Source of the DNA: Papaver somniferum
Lineage: Eukaryota; Streptophyta; Magnoliopsida; Ranunculales; Papaveraceae
Direction: 5' to 3'
Assembly: GCF_003573695.1 (NCBI RefSeq)
Contig: NC_039359.1
Span: forward strand, 116,319,849 to 116,383,848
DNA: 64,000 nucleotides
Under the pieces are notes generated by a model that was not told where the DNA came from, did no database searches, and worked only from the letters and a program-made list of their open reading frames with translations. Below are positions 1 through 64,000 of the stretch, piece by piece. The stretch's first letter is position 1; each line of letters begins with the position of its first letter. Position numbers and translations under genes: made by a program.

Positions 1-1961
1 GAGATAACTTGGATGGTACCAAATACCAATATCCAAGTGTCAATCAATTTAAATCAACAACCAAAAGGTCGGATATTCTAATTGATTGTACAACGCACAA
101 CCTGTGATATTTCAATTATATAACAAAATATAATACGGAAAAGAAATAACACAGACACCATAATTTTGTTAACGAGGAAACCTCGAATGCAGAAAAACCC
201 CGGGACCTAGTCCAGATTGAACATACACTGTATTAAGCCGCTACAGACACTAGCCTACTCCAAACTAACTTCGGTCTGGACTGTAGTTGAACCCCAATCA
301 ATCTCACACTGATCCAAGGTACAGTTATGCTCCTACGCCTCTGATCCCAGCAGGATGCTACGTACTTGATTCCCTTAGCTGATCTCACCCACAACTAAGA
401 GTTGTTACGACCCAAAGTCGAAGACTTTAATAAACAAATTTGTATCACACAGAAAATTCTACGGTGATAGATAAATCCGTCTCCCACGAATATACCTATG
501 AGTTTTGTTCCGTCTTTTGATAAATCAAGGTGAACATGAACCAATTGATAAACCGGACTTATATTCCCGAAGAACAACCCAGTATCATCAATCACCTCAC
601 AATAATCCTAATCGACGCAGCGAAAAAAGATATTGTGGAATCACAAACGATGAGACGAAGTGTTTGTGATTACTTTTCTATCTTGCCTATCGGAGATATA
701 AATCTCGAGCCAATTATTACAATCGTACTCGTAACGATAGAAGATGCAAGATCAGATCACACAACTACAATAAAAGTAGTATCGGTCTGGCTTCACAATC
801 CCAATGAAGTCTTTAAGTCATTAACCTGGTTTTAGAAGAAGAAACCAAAGGTAAAAGGAGAATCAACTCTAGCTATGCAACTAGTATCACACATAAGGTG
901 TGGGGATTAGGTTTCCCAGTTGCTAGAGTTCTCCTTTATATATTCTTTCAAATCAGGGTTTGCAATCAATGTTAGCTTGGTAACAAAGCATTCAATATTC
1001 ACCATTAGATGAAAACCTGATTAGATTCAAGCTAGTATTTCTCAACCATTGGATCGAAAACTTAGCTTGTTACACACAAATGAAATGTCCAATTTTGGGT
1101 TTACGAACCATTCCCAAACATTAACATTTGTTGGTTCAACAATAATTAACCAAATAGTTAGCCATATGATCACTTTCATATCAACCATATTCTTCTTCAC
1201 CATAACTAGTTAAAATGACTCAAATGAACTAGTTAGAGAGTTGTTCAATTGCTTAGATCTTATGTAACTACACAAGACACAATCGAAGCAAAAACGGTTC
1301 GATTCACTCGAATCGGTTCATGAACTTTATAGCCACGGTTTGCAAAAGCATTCCTTAGTTTAAATAAACATGAGTTCAAGAACAACCCGATTTTAGATAT
1401 AACCTGCTCAAGTTCGCGGACTGGGTTCGCGGACTTAAGCTCACAGAAGGAGTTCACAAACTCCAGCAGAAATTCTCGGGTCAAGAACTTCCACCAGTTC
1501 GCGGACTGAGTTCGCAGACTGAGTTCGCGGACTTGGCTCACGCCACATTCCGTTTCTCTTGATCAACAAAGTTCGCAAACTTTTATTCAAGGAATAAGGA
1601 CTTATACATATATGTGTTTCCACAACAATGCTTATATCCTACTAATGGTTATGTAATCTAAACTCTCATTTCAATCATTGAAACATTCTCAGAGGACGTT
1701 ATGTAGCCGTTATTCACAGACCATTTTTCATCAGAGCAATTTTCAAAGTGATTGAAACATAACATGACATTCGTCACTAGGTAAAGATGAATTTGGCTAA
1801 AGAGAAAGCTTACCAACACATATTTTGAGAAATAGATAGGCGTGTTAAAATCGGCTCAAAATAGCAAATGTGTATAATGGAAGTCTATATATCAAAACGA
1901 CTTTTGTGTCAAGAGTAGGAGATAGAGTAGATAGACTTTTGAGTGACAGATAAGTTCAAGT

Positions 1962-4370
1962 TGTTAGATCATAGATCGGTCAACCTCGCATGCGTTGCTA
2001 TCTCAAGCATGTTTGTTAATGTTAGTGATCAAAACTATAAGTCTTGATTTCTAGCCTACATAGCTAAGTCTCGGACAAGGATAGAAAAGTGTAGTCGAGC
2101 TCAAGGACTTCATGGCGATTCATCATACAACGACGAAGATCTATACAAGGAACCGTGGAACTTCATCTACAAAAAGGTATGTGGAGACTTGAACTTATCT
2201 ATCACTCAAAAGTCTATATCTTCTATCTCCTACTTCTTATGAGACAAAAGTCGTATGCTATATAGACTAGATCATACACATTTGACATTTCGAGCTGAGC
2301 ATTCATTGCTTATCTTTTATCTCGAAATCGTGTGTTGGTAAAGCGTTTCGCTTTGATCAAGTTTATCTTCACCTAGTAACGAAAGTCATGAAAAGTTTCA
2401 ATCACTTTGAGAATTGCTCTGACGTGAATCGGTCTGTGAATAACGGCTACATAGCATCCTCTGAGAATGTATCAATGATTGAAATGAGAGTTTAAATTAC
2501 ATAACCATGTATTCCTTGAACCGAAGTTTTTGAAATTTATTGATCAAGAGAAATCGGGAGGATTGTGGAATTGGCTTGCCAAGTCCGCGAACTGTCGGAA
2601 GTTCTCGACCGAGAATTTCTGATGGATTTTCCAAAACTCGTTTGTGTGCTAAGTCCGATAACTCAGTCCGCGAACCCAGTCCACGAAATGGCGGAAGTTC
2701 TCTTTCCGAGAATTTCCGCTGAGTTTGGAAAACTCAACCGATTAACTTAAGTCCGCGAACTTGTTTGTAAACTTAAGAGGTTATGATCTAAAGATGTACT
2801 CTAAATATGAAACATTAAATTACTAACGAATGCTTTATGCAAACCGTGGCTATAGTGTTCATGAGCCGATTCAATCGAATCGAATCATCTTTGTTTCAAT
2901 TGTGTCTTGTGTAGTTACATAAGATCTCATAGCAATTGAACAACTCTTTAACTAGTTCATTTGAGTCAATTGAACTATTTATGGTGAAGAAGAACAAGGT
3001 TAATATGAAATGCTCATATGATTAAACTTTTTGGGTTACTATGTTGAACCAACATACACGTACACGTTTGGGCATGGTTTTCACGAACCCAGTAAACGTC
3101 TACCCAAGTGTGTGTGACAAGCTAATTTTTTAATCTAACGGTTGAGAAATATTAACTTGAATCTAAATCAGGTTTTCATCTAACGGTGAATAAGGATTGC
3201 TTTGTAACTAAGGCAAAACCCTGATTTGAAGGCTATATAAAGGATACATCTAGCATTGTACAAAACTAATCCCCACACGTCTGTGTGCTACTAGTGCGCC
3301 CGCTAGAGTCGATCTCCATTAACCTTTGATTTTATTCTCTAAAATCAGGTTAACGACTTAAAGACTTCATTGGTATTGTGATGCAAGACCGATACTACTT
3401 TATCGTAGTTGTGTGATATGATCTTGCATCTTCTATCGTACAAGTACAATCGATTGATTGGCTTGAGATCGTGAGAGTTCTCCGATAGGAAAGATAAAGA
3501 AGTCACAAACATCTTCGTCTCACTATTTGTGATTCCTCGACAATCCGCTTGTGTAGTCATGAAGGATTGTAGAGAGGTGATTGATTAATCTAGGCTGTTC
3601 TTCGGGAATACAAGACCGGATTATCAATTGGTTCATGTTCACCTTGATTTTCATATCTTAAGACGGAACAAAACATAGGGTTTTTCTGTAGGAGACATAT
3701 TTATCCTTAGATAGACTTTTCTGTGTGAGACAGATTTGTTTATTATCAAGTCTGCGATTTTGGGTTGCAGCAACTCTTGGTTGTGGGTGAGATCAGCTAA
3801 GGGAATCAAGTGCGGAGTATCCTGCTGGGATCAAAGGCATAGGAGTACAACTGTACCTTGGATCGGTGGGAGACTGATTGGGGTTCAACTATAGTCCAGT
3901 CCAAAGTTAGCTTGGAGTAGGCTAGTGTCTGTAGCGGTTTAATACAATGTGTATTCAATCTGGACTAGGTCCCGGAGTTTTTCTGCATTTGTGGTTTCCT
4001 CGTTAACAAAACTTCTGGTGTCTGTTATTTCTTTTCCGCATTATATTTGTTATATAATTGAAATAATACAGGTTGTGCGTTCGTGATCATCAATTGGAAA
4101 TCCTACCTTTGGTTGTTGATTGATATTGATTGATCCTTGGACATTGGTCTTTGGTACCGTCCAAGTTATTCCTTGTATTTGATAAAGACTCGCTATTGTT
4201 ATTAGCTTGAGTAAAAATCAAATCAAGAGAGAGATATTAACTCCTTGAGATACTTTTATCTAGATTGAGTCTGACTGTCTAGTTGATTCTCTAGCAAAGT
4301 ATTTCGGAGTTAGTCTATACAGATTGCTAAGCGAAATATTGGGCGGTGTTGTTAGAGCCCCACTTTTTCA
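1962..4370 (+). repeat. E2 5' LTR
   Basis: It begins tgttagatc and ends cactttttca, just before the primer-binding site. The length of 2409 bp is typical of SIRE/Maximus-type elements. It holds repeats of a ten-base word (gtccgcgaac and variants) near 2580-2760, and near 3960-4080 a block conserved in all three Copia LTR families of this window. Compared with the 3' LTR it has about 240 extra bases near 3023-3264. Confidence 0.93.
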
Positions 4371-4371
4371 A

Positions 4372-4385
4372 TTGGTATCAGAGCA
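4372..4385 (+). other. E2 primer-binding site (initiator Met tRNA)
   Basis: The sequence ttggtatcagagca starts one base after the LTR end. It is the standard plant Copia site complementary to the 3' end of initiator methionine tRNA, where minus-strand DNA synthesis starts. Confidence 0.93.
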
Positions 4386-4436
4386 GGCAAACACGTTTAA
4401 GACCTAACAAGTCCGTGTTTATAACGATCTGACTCT

Positions 4437-5751
4437 ATGGACAGAGGTGCTATCTCTATTAACGTACCACCAGTCTTCGATGGCTCCAATTACTTATGGT
4501 GAAAATTTGCTATTTGAGCTTTTCTTCAATCGCGTGATTTTCAATCATGGGTATATGTGGTGAATGGTTATGATGCGCCCGTTGTTGCAGCTGGAGACGG
4601 AACTGTTCCCAAGAATATTGGTGAATATAATGCTGCCGAGAATCTTGCTGCAAAGCATAATTCTGAAGGGTTAAATGCTATCATACATGCCATTGCCCCA
4701 AGTCTTCAACACCATGTGTCTAATTGCACTAGGTCTAAAGATGCTTGGGATATCTTAGAAACTGTATTTGAAGGAAACTCCAGTGAAAAGGAAGCTAGGC
4801 TTCAAAACCTTAATTCCGATTGAGAGAACCTTCGTATGGCGGATGAAGAAACATTTGATGAGTTTAATCACAAAGTGTCTGAAATTTTTAATGCATCTCT
4901 TGCATTGGGTAAGACTATTCCTGAAAAGGACATTGTGATGAAAATTCTCAGATCGCTGCCATCTAGATACGAGTCTAAGAAGCATGCCATCGTTGAGGGG
5001 AATAACCTCAATAATCTTCCAGAAATACCTTGGTTAGGAAGCTAAAGATCTCTGACCATGATCATACATCCAAAGTCGATAAGGATGTTGCCTTTAAAGC
5101 ACAGAACATGCCTCAGTGCTTAAGTGTAAGGGTTTTGGCCATTTTTCTAACGAATTCCCAAATCGTAGAAAATACACTGGGAACAAAGGTCTAGCTGTAA
5201 CACTTGATGAAATGTCTGAAACCTATGATTCCGATGAAGATAGGAAATCAAGTGTAGGGCTCCTTGGTGAAAACATCGATTTTGATACTTGTAGAAATAC
5301 ATATATCAACCTCAATGGGTTCGGAGAAGAAGGAAACCCAATCAAGCTGGAAGGTTCTTTAACTAGAAACCCTGTCAGTAATGTTTCAGGATCTACTGTA
5401 TGTATAGCTGCTTGTGCATCTCAGATGCCTGAATATTATCCAAGTTTGACGTGCTCGTTTTGTTCGATGAAGGGACACGAACTATCAAGGTGTTACAAGT
5501 ACAAGCACCAAATAAGTCACGCCAGCAAACTTCAACGAAGAGCAGATCGATTAGCAAGGAAGCTGAAACTTGATCAGAAGACCGCCGAGGTATGTAGGAT
5601 CTTATCTTCGTCTAAGAAGTTGGTTTCCAGGGATAGAGTAAGACCATTTGAAAAGAAAGTATGGTCGAATCATTTTGATAGACAAAAGTCTGAAGATTCC
5701 TATCTTGAAGAAAAAGATGGACAAATCGTTGTTCATCGCAACACAACTTGA
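4437..5751 (+). pseudogene. gag: E2 gag, Copia type, broken
   Basis: Capsid/nucleocapsid protein of a SIRE-like Copia element. The ATG at 4437 opens a frame with the N-terminal gag motif around FDGSNYLW, then the UBN2-type capsid core (SKDAWDILETVFEG at 4735-4776 and LRSLPSRYESKKHAIVEG at 4945-5000). A first zinc knuckle near 5116 (LKCKGFGHF) has lost its first Cys to a frameshift and has Phe for the last Cys. A second, intact CX2CX4HX4C knuckle follows at about 5452-5493 (CSFCSMKGHELSRC). In-frame TGA codons at about 4498, 4519 and 4821 and a frameshift near 5035 break the frame. After the second knuckle, where protease should start, pol is simply absent. Not functional in this copy. Confidence 0.88.
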
Positions 5752-6063
5752 TTGTGTTGTTGGGAAAATCTTGTCTCATGTGCCTGATCGAAAAGAGACA
5801 AGATTGAGTGTTGTTTCAGGTTTCAGTAAAGTTTTTCCTTCTTTTCTTAGATTTTTTATTTTCTGTCTATCAAATAAACTAAAGGGTTATTATCGACAAT
5901 TCTACTCTTTATAGGGTTTTAGAGTTGGGCGTATACGAACCTGTCAATAGGTTTCGAACCCTACATTCCTTTTTTCCTTTTTGACATCCAATATAAGATT
6001 GTTTGTTGAGTTAAGTGATTCAATCACACAAATCCAGTTGTTTATAACTGTTCTCAAAGCACC
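5752..6063. other. spacer between E2 gag remnant and second ORF
   Basis: Noncoding AT-rich stretch inside E2. It lies where protease and the start of integrase would be in an autonomous element. I see no pol motif in any frame. Confidence 0.6.
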
Positions 6064-6426
6064 ATGTCAGATGGAAATGATGTCAACATGAATGTTAAAT
6101 CTTCAATCAAGGAAAAAGAAAAATCTCTTGTTTCTAAGTCCCTGAAAAGAGAAAAAAGGAATACAAGAAATCCCAGGGCTGTGCCTTCAAACTCTCAGAA
6201 TCTTTCCGATGTTCTTGACGAGTTGAAGGAAGTAAGAAATGAGATTCGTGAAATAAAGGCGTTTGTGTCAAAGTCCTTAGAAATTCAGAGGGCCTTGGTA
6301 CGACATAATCAGCCAAGACAGTTCGTTGATATAAACTCCTATCTTCGTGAACCGTATGTTCCAATAGCTGTTGACAACAAGGAGTTTGGTAATGATGTTG
6401 AATTTATCAAAGGAATTGTCGCCTAG
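6064..6426 (+). CDS. E2 second ORF, coiled-coil protein of unknown function
   Basis: An open frame of 120 codons starting with ATG, lying 310 bases after the gag remnant. The N-terminal third is Lys/Ser-rich and basic (KEKEKSLVSKSLKREKR). The middle has a heptad-like stretch (LDELKEVRNEIREIKAFV), suggesting a short coiled coil. There is no signal peptide or membrane segment. I do not recognise the family. E3 carries a short coiled-coil frame in the same place (minus strand, about 18395-18723). It may be a remnant of a pol or env-like region, or a small protein kept by these gag-only elements. Confidence 0.4.
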   Translation: MSDGNDVNMNVKSSIKEKEKSLVSKSLKREKRNTRNPRAVPSNSQNLSDVLDELKEVRNEIREIKAFVSKSLEIQRALVRHNQPRQFVDINSYLREPYVPIAVDNKEFGNDVEFIKGIVA

Positions 6427-6907
6427 GATGTCTTCTTTTTGGATTAGTTGGAAGAATAACTAGTGCTTTGAATAGCGATGATTGTGACTACACATAGTAC
6501 TTTTGTTTTCATCTTCTTATATTATTTTTTTTAGGTTTATGGGTATTAAATTCTAAAAATATTTGGAGGAGGATGTTTATTTCAGTATTTTAATGGTTTG
6601 TGATATTGCAATATTTTTATGGGATATGTATTGTTTACGTCCATGAACTTGAAGGTCCCATATTGCAGTCGAAAGTAAAGTCGTTCATGAATCGGTATTC
6701 GTATTGATGAAAGGACGAATGGACTTTCGACATATACAAAAGTTATGCCTATGCAATCATGTATCTGATGGAAAATAGGATAAAATCTTTTGTTCAACAA
6801 GGATAAAGCCTATTATGTCATTATGATGGAAAATAGAATAGATCCTTGTATGTTATCCACGGTATTGATCTTCATTGATCCATCTTATTATGTTTTACCG
6901 TGAAGGC

Positions 6908-7410
6908 TCCATTGTGTGTCTTATGTTGAGCACCTTACAATTAAGTCGATTTACCTTGGCTTGGTTGGTTGTTCCATAAGATGCTATATGTCGAGCATTA
7001 GGAACTAAATTAATCAACTAGTTTGGTTATTTAGTTTGTACTCCATAAGTCTTCTTTCTTATGTTGAGTACATGTACGGTTAAGGTTGTCATATTCTATG
7101 ATGAACTTAGTCGGGGTTCCATAAGTTCTCTTATGTTGAGCCCAAAATAATTAAATTGATTACTTCGGTGATTAGTTTGGTTGTTTGTATTCCAATTAGA
7201 TTAATTATATGTTCTCTTGTAATTAATCTAGTTGAGTTTTCATATATTCCACAAGTTCTTGTGTTGAGTATATGAGAGGCTACACTATCATGTTCTTTGG
7301 TTAATGTAGTAATATATTCCGTAAGGTTTTCCTTATGTTGAGTCTTTGAACGGTTAAGTTAGTCATCTCCGTGTGATTGACTTAGTCGTAGCTCCGTGAG
7401 CTTACTTATG
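6908..7410 (+). repeat. E2 degenerate tandem repeats, each with a short hairpin
   Basis: About seven units spaced 65-130 bases apart share the core tcc-ataag ... cttatg-ttgag. Five can fold: CATAAG/CTTATG at 7044-7063 and at 7120-7135, CACAAG/CTTGTG at 7250-7263, CGTAAGG/CCTTATG at 7320-7337, and CGTGAG/CTTATG at 7395-7410. Changes on one arm are matched by changes or G-U pairs on the other, as expected for a structure acting in the plus-sense (genomic) RNA. The units near 6908 and 6974 are weaker. A role in RNA packaging, dimerisation or stability is inference. Confidence 0.65.
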
Positions 7411-8252
7411 TTGAGCACTTTCAATTAAATTGATCACTTTTGTGGTTTGATTTAGTTGCGTATTCCAATTGAATTAATCATTGTTTTACTTGTGGTTAAT
7501 TTGGTTGAGCTTTGGATATAGAAAATCATTCCTATGGTTTTTGGTGTCCAATAAAAAATCTTTATTTTCTTTCGAAATTAAGGTCGCTCTTGTTGTTCTC
7601 TCGGGAATGACATCAAATGGGGGAGAGTCTTTTGAACTTGTGATTAATGGTAATATCTTGCGGGTAGTGCGGCTGTGGAATTTTATAGAGGTTATCTTGT
7701 ATCTTAAAACTCCTTGATGAATGTTGTTAGCTTCGGCTATTAGATTGCATCTAAATTAATTTGGTATGTATTTTTCTTTTGGTCATGAAATGTCTCTTGT
7801 GGAAATTTCATTATGATCCCATTCTTGTACCTTTGCCAATTTTATTGACAAAAAGCGGAAAAAATATTGTAGTTCACACTACAAATACATATGGTTTTCG
7901 GATCATTGTGTAAGGGGGAGTGGTTTCCATGATCGAGATGGAGTATTGACTAAGGGGGAGTGATACATATCACCGTAGTATTATTGTTAAAGTCATGATA
8001 TAATTGGACTTTGATATTATATAATAATACTATGACACTGTATAATAATGATCGAGAATCTCGATTTCTCTCATTGTTATAGTTACGGATCTTCAACAAT
8101 GATGGTGCTAAACTTACAACCTTTGGGATCATTGGAGTACTTGGAAGGAATAAGATTTCAAGGAACGTTGAAAATTAGACTATGAAATAGGAGCCACTAA
8201 AGTTTATCTTTTTTATATTCCATATGTATTAATAGTTGTCGCTAAATTTGAC
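7411..8252 (+). other. E2 3' noncoding region with extra purine tracts
   Basis: No credible coding sequence. Purine runs resembling the polypurine tract occur at about 7617-7627, 7912-7921 and 7952-7961 (taagggggag), in addition to the one next to the LTR. A possible hairpin-rich AT stretch lies at 7970-8060. The frame at 7481-7717 has no family signal. Confidence 0.55.
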
Positions 8253-8264
8253 AAAGGGGGAGAT
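8253..8264 (+). other. E2 polypurine tract
   Basis: aaagggggagat directly precedes the TG of the 3' LTR. It is the plus-strand primer site for reverse transcription. Confidence 0.9.
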
Positions 8265-10459
8265 TGTTAGAGCATAGCTCGGTCAACCTCGCATGCGTTG
8301 CTATCTCAAGCATGTTTGTCAATGTTAGTGACCAAAACTATAAGTCTTGATTTCTAGCCTACATAACTAAGTCTCGGACTAGGATAGAAAAGTATAGTTG
8401 AGCTTAACGACTTCATGGCGATTCATCATACAACGACGAAGATCTATACAAGGAACCGTGGAACTTCATCAAAAAAAGATATGTGGAGACTTGAACTTAT
8501 CTATCACTCAAAGGTCTATCTCTCCTATCTCCTACTTCTTATGAGACAAAAGTCGTATGCTATATAAACTAGATCATACACATTTGACATTTCGAGCTGA
8601 GCATTCATTGCTTATCTTTTATCTCGAAATCGTGTGTTGGTAACGCGTTTCGCTTTGATCAAGTTTATCTTCACCTAGTGACGAAAGTCATGAAATGTTT
8701 CAATCACTTTGAGAATTGCTCTAACGTGAATCGGTATGTGAATAACGGCTACATAGTGTCCTCTGAGTATGTCTCAATGATTGAAATGAGAGTTTAGATT
8801 ACATAAACATCTATTCCTTGAACCGAAGTTTTCGAACTTTGTTGATCAAGAGAAATCGGGAGGATTGTGGAATTGGCTTGCCAAGTCCGCGAACCTAGTT
8901 CGCAGACTCAATCCGCGAACTGTCGAAAGTTATCGATCGAGAATTTCTGCTGGATTTTCCAAAACTCGTTTGTGTGCTAAGTCCACGAACTCAATCCGTG
9001 AACCCAGTCCGTGAAATGGCAGAAGTTCTCTTTCCGAGAAATTCTGCAGAGTTTGGAAAACTCAACCGATTAACTTAAGTCCGCGAACTTGTTTGTGAAC
9101 TTAAGAGGTTATGATCTAAAGATGTGCTCTGAACATGAAACATTAAATTACTAAGGAATGCTTTATGCAAACCGTGGCTATAATGTTCATGAGCCGACTC
9201 AATCGAATCGAATCATCTTTGTTTCAATTGTGTCTTGTGTAGTTACATAAGATCTCATAGCAATTGAATAACTCTTTAACTATTTCATTTGAGTCAATTG
9301 AACTAGTTATGGTGAAGAAGAACAAGGTTAATATGAAATGCTCATATGAATTAAAGATTAATAACCCACATGTCTGTGTGCTACTAGTGCGCCCGCTAGA
9401 GTCGATCTCCATTAACCTTTGATTTTCTTCTCTAAAATCAGGTTAACGACTTAAAGACTTCATTGGGATTGTGAAGCCAGACCGATACTACTTTATCGTA
9501 GTTGTGTGATCTGATCTTGCATCTTCTATCGTACGAGTACAATCGATTGATTGTTTTGAGATCGCGAGAGTTCTCCGATAGGCAAGATAAAGAAGTCACA
9601 AACATCTTCCTCTCACTGTTTGTGATTCCTCGACAATCCGCCTGTGTAGTAAGGAAGGATTGTAGAGAGGTGATTGATTAATCTAGGTTGTTCTTAGGAA
9701 ATAAGACCGGATTATCAATTGGTTCCTGTTCACCTTGATTTCATATCAAAAGACGGAACAAAACCTAGGGTTTATCTGTGGGAGACAGATTTATCCTTTC
9801 ATAGATTTTTCTGTGTGAGACAGATTTGTTTATTATCAAGTCTGTGATTTTGGGTTACAACAACTCTTGGTTGTGGTTGCGATCAGCTAAGGGAATCAAG
9901 TGCGTAGTATCCTGCTGGGATCATATGCGTAGGAGTACAACTGTACCTTGGATCGGTCGGATACTGATTGGGGTTCAACTATAGTCCATTCCGAAGTTAG
10001 TTTGCAGTAGTCTAGTGTCTGTAGCGGCTTAATACAATGTGTATTCAATCTGGACTAGGTCCCGGGGTTTTTCTGCATTTGCGGTTTCCTTGTTAACAAA
10101 ATTTATGGTGTTTGTGTTATTTCTTTTCCGCATTATATTTTATATAATTGAAATAATACAGGTTGAGCGTTCGTGATCATCAATTGGAAATCCAACCTTT
10201 TGTTGTTGATTGATATTGATTGATCCTTGGATATTGGTCTTTGGTACCGTCCAAGTATTCCTTGTATTTGATAAAGACTCGCTATTGTTTTTAGCTTGAG
10301 TAAAAATCAAATCAAGAGAGAGATGTTAACTCCTTGAGATACTTTTATCTAGATTGAGTCTGACTGTCTAGTTGATTCTCTAGCAAAGTATTTCAGAGTT
10401 AATCCATACAGATTGCTAAGAGAAATATTATGTGGTGTTGTTAGAACCCCATTTTTTCA
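8265..10459 (+). repeat. E2 3' LTR, with internal deletion
   Basis: Starts tgttagagca and ends attttttca, followed by the caagt duplication. At 2195 bp it is shorter than its partner: about 240 bases corresponding to 3023-3264 are replaced by a few bases near 9350-9362. The rest aligns closely to the 5' LTR, so the insertion is fairly young but not brand new. Confidence 0.93.
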
Positions 10460-10688
10460 CAAGTCTCCACATACCTTTTAGTCGATGAAGATCCACCAGT
10501 TCCTTGAGTAGTCCTTCGTCTTGTATGATGATTTCCATGGAGTCTTGAGCTCAACTACACTTTCTATCCTAGTCCGAGACCTTTATCTATATAGGCTAGA
10601 AATCAAGACTTATAGTTTTGATCACTAACATTGACAAACATGCTTGAGATAGCAACGCATGCGAGTTCGACCGAGCAATGCTCTAACA

Positions 10689-11342
10689 GATTCAGTCTCA
10701 ATAGGATCATTTACAGAGTTTCCAACACTTTTACTTTTATCAAGTAGTTTAGTGTTCTTTTGTGCTTTGAAAGAAACATACTTTCCAGGTTTGGATGAAT
10801 GCTCATGATCAAAGATATTTAACTTTCCAACAAATGTATTTCTGGAAAGTGTTTCAAGGTTATTTCCCTCAACGATGGCATGTTTCTTAGAATCGTATCT
10901 AGCTGGTAGTGATCTGAGAATTTTCATCACAATGTCCTTTTCAGGAATAGTCTTACCCAATGCAAAAGATACATTAACAATTTCAGACACTTTGTGATTA
11001 AACTCATCAAATGACTCTTCATCAGCCATACGAAGGTTTTCCCAATCAGAATTTAGGTTTTGAAGCCTAACTTCTTTCTCATAGGTATTCCCCTTCACAT
11101 ACGGTTTCTAAGATATCCCAAGCATCTTTAGACCGAGTGCATGTAAGCACATGGTGCTGATGATCTGGGGTAATAGCATGGATGATAGCATTTAATCCGT
11201 CAGAATTTTTCTTTGCAATGAGAATCTCGACAGGATCATACTCACCAATATCCTTTGCAACAGTTACACCGTCTACTGTAACTAGTGGAGGATTACAGCC
11301 ATTAACAACACGAACCCATGATTGAAAATCATGCGCTTGAAG
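10689..11342 (-). pseudogene. gag: E0 gag, middle part, broken
   Basis: Minus-strand continuation of E0 gag after the E1 insertion. It reads through the capsid region: FLQAHDFQSWV near 11342-11310, DAWDILETV near 11100, a frameshift near 11090, then NSDWENLRMADEESFDEFNH and KDIVMKILRSLPARYDSKKH. The frame then runs into LTR-A at 10688, so the last 20 or so residues predicted there are LTR-encoded and not real gag. Compared with E2 gag this copy has kept the Trp codons that E2 lost. The zinc knuckles and everything downstream would lie beyond LTR-A, outside the window. Confidence 0.87.
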
Positions 11343-11347
11343 AAAGG

Positions 11348-11394
11348 TGTTGACACCTAAAAAATAATATCCCTTAACGGGTATAGGGTGCCCT
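11348..11394 (+). repeat. E1 5' LTR, first 47 bases
   Basis: Begins tgttgacacc and matches the first bases of the 3' LTR at 53295. E3 interrupts it after gccct (11390-11394); the LTR resumes at 23187. Confidence 0.88.
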
Positions 11395-12038
11395 TGAAAA
11401 GGCGAGGGTACCCAAATATACCTCAAGGTAAAAATTTTCCTACATATAAAGTCCTTTCTCCGAAAGTGATTGTCTATGGACTGAGTCGAGACAATACAAC
11501 TAATCGGTTCACACTTCGTGTGATCGTCTATAGATACGAGATCGAGACAATACAACAACGAAGTATGTTACTTGATAAAAAAGTTCGGACTTAACCAAAC
11601 ACAATAAGATTCACTTATCAAGTAAATAGGAATTAACGTTTGTGTAATTCATTTTAATTATAATAAAACAATTATAATGCGGAAATATAAAGTAAATGAC
11701 ACAGCAAAATTTTGTTAACGAGGAAACCGCGAATGCAGAAAAATCCCGGGACCTTGTCCAGAATTGAATACTCTCAGGATTAAGCCGCTACACAAAATTA
11801 CACCTAACTTCGTATAGTTGAGACCAAACAACTAAACCTATAGTTCACCTAGTTCCGTATGTATTCCCACGCCTCCGACCTTAGTCACGTACTTGGAACA
11901 ATTCCTTTGGTTCGTATTCCAAACAGTAAAGGAACAACAAATCTGTTTGGTATAAATTCTATTCAACTAAGTGATATGAGTTGGACAAAGGCTCTTCTGT
12001 TTATCTTAACATAAACTCCTTCGTTAGGTCCTTAGATC

Positions 12039-14407
12039 TGAAAAAGTGGGGTACAACAACAACACCCAATATTTCGCTTAGCAATCTGTATGGAAAAACT
12101 CCAGTATACTTTCTAGAGAATCAACTAAACAGTCAGACTCAATCTAGATAAAAAAGTATATCAAAGAGTTTATATCTCAATCTCTCTATTTGATCTTTAC
12201 TCAAGCAAATAGAAATCTGCGAGTCTTTATCAAAGAGAGATAACTTGGATGGTACCAAAGACCAATATCCAAGTGTCAATCAATTTAAATCAACAATCAA
12301 AAGGTCGGATATTCTAATTGATTGAATACGCACAACCTGTGATATTTCAATTATATAAACAAATATAATGCGGAAAAGAAATAACACAGACACCAGAATT
12401 TTGTTAACGAGGAAACCGCAAATGCAGAAAACCCCCGGGACCTAGTCCAGATTGAACACACACTGTATTAAGCCGCTACAGACACTAGCCTACTCCAAAC
12501 TAACTTCCGTCTGGACTGTAGTTGAACCCCAATCAATCTCATACTGATCCAAGGTACAACTATGCTCCTACGTCTCTGATCCCAGCAGGATGCTACGTAC
12601 TTGATTCCCTTAGCCGATCTCACCCACAACTAAGAGTTGCTACGACCCAAAGTCGAAGACTTTAATAAACAAATCTGTATCACACAGAAAAGTCTACGGT
12701 AATAGATAAATTTGTCTCCCACTAATATACCTACGAGTTTTGTTCCGTCTTTTGATAAATCAAGGTGAACAAGAACCAATTGATAAACCATACTTATATT
12801 CCCGAAGAACAACCTAGTATTATAAATCACCTCACAATAATCCTAATCGACGCAGCGAAAAAAGATATTGTGGAATCACAAACGATGAGACAAAGTGTTT
12901 GTGATTACTTTTCTATCTTGCCTATCGGAGATATAAATCTCAAGCCAATTATTACAATTGTACTCGTAACTATAGAAGATGCAAGATCAGATCACACAAC
13001 TACAAGAAAAGTAGTATTGGTCTGGATTCACAATCCCAATGAAGTCTTTAAGTCGTTAACCTGGTTTTAGAAGAAGAAACCAAAGGTTAAAGGATAATCG
13101 ACTCTAGCTATGCAACTAGTATCACACGTAAGGTGTGGGGATTAGGTTTCCCAATTGCTAGAGTTCTCCCTTATATAGTTTTTGAAATCAGGGTTTGTAA
13201 TCAATGTTATATTGGTAACAAAGCATTCAATATTCACCATTAGATGAAAACCTGATTAGATTCAAGTTAATATTTCTCAACCGTTGGATCGAAAACTTAG
13301 CTTGTTACACACAAATGAAATGTCCAATTTTGGGTTTATGTAGCCGTTCCCGAACATTAACATTTGTTGGTTCAACAATAGTTAACCAAATGGTTAGCCA
13401 TATGATCACTTTCATATCCACCATATTCTTCTTCACCATAACTAATCCAAATGACTCAAATGAACTAGTTAGAGAGTTGTTCAATTGCTTAGATCTTATG
13501 TAACTACACAAGACATAATCGAAGCAAAAACGGTTTGATTCACTCGAATCGGTTCATGAACTTTATAGCCACGGTTTACAAAAGCATTCCTTAGTTTATA
13601 TAAACATCTGTTCAAGAACAAACGATTTTAGATATAACCTGCTCAAGTTCGCGGACTGGGTTCGCGGACTTAAGCTCACGGAAGGAGTTCACAAACTCCA
13701 GCAGAAATTATCGGGTCGAGAACTTCCGCCAGTTCGCGGACTGAGTTCGCGGACTTGGCTCACGCCACATTCCGTTTCTCTTGATCAACAAAGTTCGCAA
13801 ACTTTGGTTCAAGGAATAAGGACTTATACATATATGTGTTTCCACAACAATGCTTATATCCTACCAATGGTTATGTAATCTAAACTCTCATTTCAATCAT
13901 TGAAACATTCTCAGAGGACGTTATATAGCCGTTATTTACAGACCATTTTTCGTCAGAGCAATTTCCAAAGTGATTGAAACATAACATGACATTCGTCACT
14001 AGGTAAAGATGAATTTGTCTAAAGCAAAAGCTTACCAACACATATTTCGCAAAATAGATAGGCAAGTTACACTCGGCTCGAAATAGCAAATGTGTATAGT
14101 GAAAGTCTATATATCAAAACGACTTTTGTCTCAAAAATAGGAGATAGAGTAGATAGACTTTTGAGTGACAGATAAGTTCAAGTATCCACATACCTTTTAG
14201 TCAATGAAGATACACCAGTTCCTTGAGTAGTCCTTCGTCTTGTATGATGACTGTCATGGAGTCTTGAGCTCAACTACACTTTTTATCCTAGTCCGAGACC
14301 TTTAGCTATATAGGCTAGAAATCAAGACTTATAGTTTTGATCACTAACATTGACAGACATGCTTGAGATAACAACGCATGCGAGTTCGACCGAGCAATAC
14401 TCTAACA
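12039..14407 (-). repeat. S_B: solo LTR of family 1
   Basis: A single 2369-bp LTR (tgaaaaagtg ... ctctaaca on the plus strand) with no internal region beside it. It is flanked by perfect agatc duplications at 12034-12038 and 14408-14412. It is a copy of the E2/LTR-A family and the product expected from LTR-LTR recombination. It carries the same ten-base repeats (gttcgcggac) near 13650-13760. Confidence 0.94.
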
Positions 14408-15658
14408 AGATCTATCTTATATTCAATTACCGAAGTAATCATTTAAGATTAAGCCAACAACACTATTAATCCTAAGAATTGTGTTGATGCCGATCTACTT
14501 AATTAATCAATCCAATCTATCACAAGGATAAACCGATTATTAATTGGATCCTCTTTTTCCGAAACAAGTATTGTGCACACCAAAGATTATGAACCCACAA
14601 ATAAGAAATCTTCAATATCTTATTCGCCTTCAAATCTTCTTAGATCTTCAATAATAACCTGCACACAATCACTTGAATCTCTTGTGATCAATCACGCACA
14701 GAACGGAGTCTGTTAACAATGGATTATCACAAGATCGTCTTTAGAACTAACAACAGTCTAAAGATCCCTGTCGAAACTCTGAACTAGTTTAAGTGAATCT
14801 TATGTTATAAGAGAAGATTCTCAAGCATAAATAAACTAGGTGCAATCAAAGTTCAACCACCGTTAGTCAATCAAATCAATGAAAACAAAAGATAAACCGC
14901 AATTATATAGTTTCCCACCAAAGGGACACGCTAGAGCTTCTCAATCCCAAAGAAGACTTTAAACTGAGCGTCTGTAAGAGATTTCGCCTAATTAGGTTAC
15001 TTTCCTCTCCGAATAGGCGTCTACACCAGTAACAACACAACAAAGAGGAAGCTTGTTGTTACGAAGGATTAGTTTGCTAGAAAGGCAAACTTCAAGTATT
15101 TATAGACAAGGAAGTTTGGACACCAAGGAATTTACAAAACCAAAAATATTCTCAAGATATTCATTAAAGCAAAAATTCGGTTTTCATAATTCCTGGAAAT
15201 GCTCTGTCCAAAAATAATGATCGAAATCTCTCAGAAAATCTCTAATTAGTAAATGCACCTTACTAATTCTTATTTCCCTACAAAATGAAGTTAAATACCT
15301 TAATTAAAAGATTCTTGACTTATTTATGTTTCGATCCTGGGATTCTCTTCCCTTAGCTATTAAGGAATAACTTTGAACAATTAAAGAAATAAACATTCAT
15401 AGCACGTGTTCAAAGTATGTCGACATCCTTACTTTGTAAGTTCTCTTTCACACTTACAACCCTGAAACCGATTTGCCACACTTCTAAAAAAGTTTAGAAT
15501 TGGTTCATCTGACTTTCAAGAACTATGCGATTGATCAAATAACATTTAATCACAATCATGGGTTTATCGGTTCTACCAAAATAAGTTTCGGTTCTACCTT
15601 CCATGTGAGTATTGTGCATAGTCACACTAGCTTTCCAAAATTCGGTTGACTAGGTACT

Positions 15659-15861
15659 AGGATCGGTTCCCCACATATATATGGTATCTAACTTATATGT
15701 GTTGCACATGTCCATAGGATCGGTTCCCCTTTGCCTAAAAACGTGTTGCACATGTTCATAGGATCGGTTCCCCTTTCTGTTATAAACCTTGCTGCACCTC
15801 ATACAAGGATCGGTTTCCCTTTGTGATGTACTTCACCTCTTACTAGGATCGGTTCCCCTTT
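15659..15861 (-). repeat. five copies of a 14-base motif in the E3 LTR
   Basis: aggatcggttcccc or a one-base variant occurs at 15659, 15717, 15760, 15806 and 15845, spaced 39-58 bases apart. The same five occur in the other LTR at about 22237-22440. Spaced repeats of this sort inside an LTR often bind transcription factors; that role is inference. Confidence 0.75.
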
Positions 15862-16603
15862 CCCATATTTGGTCAGACATAAAATCACAAACCCGATCAT
15901 ACCATCTCAGGTGATTACTTAAGATCGGTTTCACTAGTAAAAGTCATACCAATACATAAGTCAAGCCTTTGTGAATAGTTTTACTAAGAACACAACAATT
16001 CGTGAACGGTTATACTCAATCACACATATTGGTTGTTCATAAGATATGCAATAAATAACATAACCAATAACGCCTGGCAATTTCCTTTTCGGTTCACAAG
16101 CAAGTTTATGAACTTACTTCCTTAGAACACATGTAAAAAATTGTTCCCTAGGATGAAATCCTCACCTCATACCCATACATAATCACAATAACATTCAAAT
16201 GATTATGGCGATGTCTTATCTACAAAGTTTAATGGTTAAGCAATAAACCTCGTATTGTATTCCTTAATACTATGTCTATCTAGAGTTCAAATATGCTTCG
16301 CAGTTTTGTTTTCAATATGCATGACTTGAAAGCTACGTTAGGGAATGAAACAGTTCAAGTCAAATATCACTAACCTCTAGTGGAAAGATGATTGTTGTCG
16401 TTGTAGCTCCTTGCTTCTTCACATCTTCAAGACTTCACAATACTTGTAATGTCTCATATCCTAATACTTTCAAGCTAACCTATACGAAGTTGACTCTAGT
16501 ACATAATCAAGCGACTCTTAACATGAGTTTTGATTCACTAAAATATGAAAACCAAACTTGACATACCAACGCTTGGTGGGTTCCACCGAGTAATGCTCTA
16601 ACA

Positions 16604-16980
16604 ATCTCCCCCTTTTTCAATTTTACTGACAAAACTCTTACATCATATGGATAAACAAATTACAAGAATTCATTACACATACGCTTGATTCCCGATTCAA
16701 CATCACATTAAACTGTTTACATTCAATCCTTGAAAATGTCGTTGTTGACATTATAATAACAAAGAAAATACTCCCCCTAAGGAAGATAGGTAGATATTCA
16801 ATCCGCACATCTCTGTTATACCACTTCATATGACATGTTACTCCCCCTTAGTCTGTGATTTCACTCTTTGGTTTAGACAAAACGTTTAAGCACCAATGTT
16901 CTTTTCCTTAGTGATACCAATCAATATAAAATCAATGACAGTATCACTTGTTTACTCCATATATTTCTCCCCCTTTTTGT
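16604..16980 (-). other. E3 polypurine tract and three upstream look-alikes
   Basis: On the minus strand gaaaaagggggagat (16604-16617) abuts the 3' LTR and is the functional tract. Similar purine runs are at 16771-16780, 16841-16850 and 16967-16980. E2 has the same arrangement, four tracts in the last 650 bases of its interior. Confidence 0.8.
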
Positions 16981-18394
16981 CACAAAATGACAAAGAAACG
17001 AAAAAATAAAGGACAACACGAAAAGAATCTTACAAATCTCAAAATACTTGCAACCTATAGAGTTAGGCACGAGGGTTCCACACATCATGTTCTGATAACC
17101 AATATCAAAACCTAAACTACAAGTAGTTTTATTTTGATATGTTACCAAGGAAACAATTTTCCGAAACAATTTTTCCAACTTAGTATAGCAAAACAAAAAT
17201 CAACTAAGCACCTTAGTCCCTTTGCTAAACCGATTGTTCAAAAACAACCGTTTAATTCGATAAGACCAAAATAAAGATAACTCTATTTTTCTCATCAGGT
17301 TCTAATTATCCATAAACTTAGACCTTTAAATTTTAAACAAGACAAGCACTAGGTTAGTTAACTAGCATTTCTTGTAAAGGCATTCGATTAGACTTGAATA
17401 ACCGAAACCTTACTTCGATAAGTCTAACTAAGATCAGAATTAACTTAGTTTCTCTTATCCGGAATCGAATTGGACTAAACAACTCATCACGTACACCTTT
17501 TATTTCGTTAAGCCATAAATAATTCATACAAACCAAATAAATCAACTTGCATAATTATTCACCTCAACCGTAAGCAATTGAAACAACATAAGCATTAAAA
17601 CATCGCAATTGGACCAAAATTTTGTAAGCCTAAACAATTGATACCACACAATAAAGCAAGATAACAATAGGTTTTCTTAACCGGAACCAATTGAATCACA
17701 CACATCCACACATACATCATGGAATAAACATCAACTGAACCGAAATTTTCTTAAGAAAAAGCAATAAATATATATGATATAAACTCAGGCTTTTCTTAAA
17801 CAGGAAAACAATTAACTAACAAGACTGTTACCTCAAATTTCGCATCCACTTCTCCAATATGATTGCATCTTCGTCCAGGGAGAATTGATTTAGAAATATC
17901 ATCATGTTGTCATCCTTATGGAAAAACAAAAGAATAATAACAACCTGGTAAAGGTTGAAAATCGGTTTTAACAATTGCAAGCAAAAGTTGAAAACCGTCG
18001 AAACACATTATGCTAAGCCAAAACCGATTCAACATATTGTGACTTTTTTACATATTGTTTCTACCAGAACCCCTCATGATTCTTTGATAAAGCATACTAA
18101 CATGTCCTAGAACTTAATCCTGCTAAATCAAAAAGTCACCCAAACCACAAGGGTTCACAATATATGAGATCGAATATTAAGGTAGTAAAACCGAAATCAG
18201 ACATCCCATAAACATACATAGCAATAAGATAAAAACATTCAAGCACAGGCTATGTAAAACCGAAAACTATCACAAGAAAAATTATAAATCAAATAATTTT
18301 ATTCATAATAGTTTTATTCATAATAGACCAATACAATCATTGAAAGAAATCAAAAATTGATGTCTATTTTTCTCTTGCAACCTAGTCCTTCATA
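16981..18394 (-). other. E3 3' noncoding region
   Basis: AT-rich interior with no supported coding sequence. The small frames at 16921-17196 and 17354-17545 have no family signal. This is the position of pol in a complete element. Confidence 0.55.
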
Positions 18395-18723
18395 TCAGAG
18401 CTGAATGAAGGTGGAACTACTCTTTAGCTTTTGAATTTCTTCAAGTATAAAACCTTGTTGCTTGACCAGAATCTCTTGCAAATGAGAAATTTTCGTGAAG
18501 GATTCTGCAAGAGCATGTAATTCTGTCTTTGATTGAACACAAAAGTGTGTTAATGCCTCAATACACTGATCTTTCTTTAGAGTATTCTCTCTTTCCTTCT
18601 TGCTAATCCAATCTCCCTTTTTGGATTTTACTCTTAATATCAAGGGACGATCCAGACTTAGTTTTAAGATGATCTTTCTGATCTAGCATCTTCTCCAGAG
18701 AAACCACTTGATCCAGACCCATA
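18395..18723 (-). pseudogene. E3 short coiled-coil frame, unknown function
   Basis: A minus-strand frame from an ATG near 18723, shifted near 18645, ending at 18395. The readable part is Lys/Glu-rich and has a heptad-like C-terminal half (HALAESFTKISHLQEILVKQ). It lies between gag and the noncoding 3' region, in the same place as the 6064-6426 ORF of E2. The two share composition and layout, but I cannot show clear homology by eye. No known domain recognised. Confidence 0.35.
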
Positions 18724-19173
18724 GTTCAGACAAGGGATGACCAAATTAGAAGAAGGATCTTTTTATAATTTTCTTACTACCGAAAATATAATATTCCTAA
18801 AAATACGAATATATTAAATATCTTCAAATACTAGATATTATTTCCATAATCTACACAAAAGTGCCTTGATATTTCTTCTTCCTCACTCAAAGAATTGGCA
18901 CACGTGGCGAGGAAAGAATTCTATTACCGATCAAGTGGCATTAGTATGAGTTTTTTTTCTCATTATGGAATTTTGAACAACCAGAGTGTTCTTGATCTAG
19001 TATAGTATGAAAATATCTCCTTTTGTTACCCCGAACTAACGAAGTATCTTGAGATTGACTGGAATTGCATATGCAACTCTTAGCAATTCTGTTTTTGAGA
19101 CAGTTTTTGCATCTTGTCGTATTTTTTCCTTTACCATTAGGTGATTTAATAACATCGGAAGACATGTCCATTC
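18724..19173 (-). pseudogene. E3 gag tail / gag-pol junction remnant
   Basis: A minus-strand frame 19171-18941 contains a Cys cluster (CKNCLKNRIAKSCIC) that looks like a decayed second zinc knuckle, comparable with the second knuckle of E2 gag. The remainder to 18724 is noncoding AT-rich sequence. No protease motif follows. Confidence 0.4.
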
Positions 19174-20279
19174 TTAAAATGGAAAATCACTAATGGAGGA
19201 GGAAGAAATAAGATTGAAAACTAATGCAATATTAGTTGTTTCCTCTTCTTCAGAATCGTATGAATCATAGGTCTCATCTAGAGTTACAACCAATGCCTTG
19301 CTTTCAGTGTATTTCTTACAATTCAGACAGTCTTTAGCAATATGACCAAACCCTTTACACTTGAAGCACTGCGGCTAATATTCATCATCTTCTTCATGAT
19401 CCTTTTTGACAGGGACTCGATCATGTGGGCGAGAAGATCGATAAGTATACTTAACGAATCTCTTATTTCTTTTCTTTAAGAGATCTCGAAACTGTCTAGT
19501 AATCAATGAAAATGATTGTTCAATTTCATCATCAGAATTTTCTGCAATCTGTTCATCTGAATCATCCATCTGTTTATTCCTCTCCATTGGAGCTTTCAGA
19601 ATTCTTGCAGCTTTAAAAGCGATTCCTTTACCTTGAATAGACTGTGATTCATGATCAAAGATCTTTAACTTTCCAAAAAGTTTGCTTCGTGAGAGAGTTG
19701 AAAGATCGTTTGCTTCTATGATTGCATGCTTCTTAGAATCGTATCTAGATGGAAACGATCTGAGAATCTTGCATATTATATCTTTTTCAGAAATAGTCTT
19801 TCCTAACGAGAAAGAAGTATTAATTATCTCAGAGAGATTAATATGAAACTCTTCAAAAGTGTCATTGTCATCCATTCGAAGGTTTTCCCAATCGGAAGTG
19901 AGAGTTTGAAGTCTAGCTTCTTTCTCTGATGAATTTCCTTCGAATACGATCTGAAGATTATCCCAAGATTCTTTCGAAGTTTGACATGTTGACACATGAT
20001 GTTGTAAATCACGACTTACAGCATGAATAATAGCATTCAAACCATCTGAATTCTGCTTTGCAAGTGCCTTTTCTTCGTTCGAAAATCTACTAAGCGCTTA
20101 AACTCAGTTTCCGAATTTTCTATCTTTGGACAAATATAACCATCGACGACTAATAGCCAAGTATTAAAATCTCGTGATTGAAGAAAATATCTCATAGCAG
20201 ATTTCCACCATAGGTAGTTTGTTCCGTCAAATCTTGGAGGCACGTTAATTGAAGTCGATTCATGAGAACTCGAGTTCAT
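19174..20279 (-). pseudogene. gag: E3 gag, Copia type, broken
   Basis: Minus-strand capsid/nucleocapsid gene. The likely start is the ATG at 20279 (MNSSSHES), aligned with the E2 and E0 starts. N-terminal motif PPRFDGTNYLWWKSAM, a frameshift near 20045, then the UBN2-type core (NAIIHAVSRDLQHHV, SDWENLRMDDNDTFEEF, ILRSFPSRYDSKKHAI). An acidic linker ends in a TAG at about 19375. In the same frame directly after the stop is an intact CCHC knuckle (CFKCKGFGHIAKDC, about 19364-19323) and an acidic tail to 19174. The nucleocapsid is therefore separated from the capsid by one stop codon and one frameshift breaks the front. Confidence 0.88.
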
Positions 20280-20334
20280 TATTATATGTTGGATCGCACC
20301 AAACACAGATTGTTAGATCTTTTCGTGTTTGCCT

Positions 20335-20348
20335 GCTTTGATACCAAT
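20335..20348 (-). other. E3 primer-binding site (initiator Met tRNA)
   Basis: On the minus strand attggtatcaaagc follows the LTR end directly. It has one mismatch (a for g) to the usual site. Confidence 0.9.
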
Positions 20349-23181
20349 TAAAAAGTCGAGGGTACCCAAATATACGTCAAGCTAAAACTTTTCCTACCTA
20401 TAATTCCTTTCTCCGAAAGTGATTGTCTATGGACTGAGTCGAGACAATACAACTAATCGGTTCACACTTCTTGTGAACGTCTATGGATACGAGATCGATA
20501 CAATACAACAACGAAGTATGTTACTTGATAAAAAGGTTCAGACTTAACCAAACACAATAGGATTCACTTATCAAGTAAATAGGAATTAATGTTTGTGTAA
20601 TTTACTTTAATTATAATAAAACAATTATAATGCGGAAATATAAAGTAAACGACACAATAAGATTTTGTTAACGAGGAAACCGCAAATGCAGAAAAACCCC
20701 GGGACCTTGTCCAGAATTGAATACTCTCAGGATTAAGCCGCTACACAAAATTACACCTAACTTCATATAGTTGAGACCAAGCAACTAAACCTATAGTTCA
20801 CCTAGTTCCGTCTGTATTCCTACGTCTCCGACCTTAGTCACGTACTTGGAACAATTCCTTTGGTTCGTATTCCAAACAGTAAAGGAACAACAAATCTGTT
20901 TGGTATCAACTCTATTCAACCAAGTGATATGAGTTGGACAAAGGCTCTTCTGTTTATATTAACATAAACTCCTTCGTCAGGTCCTTAGATCTATCTTGTA
21001 TTCAACTACCGAAGTAATCGTTTAACATTAAGACAACAACACTATTAATCCAAAGAATTGTGTTGATGTCGATCTACTCAATTAATCAATCCAATCTATC
21101 ACAAGGATAAACCGATTATTAATTGGATCCTCTTTTACCGAAACAAGTATTGTGCACACCAAAGATTATGAACCCAAAAATCAGAAATCTTCAATTTCTT
21201 CTTCGTCTTCAAATCTTCTTAGATCTTCAATTATAACCTGCACACAATCACTTGAATCTCTTGTGATCAATCACGTACAGAACGTAGTCTGTTAACAATG
21301 GATTATCACAAAATCGTCTTTAGAACTAACAACAGTCTAAAGATCCCTGTCGAAACTCTGAACTAGTTTGAGTGAATCTTATATCATAAGATAAGATTCT
21401 CAAGCATAAACAAACTAGGTGCAATCAAAGTTCAACCACCGCTAGTCAATCAAATTAATGAAAACAAAAGATAAACCGTAATTATCTAGTTTTCCACCAA
21501 CGGTACAAGCTAGAACTTCTCAATCCCAAAGAAGACTTTAAACTGAGCGGCCGTAAGAGATTTCTCCTAATTAGGTTACTCTCCTCTCCAAATAGGCAGC
21601 TATACCAGTAACAACACAACAAAGAGGAAGCTTGTTGTTACGAAGGATTAGTTTTCTAGAAAGGCAAACTTAAAGTATTTATAGACAAGGAAGTTTGGAC
21701 ACCAAGGAATTTCCAAAACCGAAAATATTCTCAAGATATTCATTAAATCACAAATTCGGTTTTCATAATTCCTGGAAATGCTCTGTCCAAAAATAATGAT
21801 CGAAATCTCTCGGAAAATCTCTAATTAGTAAATGCACATTACTAATTCTTATTTCCCTACAAAATGAAGTTAAATTCCTTAATTAAAAGATTCTTAACTT
21901 ATTTATGTTTCAATCCTGGGATTCTCTTCCCTTAGCTATTAAGGAATAACTTTGAACAATTAAAGAAATAAAAATTCATAGCACGTGTTCAAAGTATGTC
22001 GACATCCTTACTTTGTAAGTTCTCTTTCACACTTACAACCCTGAAACCGATTTTCCACACTTCCAAACAAGTTTAGAATTGGTTCATATGACTTTCATGA
22101 ACTATGCGATTGATCAAATAACATTCAATCACAATCATGGGTTTATCGGTTCTACCAAAACAAGTTTCGATTTTACCTTCCATGTAAGTATTGTGCATAG
22201 TCACACTAGCTTTCCAAAATTCGGTTGAATGGTACTAGGATCGGTTCCCCACATATATATGGTATCTAACTTATATGTGTTGCACATGTCCATAGGATCG
22301 GTTCCCCTTTGCCTAAAAACGTGTTGCACATGTTCATAGGATCAGTTCCCCTTTCTGTTATAAACCTTGCTGCACCTCATACAAGGATCGGTTCCCCTTT
22401 GTGATGTACAATACCTCTTACTAGGATCGGTTCCCCTTTCCCATATTTAGTAAGTCATAAAATCACAAAACCGATCATACCATCTCAGGTGATTACTTAA
22501 AATCGGTTTCACTAGTAAAAGTCATACCAATACATAAGTCAGGCCTGTGTGAATAGTTCTACCAAGAACACAACAAGTCGTGAACAGTTATGCTCAATCA
22601 CACATGTTGGTAGTTCATAAGATATGCAATGAATAACAAAACGAATAACGCCCGGAAATTTCCTTTTCGGTTCACAAACAAGTTTATGAACTTACTTCCT
22701 TAAAACACATGTAAAACATTGTTCCCTAGGATGAAATCCTCACCTCATACCCATAAATAATCACAATAGCATTCAAATCATTATGGCGATGTCTTATCTA
22801 CAAAGTTTAATAGTTAACTAATAAACCTCATATTGTATTCCTTAATACTATGTCTATCTAGAGTTCAAATATGCTTCGCAGTTTTGTTTTCAATATGCAC
22901 GACTTGAAAGATACGTTAGGGAATGAAACAGTTCAAGTCAAATATCACTAACCTCAAGTGGAAGGATGATTGTTGTCGTTGTAGCTCCTTGCTTCTTCAC
23001 ATCTTCAAGACTTCACAATACTTGTAATGTCTCATATCCTAATACTTTCAAGCTAACCTATACGAAGTTGACTCTAGTACATAATCAAGCAACTCTTAAC
23101 ATGAGTTTTGATTCATTAATATATGACAACCAAACTTGACATACCAACGCTTGGTGGATTCAAACGAGCAATGCTCTAACA
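20349..23181 (-). repeat. E3 5' LTR
   Basis: Intact 2833-bp LTR. On the plus strand it starts taaaaagtcg (TG changed to TA) and ends ctctaaca. It includes the five-fold aggatcggttcccc repeat at about 22237-22440 and the conserved block near 20667-20715. It is used here as the reference for the split 3' LTR. Confidence 0.93.
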
Positions 23182-23186
23182 ACCCT

Positions 23187-23500
23187 TAATAGGGGGGGAT
23201 AATCTTAGGACTTGGAGACTAAGCCCAAGTTCAATGAGAAAAATTCCCACAAGATAGGAGGGACAAAGGGGGGATTAAGAGATAAGAAAAAGTATATATT
23301 AAGGAATGTCATTATAAGTAATTAAAGAGATTTAGGACACGTGTCATGATGTCATAAAAGGAGGGACCTTTGGGAAAGTCTATATAAAGAAGGACAAGGT
23401 ACAATGGGAAGGAAGCTCTCTCTCTTACCATTCCTAGTAAAGTGAGGTCACTTGGTGAGACTAGGACGGGTAGAATCAAAACCAAAATCACCTTTCAACA
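23187..23500 (+). repeat. E1 5' LTR, remainder
   Basis: Continues the LTR interrupted at 11394 and ends cctttcaaca before the primer-binding site. It contains a TATA-like tctatataaaga at about 23380, a plausible start region for the genomic RNA. It matches 53342-53653 with a few substitutions. Confidence 0.9.
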
Positions 23501-23520
23501 TTTGGCGACCACACCCGGAG
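23501..23520 (+). other. E1 primer-binding site
   Basis: tttggcgaccacacccgga follows the LTR. It resembles the site of E4 (attggcgaccacagtgg), which supports a common Gypsy-type priming tRNA for E1 and E4. Confidence 0.7.
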
Positions 23521-23617
23521 GCTCGTGCCTAATTCACCATGACACATCTGGAAGGCGCTAACTCAGGCCGATAGAAAAACAAGCGACCGAGCAGCCGATT
23601 ATTTTGATGAGGTGACA

Positions 23618-24662
23618 ATGGAGGACGATGACAGCGAAGAAGAAACGCTGGCACAAGACGCTACTAAACCCTTGGCGGGACATGGATCCCAAAACAAAGA
23701 GGTAGCAGCAACGCAAGGGAAGAACGCACGAGTGACCCAGCTACCAAAACCCATGTCATCAGCCCTGCATGACATACAAAAGGAACTAGACGAGCGTTCA
23801 CGGAGAAGGAAGGAGTTGGAAGATTGGATAGCACAAGCAGTAATAGCAGGACAAAACACTCCCAAATAAACGACAAAAGGCGAAGAACATAAAAACGACA
23901 AGGTAACATCGATGTCACAAGAGGAGATGGCAAAATACTTGGAGCAGAATTATAATGTGGTAAAACAAGACAACCACTGCCATGTAAGTAGTCCATACCC
24001 GGTGAACATACAAGAATACCAATACCCCGGAGACTACACTTCCCCGAAATTCAAGACATACGATGTACAGGGGAACGCGCGAGAGCATCTCAGCCGATTC
24101 CTATCAGCAATGAATGACAATGGAAGATTGTGCCTGAAGGAATTCCCAAAATCACTTACTGGCACAATAATCACCTGGTATGATAACTTAAAAGCGGAAA
24201 GTGTGGATTCTTGGCCAACCATGTCTACACTCTTTCTTGGGAAATTCTATTCATCCAAGAGGAAAATCACAGCAATAGACTTGAGCAAGAGCGGACAACG
24301 GATGAGAGAAGAAATAAGAAAGTACATCTTATGGTTCCGGCGCTTGGCACTAGACTGTCACGAAGACATCAATGAACGAACCCTCGTCGAAATTTGTGTG
24401 CGAGGAATGATCCCAGCTTTCAGGGGGAGCTTGATCAATTTTAGATTCCAGACCTTCGTTGAGCTAGAAGAAGCAGCTGAGAGAATTGCCGATTGTGTAG
24501 AAGAGATTCCCGTAGACCCTGCTTGGCGCCAAATAGTCAGTATCGTATCTGAGGCACCACGCGACGTAAGAACCAATATTAACAAGGAGAAGAGAGACCA
24601 ATTCCAAGATTTCAGCGGGATCCAGGGAAGAAACAGATGGACTAGGCGAGACTCAAACCCAC
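23618..24662 (+). pseudogene. gag: E1 gag, Gypsy type, N-terminal and capsid part
   Basis: Capsid gene of a Tat-like Gypsy element. An ATG at 23618 opens an acidic, Arg/Glu-rich leader (HDIQKELDERSRRRKELEDW) that ends at an in-frame TAA at 23867. Forty-odd bases later, in the same frame, ATG 23912 opens the capsid. It has the Retrotrans_gag pattern: FLSAMNDNGRLCLKEFPKSL, WYDNL, SWPTMSTLFLGKFY, then GMIPAFRGSL and ELEEAAERI. E4 cuts the frame at 24663. Skipping E4 and one copy of its duplication, the reading frame continues without shift at 35588. The stop at 23867 may mean translation really starts at 23912. Confidence 0.85.
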
Positions 24663-26976
24663 TATTTATGGGTGAAAACTATTCTTGCCGAATTTGGTAA
24701 TTTGGGGTGTGTGGATGAGGAATGAATCTAAAACCTAAACAAATGCACTGCACGGGAGTGCTTGTGATTCGAGAAATCAATCTGTATAATTCTGGCCTAA
24801 ACCAAGAAATGGTCGTTCCAGACTTGCTTCGGTCACAAAGTGAAGGAGATGGGGTTGATCTTAGGGAGGGAAGCGAAGAATGTGTTGAGATTGTGAAGGT
24901 GTTGGCTATGTATCACTTGTATTAGAAAGCTGATCTGGCTTGCAGAATGTAAGCTATCAGTTCCGGTGTTTGAATACGATTGTATCAACACTTGCATCTG
25001 TTGTCTTGTCTTATCGAAATAAGGAGGAGAACCTATTTATACAAGTCATTGAGCCTTACTCACGTATCTCGTGGGAAGTGGAGAAAGTGGAGTGATGGAG
25101 TAGTGGAGTTGCGGGTGTTAGTGTTACATGATCAGTCTTGCCCACTTCCCCCATCATCACTAACCGTCCATGACTTCCTGACACGTTCTTGTGATGTCGC
25201 ATTGTGCGATGCACACTGTAAACCACCAGACCAATACCCCAGTATGTATCCCCCAGTTTGTGACATGATTGATGTCTCGAGTGTGTGGGTCGTGGGACCC
25301 ACAGAAGGTAGCATGTAATGCTAGGTCAAATGACTAAGTTATTTAGGAAGTCGATACTTGTGAAGTATCGTGTGTATTCTATGCAAGTAATACATCGAAT
25401 ATACTCAGCATGTATGAAGCATCGTTGTTAGAGCGTCTTAAAATAGCTTCATGTCCAGCCTACTTCATGTGATGGTTTGGAGGCTGCGCAAGCAAGTCCT
25501 GACTTGGCCAACCACATGGTGTGGTAGAGTGGCGGATGATAATCACCACGACACCTCATTGAACAGTTAACTCCTGACCAGGGTTGTATAACCAAGCAGG
25601 TGAAGTTGAACGGAAAAGATGATCTTTGAGACACTCATCTGCGACCGTTAGTGGAATTAGGGTTTATGAAGACGTGCGCAAGCATCACTCTTCAGCTTGG
25701 TCGAAACCAAGCTTAGGACGCAGTTTTGGCCGGGCCGATCGTGCATGCGTGTAGACACCATACCGGTGTAGGCGCCCATACCTCATTGTCTCGTGAAAGT
25801 GTGATCCAAGACACTCAATTTGTCCGGCGAAGTTGAGTGGTTGAGATCAATTTGCGACAGAAATACGATGTTGCAAAAGCCGCGCGTCATGCCAACTTCG
25901 GGCGCGCGTTTCGAGACGACCAAGCTTGGTCGGTCTTGACCGATTAGTATGGTATACGGACGGCGGGCTGGTATACACGTCCATATCTTAATACCCCATA
26001 GAAACGTGATCTGAGCCACTCAATTTGTCCGGCAAAGTTGAGTGGTCGAGATTAGTTTGCAATTGGGAGGTGTGACCACGCCTAGTTTGAGCGTGCGAAT
26101 CGAGACGACCATGCATGATATGCCTTGGCCGATAGAGTGCGGATATATGTGGGGCCACAGTGATCGTGTTGATACTCACTGGACCTGTTTAATCGACTCC
26201 TAGACCCTTCGTTCGATCAGGTGAAAATGGACGCTCGTGATCGAAAACCCTAATTAGGGTTTTGCCAGCCGTGAGTCATGCCTTGTTTGGGCGCACGAAT
26301 TGGGAAAGCCATCCATGTATGTAGGCGGGCCCATGGTGTTTGTGTTGACATGCTCTGGGCCCTTTGAATCTACATCTACACCCTCCATCTATGCCTGCGA
26401 AGATGGATGGTTGAGACTGATTTGCGACACATGTAATGTGCTGCAAACCCTAATTTAGGGTTTCTCGTCCACGCTGCTTTGGCTGGACGAATTGGCAAGC
26501 CATGCTACCCTTTTGGGGAGGCCGACCATGAGGGGTCCGCATTGGTCTGGTGTTGAACATTCCAATACCTGCTTGAGGGTTATGGATTCGATCTAAGCCA
26601 TCCAATCATGCTGGTGAAGTTGGATGGTCGTGATTGTTTCTGAGACTGATACGGACAGTCCAGATGCTCGATCGGGCTAGTATAACACTCCGAGAGTTAT
26701 AGCCTGTATGGGTATTTTGTACGTGCCTCCTTATTTAATGCTTGGAGATTCGTGTTGCTCTGCTGAGAGCAACACTCAGTCGTCATGCCGCACTAATAAT
26801 GATAAGAGTGAAGCAGTACAGGAAATACAAGGCTGGTCACGCATTAATTTGTAATGACATAAGTTTATAGTGAAGAAGTATTCTCCACTTTATCAGTGGG
26901 TTTATCCTTTGCATGATGTTAGCGCATAGTTTTGGCTTTTACAATTTTAGCCTTAAATGAAAATCCACCATCAACA
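24663..26976 (-). repeat. E4 3' LTR
   Basis: 2314 bp; it pairs with 33248-35582. On the plus strand it starts tatttatggg (TG changed to TA) and ends ccatcaaca. It contains diverged tandem units of about 200 bases with hairpins (see 25812-26627). ORFs in it are on both strands and short, and are taken as chance. Confidence 0.93.
25812..26627 (-). repeat. E4 LTR: diverged tandem units with co-varying hairpins
   Basis: Four hairpins occur in the 3' LTR: CACTCAA/TTGAGTG at 25812-25839 and again at 26017-26044, TCCATCT/AGATGGA at 26384-26407, and CCATCCAA/TTGGATGG at 26598-26627. Loops are 10-14 bases. Each is followed by a related tail (ggt-ga-att-tttgcga and variants), then a related segment around gacgaatt and gccatgc. 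So these are old tandem units in which the stem sequence changed on both arms together. The same set is present in the 5' LTR (about 34390-35240). Confidence 0.7.
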
Positions 26977-26993
26977 TTAAGTCCCCTGCCTAG
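26977..26993 (-). other. E4 polypurine tract
   Basis: On the minus strand the purine-rich ctaggcaggggacttaa directly precedes the LTR start tgttgatgg. It is the expected plus-strand primer site. Confidence 0.75.
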
Positions 26994-27283
26994 CACATAA
27001 TGGTTACACTATTGTGAGGTAGGCATGAGATGGTGACAAATTTGTATAAGGAAATGACTAAGTTAAAGTAAATACGCATTTACCGCATAGATAGACATCG
27101 CCAGGTGGAGCTGGTCAAATTAGGGTTTGGGAGAAAAGCATGACTCGGTCGGCTTCGAGACCTCCGGATAAACTCTGCTATAGCTGATTTGGTCTTCCTT
27201 TAGGGTTCCTTCAACATGTATCCGGGGTTTAAAAACTGTTATTCATTGATAGGCTTTTCTTGCAGAAACTCTATCTTTTTGAT
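26994..27283 (+). promoter_or_regulatory. upstream region of the E4 antisense ORF
   Basis: Noncoding spacer between the polypurine tract and the antisense ORF. A pyrimidine-rich stretch ending ttttcttgcag at 27254-27264 looks like a 3' splice site, so the antisense transcript may have a spliced leader that starts in the LTR or here. No clear TATA box was identified. Confidence 0.4.
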
Positions 27284-28093
27284 ATGTCGAACAGCAACAG
27301 ACCATCTTCTTCATGTCACCTAGGATCTTCTGTTAAACGCGTACGCCCATCTGAGGTTCAGGATGAACAGCTTTGCGATGACTTTCCTGTTCGTGTTCGC
27401 CGGAAGACCGTCCCAGTTCGCTCCTCCTCTTTTTTGCAGAGACGCCCATGTGTAACAGTGGTCGATGATGATGATTTGACCAGTCCCCTTCCTTCAAATT
27501 CGAATACGCCCACTCCTGCGGATCTCGACGATGCCGATCTAGGTATCTCGTCTTACAAATACCCCAACGCAGGTCTTCCATTCGATATTCACATGAAATG
27601 TCTGTCTTCTAGCTATCGAACTATCGGCGGATTCTTGGTGCGGAAGGAGTTCGTACCCTTATACACAAAAGTATGGAAGAGGTATGGCCATATTGCAACC
27701 AGGAATGTAGTTCAACACTGTGCATCTGCTTTGGTTACCACGGTAAACTGCCTTCTTCTCATGATTGCTGAGATGGAGGGTATCTCCATCTGTAACGTTG
27801 CCGAATCAAAATCTGAATAGTGGGAGAACATGGTGTCTACCTGTGAATCGATGGAATTCAATGTGGGTTGGCTGCGCCAGCGTCTTGACATCATCAAGGT
27901 TGATCGAGCCGGCATCCTTGCGAACGTAGTTCCTGCTGCGAAGGCTATCTTGGAAGAAGAAAAGGCTCTGGCTGCTGAATCGGAGAAGGTGGAGCAAACA
28001 ATACAGAACTTGAAGAACAGGACAAAGAGATATCAAGCTAGACTGAAGATGATGCTTTCAAGGAATTATAATATGTTAGATGGCCTCTTATAA
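27284..28093 (+). pseudogene. E4 antisense ORF, PMD-gene C-terminal-like protein
   Basis: An ORF on the strand opposite to E4 pol, from ATG 27284 to TAA 28091, about 269 codons with one in-frame TAG at 27818. The N-terminal third is Ser/Pro/Asp-rich with a basic nuclear-signal-like patch (SSVKRVRPSE). The middle has GHIATRNVV and NCLLLMIAEM. After the stop comes WENMVSTCESMEFNVGWL, then a Lys/Glu-rich coiled coil (about codons 210-255). The same motifs in the same order and spacing occur in exon 4 of the E1 antisense gene. Extra antisense ORFs between pol and the 3' LTR are known in Tat elements. The molecular function is unknown; a nuclear role is inference. Confidence 0.7.
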
Positions 28094-28233
28094 GCCGCAT
28101 TCAGCTGTATTTTCTCATTGTTAATGACATTCATGTTAAAAGGTTCTGAACATCTTTGCGGAATAAATTGTACTGGTTTTTTGATCGATGAAACAGGTTT
28201 TTTCATTAAAGCATCTTTGAATAAATTGATAAT
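28094..28233. other. spacer between E4 integrase end and antisense ORF
   Basis: Noncoding AT-rich 140 bases, where the two convergent reading directions of E4 meet. No clear signal was identified. Confidence 0.5.
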
Positions 28234-29628
28234 TCAAACATGTAATGAAAATAAATGCCTGTGTTGTTGTGTCATGAGACAGAGCAGACAATGATCAAGC
28301 ATGATATTCCTTGAGCCATTTCCGTTGATGACTGTCTCTAGCTTGCCTCCGTCCACTTTAATGATTTTGTAGTAGCCGGTACTGTAAGCCTTGGTTATCG
28401 TATAAGGACCTTCCCATTTCGGTGATAATTTCGGCGCGGACATGTCTTGCTGGATGTGTTTGGCCGTTTTCAAGACCAAATCCCCCACTTTGAAAACACG
28501 TGGTTTCACAGTTTTGTTGTATGCCCTGGAAATTCTATTCATGTGCACGTGAGTGTGTTCTTCTGCTTTGCTTCTTCTGAAATCCAGAGTGTCTAACTCC
28601 GCTACTCTAGAGTTGGATGCTTCATCCTCATCCCAGTGGACCCCGGTTGCTGGTGCAATCCTGGCTGATGGGATTTTGATCTCTGCTGGGAGAATTGCGT
28701 CTGCACCGTAAACAAGTGAGTATGGAGAAACTCCAATGGAGCTTTTGGGTGACGTTCGATATGCCCATAACGCCATTGGTAACTGGTCATGTCATGCTCT
28801 AGGATTGTCATGTATTGTTCGACTGATGATCCGGATCAGTGTCTTGTTGGTACTCTCAACTTGTCCATTTCTTTGAGGATAGTAGATAATGGAGAAGACC
28901 TGTTTAATTCCATACTCTTCAAGTAACTCTCGTACCTGTTTGTTGGTGAAGGGAGTGCCGTTATCAGTGATGATATGCTTTGGCACACCGAAGCGGCAAA
29001 TGATATGTTCTTTAATGAAAGCCGCAATCATTTCTCCTGTAATCCCTCGTAGAGGAATGGCTTCTACCCATTTAGTGAAGTATTCTGTCGCGGTTATGAT
29101 GTACTCCTGCTGATTTGATGACGGCGGATTGATTTTCCCGATAATGTCCAGTCCCCAGCTGTAAAATGGCCATGGACTGCTTATCGAGTGTAAAACGGTG
29201 GAAGGAGCGTGAACAAGGTTCCCATGAATTTGACATTTGTGGCAGTTTTGAACGAAAGTGGTTGTGTCATCCTCCATGGTCGGCCAATAGTATTTCTCGT
29301 GTATCTGGAGAAATAGTTTCCTCTTCCCTTGATGTTCCCCTTCATGAGTTTCCTTCAGCATGATTGGGATTTCTACCCCAGCCAGGCATCGCAATAGATC
29401 ACCTCTGAAGCTCTTGCGATACAGAATCCCTTCGTGAAATACGAACCGCTTGGCTTTTTGCTTTATCTTGACAGCATCCTTTTGAATAGTGGGAGTTGCC
29501 CCGTCGCGTAGATAGCTAATGTACGGCTCTCTCCAGTCCCCAGTGTGGTTCACACTAAAAACCTCCAATTGGTGTGGCGGCGCTTGATTTGAGCAGGACT
29601 TCAGAAGTAGTCTGGATTGAGTCTCCAT
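28234..29628 (-). pseudogene. E4 integrase
   Basis: Integrates the element cDNA. A minus-strand frame from 29628 contains the HHCC zinc domain (HEGEHQGKRKLFLQIHEKYY ... CHKCQ). The rve catalytic core follows with all three acidic residues: WGLDIIG, ITDNGTPF and NGQVESTNK. A frameshift near 28790 moves the C-terminal part to another frame, ending at 28234. That part has ALWAYRTSPKSSIGVSPYSL and VYGADAILPAE, typical of Gypsy integrases. No chromodomain is visible, as usual for the Tat lineage. Confidence 0.9.
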
Positions 29629-29637
29629 CTCTGTCCA

Positions 29638-30659
29638 TTAATATCCCAGACGTTGAAGTCGTCGGTAAAGCATTACCACCAGTGATTTTCTGCAAATTTC
29701 ATTGTGAACACGGTAAAGATGTTGTTGTGCCTCATCATCTCCAAGACATCTTGATAGAAAACCATTCTGGTTTCTATGATATAGCATACCATGAAGCATG
29801 AAGAAGTTATGCAAGGTTTTGAGACTGACCTTTCCTTGGGAGAGTGAGTTGTTGAGCTCCTGAATGATCGGTGTTCGCCAATCGTGAGCCTCGGTGTCTT
29901 TGTATTTTGACAACCATGTTGATTCTATGGTTCTCCTCTTTACTGTCAGGGTTTCTTCAAAACCTTCGAACTTCAATTTGGAAGCCAGCGCTGCTAGGAA
30001 ATCGGCGTGTTTGTTGTTGCTGCGACCAATATGGGTTATGGTTGCATCGACAAAGTAGTTTAGTAACCTTTGTGCTTCTGATTGGTATGGAGCTAACGTT
30101 ACTTCCTTCAATGCGTATACTCCATTCATCTGATTCACAAGTATTTTGGAGTCACCTCTTATCTCCAGACGTGTGACTCCTGCTTGTTTGGCTATTGACA
30201 ACCCTATGAGGAAGGCTTCATACTCTGCTGAGTTTTTGGTGCATTGGAAGTCAGCTTGAAGGAGTGTGAGAACACTTCCCCAGTCGGGGATACTAAGACC
30301 ACGCCTGCTCCTCCGGTGTTACTGCTAGGGGTAGCGGAGCCGTCAAAATACAAGATCCATGCTTCTTCCTCGACAACAGAGATGTCTGGAAATTCTCCAG
30401 GAAGATCTTCGTGTAGCCCCGTAGTGCCTTCTCCAGGGAATGCTGCTAATAAGTCTGCGACTGCTTGCCCCTTGATAGCTCTAGGCGACGTATGTGTTAT
30501 GTCCAACTCCGACATTTGGAGAAGCCACTTGGCCGTCCTTCCCATCAGGACCGGTTTTGAAAGCAAAAACTTCGCAGGATCAGATTTAGATATGAGTACC
30601 ACCTTGTTGGACATAGGTAATGTCTGAACTTCTGAATGGAATGGATTAGAGCTAAACAT
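29638..30659 (-). pseudogene. E4 second (archaeal-type) RNase H
   Basis: A second RNase H domain placed after the normal RT-RNase H and before integrase; this duplication defines the Tat lineage. The first half (30659-30204) has AWILYFDGSA ... GGAGVVLVSPTG with the first catalytic Asp. After a frameshift near 30200 the second half has LEIRGDSKILVNQM and THIGRSNNKHADFLAALAS, carrying the later acidic/His positions. The linker to integrase runs to 29638. Confidence 0.88.
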
Positions 30660-30916
30660 GCCTTCTCCGCCTTGGGATACCTGAGCTCAGCATCTCTTAA
30701 TATTCGACTGAAGTAATATATGGGGCGTTCGATTCCCTCATCGTCTTCCTGGGCGAGTAAAGCCCCTACAGCGGTATCGCTGAAGGCGGTGTAGAGACAT
30801 AGCGGCTTCCCTTGGACGGGAGACCTCATGATGGCTGAGGATAATATTCGTTGAATCTTTTGAAACGCTTCCTGTTGAGTTGCGGTCCAAATAAAATTTG
30901 CTCCCTTCTTCAGCAA
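30545..30916 (-). pseudogene. E4 RT-linked RNase H
   Basis: Minus-strand fragment in another frame from its neighbours. It carries FIWTATQQEAFQKIQ (connection) and the Gypsy RNase H pattern LCLYTAFSDTAVGALLAQ ... PIYYFSRILRDAELRYPKAE. In the usual motif the first acidic residue lies in LYLAVSD-like sequence; here it reads FSD. Degrades the RNA strand during cDNA synthesis in active relatives. Confidence 0.85.
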
Positions 30917-31932
30917 GGGGGTGAATGCAGCGACAAGCTGGGGCCAGGTATAAAACGACGAATGTAGTTCACCTTGCCCATGAAGCTCTGAAGTTCCTTC
31001 ACAGTTTTGGTGGCGGCATCGTGAGGATGGCTTGAGTCTTGGACGGGTCTACTTTGATCCCTTCAGCAGTCACTTGGAATCCCAGAAATTTCCTGAAGAG
31101 ACACCGAAGGCGCATTTCAAAGGATTCATCTTCAATTTGTATTCACGGACACCTTTCGAACACTTGTCGTAAGACTCCTGTGTGATCCCCGAGCTCTTGA
31201 CTTGACCACAATATCATCCACGTAGTCTTCTACTTGCTTATGCATCATGTCATGGAAGATTGCCGTCATAGCGCGTTGATACGTTGCACCGGCATTCTTT
31301 AAACCGAAGGGCATAACAATATAGTAAAAATTGCCAAGAGGGGTTCTAAAGGTTGTCTTACATGCATCGTGTTCATACATCCTTATCTGATTGTAGCCGC
31401 TGTAAATTTCCATGAAGGAGAACATGCCGTGTCCGCTGGTAGCATCTACTAACATGTCGATGTTAGGCAAAGGAAAATCGTCCTTGGGGCAGCACTTGTT
31501 CAGGTCTCTGAAGTCCACGCAGCATCGTATCTGTCCGTTTTTCTTCTTTACTGGAACCACATTAGATAACCAGTTCGGATGGTGAATAGGTTTGATGAAG
31601 CCATCATCTAGCAACTTCTGAATTTCAGTTTTGATTTTCTCTTCCACTTCGTGTTTGAATTGCCTCGGAGACTGTTTGATCGTCTTGGATCCAGGTATGA
31701 TATGTTGATGGTGAGTGACCAATTTTTCATCCATACCAGGCATTTCCTCATACGTCCAGGCAAATACGTCTTGATACTCCTTGAGAAGCTGGACAAGACT
31801 CGCGCGTTTGTCTGTGGACAAAATCGAACTGATAAAGACAGTCCTGGGAGATTCTTCATTCCCGAGGTTAACAGTTTCGAGCTCGTCAGTTGTGGAGCTG
31901 GTGCCATCTTGTAACTTTCGCGGAGCGTCCAA
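30917..31932 (-). pseudogene. E4 reverse transcriptase
   Basis: RT of a Tat-like element. The frame from 31932 shows WLSNVVPVKKKNGQIRCCVD, FRDLNKCCPKDDFPLP, motif A as FSFMEIYSGYNQI, MPFGLKNAGATYQRAM, and the active-site YVDD (VEDYVDDIVVKS). In motif A the catalytic Asp of the usual MDGYSGY is replaced by Glu-Ile, which should disable the enzyme. The frame shifts near 31130; thumb sequence continues in other frames to about 30917. A gene for a full polyprotein therefore no longer exists. Confidence 0.9.
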
Positions 31933-32010
31933 TACTTCTTCTTGCTGCCCATCGTTCTTGAAGCACTCATCTGGGCGGAGAGACTGGGTGCCAGTCTCTC
32001 TTGCTAATTG

Positions 32011-32700
32011 CTAACAGCAGTGTCGGTATATTGTTTTCCCCTTCTGATCACAGCTTGCCTCGAAAGTTCGTTCCCTCTTGGTGTGAACGTGGGTTGAAGC
32101 TTCACCGGATAAAGAAGGACGCCTCATCAGCAAAGGTGCGTCGTGGTGCTTATCCCTTAGTGATGCAAGTCGTTCTTCTTCCTGAATTGAAGCCCACGTG
32201 GGTAGTGGGGTGCACAGGACTTTGTCTGATCTTCCCTGCGGAGTTTCCTTTGGCTCGAAAAGTTCCACTCCGCATATTGGTGCGTACGAAGACAATGATG
32301 CAGGAATACGGATGACTTCCTCATTTAGCATGGTCTTTAGGAACTGGTGATACGTTGAAGGGATGACCTTATTGTCATGAAGCCACAGTCTCCCTAGTAT
32401 CATATGATAGTCCGGATCCTTCTCTATGACTTCAAATTTCACTTTTGATTGAACAGGCCCTACTGATAAATTCAAATTGACATACCCTTACGTGTTGGTC
32501 TGGTTTTCTTCGAAGTCTGTCATTGTGGTGGTTGTCGTACGATCTTGCATGGGTGAACCTTGGCTGTCCTAAGAGTCTTGAGAGTAATCACATTCGAAGA
32601 TTCTCCTGTGTCGATGAGGGCCCTTCTGAACTCTGAACCCTTGATGTATGCGGTAACATGCAGGGCTCGGTTGTGACCTTCTTCTGCCATCATATCTTCT
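32011..32700 (-). pseudogene. E4 protease
   Basis: Retropepsin region. The active-site word reads DTGESS on the minus strand at about 32612-32595, in place of the more usual DTG/DGG-S-A. After a frameshift the C-terminal half (32475-32011) has FEVIEKDPDYHMILGRLWLH and IPSTYHQFLK, the conserved Tat protease end. The linker towards RT is not conserved. Confidence 0.8.
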
Positions 32701-32786
32701 TCTGTAAATGTAACATTATTTACAGATGTTTCCGATGCACTTAGGACCTCTGGACGTGAAGGAGCCAGGTGTACGTCCAGGGCTAT

Positions 32787-33173
32787 CTAGTTAATTGCAG
32801 CAAACATCTCCGCCCGCTGATTCTTCGAGAGGTGTAAAAGTTCACACAAGCTTTCCACTAGAGATGTCGCTTCCTGATCCACTGGTCTCTGGTTCGTAGT
32901 AAATCTGTTGATTTGAGAGGGACTAGTCTCCGGTGTGGAGGCCTCTGGAACGCTCATCTCTGATGTGATCTTGACGAGTAGGTCAAGTATGCCATTTATC
33001 GCTTCCTTGATCATCTCCATGTTCTTCATGTGAATCTCATGTACCCGCGCTAGTTCACTCAACGTTGGAAGTCTCCTGATTATACTGTCAGGTACGCCGT
33101 TGGGAGGAGGGATATCTCTGTTGGAGGAGTCACCAGGATTTGAGGCCGTTGAGGCGGTCCTAAGACCAACCAT
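32787..33173 (-). pseudogene. gag: E4 gag N-terminal remnant
   Basis: A minus-strand frame of 128 codons just after the primer-binding site. It begins MVGLRTAS, includes a helical segment (LSELARVHEIHMKNMEMI) and ends at a stop at 32787. The capsid core and zinc knuckle expected next are missing; protease starts less than 200 bases later. So most of gag has been deleted and E4 cannot supply a capsid. Confidence 0.65.
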
Positions 33174-33230
33174 TTGAAACTGATCGAATAGTATTGAAGA
33201 AATTGACTTTACAACCGAGAGATTAACCTC

Positions 33231-33247
33231 CCACTGTGGTCGCCAAT
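33231..33247 (-). other. E4 primer-binding site
   Basis: On the minus strand attggcgaccacagtgg abuts the LTR end. It is a Gypsy-type primer-binding site close to that of E1. Confidence 0.85.
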
Positions 33248-35582
33248 TGTTTATGGGTGAAAACTATTCCTGCCGAATTTGGTAATTTGGGGTGTGTGGA
33301 TGAGGAATGAATCTAAACCCTAAACAAATGCATTGCACGAGAGTGCTTGTGATTCGAGAAATCAATTTGTACAATTCTGTCCTAAACCAAGAAATGACCG
33401 TTCCAGACTTGCTTCGATCACAAAGTGAAGGAGATGGGGTTGATCTTAGGGAGGGAAGCGAAGAATGTGTTGAGATTTTGAATGTGTTGGCTATGTATGA
33501 CTTGTATCAGAAAGCTGAACTGGCTTGCAGAATGTATACTATCAGTTCCGTTGTTTGAATATGGTTGTATCAACACTTGCTTCTGTTGTCTTGTCTTGTC
33601 GAAATAGGGAGGAGAACCAATTTATACAAGTCATTGAGCCTTACTCACGTATCTCGAGGGAAGTGGAGAATGTGGAGTGATGGAGTGGTGGAGTTGCGGG
33701 GTGTTAGTGTTACACGATTAGTCTTGCCCACTTCTCCCATCATCACTAACCGTCCATGACTTCCTGACACGTTCTTGTGATGGCGTGTTGTGCGCTGCAT
33801 GCTGTAAACCACCAGACCAATACCCCAGTATGTATCCTCCAGTTTGTGACATGATTGATGTCTCGAGTGTGTGGATCGTGAGACCCACAGAAGGTAGCAT
33901 GTAATGCTAGGTTAAATCACTAAGTTATTTAGGAAGTCGATACTTGTGAAGTATCGTGTGTATTCTATGCAAGTAATGCATCGAATATACTCAGCATGTA
34001 TCAAGCATCGCTGTTTGAGCGTATTAAAATAGCTTCATGTACAGCCTACTTCATGTGATGGTTTGGAGGTTGCGCAAGCAAGTCCTGACTTGGCCGACCA
34101 CATGGTGTGGTAGAGTGGCGGATGATAATCACCACGACACCTCATTGACCAGTTAACTCTTGACCAGGGTTGTGTAACCAAGCAGGTGAAGTTGAACGGA
34201 CAAGATGATTTTTGAGACACTCATCTGCGACCGTTAGTGGAATTTGGGTTTATGAAGAGGTGCGCAAGCATCACTCTTCAGCTTGGTCGAAACCAAGTTT
34301 AGGACGCAATTTTGGTCGGGCCGATCGTGCATGCGTGTAGCATGCCGGTGTAGGCGCCCACACCTCATTGTCTCGTGAAAGTGTGATTTAAGCCACTCAA
34401 TTTTTCCGGCGAAGTTGAGTGGTTGAGATCAATTTGCGACATAAATCCGATGTCGCAAAAGCCGCGCGTCATGCCAACTTCGGGCGCGCGTTTCGGGATG
34501 ACCAATCTTGGTCGGTCTTGGCCGATTAGTCTGGTATACAGTCGGCGGGCTGGTGTACACGTACATACCTTAATACCCCATAGAAACGTGATCCGAGCCA
34601 CTCAATTTGTCCGACAAATTTGAGTGGTCGAGATTAGTTTGCAATTGGGAGGTGTGACCACTCCTAGTTTGAGCGTGTGAATCGAGACGACCAGGCATGA
34701 TATGCCTTGGCCGATCGGGTGTGGAGATATGTGGGCCCACATTGATCGTGTTGATACTCACTGGACCTGCTTAATCGACTCCTAGACCCTTCGTTCGATC
34801 AGGTGAAAATGGACGCTCGTGATCGAAAACCCTAACTAGGGTTTTGCAAGCCGTGCGTCATGCCTTGTTTGGGCGCACGAATTGGGACAACCATCCATGT
34901 TTGGTACTGACCGATCGGTCATGTATGTAGGCGGTCCCACGGTGTTTGTGTTGACATGCTCTGGGCCCTTTGAATCTACATCTACACCCTCCATCTATGC
35001 CTGCGAAGATGGATGGTTGAGACTGATTTGCGACAAATGTAATGTGCTGCAAACCCTAATTTAGGGTTTCTCGTCCACGCTGCTTTGGCTGGACGAATTG
35101 GCAAGCCATGCTACCCTTTTGGGGAGGCCGACCATGTGGGGTCTGCATTGGTCCGGTGTTGAACATTCCAATACCTGCTTGAGGGTTATGGATTCGATCT
35201 AAGCCATCCAATCATGCTGGTGAAGTTGGATGGTCGTGATTGTTTCTGAGACTGATACGGACAATCCAGATGCTCGATCGGGATAGTATAACACTCCGAG
35301 AGTTATAGCCTGTACGAGTATTTCGTACGTGCCTCCTTATTTAATGCTTGGAGATTCGTGTTGCTCTGCTGAGAGCAACACTCAGTCGTCATGCCACACC
35401 AATAATGATAAGAGTGAAGCAGTACAGGAAATACAAGGATGGTCACGCATTAATTGGTAATGCCATAAGTTTATAGTGAAGAAGTATTCTCCACTTTATC
35501 AGTGGCTTTATCCTTTGCAGGATGTTAGCGCATAGTTTTGGCTTTTACAATTTTATCCTTAAATGAAAATCCACCATCAACA
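33248..35582 (-). repeat. E4 5' LTR
   Basis: 2335 bp, ends tgtttatggg and ccatcaaca on the plus strand, followed by the cccac duplication. It aligns throughout with 24663-26976 at high identity, with a few small indels. It carries the same hairpin units. Confidence 0.93.
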
Positions 35583-35587
35583 CCCAC

Positions 35588-35766
35588 CACCGCCTCTACC
35601 CTGCAGCAGGGAACGCGCAATCGAACTACTGAACCAGTGGGTTATGGAAAAGGAAATCCAGCTGCCCCCGACAGTGATAGACGTCAACAAAATGGACAAA
35701 AACGCGACCAAATACTGTCACTATCATCGGAGGTTGGGACATCCAACTGAAGAATGTTTCGCCTAA
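35588..35766 (+). pseudogene. gag: E1 gag, C-terminal part with zinc knuckle
   Basis: Continues the frame cut at 24662 by E4, ending at TAA 35764-35766. It holds a Gypsy nucleocapsid motif, KYCHYHRRLGHPTEECF (CX2-3...H...C type), as found in Tat gag proteins. The stop follows the knuckle immediately. After it (35767-35966) I find no protease or RT, only a short spacer. So pol has been lost and E1 encodes gag alone on its sense strand. Confidence 0.8.
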
Positions 35767-35966
35767 GGAGCATATTCAAACGAAAGCGCGCCTCTGGAGA
35801 GCTCTAGGCATCTAGGCAAGCGATTGAGCGTGACCCCTTTCCTCGTCACTAAAGCAAAGGAGGAAGAGTGGAGAGTATGAAAGATAAACTATAAATTGAA
35901 AACAATCTTCCCCTTTTTACAATAAGAATAAATTCTCTTTTTGGAATTCGTATTCAATGTGATAAA

Positions 35967-36576
35967 AAAGGTCACAGGAATGCCAAAGGCACCTGATCGA
36001 CTGACAAATCTACAAAAGGTCACAGGAATGCCAAAGGCGCCTGATTGACTGAGAAATCCACAAAAGGTCACGGGAATGCCAAAGGCGCCTGATTGACTGA
36101 AAAATCTACAAAAGGCTACGGGAATGCCAAGGGCGCCCGGTCGGTTGACAAATCTACAAAAGGTCACAGGAATGCCAAAGGCGCCTGACTGACTGACAAA
36201 TCTACAAAAGGCTACGGGTATTCCAAAGGCGCCCGGTCGGCTGACAAATCTACAAAAGGTCACAGGAATGCCAAAGGCGCCTGATCGACTGACAAATCTA
36301 AAAAAACCATGGGAATGCCAAAGGCGCCCAATTGGACGACAAATCTACAAAAGGCCATGAGAATGCCAAAGGCGCTCGGTCGGCTGACGAATATACAAAA
36401 GGTCACAGGAATTCCAAAGGCGCTTGATCAACTGACAAATCTACGAAAGGCCATGGGAATGCCAAAGGCGCCCAATTGGATGACAAATCTACAAAAGGCT
36501 ACGGGAATACTAAAGGCACCCGGTCGACTGACAAACCTACAAAAGGCCATGGGAATGCCAAAGATGCCCAATAAGA
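35967..36576 (+). repeat. E1 tandem array, 48-bp unit, about 13 copies
   Basis: Direct repeats with core aggaatgccaaaggcgcc and aaatctacaaaagg, period 48 bases. Because 48 is a multiple of three, both strands stay open over long stretches: minus 36263-35889 and plus 36309-36662 each translate as 16-residue repeats. I regard these as consequences of the period and not as genes, though a coding role is not excluded. Copies differ by several substitutions each, so the array is not recent. Confidence 0.88.
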
Positions 36577-36765
36577 TGATAAAAAGAAAGGGTGAAGTAG
36601 GCGCATTCCATCAACGCTCACCCATCCCACCGCTTCTGATAAAAAGAAAAGGGGGGGAGTAGGCGGGTTCTATCAAAGTTAACTCATCCCACCGCTTCCT
36701 CCTGATAAAAAGAAAGGGGGGAGTAGGCGCGTTTCATCAACGCCCAACATCCCGCTGCATACTAA
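36577..36765 (+). repeat. E1 second tandem array, about 60-bp unit, three copies
   Basis: Three units begin gataaaaagaaag and contain gtaggcg ... catc-aacg-c ... catcccaccgc. They follow directly on the 48-bp array. Noncoding; such arrays are common in the 3' region of Tat-type elements. Confidence 0.75.
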
Positions 36766-37042
36766 AAAAAAACACAAAATGGGGGATATTAAGTGTGTCC
36801 CAAAATGCTCCCCCAACCTCATCTATACCTCTCCAAAAACAAAAAGAAGAGAATTTTGAATAGTCATCGCTTCATGAAACCAAGAATAACGAAAAACACC
36901 AACAACAAGTTAATGATTAATCAAACACCATACTAATATACCACAATTAAAAAAAAAACACAACAAACACATCATCCGAACAATAAGGGCCTAACATAAC
37001 CAAAGGAATACAAAGAGAAACACAACACAAAGAGGAAGCGCT
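36766..37042. other. E1 spacer downstream of antisense gene
   Basis: AT-rich noncoding sequence. It would be the 3' untranslated region of the antisense gene. No clear polyadenylation signal stood out. Confidence 0.45.
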
Positions 37043-37807
37043 TTAAGCAGGCTGAAGCTTAGCCAATTCCTGTCGCTTCTCCTCAAGCTCTGCACGGACC
37101 GTTTCCTTCGCGGTCTCGGAACGTATCACTTCATCGTTAGATACCCCAACAACAACAAGCAACAGATTCAACACCTCTTTCTTACTAGAAGTCGCCTCAG
37201 AACGCTTCTCCAGCTCCCCCTCTAGCCTAGAAATCTGACTCGTAAGATGGCCACGAGGGTCATTCCGACTCTTCACCTTTGCCAACAACTCTTCCAACCA
37301 CTTTATTGGAAACTGAACGTTGATTGCGGACCGCACGACAGTCTCCCAGCCACGCATTGTCGCCGCGTCAACATGATCATCTCCTACACGCGTAAGTTGG
37401 TCAGCAATTTCCAATAGATTTTTAGTCATATAGTACAAAACGCGAACGTCCAGAAGACCCTCCTTCTCCATGTGACCACCACAACACTCCACAATATCTC
37501 TGTAGGAGGTGGAAAAAATGGTTGGAACCCAAAAGCCGTGAATGAGGGTGTCAGTGGCATGGTGTACTCCAGCCTCGGCAACACTCACTACCAAAGGGAA
37601 ACGAAGCTGCACGTCCTCAGAGTTTTCTGGCACAATGGGGATAGCTGGTATGTCAACAACATGAATATCAGTATGCTTCTCCACAGGAGCAGAGGAACCA
37701 CTACCATCCGTCCGAGCACGTTTAACAGGCCCATCTCCACTGGGGACTACGCGTCGCGTGCCATCCATGTCAGGCTTATTAGTATCCTTACACTTCTTAC
37801 CCATATC
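37043..37807 (-). pseudogene. E1 antisense PMD gene, exon 4 (coiled-coil C-terminus)
   Basis: Last exon, 765 bases, from the acceptor tgtctctag at 37808 to the stop at 37043. It opens in phase with exon 3. Early residues are charged, with a nuclear-signal-like GPVKRARTDG. Then come YRDIVECCGGHM, TKNLLEIADQL, and WETVVRSAINVQFPIKWL, each matched in the E4 antisense ORF. The end is a Glu/Lys/Arg-rich coiled coil (SRLEGELEKRSE ... RAELEEKRQELAKLQ). No stop or frameshift in this exon. Function unknown. Confidence 0.8.
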
Positions 37808-37889
37808 CTAGAGACAATGATGAAACTTTAGCAAACAAACGAACAAAAAAACAAGGAGAGAAGGGAGCAGAAAGTTCCAGGGGACTAAC

Positions 37890-37978
37890 CTCAAGGATCG
37901 ACGAATCGGGCAGGATATCAGCGGGCTTAGGACGAGATGCGGAAGGACTAGAAGATGACTCAGAGTCACTAGTAGAAC
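37890..37978 (-). pseudogene. E1 antisense PMD gene, exon 3
   Basis: An 89-base exon between acceptor catttttcag (ending 37979) and donor gttagt (37889). It encodes a Ser/Asp/Glu-rich linker (TSDSESSSSPSAS) and keeps frame with exons 2 and 4. The introns either side are 137 bases (37979-38115) and 82 bases (37808-37889), both GT-AG with pyrimidine-rich 3' ends. Confidence 0.7.
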
Positions 37979-38115
37979 CTGAAAAATGAGAGATGACCAC
38001 CATTGCGATAAACACCTTAGATTTGTTTTTTAAAAAAAAAATGAGGGGAGAGGGAAAGAGAGAGGAAAGAATAATGATAAAAACGAAGACACGTATTAAA
38101 TAGCTAGGAGGTTAC

Positions 38116-38385
38116 CCGCAGGATCATTAACGGTTGGTGCCACGTGGGATGAGGACCCACCAAAAACTGACCGGCTGGACCCAGACGGGCTCATTGATTG
38201 CAGAACGACACAAGGGGACACCGGAGGTTCTCCCATAGCACGGACAGTTTCAACCCGAAGAGGATGAACTGATGATACGTGAAGGAGCGGATATACCCAA
38301 CCAGAACCCCTGGGAAGACTAACCCCAAGATCCCTCAACTGGTCTACAAACGAGGAAGTTGGAATGTTACTCACGCTCTTAGGAG
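38116..38385 (-). pseudogene. E1 antisense PMD gene, exon 2, second part
   Basis: Continues exon 2 on the far side of E5. When E5 and one gttgc copy are skipped, the frame continues unbroken from 50488 to 38385. Encodes a Ser/Pro/Val-rich region (SFVDQLRDLGVSLPRGSG) up to the donor gtaacc at 38115. No recognised domain. Confidence 0.7.
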
Positions 38386-38390
38386 GTTGC

Positions 38391-39670
38391 TGATAGACGC
38401 ATTTATGTGTCTAATTTGTCCTCAATGTTTCGTATTGTTAGTACTCGTTTTCGTCCTTATTATGGTGTTTTGTGTGTTTTTAGGTATTTTTTGGAAATAA
38501 ATATTGTTGGAAAATTCGGCTCGAAAAATTATGTGGAGCACCCTCCTGAGGACATGTGATATGCGGACTCTCATTTTGGCTAAGGGGCACCTTAGTTGGC
38601 CAACTGCTATTCGCACCCCCGTCTCTGTTAGGGGGAGGTCATCATCTACATTTTGAATTTCAAATTTGGTGGGAAAATAATTCATACGCGGGAAGAATTA
38701 GGGTTGAATTTTTTAACGTGCTAGAAGGAGATTCAATGGCTGATATTCATTGGGAAGACTTGACTGAGCCTAACAGGCATCGTACGGGTCTTTGGTTCGA
38801 CTGAGTTTGGCTGGATTGTCGCGTGGATGGAAACAGAGTGCCACGGGTTATAGTTAGTCCATTCCGAGTTATAAGTATGTGATCGAGAGGTTTTCATGTG
38901 CCTGATCCGCGTTATACAACTTCTGGATGATGACTCGACGTGTTGGGAGTCTTATGTCACGAGAAAACAGCGTGTGGAGTTAAATCTGGGAAGAAAATAT
39001 TCCCGAGAATATTTTTCTTCAATGCCGAGTAATGGAAGATTATATGCAGTTATGATGGGAGATTTGGGGGCAGTGAAGCTATATAAGTCGTTGAGGGTCA
39101 GTAGAGTGGGCAGACGGAGAGTTTGGTAGATTACAGAGCATCACAGAGTCGAAAATCAAGTTGCAGGAAAATTCTTTTCTGCTGATGCATAGCTGAAGAA
39201 CACGAAGAACAGACTTACCAGGACAATCGTTTTCCAACAGTGACAACGACTCACAGCCGAGGGTCGTACATCAGAGGCAGACTTATTTGCTACAGCGTTT
39301 GCGACACAGAGTCGTGGGTCTTAGAGCAACAGTAATAGTGACACATCCTCTGTATCGTTTTTTTTTGGTTTGTAACAAATATAATTGTTACAAACCCGGT
39401 TTTGAATTATTTCTCCATTTCATCATTTGTAAACACCCTTTGAGCAATAATTATGATTTTTGAGCGTGTTTCCAACAACATGATGAGAGGCTAAATTCTC
39501 GTGTAACCAAGGCAATGGATGAATCTATTCACAAATGAATAATGGGTAACTATTTCATTTTCTCTAATATTTAATTATAATTCACTCAATCACTGCTTTT
39601 GCAGAGTTTTTTAATTGTTTACATAATTTTCTTCATTAGTTGTGATTCAATTAGATAGGTTATGCTTTGT
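38391..39670 (+). repeat. E5 left LTR, plus orientation, truncated U5
   Basis: Matches the reverse complement of 50487 leftwards through U3 and R (to about 39358, gtatcgttttt). It then continues with sequence typical of Athila U5 (gatgagaggctaaattctcg near 39482, tgcagagttttttaattg near 39600). It stops at 39670, where it abuts reversed gag sequence with shared bases tttaatgcacg. ORFs at 38279-38500, 38556-38804 and 38896-39129 are LTR noise. Confidence 0.8.
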
Positions 39671-39927
39671 TTAATGCACGAAGCTCGGTTGGTCCTAGTT
39701 GGGAACATGTAATCTTTCAAAGTTGCCATCGCTGGCACAGCTGAAGTACTAGGGGTACCTTCCTCACGAAGAGACAGATTTTCAAAACTGAAGTTTCCAA
39801 AAACGGGGCTCTCAAAAGAAGAGTCTTCGAGCTCCCCGCCTTCACAAGAAGAACTACTAGGTTTATCACTAATCAAACGACCTAGAGTGTTTCTTTTCCA
39901 AGCCCGCTCTCTGATAACCTCGGGCAT
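39671..39927 (-). pseudogene. gag: E5 duplicated gag N-terminus
   Basis: The first 80-odd codons of Athila gag (MPEVIRERAWKRNTLG to PTRTNRASCIK), nearly identical to the start of the full gag at 48596. Cut at the junction with the inverted LTR. No independent function. Confidence 0.85.
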
Positions 39928-41755
39928 ACACTGGAAAAACAAAAGAAAAAGAAAAGTCCTAAAAGGAAGGGAAGTTCTATGCAAACACAAACAAGGCTGA
40001 CTTCACCACAACAAACCTAATGATTTCTAGCAAACAAAAAGCATGATAGCTCCACTTAGATTGTTTCTAGACCAGCTTTTAATCATTCGAAAGGGAATTC
40101 GTTACAATTTAAGCAAACCCCTCTGGAATCAATCCGAGTCAAAGTAAGTTGAATAGAGGCGAGGGAAGCTGCGTGGAGATTTGATACCCAAGGCCTCACC
40201 GCATTACAAGGCGGCGCAGTCATGCATTCAACTCACATAAACCATCATGAACTTCGAAGTATGCTTAAAATAGTAACCAATATTTTTCGAACGACTTTCT
40301 TACTAAGCTCGTTACCCTATAGGTCTCGTTCTATTCCAAATTTTAAAGCTTAGGTTCGCGTTAAGTATCGTTTTCCTAAGGCGGGCAAGAAGAGAACGGT
40401 GATGAAATCCGAACCCTTATCTTGTATGGCCAGTCCTTGCCCTTTACTAGGAAATTAAAGCAGCCGTTTTCAGTTCCTCGACATATATTCACACGAAGGA
40501 AGACAGTAACTCGCTGACAGGGGATTCGCGAGTGTTTCGACGAACTTACCTCCCGTTCCAGACGGGGGATGAACCGCTGAAGTCGACTCGGGCCACAACT
40601 CCAATGTCATGTACGAACCCGAGGGGCCAAGGTGATATCGTAATCACCGTCCTTCTCTGCAAACAGTTTAATATTTAATACTACCCTTCCGTAGGGTTTA
40701 AAAATAAAAGAATGTCCAAATGTCGAAGTCCAAAAGAAAAGGAAAGTCAAAAAAAAACATAAAAAAAAAAAATTAAAAAAAAAAAACAGTAAAAAAATAA
40801 ATAAAATAAAACAAACAAAAAAAATAAAAAATAAAACGATACAGAGGATGTGTCACTGTTACTATGCTCTAAGACCCACGACTTTGTGTCGCAGGACGCT
40901 TAGCAAATAGTGCCTCTGATGTACGACCTCGGCTGAGTCGTTATCACTGTGGAAAAGACTGTCTGGTAGTCTGTTCTTCAGCTATGTAGCAGCAGAAAGA
41001 ATTTTCCTGGCAACTTGATTTTTTCGACTCTGTGATGCTCTGTAATCTCCCAAACTCTCCGTGTGCCCCACTCTACTGACCCTCACGACTTATATAGCTT
41101 CACTGCCCCCAATCTCCCATCATAACTGCATATAATCTTCCATTACTCGGCATTGAAGAAAAATATTCTCGGGAATATTTCTTCCCAGATTTAACTCCTC
41201 ACCCTGTTTTCTCGTGACATAAGACTCCTAAACGTCGATTCATCATCCAGAAGTTGTATAACGCGGATCAGGCACATGAAAACCTCTCGATCACATACTT
41301 ATAACTCGGAAGGACCAACTATAACCGTGGCACTCTGTTTCCTTCCACGCGAGAATCCAGCCAAACTCAGTCGAACCAAAGACCCGTATGATGCATGTTA
41401 GGCTCAGTCAAGTCTTCCCAATGAATAACAGCCATTGAATCTCCTTCTAGCACGCTAAAAAATCCAACCCTAATTCTGCCTGCGTCTGAATTATTTTCCC
41501 GCCAAATTTGAAATTCAAAATGTAGATGATGACCCCCCTAACAGAGACGGGGGTGCGAATAGCAGTTGGCCAACTGAGGTGCCCCTTAGCCAAAATGAGA
41601 GTCCGCATATCACATGTCCTCCGGGGGGTGCATTTTTTTCGAGCCGAATTTTCCAACAATATTTATTTCCAAAAAATACCTAAACACCATAATAAGAGAC
41701 AAGAGTACTACAATACGAAACATTGAGGAAAATAGACACATAAATGCGTCTATCA
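39928..41755 (-). repeat. E5 internal U3-R plus leader copy
   Basis: Direct repeat of 48597-50487. On the minus strand it starts tgatagacgc at 41755 and runs through U3 and R, an A/T-rich run (about 40735-40835 on this strand), then the untranslated leader up to gag. It precedes the polypurine tract of the pol-bearing unit and so serves as its 3' LTR, but it reads on into leader and gag instead of ending at a target duplication. Confidence 0.8.
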
Positions 41756-43117
41756 AATACCCCCAAACTTATTATTTGCTAGTCCTCGAGCAAAACTAAT
41801 AAAAAAATAAAAGAGTTAATCTCGGGAGGGTTTACCAGAGGTGTACCCACAAAACCATTACTTCTAATTGGTCACAAGTATCCAAAGAGCTATGAGGACA
41901 TAATATTCTCAACCTATCTCCAAGTAACTAGAATGCCAGAGAAATTAAAGGTGTCAGCTCTAAAGCTGACTGAAGAAAAGGGGAGACACATCCGCAACAC
42001 TGCTAGATAAAGAGATATCCGCTACACAGCTAGATAAACATTGTAAGATGCGTCCGCTGCTTTACAGCTGGATAAGATTAGGAGAGAGATAAAGATGAGA
42101 GGGACATCTGCTACACAGCTGGACTAATTACGTGTGATGAGTTAAACCAGTGCTAGAAAGATCTTGTGCCAGATTGAAAGCGGACTAACAAAGCAACCAA
42201 ATGTATCTTTCTTCGACTCTCTCATAGTGCTCAGTAGAAACAACGTCTTCTTCGGTCTTCAACTGTTGATGATAAACTATCGAACCTCATAGAACCTTGA
42301 CAATTAACTCTTCTCTTCGATTTCTTGCTTGACTTATAAATTTCTACTTCCCTTGGCCTTATTCTAGAACAAAAGAACGTATGATTTTTATTTTTTTTTT
42401 TTTTTCATTTTTTTTTTTTTTTTGGAAAAAATTACAAGACAAAATTTACATGGCCATGAGAGAAGGACTTTCAAAACTTGGATCTTCGCAACTTGTGATG
42501 TCTTGGTATCATGGATTCTAACAACTTATATCATTTGCTCTTATAACTTCAACTTTGATTTTTGAATTATTCTTTTCTATTGTTGCTTCTAAACCTAAAA
42601 CGTCTTCAACTTTCTTCATAGATTTTGATGTCGCTCCGCTTGTTGATGATGATAAGTTTCTACTGAGAGAGAGTCGCAATCCAGTAACTAAGACTACATT
42701 GTGAGGTTGCTTTGTCTTTCTGGCATTTCCTGACCTACTTGCCTTTCCATCATGTATGGTTAGGTCCATCACGGTTACCCTCTAAAAGGAACAAGTTCTC
42801 TCCTGAATTTCAAGGATCTCAATGTCTTTTTCTCTAATGTCTCAAAAGGTTGTTATCCCTAGCATTCCAATTTCTATCTTTTCGGTGAGAAACAGTATGT
42901 AAACTTAGCTAACCGGATACCATGTGACGCTAGAAGTTTCAAAAGTGCAACTAAAAAGTTCTTCCCCACCCCAAACTTAAATCTAACATTGTCCTCAATG
43001 TTTCTAATGAAAGAGCAATACCAAAAGTAAAATAACACGAGGAGAAGTTGGAAAGATAGTACCTGGGTGAAGAAAATCAAAAACTAATATACAACATACA
43101 ACTTCCTCGATGGTCAA
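41756..43117 (-). other. E5 3' noncoding region and polypurine tract
   Basis: Between integrase and U3. The polypurine tract is the minus-strand copy of 41756-41772 (aatacccccaaacttat). A second purine tract with a neighbouring CATTG/CAATG pair lies near 42965-43003, as also in E6 at 60250-60290. A T-rich run is at 42390-42424. No env-like gene is visible; the small frames 42518-42772 and 42874-43080 have no recognised motif. Confidence 0.6.
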
Positions 43118-44425
43118 TCAAGGGTAAACAGGGTCCTCCAGAGGGACCTCCTCAACATCACCTGTAGGAAAGGGCTCTAAAAAGGGTTTCAATCTCTGAC
43201 CGTTAACCTTCGAAGAACTACTACCATCCGGTGTCTCAATTTCAACAGCTCCATGAGGAAAGACAGTGCGAACAATAAAAGGACCCGTCCACCGAGAACG
43301 TAACTTCCCAGGGAAAAGATGCAACGGGTATCATACAGAAGAACTTTTTGACCTGGAGAAAATGACTTCCGTAAAATATTTCTATCATGCACAAGTTTCA
43401 TTTTGTTCTTATACTCCTTCGCACTATCGTAAGCATCTATACGAATCTCGTCCAACTCATTGAGCTGGAGTTTCCTATGGGCTCCTGCCTTGTCAAGTGA
43501 AAAATTTAGCTGCTTAACAGCCCAATAAGCTCTATGTTCTAACTCAACAGGTAAATGACATGCCTTCCATACACAAGCCGATAAGGCGACATTCCAATGG
43601 GGGTCTTAAACGCAGTACGGTAAGCCCATAAGGCATCAGTAAGCCTAGACGACCAGTCTTTCCGATTAGGATTAACTGTTTTCTCTAATATACGTTTTAT
43701 CTCCCTATTGGAAACCTCAACCTGACCACTAGTCTGCGGATGATACGGGGTAGCTACCTTATGTGTAATACCATATTTCTTCATCAAAGCCTAAAAGGTC
43801 CATTACAAAAGTGCGACCCTCCATCACTAATTATAGCTCGCGGTGTACCAAAACGTGTAAGTATATTATTTTTCAAAACTCAATCACAACCCTATGGTCA
43901 TTGGTTTTACACGCAACCGCCTCAATCCACTTAGAGACATAGTCTACGGCGACAAGGATGTATAGGTTACCAAAAGAATTAGGAAACGGACCCATAAAGT
44001 CAATACCCCACACATCAAAGACCTCAACAATAGATGGTTCAAGGGCATCATGTTCCTACGGGAAATGGTTCCTAATTTCTGGCAACGTTCACAAGTAACA
44101 CAGTAACTTGGGAGTCTTTAAACAAAGGCCAATAGAATCCACACTGCAATATCTTAGCAGCAGTCTTCTTAGCACTAAAGTGACCCCCACAAGCATGATC
44201 ATGACAAAAGGAAATAATACTGGACTGGTCACTCTCAGGTATACATCTCCTAATAATCTGGTCTGGACAATACTTAAAATAAGGATCATCCCAAAAGAAG
44301 TGCTTAACCTCGGCTAAAAACCTAGAACGATCTTGTTTACCCCAATGTTGGGGCATTCGACCAGTAACAAGATAATTCACTATATTCGCATACCAAGGTG
44401 CTTGGGTAACAAAGAAGTTGTTCAT
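43118..44425 (-). pseudogene. E5 integrase
   Basis: Athila-type integrase scattered over frames. The HHCC domain shows CHDHACGGHFSAKKTAAKIL and GFYWPLFKDS near 44240-44110. The core Asp residues lie in minus-strand words encoding WGIDFMGPF (about 44010) and IISDGG (about 43830). The Glu is in [13 protein letters not shown] (about 43720). Then [19 protein letters not shown], and C-terminal pieces ([20 protein letters not shown] at 43310-43250). At least three frameshifts are needed to read through, so the gene is dead. Confidence 0.88.
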
Positions 44426-44494
44426 CAGGAAACTATCCCTTATAGGAAGGGATCATCAGGGAATCAACAACTAGCCTAGACAAGTGGTCTGCTA

Positions 44495-45721
44495 CTACAT
44501 TTTCGGCACCCTTTTTGTCTCTAATGTCTGGAGAAACTCTTGCAACAAAAGTATCCACCTAATCAATCTAGGTTTCGTATCCTTCTTAGACAAAAGATAT
44601 TTCAAAGCAGCATGATCAGTATATATGACGATCTTAGAACCTAAGAGATAGGGTCTAAACTTGTCTAAGGCAAACACAATGGCTAACAGTTCCTTCTCGG
44701 TAGTGGTATAGTTCAACTGGGCATCATTCAGAGTTTTGCTAGCATAGTAAATCACATGAAGTAATTTGTTTTCTCGCTGACCTAGCACAACACCAATAGC
44801 ATAATCTGAAGCATCACACATGATCTCAAAGGGTAAGTTCCAGTTGGGTGCCTGGACTATGGGGGCGGTAGTGAGTAAAGTCTTAAGCTTCTCAAAAGCC
44901 TCTAAACAAGCATCATCAAAGACAAACTTAACATCTTTTGCAAGCAAGTTGCAAAGAGGTCTAGAAATCAAGCTAAAATCCTTAATGAATCGACGATAAA
45001 AACCTGCATGCCCTAAGAATGACCTAATATCTCTTACGGTTTTTGGGACCTGTAAAGTCTTGATAAGGTCAACTTTGGCTTTATCTACCTCTATACCCTT
45101 AGAAGATACGATATGCCCTAAACAATTCCTGATCGAACCATGAAATGACATTTCTCCCAATTAAGCACTAGATTCTTTTCCTTACACCTAGTCAACACTA
45201 ATGACAAATGATGCAAGCACTCATCGAAAGACGAACCAAACACTGAAAAATCATCCATAAAGACCTCTAAAAACTTTTCTACCATATCGGAAAATATGCT
45301 CATCATGCAACGCTGAAAAGTCGCAGGGGCGTTACATAGCCCGAAAGGCATGCGTCTATACGCAAAGGTACCAAAGGGACAGGTAAAAGTAGTTTTTCTT
45401 GGTCTTCTGGGGCAATAACGATCTGATTGTAGCCTGAGTAGCCATCTAGAAAACAGTAATGACTATGTCCAGCTAATCTCTCTAGCATTTGGTCGATAAA
45501 GGGAAGGGGAAAGTGGTCCTTCCTAGTGACCTTGTTCAATTTCCTATAGTCAATACAAACACGCCAACCCGTGGTCACTCGGGTCGGGATTAACTCATTG
45601 TTATCATTCTGGACTACAGTAATACCGGATTTCTTGGGAACAACCTGAACGGGGCTGACCCACTTACTGTCTGAAATGGGGTAGATAATGCCTGCATCTA
45701 ACAGCTTAAGAACCTCGGTTC
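44495..45721 (-). pseudogene. E5 reverse transcriptase and RNase H
   Basis: Begins after two stop codons that separate it from protease. Motifs on the minus strand: WRVCIDYRKLNKVTRKDHFP, motif A CFLDGYSGYNQI, a frameshift, then MPFGLCNAPATFQRCM and active-site FMDD (EVFMDDFSVFGSS), the usual Athila variant. After another shift come [16 protein letters not shown] (connection) and RNase H ([51 protein letters not shown]). All key acidic residues remain although the frame is broken. Confidence 0.9.
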
Positions 45722-45728
45722 AAACTAC

Positions 45729-47258
45729 TTATTTCATATTAGGGTTTAGTCTTCGTTGCATCTCCTTAGATGGTTTGGTATCTTCCTCTAAATAGATCTG
45801 ATGCATACAAACAGTAGGACTTATACCCTTAATGTCAGCTATGGTCCACCCTAAAGCTTCCTTGTTGTTTTGAAGGACGGTCACTAGCCTACTTTCCTGA
45901 TCATTATCCAAGTCGGAAGCAACAATCACAGGTAAAGTCTCAGAAGGGCCTAAAAACACATACTTCAGGGTATCTGGCAATGGTTTTAGGTCCAACTTAG
46001 GAGGCTCTTCTAACGAAGGAACTAGGGTAGACTTAGAAACTGGTAGTGGTTCGAACTTAGGTTTCCATCCGTTACTAGTGTCTAACAAAGGGGTTGAATC
46101 TAACAAAGCATTCACCTCATTAATCACATTATCATCATCGAAATCAATCCCAAAGTGAGCTAGGCATTTCTCTAACGGATCTTCTAACAAAGTGTTTGGT
46201 AATGACTCCTCGACTAATGTTCCTATCATGTTTACCTCTTCTATGATCGAGTCATCTAGTTCAGAGGGTAGCTTACTAATATGAAAGACGTTCAGCTCAA
46301 TAATCATATTACCAAAAGACAAATTCATAATACCAGTTCGACAATTAATGATCACATTGGATGTTGCTAAAAATGGGCGACCTAAAATCACTGGTATCTG
46401 GTTTTCTGGGTCAGGGACAGGTTGGGTATCTAGGATAACAAAATCCACTGGATAAATAAACTTGTCGACCTCAATAATAACATCCTCGATCACACCACGA
46501 GGAATTTTAACGGACCTATCAGCTAACTGAAGTGTCATCTGGGTAGGTTTCATATCACCAAGTCCTAGCTTGAGGTACACATGGTATGGAAGAAAATTCA
46601 CACTAGATCCTAAGTCAAGCAAAGCTTTCTCAACACAGTATTTACTTATTGTGCAAGAAATGGTAGGGGACCCTGGGTCTTTATACTTAGGAGTAGTGGT
46701 ATTCTGAATAATGAAACTCACGTGACTAGCTAGGAAGGCTTTCTTTTGGACACTAAGCTTACGCTTTCGTGTACACAAGTCCTTAAGAAACTTGGCATAA
46801 GCGGGAATCTGCTTAATCTCATTCAACAATGGTAGGTTGATAGTTACCTCCTTAAAAACCTCCAATATATCATTAAAGTTGGACTCCCTCTTAGTTGGAA
46901 CTAGAAGCTGGGGGAACGGGTCTCTGAGAACAAATCCGGGCTCAACAGGACCCTCATTGGTCTCTTTAGAGACTCTATCAGTCTCCTCATTTTCTGGCTC
47001 AGAAGGGTGAACTACAACATGTTCACTATCTGGCATGGCAACCTTATTGTCAACTTTCTTTCCACTCCTGAGGGTTGTAATAGAGTTCACATGATTGTAC
47101 GATTTCTCTGCTTTAGGATTGGGTTGAGTTTGACTAGGAAACTTACCTTTTTCCCTCAAAGATTCATTTATCTGACTAAGCTGGTTTTTTAACTCAGAAA
47201 TAGTTTGGGAGTTAGCATAACCTATATTTTTACTTTCTTCTATCCCTTGAGAAACCAT
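45729..47258 (-). pseudogene. E5 gag end and protease
   Basis: A 509-codon minus-strand frame. It starts in the gag tail (SYNHVNSITTLRSGKKVDNK) and continues into retropepsin: KALLDLGSSVNFLPYHVYLK, with the active-site Asp, then PVILGRPFLATSNVIINC. A long acidic linker follows to TKPSKEMQRRLNPNMK, where RT should begin, but a TAA stands at 45729. Length and motifs are those of Athila gag-pol. The frame itself is open, but its upstream join to gag has a stop at 47289. Confidence 0.88.
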
Positions 47259-47288
47259 TAGGTTGATCTTATCAGAGTTTTTAATAAA

Positions 47289-48596
47289 CTAGGCTAGAGT
47301 GTCTTCTAAACTTGTGATCTTTTTATCCGAAGGGTTCTGAAACTGGGGTTGACCTGAAGAGTTCTTAGCATAACCAAAACCTGGGGGAGGCTGAGAATTA
47401 CTAGGCTGACCTTGATTCTGGCCCTTATACCAAGAAAAATTAGGATGGTTTCTCCAACCAGGGTTGTAGGTTTCTGAGTATGGGTCAAACTTCTGACGGT
47501 TCTCAAACCTAGCGTTGTTATAGACAGCATGGGCTTGTTCTTCACTAACATGACCTTCCCAAAACGAGTTATTGGGCTCTACTACACAACTAGAGACTTG
47601 AGCGGCTCTGATCCTATCATCAGGTTCAACAAGAGACCTATATTTAGGCTGATTCAATTCCAAAGCTTCTAACCTTCTAGACAAAGCAGCAAACTTAGCA
47701 TCTGAATCGAAGCTTGTATCTACCATATTGGTTCTACTTTTATTGACCAAGAGTCTTTTAGGGGGTTCAACACAAGACTCCCACTGTTGGGATTTTTCAT
47801 AAATAGCTCCTAAGAAGGTAAAAGCATCATCAACATTTTTACTGGTGAACTCACCAGCGCACATAGACTCGACCATGGCTTTGGTCGAATAGTCTAAACC
47901 ATTATAAATAATCTCAACAAGTTTCATCTTATCAAATCCATGGTGAGGACACTGGGATATGAGATCATTGAATCTCTCTAAAAACCTATAAAGAGACTCT
48001 CCCTCTTGTTGCACACTAGCACTAATTTTCTGCCTAACAACTGCAGTTTTATGCTTAGGGTAGAATTTCATATAGAAAGCAGCAACAAGTTTCTGCCATG
48101 TTTCAATGGACTCAGGTGGTAGGTTGTTCAGCCAGGTCTTGGATTTATCTCTCAAGGAAAAGGGAAACATCTTAAGTTTCAAAACTTCATCAGTGAGGTC
48201 TTTTATTCTAACTGTCCCACAGATTTCCTCAAAGTCCCTAATATGAAAATAAGGGTTCTCATCATCTTTTCCTAAGAATATAGGGATCATTTGAAGAATA
48301 CTAGGTTTTATCTCGAAATTAGCCGTATTGGCTGGCAATTTAATGCACGAAGCTCGATTGGTCCTAGTTGGGAACATGTAATCTTTCAAAGTTGCCATCG
48401 CTGACACAGCTGAAGTACTAGGGGTACCTTCCTCACGAAGAGACAGAATTTCAAAACTGAAGTTTCCAAAAACGGGGCTCTCAAAAGAAGAGTCTTCGAG
48501 CTCCCCTCCTTCACAAGAAGAACTACTAGGTTTATCACTAATCAAACGACCTAGAGTGTTTCTTTTCCAAGCCCGCTCTCTGATAACCTCGGGCAT
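47289..48596 (-). CDS. gag: E5 gag, Athila type
   Basis: A 435-codon open frame from ATG 48596. It carries the Retrotrans_gag domain: YFHIRDFEEICGTVRIKD, KMFPFSLRDKSKTWLNNLP, SIETWQKLVAAFYMKFYP, QQEGESLYRFLERFNDL, then the C-terminal CPHHG motif and a Gly/Asn/Pro-rich end (NPGWRNHPNFSWYKGQNQGQ). No zinc knuckle is present, as usual in Athila gag. A TAG at 47289 cuts it from the protease frame, so it is intact over the capsid but probably truncated. Confidence 0.88.
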   Translation of the reverse strand: MPEVIRERAWKRNTLGRLISDKPSSSSCEGGELEDSSFESPVFGNFSFEILSLREEGTPSTSAVSAMATLKDYMFPTRTNRASCIKLPANTANFEIKPSILQMIPIFLGKDDENPYFHIRDFEEICGTVRIKDLTDEVLKLKMFPFSLRDKSKTWLNNLPPESIETWQKLVAAFYMKFYPKHKTAVVRQKISASVQQEGESLYRFLERFNDLISQCPHHGFDKMKLVEIIYNGLDYSTKAMVESMCAGEFTSKNVDDAFTFLGAIYEKSQQWESCVEPPKRLLVNKSRTNMVDTSFDSDAKFAALSRRLEALELNQPKYRSLVEPDDRIRAAQVSSCVVEPNNSFWEGHVSEEQAHAVYNNARFENRQKFDPYSETYNPGWRNHPNFSWYKGQNQGQPSNSQPPPGFGYAKNSSGQPQFQNPSDKKITSLEDTLA

Positions 48597-50487
48597 ACAC
48601 TAGAAAAACAAAAGAAAAAGAAAAGTCCTAAAAGGAAGGGAAGTTCTATGCAAATACAAACAAGGCTGACTTCACCACAACAAACCTACTGATTTCTAGC
48701 AAACAAAAAGCATGATGGCTCCACTTAGATTGTTTCTAAACCAGCTTCTAATCCTTCGAAAGGGAATTCGTTACAATTTAAGCAAACCCCTATGGAATCA
48801 ATCCGAGTCAAAGTAAGTTGAATAGAGGCGAGGGAAGCTGCGTGGAGCTTTGATACCCAAGGCCTCACCGCATTACAAGGCGGCGCAGTCACGCATTCAA
48901 CTCACAGAAACCATCATGAACTTCGAAGTATGCTTAAAAGAGTAACCAATATTTTTCGAACGACTTTCTTACTAAGCTCGTTACCCTATAGGTCTCGTTC
49001 TATTCCAAATTTTAAAGCTTAGGTTCGCGTTAAGTATCGTTTTCCTAAGGCGGGCAAGAAGAGAACTGTGATGAAATCCGAACCCTTATCTTGTATGGCC
49101 AGTCCTTTCCCTTTACTAGGAAATTAAAGCAGCCGTTTTCAGTTCCTCGACATATATTCACACGAAGGAAGACAGTAACTCGCTGATAGGGGATTCGCGA
49201 GTGTTTCGACAAACTTACCTCCCGTTCCAGACGGGGGATGAACCGCTGAAGTCGATTCAGGCCACAACTCCAATGTCATGTACGAACCCGAGGGGCCGAG
49301 GTGATATCGTAATCACCGTCCTTCTCTGCAAACAATTTAATATTTAATACTACCCTTCCGTAGGGTTTAAAAATAAAAGAATGTCCAAATGTCCAAGTCC
49401 AAAGTCCAAAAGAAAAGGAAAATCTAAAAAAAAAAAACATAAAAAGCATAAATAAAATAAAAAAACAATAAAAAATACTAAATAAAATAAAAACAAACAA
49501 AATAAAATAAAAAATAAAACGATACAGAGGATGTGTCACTGTTACTGTTGCTCTAAGACCCACGACTCTGTGTCGCAGACGCTGTAGCAAATAAGTCTGC
49601 CTCTGATGTACGACCCTCGGTTCTGAGTCGTTGTCACTGTTGGAAAACGACTGTCCTGGTAAGTCTGTTCTTCGTGTTCTTCAGCTATGCAGCAGCAGAA
49701 AAGAATTTTCCTGCAACTTGATTTTTCGACTCTGTGATGCTCTGTAATCTCCCAAACTCTCCGTCTGCCCACTCTACTGACCCTCAACGACTTATATAGC
49801 TTCATTGCCCCCAAATCTCCCATCATAACTGCATATAATCTTCCATTACTCGGCATTGAAGAAAAATATTCTCGGGAATATTTTCTTCCCAGATTTAACT
49901 CCACACGCTGTTTTCTCGTGACATAAGACTCCCAACACATCGAGTCATCATCCAGAAGTTGTATAACGCGGATCAGGCACATGAAAACCTCTCGATCACA
50001 TACTTATAACTCGGAATGGACTAACTATAACCCGTGGCACTATGTTTCCTTCCACGCGACAATCCAGCCAAACTCAGTCGAACCAAAGACCCGTACGATG
50101 CATGTTAGGCTCAGTCAAGTCTTCCCAATTAATATCATCCATTGAATCTCCTTCTAGCACGCTAAAAAATCCAACCCTAATTCTGCCTGCGTCTGAATTA
50201 TTTTCCCGCCAAATTTGAAATTCAAAATGTAGATGATGACCTCCCCCTAACAGAGATGGGGGTGTGAATAGCAGTTGGCCAACTGAGGTGTCCCTTAGCC
50301 AAAATGAGAGCCCGCATATCACACGTCCTCCGGGGGTGCTCCGCATAATTTTTCGAGCTGAATTTTTCCAACAATATTTATTTCCAAAAAATACCTAAAA
50401 ATACACAAAACACCATAATAAGGACGAAAACAAGTACTAACAATACGAAACATTGAGGAAAAATTAGACATATAAATGCGTCCATCA
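48597..50487 (-). repeat. E5 right-end U3-R and leader
   Basis: On the minus strand starts tgatggacgc at the right terminus and contains U3, R, an A/T-rich tract (about 49425-49520 on this strand) and the gag leader. The leader has a possible splice donor (gggaggtaagtt, about 49210-49222). Where a U5 end and a tggcgcc-type primer-binding site are expected I find none. ORFs 49276-49590, 49542-49982 and 50074-50346 are noise. Confidence 0.8.
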
Positions 50488-50716
50488 GTTGCGACGCGCT
50501 TCTATGAAGACCATGCTGAGGTTGTAAGGATGAGATATTAGCAGAAGAACAAGGGCGCGGCACAGACAACTTAGCTTCCTCTCGCCTAGCCTTCTTTGCA
50601 AGGCCCCTCTCAGTCCAATCACTTTCAGGCATGTTCAAAAACTCTTCCATTACATAAGAAGGGGGCTTCCACCCCACGCGATTGGAATGGGGAGCTTCCT
50701 GAGAAAGCAATCCCCG
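50488..50716 (-). pseudogene. E1 antisense PMD gene, exon 2, first part
   Basis: From the acceptor aaatgtgtag (ending 50717) to the E5 insertion. Encodes SNRVGWKPPSYVMEEFLN, MPESDWTERGLAKKARREE and a Ser-rich stretch. Open throughout. The intron before it (50717-50790, 74 bases) has GT-AG ends and a T-rich 3' part. Confidence 0.75.
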
Positions 50717-50790
50717 CTACACATTTTATCGAAAAGAAAAGGGGTGACAATAAATGATTGACGAATGTAAAACGAAGGAAACAAAAAATA

Positions 50791-53017
50791 CCTGTGTTTC
50801 CAGAGGATTAGCAGACGGTCTTGTCACCTCTACCGTGGGGGCTTATGATCGAAAAATGACTTCGACCTTTCTTTGGCTTTATGGTCTCATGACCCTCAGG
50901 AGGAGCCCAATAAGTCACTAAGGGCTCCAAAGGGCGACCGTTGGTGGCTGGAATGAGACGATGTGAAGTATCTACGGCATCATCAAGCTTAATCCGACCA
51001 GACACATGAAGCACTCGAAGGTCTTGAACATACGGGTTGCAGGGAGGAGACGATTCACGCAAAAGAAAATTCAAGGCCCGACGACGTATGAAATCATGGT
51101 ACTCGTGGGCTCCCTCAGTAACTGCCAACGGGCGCTCAGGGACAGGCTGCATGAACGAAAATTTAACCCCTCAGTTAGACAGATGCATCGGCCCCTTGAA
51201 GATAAAACGATCAAAGCTAGCGACAATATCCCCAATATCAGAACTTCCCCAATGAGGAAACCTACAAGGAATCCCTTGGTCAAACCCAACTTGCCGAGCT
51301 ACGCGGTCGGGATTGTAAGACATGTTGATGAACTTGCCAGCATGGAAACCAGGGAGAAAGCCAGGCAACACGGCCATTACCGAATCAAAGTCTGCCACCG
51401 CCAAAAGCTTTGTCGAGTCTAGTTCCGTGTCGAAAGGCGCAGTAAAGTCATAATGCGCTGGACCCGACCGGCCTTCTTGATAAGGAAATGGTACAAAGTC
51501 TTTAGCCACGTACAGATGCTTGGCAATATCGCCCTCGGGGATTTTCCCCTTGAGATGCCAACTGGAACCCTTAACCAAGCCATCATCCTGCCTGATATCT
51601 ACTTCACGGTGAATCGCTAGTGCATTAGGATCAGGCGCGTATGGGGAAACATGCTCCCAAGACCATGCTTGCATAAAAGAGGCTAGGATGTAAGTCTCGA
51701 TCTTATGCGCTGAACCTACTGTCTGAAGGTCGTGACAGAACAAATTTAGATGACGATATAAACCGCCTAATAACATCGGCGCAAGCGGGAAAGAAACGAT
51801 GCGAGATAACAACACCGCCATTGGCACAAGTTCACTCTTGATGGTATCTTGGGGACTGTACTCAAATACATCATGCAGAGCCAAAACAGGATGAAAGCGG
51901 CCAACTCCGTGCGAGGGTTTTCCTCTTTTCATTTGGGGGGAAGAAATTTCCCATCTACTAACCGCAGAGCCCAATACTTGATCCAAAGAGGGAAAGAAGC
52001 GCGGCGGTTGGTCTTGGTAACCCATTTAGGATCGACCCCTGCTGAAGGAGCTGACGCACCATGGATCACCTCATGAGCACGGAAAGAACTAGCAAGCAGT
52101 CGTTCACTCGCTGGACGCGCCGAAAGAGTCTTCTTCTCCTTAACCCATTTATCCTTCCCCTTTGCGGAGGACGACGACGCCTCTTTCTTGCTCACGCCGA
52201 CAATCTTCTTGTCCTCTCCATGTTTTGATGACACCTGATCCTTCCGCACCAACTCACGACGGGAAGCGTCTTCAAAGTTCAACAAATAAGTGCACAACAC
52301 TTTATCCTCATCGTTCAACGCTCCGAAGAAAATCTCCTCGTCATAAGAATGACAGCCATGGATAGGCAACCCTATAAGGGCGACTACATCCTCCAGAACA
52401 ATGGTTGCTTCCCCCCACGTCGTGAGAAGGGTATGAACAGGAGGAGCCCCGCGAAAAAAGAGCCGTGTTAGGTCGCGCATACTCCTTTTCACTTTTCGTT
52501 TGAGAGATAAATTTATAGCTTCATCAATACCCGCTTCACGAAGGATGGCCGCGTGGCCAGGGCTGGAATGTATATAAGATACCCAGTGTGGCCATATCGG
52601 ATGAGTCTTTGACTTGGAGAGAATATCGATGACAGGAAGATCGTAGTCACCACGGTGGATAGTCATCTGCGACACTGTTTTAAATGCAAAAGCATCCATA
52701 GTCTCCGATTCAGGTTGCATAAGCCACCCGGGGGCAGAAGGGTAAGGTAATACCGGGGGGTTTAGAAAGCGAGGGACTAAGACATCATCAAGAGGAAAAA
52801 CGCGCCTACCTCCGCGGAACTCTCTCAGCTTTAGCGCGCGTTTTAGGGTGGACCCGCTAGTAAAATCCGCTATCGTATATGACTTGCCATCCGCCAGAGG
52901 AGGTAGGAGAATTTCATCCTGTCCCGAGTACTCGGTCTCCTCGGAACCCCTGCTCATGGCTCCTTCAGACTCGTCAGATTCTCCAAATGAACTACTATTG
53001 GTGGAACTACTAGACAT
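50791..53017 (-). pseudogene. E1 antisense PMD gene, exon 1 (plant mobile domain)
   Basis: Begins at ATG 53017 with a Ser/Glu-rich N-terminus (SSSFGESDESEGAMS). A plant-mobile-domain core (PF10536-like) follows: LLTTWGEATIVLEDVVALI with GLPIHGC, a Lys/Ser-rich insert, FPLWIKYWALRLVDG, then ELVPMAVLLSRIVSFPLAP with LGGLYRHLNLF, and FMQAWSWEHVSPYAP. PMD proteins (MAIN/MAIL1 group) act in the nucleus in transcription and silencing of repeats, and the domain is also found in transposons. This copy has a frameshift at a six-base G/C run (51937-51942), an in-frame TGA at 51171-51173 and a frameshift near 50840, so it is a pseudogene now. The donor is gtattt at 50790. Confidence 0.82.
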
Positions 53018-53089
53018 GGCGAGTGTATGTGTGTACTCAAAAGGAAGGGAGAAGAGAAAAAAGATAAGGGGGGAAACAAACGAACTAGT

Positions 53090-53099
53090 CTATATATAG
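53090..53099 (-). promoter_or_regulatory. TATA box of the E1 antisense gene
   Basis: ctatatatag lies about 73-82 bases upstream of the ATG at 53017 on the minus strand. A pyrimidine-rich leader separates the two. This is a textbook plant core-promoter layout and suggests the antisense gene had its own promoter independent of the LTR. Confidence 0.6.
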
Positions 53100-53294
53100 G
53101 GAGCCACAAATCCTGAACGTGCGGTTATGCAGAGGGAATAATAACCGGTAGAAACTGAAGAGAAGATGGAAAATTTGCACGATAAAAGAAGGTTAAGCGT
53201 CGCTCGTGGTTGTGGAATCAATAAAGAGGAAGGTGACCGAAAATAACTTGACTACTGGGTCATTTAACAATTGACCCAATGGTCAGGGGACTAA
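53100..53294 (+). other. E1 3' end: antisense promoter region and sense polypurine tract
   Basis: Between the antisense TATA box and the 3' LTR. The last bases (ggtcaggggactaa, 53281-53294) are the probable plus-strand polypurine tract. The pair caattgacccaatgg nearby is partly palindromic. Upstream elements of the antisense promoter would have to lie here or in the LTR. Confidence 0.55.
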
Positions 53295-53653
53295 TGTTGA
53301 TACCTGAAAAATAATATCTCTTAACGGGTATATGGTGCCTTAATAGGAGGGGATAAGCCTTGGACTTGGGGACTAAGCCCAAGTCCAATGAGAAAAATAC
53401 CCACAAGATAGGAGGGACAAAGCGGGATTAATAGATAAGAAAAATGATATATGAAGGAATGGCATTAGAAGTAATTAAAGAGATTTAGGACATGTGTCAT
53501 GATGTCATAAAAGGAGGGACTTTTGGGAAAGTCTATATAAGGAAGGACAAGGTACAATGGGAAGGAAACTCTCTCTATTACCATTCCTAGTAAAGTGAGG
53601 TCACTTGGTGAGACTAGGACGTGTAGAACCAAAACTAAAATCACCTTTCAACA
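53295..53653 (+). repeat. E1 3' LTR
   Basis: Complete 359-bp LTR, tgttgatacc to tttcaaca, followed by aaagg (53654-53658). TATA-like gtctatataagga is at about 53532. It is the reference copy used to recognise the split 5' LTR. Confidence 0.93.
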
Positions 53654-53658
53654 AAAGG

Positions 53659-53740
53659 CACGTATAACAATTTTCCACCATAAGTAATTCGAGCCATCGA
53701 AGACTGGCGATACGTTTATAGAGATAACACTTCTGTCCAT
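53659..53740 (-). pseudogene. gag: E0 gag, N-terminus
   Basis: ATG at 53740 on the minus strand opens the Copia gag N-terminus (MDRSVISINVSPVFDGSNY), followed by LWWK. E1 cuts it after about 27 codons; the frame continues at 11342. It aligns with the first codons of E2 gag at 4437 and keeps the Trp codons mutated there. Confidence 0.87.
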
Positions 53741-53791
53741 AGAGTCAGATTGCTACAAACATAGACTTATGAAGTCTTAGCGTGTTTACCC

Positions 53792-53805
53792 GCTCTGATA
53801 CCAAT
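53792..53805 (-). other. E0 primer-binding site (initiator Met tRNA)
   Basis: On the minus strand attggtatcagagc directly after the 5' LTR; identical to the E2 site. Confidence 0.92.
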
Positions 53806-56437
53806 TGAAAAAGCGAGGGTATAACAACCACACCCAATAATTCGTTCGACAATCTGTATGGACTAAACTCCAATGTAATTCCGAGAGCACCAACTTAAAA
53901 GTGAGACTCAATCAAGAATTATATCAAAGAGTGTATATCTCTTTCTTAATATAATCATCAAATCAAACAGATAGAAATCTGCGAGCCTGATTGATATGAG
54001 AAATAACTTGGACAATACCAAAGACCAATTCCCAAGTGTCAATCAAGTTCTATCCAACAAACAAGGTCGGATTTATCAACTGATTGAACTACGCACAATC
54101 TGTGATATTTCAATTATATAAAAATATACTGCGGAAAACAAATAACACAGTCACCATAAATTCTGTTAACGAGGAAACCGCAAATGCAGAAAAACCCCGG
54201 GACCTAGTCTAGATTTGAAAACCACACTGTATTAAGCCGCTACAGACTCTAGCCTACCACAAGTTAACTTCAGACTGGAATGTAGTTTAGCCCTAACCAA
54301 GTCTCACACCGATTAAGGTACAATCGCGTTCCTTACACCTCTAGAACCATGCCAGATTCTGCGCACTTGATTCCCTTTGCTGATCTCACCCACAACTAAG
54401 AGTTGCTACGATCCAAAGTCGAAGACTTATAAATAAATCTGTCTCCCACATATATTTTATTCTTTATTCAGTTTTTGTTCCGTCTTTTGATAAAATCAAT
54501 GTGAACAGGCACCAACTAATAATCCAGTGTTATACTCCCGAAGAGCAGCCTAGAAATATTAGTCATCTCACAATAATCCAATTGATTAATATGAAAAGTT
54601 ATTGCGGAATCACAAGAGTCTGAGACGAAGAACTGTTGTGATTACTTTTTATATCTTACCTATAAGAATTAATCTCGAGTAAATCTTAGGGAAGATAAAA
54701 CTCAATACGATAGAACAAGTAAGATCAAAATACGCAACTACAGAGAAAATAATTGGATCTGGCTTCACGAATCCCAATGAAGTCTTCAAGTCGTTAACCT
54801 ATAATGGTTTTCGAAAAACCTAGGTTAAAGGAGAATCGACTCTAGTATGCAACTAGGAACACACAGAAGTGTAGGGATTAGGTTTTCCCATTGCTAGAGT
54901 TATCCCTTGTATAGTCTTTCAAATCAGGGTTGCTTTCAATCAAAGCTAAGATAGCTTAGTAAAAAAGCATTCAATATTCACCGTTAGATGAAAACTTGAT
55001 TTAAGATTCAAGCTAAGTCTGATAAAAAATAAAGCAATCAACCTCCACCGTTAGATGGTCTTATCTTGTTACACACAAATGAAATATACTTTCATTTAGA
55101 TATGGGTTACCGTACCTAAACGTGTATATTGAGTTGGCTCAATAATAGTTAACCGAAGTTAGCCATATGAACACTTTTGTCTTGGCCGTATTCATCTAAC
55201 ACTTCTAGATCAAATATGAAGATCAATCAATCATGAAAGATAATCAAATGAATCTAATTGTGTTTCAAATAGAGTTGTTCAATTGTTCACTATCTCATAG
55301 AAATATATATGAACAAATTGAATCGAAATCAGTTTGATTCGTAATCGTACAAAGTACTTATACAAGAATCAATGCATGAACATTAAGCCAAGGTTTGAAA
55401 GGATTGCATTCCTTAGATCATAAATGTTTTAGTTCATGAGTACATGACCGATTCTAGAACTTTACCACTGTGTTCGCCGACTAGGTATGCGAACAGCAAC
55501 TCCGAACCTTGGCCTAGTCAAGCCGTTCACAAAACCGGTTCGCGAACAACCGTTCCGGACCAAACTCAGGTAAACTCGTTCATATAATAGGTACACAAAC
55601 AAGAGTTCCGTACCTTTTTGGGTAAATCCGTTTGCATACTAGGTACGCAAACAAGAGTTCTGGACCTGAATCATCACAATACAGTTCGCATACTAGGTAT
55701 GCATACCAGCTGTATCCAGACATGGGTAATCGTTCTAAACTCTCATTTCAATCATTGAAAGTTTGAAACATCCTTGGAAGACGACAATGGTTGTCTCATA
55801 CAAACCATTATATTCAAGTAATTTTCAAGTGATCAAATGATCAATACGAAACTTCCCAAGATTACATCAAATGACTGTCTCACACAAATCATATAAGATG
55901 TTCAAGGTAATTTTTACATGATCATTTTTTGACATTTTATTTAGTTTCCAACAAATAAATTGTTTCAAACTAAACTCGTCAAGAATATGATGAACATAGC
56001 TAAAGCAAAAAGCTTCCAACACCTATTTCGAGAGATAGATAAGCGAGATAAACTGGGCTCGAAATATCAAATGTGTATAATGTAAAATTCTATATGGATA
56101 TATGACTTAGTTTCATTAGAAGATAGAATATAATAGACTTCTGAGTGATAGACAAGTTTTAGTCTCCACATACCTTTTGTTGATGAAGGTCCCCCAAGCT
56201 CCTCGGTAATCTTCGTCTTCAATTGGTGAACACCCTGAAGTCTAAAGCTCAACTACATATTTTATCTTAATCCGAGAAATATCTACAATTAAACTAGAAA
56301 TCAAATATATACTTTTGATCAACTAAACTTGACAAACAAGCTTGAGATAACAACGCAATGGCAATTACAGTGGGAAGCAAGGTCGTAAGGCGGAGCGAAT
56401 CCAGAACTTGCGAGTTTGACCGAGCAGTGCTCTAACA
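53806..56437 (-). repeat. E0 5' LTR
   Basis: 2632 bp, tgaaaaagcg to ctctaaca on the plus strand. It is clearly related to the family-1 LTR (same ends, same conserved block at about 54165-54215) but much diverged in between. Its Cys-codon-like ttcgc repeats (about 55460-55640) have spread differently from those of family 1. The divergence fits with E0 being the oldest layer. Confidence 0.88.
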
Positions 56438-57436
56438 ACGTTGTTTTGAAGAATGTGTCTGACAACGCCATTAAAACTTTTCTCCTTAACTTTTCACTTA
56501 GATTTCCTCTAAGACATAAATACCCAGATCCAATGGAGATATTCTCATTGGAGATGGTAAAGATAAAAAAAAAACTTTTCAAGTTACGAAATGTGCTTTT
56601 AATTTTTTTTCTCAACCATCTTTGTAGATCCATAATAATTTAAGCCTCTTGGTATTTATAACTCTAAAAAGCTTCTTTGAAGAAGAGATAAAACTTCACT
56701 TGAATGTGAGATTCAACTTTCTTAATCTTAGATATGATTCTTGTATGAAGGTCTTAAAGAAAAAGGTGATGAAATATCGAAAAATAATGTAAAAAGAGAG
56801 ATTTTTAGGCAAGCAGGTCATTGTTTCTAGCGCCAAACTAGAACTGCTAGTTTTCTAATAGTCTACATAGTGAGATCAACTCAGAAATCAGATACTACGT
56901 GTATTGATGCCTCAGTGGAGCTGATGTTAAGAAGTAAATATGCGTTCGTAATACGAGCTAATACTAATATAGCGAATCAGTTATATATACGCAAGTAAAA
57001 TAAGTAATGTAAGTGCATGTAAGTTAACAAGCAACACAAAGGATTACATGGTTCGACTTTCACATACATCAATAATATAATGAGATTTGATCGTATTAAA
57101 GTTTACGAGTGAGGTTACAAGACATTTTCTACTAGCAATCAAGTATTGTACTATTTCTTTTAGTATTAGTTACATGTATAAGCCCCGGCTTAGTAATCTC
57201 TCAGTAATTACACGTCACTTCTCTTGAAATGAAGCTGATTACTTATAGCCTTATCTTGGTCTGGGACTTATTCGTTGTATCTGGGTTTATTGAGGTCGGG
57301 TAGTCTATGCACATCTTTTACCTTCGTTGGATGTTCATCTAATCCATCCAGACCATACCGAGACACTAGATCCACATGTTCGGTCATTTTCCCGTTGCAT
57401 TTAATGCTGAGTAAATTGTTCAGCTATCTCTAACTA
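56438..57436. other. unassigned flank of E0
   Basis: About 1 kb that matches none of the elements here. The 65 or so minus-strand codons just right of the LTR (56633-56438) are open but unrecognised, and the longer frame there continues falsely into the LTR. Near 57030-57060, aaaggattacatggttcgac resembles the start of an LTR leader, so part may be an old degraded LTR. Nothing firm can be called. Confidence 0.4.
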
Positions 57437-57529
57437 GGGGTGCACATATCCTACCCTTACCCGCCACCCTATCCTACTCGTCACAATTTTTATCCGTATC
57501 CTATCCTACCCGATAATTGACGGGTAGGG
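57437..57529. mobile_element. possible hAT-type terminal fragment
   Basis: Starts taggggtgcacat and continues with repeats of cctaccc/cgggtaggg, a layout typical of the ends of plant hAT-type DNA transposons. E6 interrupts it at 57530, and the other end would lie right of the window. Short and not conclusive. Confidence 0.35.
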
Positions 57530-59204
57530 TGATGTATTTTCAAATGGTTGTAGAGATAGTGGTAAACAGGGTCTTTTCAGACTTGTGAAGAAAACAGTTT
57601 TTAGATTTAAATTTAAACAGGCAAATAAAAAGAGTTGTTCAAAGTTATAGAGAAAAACACCAAGACTAGGATTCCACCAACGACCATTTTAATAGTAAAC
57701 TCTAAATAGTTCTTATGCAATTTTATCTTTAAAATCAATTCTAATATTTGCCTCAAATAAGTTTTTGAAGTAATAATTGTAATTAAAAAGTATAAAACAT
57801 CAAAATTTACTAAAACCCAGCATGCTTCATCAAGTCAATTCACAATTACTCAATAAAAACTATTAATTCAATTTTAATTCGTGCAAATAATCAAATAATA
57901 ATATTGCAAATAAATGTAAAAGTAAGAATTATACCAATAAATTTTGTGCCGATGGCTTCCTCCGTCGTCTCGGCTAATGGGTTTAGCTCTTCATCCCAAA
58001 AACACACTCACAAGATAAATTCATGGCTAAAATAGGTGTTTTTATTGATGATTATATGATGAAATAGGAATTAGCAACGCTGTAAAAGTGTTACAGCGTC
58101 ACTGTTACAAATGGTGTAAGTGCTGAGAAGAAACGATAGAACTAAAGTGTTGTAAATAGCGACACAGGGTGTAAGCTGCTGGAAAGAAAGATACAAGCCG
58201 TGTGCTGTAAACAGCGACACATCGTGTTCTGGTTTTAAGACTGATGAAGAACGACTGCCTTAGCAGGTCTGTTCTTCCTCTTCTTCTTCCTCCTTGAACA
58301 GCAGCAGCAGCAGCAACAATCAATGGTATCTTCCTCGTTTCGGCTCTGAACTCTCTCCTATTTGTCTCTAAACTTTTCTAACCCCTCTAAGACTCGAAAA
58401 CCCCCTATTTATATCTCAACAGAGTCCCTTAAATTCGATCAAATATCTGATTTCTATTATCTGCCAGTTGGAACGATAATCCGTTCTCTTTTGCTTTTTC
58501 ACGCTCTGTTAGCTATTAAATAGGTACCAAACTCTTCTTAAGACGTGAACAAGACTAAATACATTAATTACCAGCGTCAAACTCTCCCAAATATCTCTCA
58601 CAAATCTTTGAAACTTGAACAGCAGCGTACGTGACCTGTTTGAGCTTTGATCTCTTCTTCCGGCTTATCCAGCCCAATTGGTTGGGTTAAATTGCTTATG
58701 CTGATCTTTTTATAGCCTAGGAAGTCCAGCCCAGTGAAAATCCGATGTTGAATCTCCTTAAAACTCGCTCAAATTCGAACCCCTAAAACTGTTCTTCTGC
58801 AGAGTTCTTTTCCCACCAAAATCCAGTTTTGAAACTTTGAAGATGACCTCCCCCTATCCAGTTCTGGTGTCCCTTTAGCAGCTGCCTGGAAATGGGTCAC
58901 CCCTTAGTAATTAGGTTACCCCTTATCCAAATCAAGGGTCCGTATAGAAAGTGTCCTCTGGGGCATTTTCCGCACTTTTTTCGGGGTTCCTCCGGGGTAT
59001 TTCTGGGATACTTCCGGTACACTTCTGAGGGGCTTCCGGTACGTTATCAACGGAGGTCCAAATGCCACATTTTTAGCCAAATTCGCCGCAAGAGATTATT
59101 TTCCAAAAACACCTACAAATACATAAAATAACCAAATAAGTACAATATCGAGTACTAACAATATATACAAATGAGCTATATTAGACACATAAATGCGTCT
59201 ATCA
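57530..59204 (-). repeat. E6 3' LTR
   Basis: On the minus strand it starts tgatagacgcatttatgtg at 59204 and ends aaaatacatca at 57530, the classical TG...CA form, 1675 bp. Unlike the E5 copies it contains a complete Athila-like U5 (ggcaaatattagaattg, gcataagaactattt, ctctacaaccatttg). It is therefore the reference for what E5 lacks. The frame 58105-58323 is low-complexity noise. Confidence 0.82.
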
Positions 59205-60449
59205 AATACCCCCAAACTTATTATTTGCTAGTCCCGAGCAAATCAAAACTACAAAATAAAATCCTAACTCACTGTCGCAGGCATCGTCGATTGCATTTAG
59301 CGTATGCAATAAGCCTTTAAACCCCTAGGTGGCCCTAGTGGCCGAGTTATAGTCTCGGGAGGGCTTACCAGAGATATACCCACAAAACCTGTACTCCAGA
59401 CCTTAGCTATCTACGCAGAACCTTGGAAGGCACTAAAGAATCTCCTTGGTTGGCATACTTATTGACTACAGGAAGAAGTACCCTGATGCGAAATTCCAAT
59501 TGTTGTACACGAGTTTGCACTCAAGCATACTAAAATTCATATAAAGTGACAGAGCTCTACTCAGATAGTTGCACTATGGACATCATATTCGGAGTCAAAA
59601 CTAATCACATGGATAGATCAAGAAGATGGATATAGAAAAACATGTATGGTTTTGATGTTTACTAAGTGAACGGCGTTTCCCATATCTGTCTGAAGGCCTC
59701 CGCCAAAATGAACCTATCCTAATGGATTGAGATACTAGTCTGACTAATATCAACACACTGGCATATACAAGGGTACCAGTGGTCGATAACCTAACTCTAG
59801 GTCAAACAACTGGCATATACAAGGGTACCAGTGGTCGACTTTATTGAATTTATTCCTTTTGGTCAAATGGTCTGGTCTCATTTTTTTTTTTTTTTTTTAA
59901 ATTTCATGGTATCTCAATCACTCTAATTCACCCTAGCATTGGTAACAACTTGAATCGTGGGCCCCACCTATCACTTAGAGAAACATAGTTTAAAAACAAA
60001 ATAAAATAAAAATAGAAGTGAAAAGGACTCAACGAGATATGGTGAAACTATCATGTTATTTCTAACACCTGAGCTCTGTGCTTTTATGAATAGACTCTTT
60101 AGATGTTTCCATCTAATCAGATTGGTTCCTCAAACTCCTACAATCAAAATGCTTCCATCCACTTAGATTAGTTAGTGCAATCCTCAATAGGCATAAATTT
60201 CTAGGCTCTGGAGTTTATTTATTGCAAAAAGGTGACAAAAAGTGTTTCTTCCCCACCCCCAAACTTAAATCTTACATTGTCCTCAATGTTCTAAAGATGA
60301 AATTAAAAGCATGAACAAGGAGAAACTATTACCACTGGAGGGAAAAGAAATAAGGAAGGATATTACCGTATCACATGAACGCGGGAGCCTCCCAGTAAAT
60401 GCTAAATTTATAGTCATTAGCTAGACATCAAATACCTCAAAAAGAATTT
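59205..60449 (-). other. E6 3' noncoding region
   Basis: Polypurine tract complement at 59205-59222 (aatacccccaaacttatt). Two 35-odd-base direct repeats (ctggcatatacaagggtacc) at 59758 and 59811. A T-run is at 59881-59898. A second purine tract with a CATTG/CAATG pair is near 60250-60290. No coding sequence supported. Confidence 0.65.
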
Positions 60450-61919
60450 TCACCTTCCAAAGTCGTATACCAATAGTCGAAACAATTGTGGGTCCATAAG
60501 ACCAAATAGAACTGCCACTAATAGGAGACAAATGGTCAAGATCAGAAAAATGAGCAGAAAGAGCACAACTTGATCTAAAGTTTCTCGCAAGACAACTGGA
60601 TTTATCTGGAGTGCCCAATTGGGCTTCATATGAGTGTCTCGGCAAACAGATTCATCCGAAAAACGGGCCTTTAACATATGGATTTTTTCCTGGACTTTAT
60701 CAGGCGGATCAGGTTGTGCACTAGGCTTGAGTCCCAAGTTAGGGACTTCTATTGGGGATAATTGACAATCTCTACCCCCAAATTTAGGGTAATCACTATT
60801 CTCCGTAAGACCTTTAACTATGGCTTGAATTTCCGGATCCGGAGAGTATTTAAAATACTCTAGAGATTCTTCTAGTTCACTACCCCCAAACTTAGAGTTT
60901 TGGGTGTCTCTAGATAAACTAGTCACAATATTCCTAATTTCTAGACCATCCGGTTCCTGAAAAAGGTCAATTGCTTTCTCTGAGTTATAATCAGGTGGTT
61001 CATCCTCTAAATTCTTTTGAGGTATACTAGCTATAGGACTTATATGTTTCATATCCTCTATGGTCATCCCTAGAGTTTCCTTATTGTGTTGAAGCACGGT
61101 TACTGGCCTAATCTCATGATCACTATCCAAATTGGAAGTTATAGGCAAAATCTCAGATGGGCCTACAAATGCATAATTGGGGTCCAACTTAGGAGGATCT
61201 TTAGGCTCTTCGAAATAAGGGCTTAAGGTAGATTCGGTAGCTAGTAATGGTTCAAACCTAGATTTCCATCTATCGGTATCTAACATAGGAATAGAATCCA
61301 ACAGAGCATTTACTTGTTCAATGTTGCTATCATCGTCAAAATCCATGCTAAAACGGGCTAGACAACTCTCTAATGGATCTTCCGATTCGGTGTTTGGTAC
61401 AGACTTCGGAACTAAGGTTCCTATCATGTTGACCTCTTCAATGCACGTGTCATCTAGCTCAGAATGTAGCTTATTGACATTAAAAATATTCAACTCAATA
61501 GTCATATTACCAAAAGATAGATTCATAATACCATTTCGACAGTTTATGATCGCATTAGACGTGGCTAAAAACGGGCGACCTAAAATCACTGGTATTTGGT
61601 TCTCTGGATCAGGGACAGGTTGGGTATCTAGGATAATAAAATCCACTGGATAAATAAACTTGTCAACCTCTATGAGAACATCCTCTATCACACCACGAGG
61701 AACTTTAACGGACCTATCAGCTAACTGAAGTGTTATCTGGGTAGGTTTCATCTCACCAAGTCCTAGCTTGAGGTACACATGGTATGGCAGTAAGTTCACA
61801 CTGGCTCCTAAGTCAAGCAACGCTTTCTCAACACGGTACTTACCTATTGTACAAGCAATGGTAGGGGACCCTGGGTCTTTATACTTAGGAGTAGTGGTAT
61901 TCTGAATAATAGAACTCAC
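60450..61919 (-). CDS. E6 protease with transmembrane tail in place of RT
   Basis: A 489-codon open frame. Residues about 1-130 are Athila retropepsin (KALLDLGASVNLLPYHVYLK, PVILGRPFLATSNAIINC). An acidic linker parallel to E5 follows to about residue 300 (ISPIA). There E5 goes on to RT, but E6 continues with a different tail: two related blocks ending KFGG (EIRNIVTSL...SKFGG and EIQAIVKGL...PKFGG), a Cys/Arg/Pro-rich stretch, and near the C-terminus one strongly hydrophobic segment (residues about 451-475, VVLFLLIFLILTICLLLVAV). No stop or frameshift breaks it. The tail may derive from the env-like gene of Athila elements; that is inference. The upstream start is uncertain because gag joins through frameshifts. 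Confidence 0.72.
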   Translation of the reverse strand: MSSIIQNTTTPKYKDPGSPTIACTIGKYRVEKALLDLGASVNLLPYHVYLKLGLGEMKPTQITLQLADRSVKVPRGVIEDVLIEVDKFIYPVDFIILDTQPVPDPENQIPVILGRPFLATSNAIINCRNGIMNLSFGNMTIELNIFNVNKLHSELDDTCIEEVNMIGTLVPKSVPNTESEDPLESCLARFSMDFDDDSNIEQVNALLDSIPMLDTDRWKSRFEPLLATESTLSPYFEEPKDPPKLDPNYAFVGPSEILPITSNLDSDHEIRPVTVLQHNKETLGMTIEDMKHISPIASIPQKNLEDEPPDYNSEKAIDLFQEPDGLEIRNIVTSLSRDTQNSKFGGSELEESLEYFKYSPDPEIQAIVKGLTENSDYPKFGGRDCQLSPIEVPNLGLKPSAQPDPPDKVQEKIHMLKARFSDESVCRDTHMKPNWALQINPVVLRETLDQVVLFLLIFLILTICLLLVAVLFGLMDPQLFRLLVYDFGR

Positions 61920-62137
61920 ATGACTAGCTATGAAGGCTTTCTTCTGGCACTGAGCTTACGCTTTCGCGTACACAAGTCCTTAAGGAACTTGGCATAAGAG
62001 GGAATCTGCCTAATTGCATCTAATAATGGAAGGTTGATATTAACCTGCTTAAAAACCTCCAATATATCATTAAAGTTGGACTCCCTCTTATCGGAACTAG
62101 CAGCTGGGGAAACGGGGCTCTGGGAACAAAGTGAGGC

Positions 62138-63793
62138 TCAACATGACCCATTGGTCTCTTTAGAGACTCTATCAGTCTCCTCATTTTCTGGCTCATAAGG
62201 GTGAACTACAGCATGTTCACTTTCAGGTAAGTCGACCTTATTATCAACTTTCTTTCCACTCCTAAGGGTCGTGACAGCATTCACATGATTGTACGATTTC
62301 TCTCCTCTAGGGTTAGGATCAGTATGACTAGGGAACCTTCCTTCTTCTCTCTCATTGATAAACTTAGCTATTTGGCCGACTTGAAGCTCTAATTTAGCAA
62401 AAGACTGGGCACTATTCTTAAAATTCTGTTTGGTTTCCTCTTGAAAATTACCCTGGCTTTTTACTAACATTTCCTGGCTTTGTGATAACATCTCCTGGCT
62501 CTTCCTTAATATACTAAGGGTTTCCTCTAAGCTAGCTATTCTATTCTCAGATGGGTTCTGGGTCTGACCTGAAGAGTTCTTAGTATAACCAAAACCTGGG
62601 GGAGGCTGAGAATTACTAGACTGGCCTTGATTCTGGCCCTTAGACCAAGAGAAATTAGGATGGTTTCTCCAACCAGGGTTGTAGGTTTCTGAGTATGGGT
62701 CAAACTTCTGACGGTTCTCAAACCTAGAGTTGTTATAGACAGCATGGGCTTGTTCTTCACTAACTTGACCTTCCCAAAATGAATTATCGGGCTCTATTCC
62801 ACAACTAGAGACTTGAGAGGCTCTATTAGGTTCAACAAGGGACCTATTTTTAGACTGACCCATTTCTAAAGCTTCTAACCTTCTGGACAAAGCAGCAAAC
62901 TTAGCATCTGACGCAAAACTCGTATCTACCATATTGGTGCTACTTCTATTGACCAAGAGTCTTTTAGGGGGTTCAACACAAGATTCCCACTGTTGGGATT
63001 TTTCAGCGATAGCTCCTAAGAAGGTAAAAGCATCATCAGCATTTTTACTAGTGAACTCACCAGCGCACATAGACTCAACCATGGCTTTGGTCGAATAGTC
63101 TAAACCATCATAAATAATCTGTACAGTTTCATATTATCAAATCCATGGTGAGGACACTGAGATAGGAATCATTGAATCGCTCTAAAAACCTATAAAGAGA
63201 CTCTCCCTCTTGTTGCACACTAGCACTAATTTTCTGCCTAACAGCTGCAGTTTTATGCTTAGGGTAGAATTTCATATAGAAGGCAGCGATAAGTTCCTGC
63301 CATGTTTCTATGGATTCAGACGGTAGGTTGTTCAGCCAGGTCTTGGCTTTGTCTCTCAAAGAAAATGGAAACATCTTAAGTTTCAAGACTTCATCGGTAA
63401 GGTCCTTTATCCTAATTGTCCCACAGATTTCCTCAAAGTCCCTAATATGAAAATAAGGGTTCTGATCATCTTTTCCTAAGAATATAGGGATCATCTGAAG
63501 AATACTAGGTTTTATCTCAAAATTAGCCGTAAAGGCTGGCAATTTAATGCATGAAGCTCGGTTGGTCCTAGTTGGGAACATGTAATCTTTCAAAGTTGCC
63601 ATCGCTGGCACAACAGAAGTACTAGGGGTACTATCCTCACAAAGAGACAGATTCTCAAACAGAAGTTTCCAAAAACAGGGCTCTCAAAAGAAGAATCTTC
63701 GAGCTCCCTGCTTAAATCAGAAGAACTACTAGGTTTTTCGCTAATCAATCGACCTAGAGTATCTCTTTTCCAAGCCCTAACAAAATCGGGCAT
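62138..63793 (-). pseudogene. gag: E6 gag, Athila type, broken
   Basis: Same gene as E5 gag. It begins MPDFVRAWKRDTLGRLI at 63793, shifts frame near 63650, continues MATLKDYMFPTRTNRASC ... KTWLNNLPSESIETWQELI, shifts again near 63160, and runs from 63082 to 62138 through the Asn/Gly/Pro-rich region. It has an extra Gln/Ser coiled stretch (SILRKSQEMLSQSQEMLVKS) not seen in E5, and the tail SYNHVNAVTTLRSGKKVDNK. Further shifts join it to the protease frame. Confidence 0.87.
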
Positions 63794-64000
63794 ACACTAA
63801 AAAGAATTCAAAAAGAAATAAAAATCCTAACAGGAAGGTTCTAGCAAACACACAGCAGGCTGACTCGACTTACCACAGCAAACCTAAAGATTTCTAGCAA
63901 ACAACAAGCATGATGGCTCCACTTAGATTGTTTCTAGACCAGCTTCTAATCCTTCGAAAGGGAATTCGTTACAATTTGCACACCCCTCTGGAATCAATCC
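63794..64000 (-). other. E6 gag leader
   Basis: Untranslated leader nearly identical to the E5 leader at about 48600-48800, continuing off the right edge. Shows that this leader is normal for the family. Confidence 0.8.

What the first reader, a model, noticed from the sequence alone, without database searches (positions are those of the whole stretch)
37043..53017. A multi-exon plant-mobile-domain gene on the antisense strand of a gag-only retrotransposon
Seen: on the strand opposite to E1 gag, an ATG at 53017 preceded by a TATA box, a PMD-like core (TTWGEATIVLEDVVALI; ELVPMAVLLSRIVSFPLAP), three in-phase GT-AG introns (50717-50790, 37979-38115, 37808-37889) and a coiled-coil C-terminus with stop at 37043. 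It lies between the TSD-bounded LTRs of E1, so it is cargo and not a neighbour. Known: PMD proteins act in repeat silencing and the domain occurs in some Gypsy and Mutator-like elements. Inference: a retrotransposon that keeps only gag for itself and carries a nuclear protein with a link to silencing, perhaps as a counter-silencing factor. I do not know of a described element with this exact plan.
Basis: partly seen in the sequence, partly recalled or inferred. Interest (0 to 1): 0.9.

Follow-up and report, generated by a model that had tools for sequence, protein, structure and literature searches.

The report
Gag-only retrotransposon with antisense PMD gene
In a poppy genome a family of jumping genes without copying enzymes of its own carried two genes that natural selection had kept, one for its particle shell and, on the opposite strand, one for a protein of a type that plants use to silence jumping genes; the copy in this window is a decayed example.

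Summary
E1 (11348-53653, 5-bp duplication AAAGG) is an LTR retrotransposon with gag, a 48-bp tandem array and an antisense plant-mobile-domain gene (PF10536), split by three later insertions. The gene is not "in phase" here: two in-frame stops, three single-base losses, a 30-base loss, and a 12-kb insertion in its middle; intron 1 ends at 50699, not 50717. The genome is probably opium poppy (matching contig lengths). The refutation test was run: 20 of 39 other places with the gene were fetched (so selected for it). None matches pol, and the gene co-varies with gag and LTR. PMD exon 1 shows purifying selection (dN/dS 0.27; other frames 1.07 and 1.14), like gag (0.27). No fetched copy has an unbroken exon 1, so the selection is past. 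Three elements with the same LTR type encode pol; no PMD was found in them (two seen in part). A divergent locus, L032, has gag-PR plus antisense PMD and no RT match. PMD in Gypsy elements, antisense ORFs, gag-only elements and the counter-silencing idea are all in print; my searches found no report of the combination, and two surveys read in part used RT as marker. Function remains inference.

The parts
11343..11347 (.). E1 target-site duplication, left (AAAGG)
   Evidence: right copy 53654-53658
11348..11393 (+). E1 5' LTR, first part (TGTTGA start)
   Evidence: 11348-11392 is 91% to 53295-53339
23184..23500 (+). E1 5' LTR, second part, after nested element C (11394-23182)
   Evidence: 92.7% to 53338-53653; K2P 0.073
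23503..23521 (+). primer-binding site region TGGCGACCACA...
   Evidence: sequence; similarity to tRNA-Arg is recalled, not tested
23543..24662 (+). E1 gag, first part (PF03732; one in-frame stop at 23867-23869)
   Evidence: 22 homologues, 20 named Papaver somniferum
35583..35853 (+). E1 gag C-terminal part with zinc knuckle, after nested element A; decayed here
   Evidence: sequence; 7 of 12 aligned homologues end like it (the match of the end is my own reading)
35966..36743 (+). tandem arrays: 48-bp unit (12.5 copies) and 62-bp unit (2.7 copies)
   Evidence: array also in other copies and in pol-bearing L030
37043..37807 (-). antisense gene exon 4 (C-terminal tail domain and coiled coil), stop at 37043
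   Evidence: dN/dS 0.37, but the frame control is weak
37890..37978 (-). antisense gene exon 3; introns 37808-37889 and 37979-38115 flank it
38116..38385 (-). antisense gene exon 2, downstream part (after B)
   Evidence: frame continues across B's target site
50488..50698 (-). antisense gene exon 2, upstream part; intron 1 is 50699-50791
50792..53017 (-). antisense gene exon 1 with plant mobile domain; in this copy two stops and several small deletions
   Evidence: dN/dS 0.27
53091..53098 (-). TATATATA box of the antisense gene
   Evidence: TATATA at this place in 18 of 19 sequences with letters there
53285..53294 (+). polypurine tract (AGGGGACTAA) next to the 3' LTR
   Evidence: sequence
53295..53653 (+). 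E1 3' LTR (359 bp)
   Evidence: 40 matches in the genome, 40 of 2305 candidates scored
53654..53658 (.). E1 target-site duplication, right (AAAGG)
24663..35582 (-). nested element A (not E1): Tat-type pol (PR, RT, RH, aRH, INT), no gag found, TSD CCCAC; antisense tail ORF 27284-28093 (+), one stop
   Evidence: E1 gag has no tblastn match in A; ORF 32787-33263 was not scanned
38391..50487 (-). nested element B (not E1), gag-pol, LTR copies in inverted orientation at its ends, TSD GTTGC

Best explanation
E1 belongs to a multi-copy, non-autonomous Ty3/Gypsy family, most likely Tat clade. It has lost, or never had, pol; it supplied its own Gag and borrowed reverse transcriptase and integrase from pol-bearing relatives with the same LTR type, such as L030. 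Between its tandem array and its 3' LTR it carries a spliced antisense gene with its own TATA box. The product is a PMD protein with a C-terminal tail domain, and selection kept it as part of the gag-only element while the family spread. Shown: anatomy, repeated co-occurrence, no pol match in 20 copies, a similar short gag-to-array junction in 14 copies, purifying selection on exon 1 and gag. Inferred: mobilisation in trans by L030-like elements (about 0.7). Inferred with low confidence: the protein works in the nucleus in trans on the element's own family, most likely by countering or blunting host silencing (about 0.35), otherwise as an accessory factor of transcription or integration. The window copy is dead, and none of the 20 others has an unbroken exon 1.
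For: 20 further copies, of 39 other places, chosen by a PMD match: antisense gag in 15, 3' LTR in 18, the full order LTR-gag-array-PMD-LTR in 6 (L010, L014, L015, L017, L022, L027), plus L029. No pol match in the 20 (tblastn E <= 1e-5 with the pol of element A, which does find L030's pol). In the 14 copies where both gagC and array are found the gap is 104-131 bp, which suggests that pol was gone before the copies diverged. dN/dS 0.27 in PMD exon 1 over 210 pairs of 21 sequences against 1.07 and 1.14 in the other frames; gag 0.27 (111 pairs) against 1.05 and 1.00; the exon 1 ratio falls from 0.42 in close pairs to 0.20 in distant pairs. In 10 disjoint pairs 10 are below 1 (0.20-0.56), pooled p 3e-105; other frames 7 of 10 below 1 (0.70-1.41), pooled p 0.36 and 0.23. 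Gag and PMD distances correlate, r 0.60, 0 of 2000 permutations. Pol-bearing relatives with the same LTR type: L030, L034, L035. 22 gag homologues, 20 named Papaver somniferum. L032 has gag-PR plus antisense PMD and tail with no RT match; another gag-PR/PMD pair lies in the same arrangement about 2.8 kb apart (C5:56701479 and C5:56705603).
Against: The window gene is broken; the longest open stretch within the roughly 750-codon exon 1 in the 20 other copies is 576 codons, so no working gene was seen. No transcript data. Two protein searches found no annotated poppy PMD protein of this type (one distant Hirschfeldia hit, only the top 8000 candidates scored; none). Selection on exon 4 is not clear: the +1 frame is below 1 in 8 of 8 disjoint pairs, the true frame in 7 of 8. 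Nothing here tests silencing. Copies were picked by a PMD match, so the share of E1-LTR elements without PMD is not known; L030, L034 and L035 show that such elements exist. In five of the 20 copies gag lies outside the fetched stretch, is absent or is inverted, so there the absence of pol says little.
Confidence: 0.72

Rival explanations
1. The PMD protein is a nuclear accessory factor of the transposition cycle (pre-integration complex import, integration targeting, or transcription from the LTR), as proposed for antisense ORFs of Grande and Retand, with no role in silencing.
For: Antisense ORF proteins of Grande and Retand are described as nuclear or predicted to bind DNA, with retroviral accessory proteins as the model (PMC7264820 parts 1-2 of 3; PMC11963269 parts 1-3 of 5). 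L030 carries a different antisense ORF in the same position, so the slot may serve a general accessory role.
Against: The functional links that I read for PMD proteins are to gene expression and TE silencing (PMC7156037 and PMC5418596, passages).
Confidence: 0.35
2. Only the antisense RNA matters (double-stranded RNA or promoter interference); the protein is irrelevant.
For: Antisense transcription has been suggested as a regulator in itself (PMC7264820).
Against: Codon-specific purifying selection on exon 1 in one frame; splice sites mostly kept.
Confidence: 0.07
3. The selection signal dates from an autonomous ancestor with pol plus PMD; gag-only copies are recurrent, dead deletion products.
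For: PMD is common in pol-bearing Gypsy elements elsewhere (57% of Ogre elements, PMC6317226 section 13). No copy examined has an unbroken exon 1.
Against: The 14 copies with both parts have the same short gag-array junction (gap 104-131 bp) although copies differ by up to 25% in PMD exon 1; no pol match in 20; no PMD match in the three pol-bearing relatives seen (L034 and L035 seen in part).
Confidence: 0.12
4. The PMD gene was dropped into E1 once as a separate insertion and is not part of the family.
For: Nested insertions are frequent here: A, B and C all lie inside E1.
Against: 39 other places carry it; in the 20 fetched it stands in the same position, next to an E1-type LTR in 18; congruent divergence with gag and LTR.
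Confidence: 0.02

Closest known systems
Gypsy-encoded PMD proteins (PMD-A1/A2 clades; Ogre extra ORFs)
   Same: PMD encoded inside Ty3/Gypsy elements of angiosperms (PMC5418596 passages; PMC6317226 section 13; PMC9289625 section 12).
   Different: E1 has no pol; PMC9289625 found elements by their RT. The orientation in published elements was not visible to me (figures and supplements not held).
Retand elements with antisense ORFs (TRP28) and tandem arrays
   Same: LTRs of 315-1194 bp, frequent tandem arrays and antisense ORFs between the sense genes and the 3' LTR (PMC11963269).
   Different: E1 has PMD, no Transposase_28 match in the ORFs scanned, and no pol.
TR-GAG (terminal-repeat retrotransposons with gag only)
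   Same: LTRs plus gag only, needing pol in trans (name seen in the listing; definition recalled).
   Different: E1 has a second, antisense gene that was under selection; six full-length copies measure 5.9-8.8 kb.
VANC of VANDAL transposons (TE-encoded anti-silencing protein)
   Same: What it may work like: a TE accessory protein whose targets often form tandem repeats (PMC5735166 abstract).
   Different: No sequence relation was tested; no activity shown for E1.
MAIN/MAIL1 (host PMD-C proteins)
   Same: Same domain family; act in TE silencing in Arabidopsis (PMC5418596, PMC7156037, passages).
   Different: Host genes; E1's protein is encoded in an LTR element and has a tail domain shared with other poppy elements; no direct comparison with MAIN/MAIL1 was made.

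Membership tests
PMD protein family (PF10536) | Pfam gathering score reached | tested here: met
   51.3 bits against 34.9 for ORF 51171-52025; 80.5 bits for the composite with X at the breaks
LTR retrotransposon | paired LTRs, PBS, PPT, 5-bp TSD | tested here: met
   of seven further elements measured, TSD perfect in L027 and L030, imperfect or not found in the other five
TR-GAG / gag-only | gag present, no pol | tested here: met
   Retrotrans_gag in E1; no pol match in 20 of 20 copies
TR-GAG / gag-only | short element with gag as the only gene (recalled) | tested here: not met
   antisense gene with dN/dS 0.27 in exon 1; length 5.9-8.8 kb in six copies
Tat clade (Ogre/Retand) | aRH between RH and INT | tested here: inconclusive
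   E1 has no pol; the same-LTR relative L030 has RT, RH, aRH, INT in this order, so E1 is placed by LTR kinship only
Retand lineage | antisense Transposase_28 (PF04195) ORF | tested here: not met
   no PF04195 match at E <= 1 in the antisense ORFs scanned
Ogre lineage | PMD extra ORF (57% of elements) and tRNA-Arg PBS | tested here: inconclusive
   PMD met; the PBS assignment rests on memory; RT phylogeny not done
PMD-A clade | phylogenetic placement with Gypsy-encoded PMDs | not tested
   reference sequences not held
VANC-type anti-silencing system | protein causes loss of silencing at its own element | not testable with these tools
   needs an experiment

The most novel reading that the evidence does not exclude
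E1 and its L030-like relatives formed a split retrotransposon: one element brought Gag plus a trans-acting PMD factor that relieves silencing, the other brought Pol. The shared LTR and 48-bp tandem repeats are the common address on which the PMD protein acts, so a non-autonomous element earned its mobilisation instead of only parasitising its partner. The same plan may recur in a divergent gag-PR plus antisense-PMD type (L032).
Probability: 0.2. Interest if true: 0.85.

Novelty: new variant of a known kind. Interest (0 to 1): 0.62.

Why it matters
PMD genes sit both in transposons and in the host's silencing machinery, and why transposons keep them is open. Here the PMD gene was kept by selection, in its first exon as strongly as gag, in a family in which no enzyme of transposition was found. 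That argues that the protein gave the element a benefit other than enzymology, and offers an RT-free setting to test it. Surveys that find elements by their RT would overlook such families.

Tried and rejected
Led nowhere: PMD protein searches (1 distant hit with only the top 8000 candidates scored, 0 of 4845 candidates); viral-contig scans (no pattern match; 14 pattern matches, none confirmed). Homology of A's antisense ORF to the E1 tail was weak on its own (8 of 2000 plain and 27 of 2000 local shuffles reach it) and became convincing only through L032 (0 of 1000 on both sides). L030's antisense ORFs showed no relation to the E1 tail (34 and 318 of 500 shuffles reach the score). A disjoint-pair dN/dS run failed for gag and was repeated for gag alone with pairs over 30% divergence dropped (pN/pS below 1 in 6 of 6 disjoint pairs; other frames 5 of 6 and 4 of 6). 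In one search block ex2b was read in the wrong phase, so its stop counts are void; indels there are counted against the broken window sequence. Not done: structure prediction, PMD phylogeny, RT phylogeny, genome-wide classification of E1-LTR elements.
Full report
What was checked. The window lies in a 2.7-Gb genome (G000:C2:116319849-116383848). Twenty of 22 proteins matching E1 gag are named Papaver somniferum, and seven of their contig lengths equal those of G000 contigs, so I take the host to be opium poppy (inference).

Anatomy of E1. Self-comparison and junction reading give an LTR element from 11348 to 53653 with duplication AAAGG on both sides. Its 5' LTR is split by element C (11394-23182); its gag by element A (about 24663-35582, TSD CCCAC); its antisense gene by element B (38391-50487, TSD GTTGC). 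LTR divergences (K2P) are 0.073 for E1, 0.052 for A, 0.051-0.053 for C and 0.032-0.037 for B, which fits the nesting order. E1 itself reads LTR, PBS, gag, 48-bp tandem array, antisense gene, PPT, LTR.

The antisense gene. PF10536 is matched over its cut-off. The corrected model: exon 1 53017-50792, intron 1 50791-50699, exon 2 50698-50488 plus 38385-38116 (B between), intron 2 38115-37979, exon 3 37978-37890, intron 3 37889-37808, exon 4 37807-37043. From exon 2 to the stop the frame is open across B's target site and introns 2 and 3. Exon 1 is broken in this copy: two in-frame stops, three single-base losses and a 30-base loss. Neutral decay since insertion would be expected to give about 4 new stops (with transitions weighted twice transversions), so the gene may well have been intact on arrival (inference). 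The gag of this copy is also decayed.

The refutation test. A DNA search with 53017-50000 (minus) gave 43 matches at 40 places, the window included, with only 40 of 9912 candidates scored, so a lower bound. 28 of the 43 matches end at query 2525-2530, the insertion site of B. Twenty of the 39 other places were fetched with 9.4 kb each; I took those with a near full-length match, so they are selected for PMD. In gag-sense orientation: E1-type LTR just beyond the gene's start in 18 of 20 (not in L023, L026); gag upstream on the other strand in 15 of 20 (L018 only a piece; L019 only an inverted nested copy; none in L012, L021, L025, L028); the complete order in 6 (L010, L014, L015, L017, L022, L027). 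L029, an LTR pair, is a further complete one. No pol match in the 20. In the 14 copies with both, gag end and array start are 104-131 bp apart, which points to one shared, pol-less junction (inference). No copy has an unbroken exon 1: the longest open stretch within its roughly 750 codons is 576 codons. So the family members seen are all decayed, and the selection below is past.

Selection. Copies were projected on the window's codon register, codons with gaps or stops skipped. PMD exon 1 blocks: pooled dN/dS 0.27 over 210 pairs of 21 sequences, other frames 1.07 and 1.14; exon 4 0.37 (0.77, 1.11); exon 2a 0.42 (1.47, 0.75); gag 0.27 (1.05, 1.00). Pairs are not independent, so disjoint pairs were used: exon 1, 10 of 10 below 1 (0.20-0.56), other frames 7 of 10 each (0.70-1.41), pooled binomial p 3e-105 against 0.36 and 0.23; exon 4, 7 of 8, but the +1 frame is 8 of 8 below 1, so exon 4 is weak evidence; gag, 6 of 6, other frames 5 and 4 of 6, pooled p 4e-18 against 0.31 and 0.27. 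The exon 1 ratio falls with divergence, quartile medians 0.42, 0.28, 0.24, 0.20, as expected for selection on active lineages followed by decay after insertion. Pairwise distances of gag and PMD exon 1 correlate (r 0.60, 16 sequences, 0 of 2000 permutations reach it), PMD and LTR r 0.60 (0 of 2000), gag and LTR r 0.43 (48 of 2000).

Own promoter. TATATATA lies 74-81 bases before the ATG, outside the LTR; TATATA stands there in 18 of 19 sequences with letters at the place. Transcription itself was not tested.

Pol-bearing relatives. L030 (LTRs 84% to E1) has gag, PR, RT, RH, aRH, INT, the same 48-bp array, no PMD match, and two related antisense ORFs of another kind. L034 and L035, found as RT places next to E1-type LTRs, have gag and pol and no PMD match in the 10 kb seen; their 3' LTRs were not reached. 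RT-RH-aRH-INT is the Ogre/Retand order (PMC6317226 section 13). So E1 is best seen as a gag-only derivative or sibling of such elements (inference).

A second, divergent locus. Of three other PMD places fetched from the list (L031, L032, L033), L032 has a 643-codon open frame with the PMD, a separate tail ORF on the same strand, and gag-PR on the opposite strand, with no match to the two RT queries used; its LTRs were not identified. L031 and L033 matched none of the queries, the two E1 PMD queries included, and are other PMD types. L032's tail matches both A's antisense ORF and E1 exon 4 (0 of 1000 shuffles each). A gag-PR search (96 of 47655 candidates scored) and the PMD list (109 of 22762 scored) share one further place by eye, C5:56.70 Mb, with the same antisense arrangement. 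So antisense PMD plus tail looks like an older module of poppy Gypsy elements, of which A keeps only the tail (inference).

What is known. PMD in Gypsy elements is well described, with clades PMD-A1 and -A2 exclusively Gypsy-encoded (PMC5418596 passages); it is the most frequent non-canonical domain in one survey of plant LTR-retrotransposon consensuses (PMC9289625 section 12) and is found in 57% of Ogre elements (PMC6317226 section 13). Antisense ORFs with tandem arrays are typical of Retand (PMC11963269 parts 1-3 of 5; PMC7264820 parts 1-2 of 3). Counter-silencing by TE-encoded PMDs is a printed suggestion (PMC8616336 passages). VANC shows that a TE-encoded protein can do this, with targets that often form tandem repeats (PMC5735166 abstract). 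PMC9289625 and PMC11963269 used RT as the entry marker, so an RT-less family would not be seen there. Searches for the combination (listings only, cut to 12 of 914) showed no such report; the 2011 survey of extra ORFs (Steinbauerova et al.) is not held, and I recall only its abstract, so a prior description there cannot be excluded.

Verdict. The structure is real, repeated and was under selection; the copies seen are decayed; the function is open. A new variant of a known kind.

Noticed in passing
38391-50487: Element B ends in two LTR copies in inverted orientation (38391-39366 and 49511-50487, 96%), and holds an internal direct copy of LTR plus gag start (39670-41755 against 48339-50487), flanked by one TSD: possibly an autointegration product.
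   Followed up: partly
24663-35582: Element A has pol and an antisense tail-domain ORF, but no gag was found: a pol-only counterpart inside a gag-only element.
   Followed up: partly
L032 3815-9995: A divergent locus with gag-PR on one strand, PMD and tail ORFs on the other and no RT match; the frame with the PMD is open over 643 codons.
   Followed up: partly
L030 7346-8353 and 8623-9342: Pol-bearing relative of E1 with two related antisense ORFs of unknown type (no Pfam match at E <= 1) in the slot where E1 has PMD.
   Followed up: partly
L028 8913-9401 (in gag-sense orientation): An E1-type LTR directly followed by a second E1 5' region: two elements may share one LTR.
   Followed up: no
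L019 1341-5146 (in gag-sense orientation): An inverted E1-type copy lies inside the antisense gene of another E1 copy.
   Followed up: no
1-14408: Several segments are repeated directly and inverted at about 72-95% identity on the left side of the window; not analysed.
   Followed up: no
whole genome: PMD matches are many in this genome: 149 matches with only 109 of 22762 candidates scored, apparently of several types.
   Followed up: no
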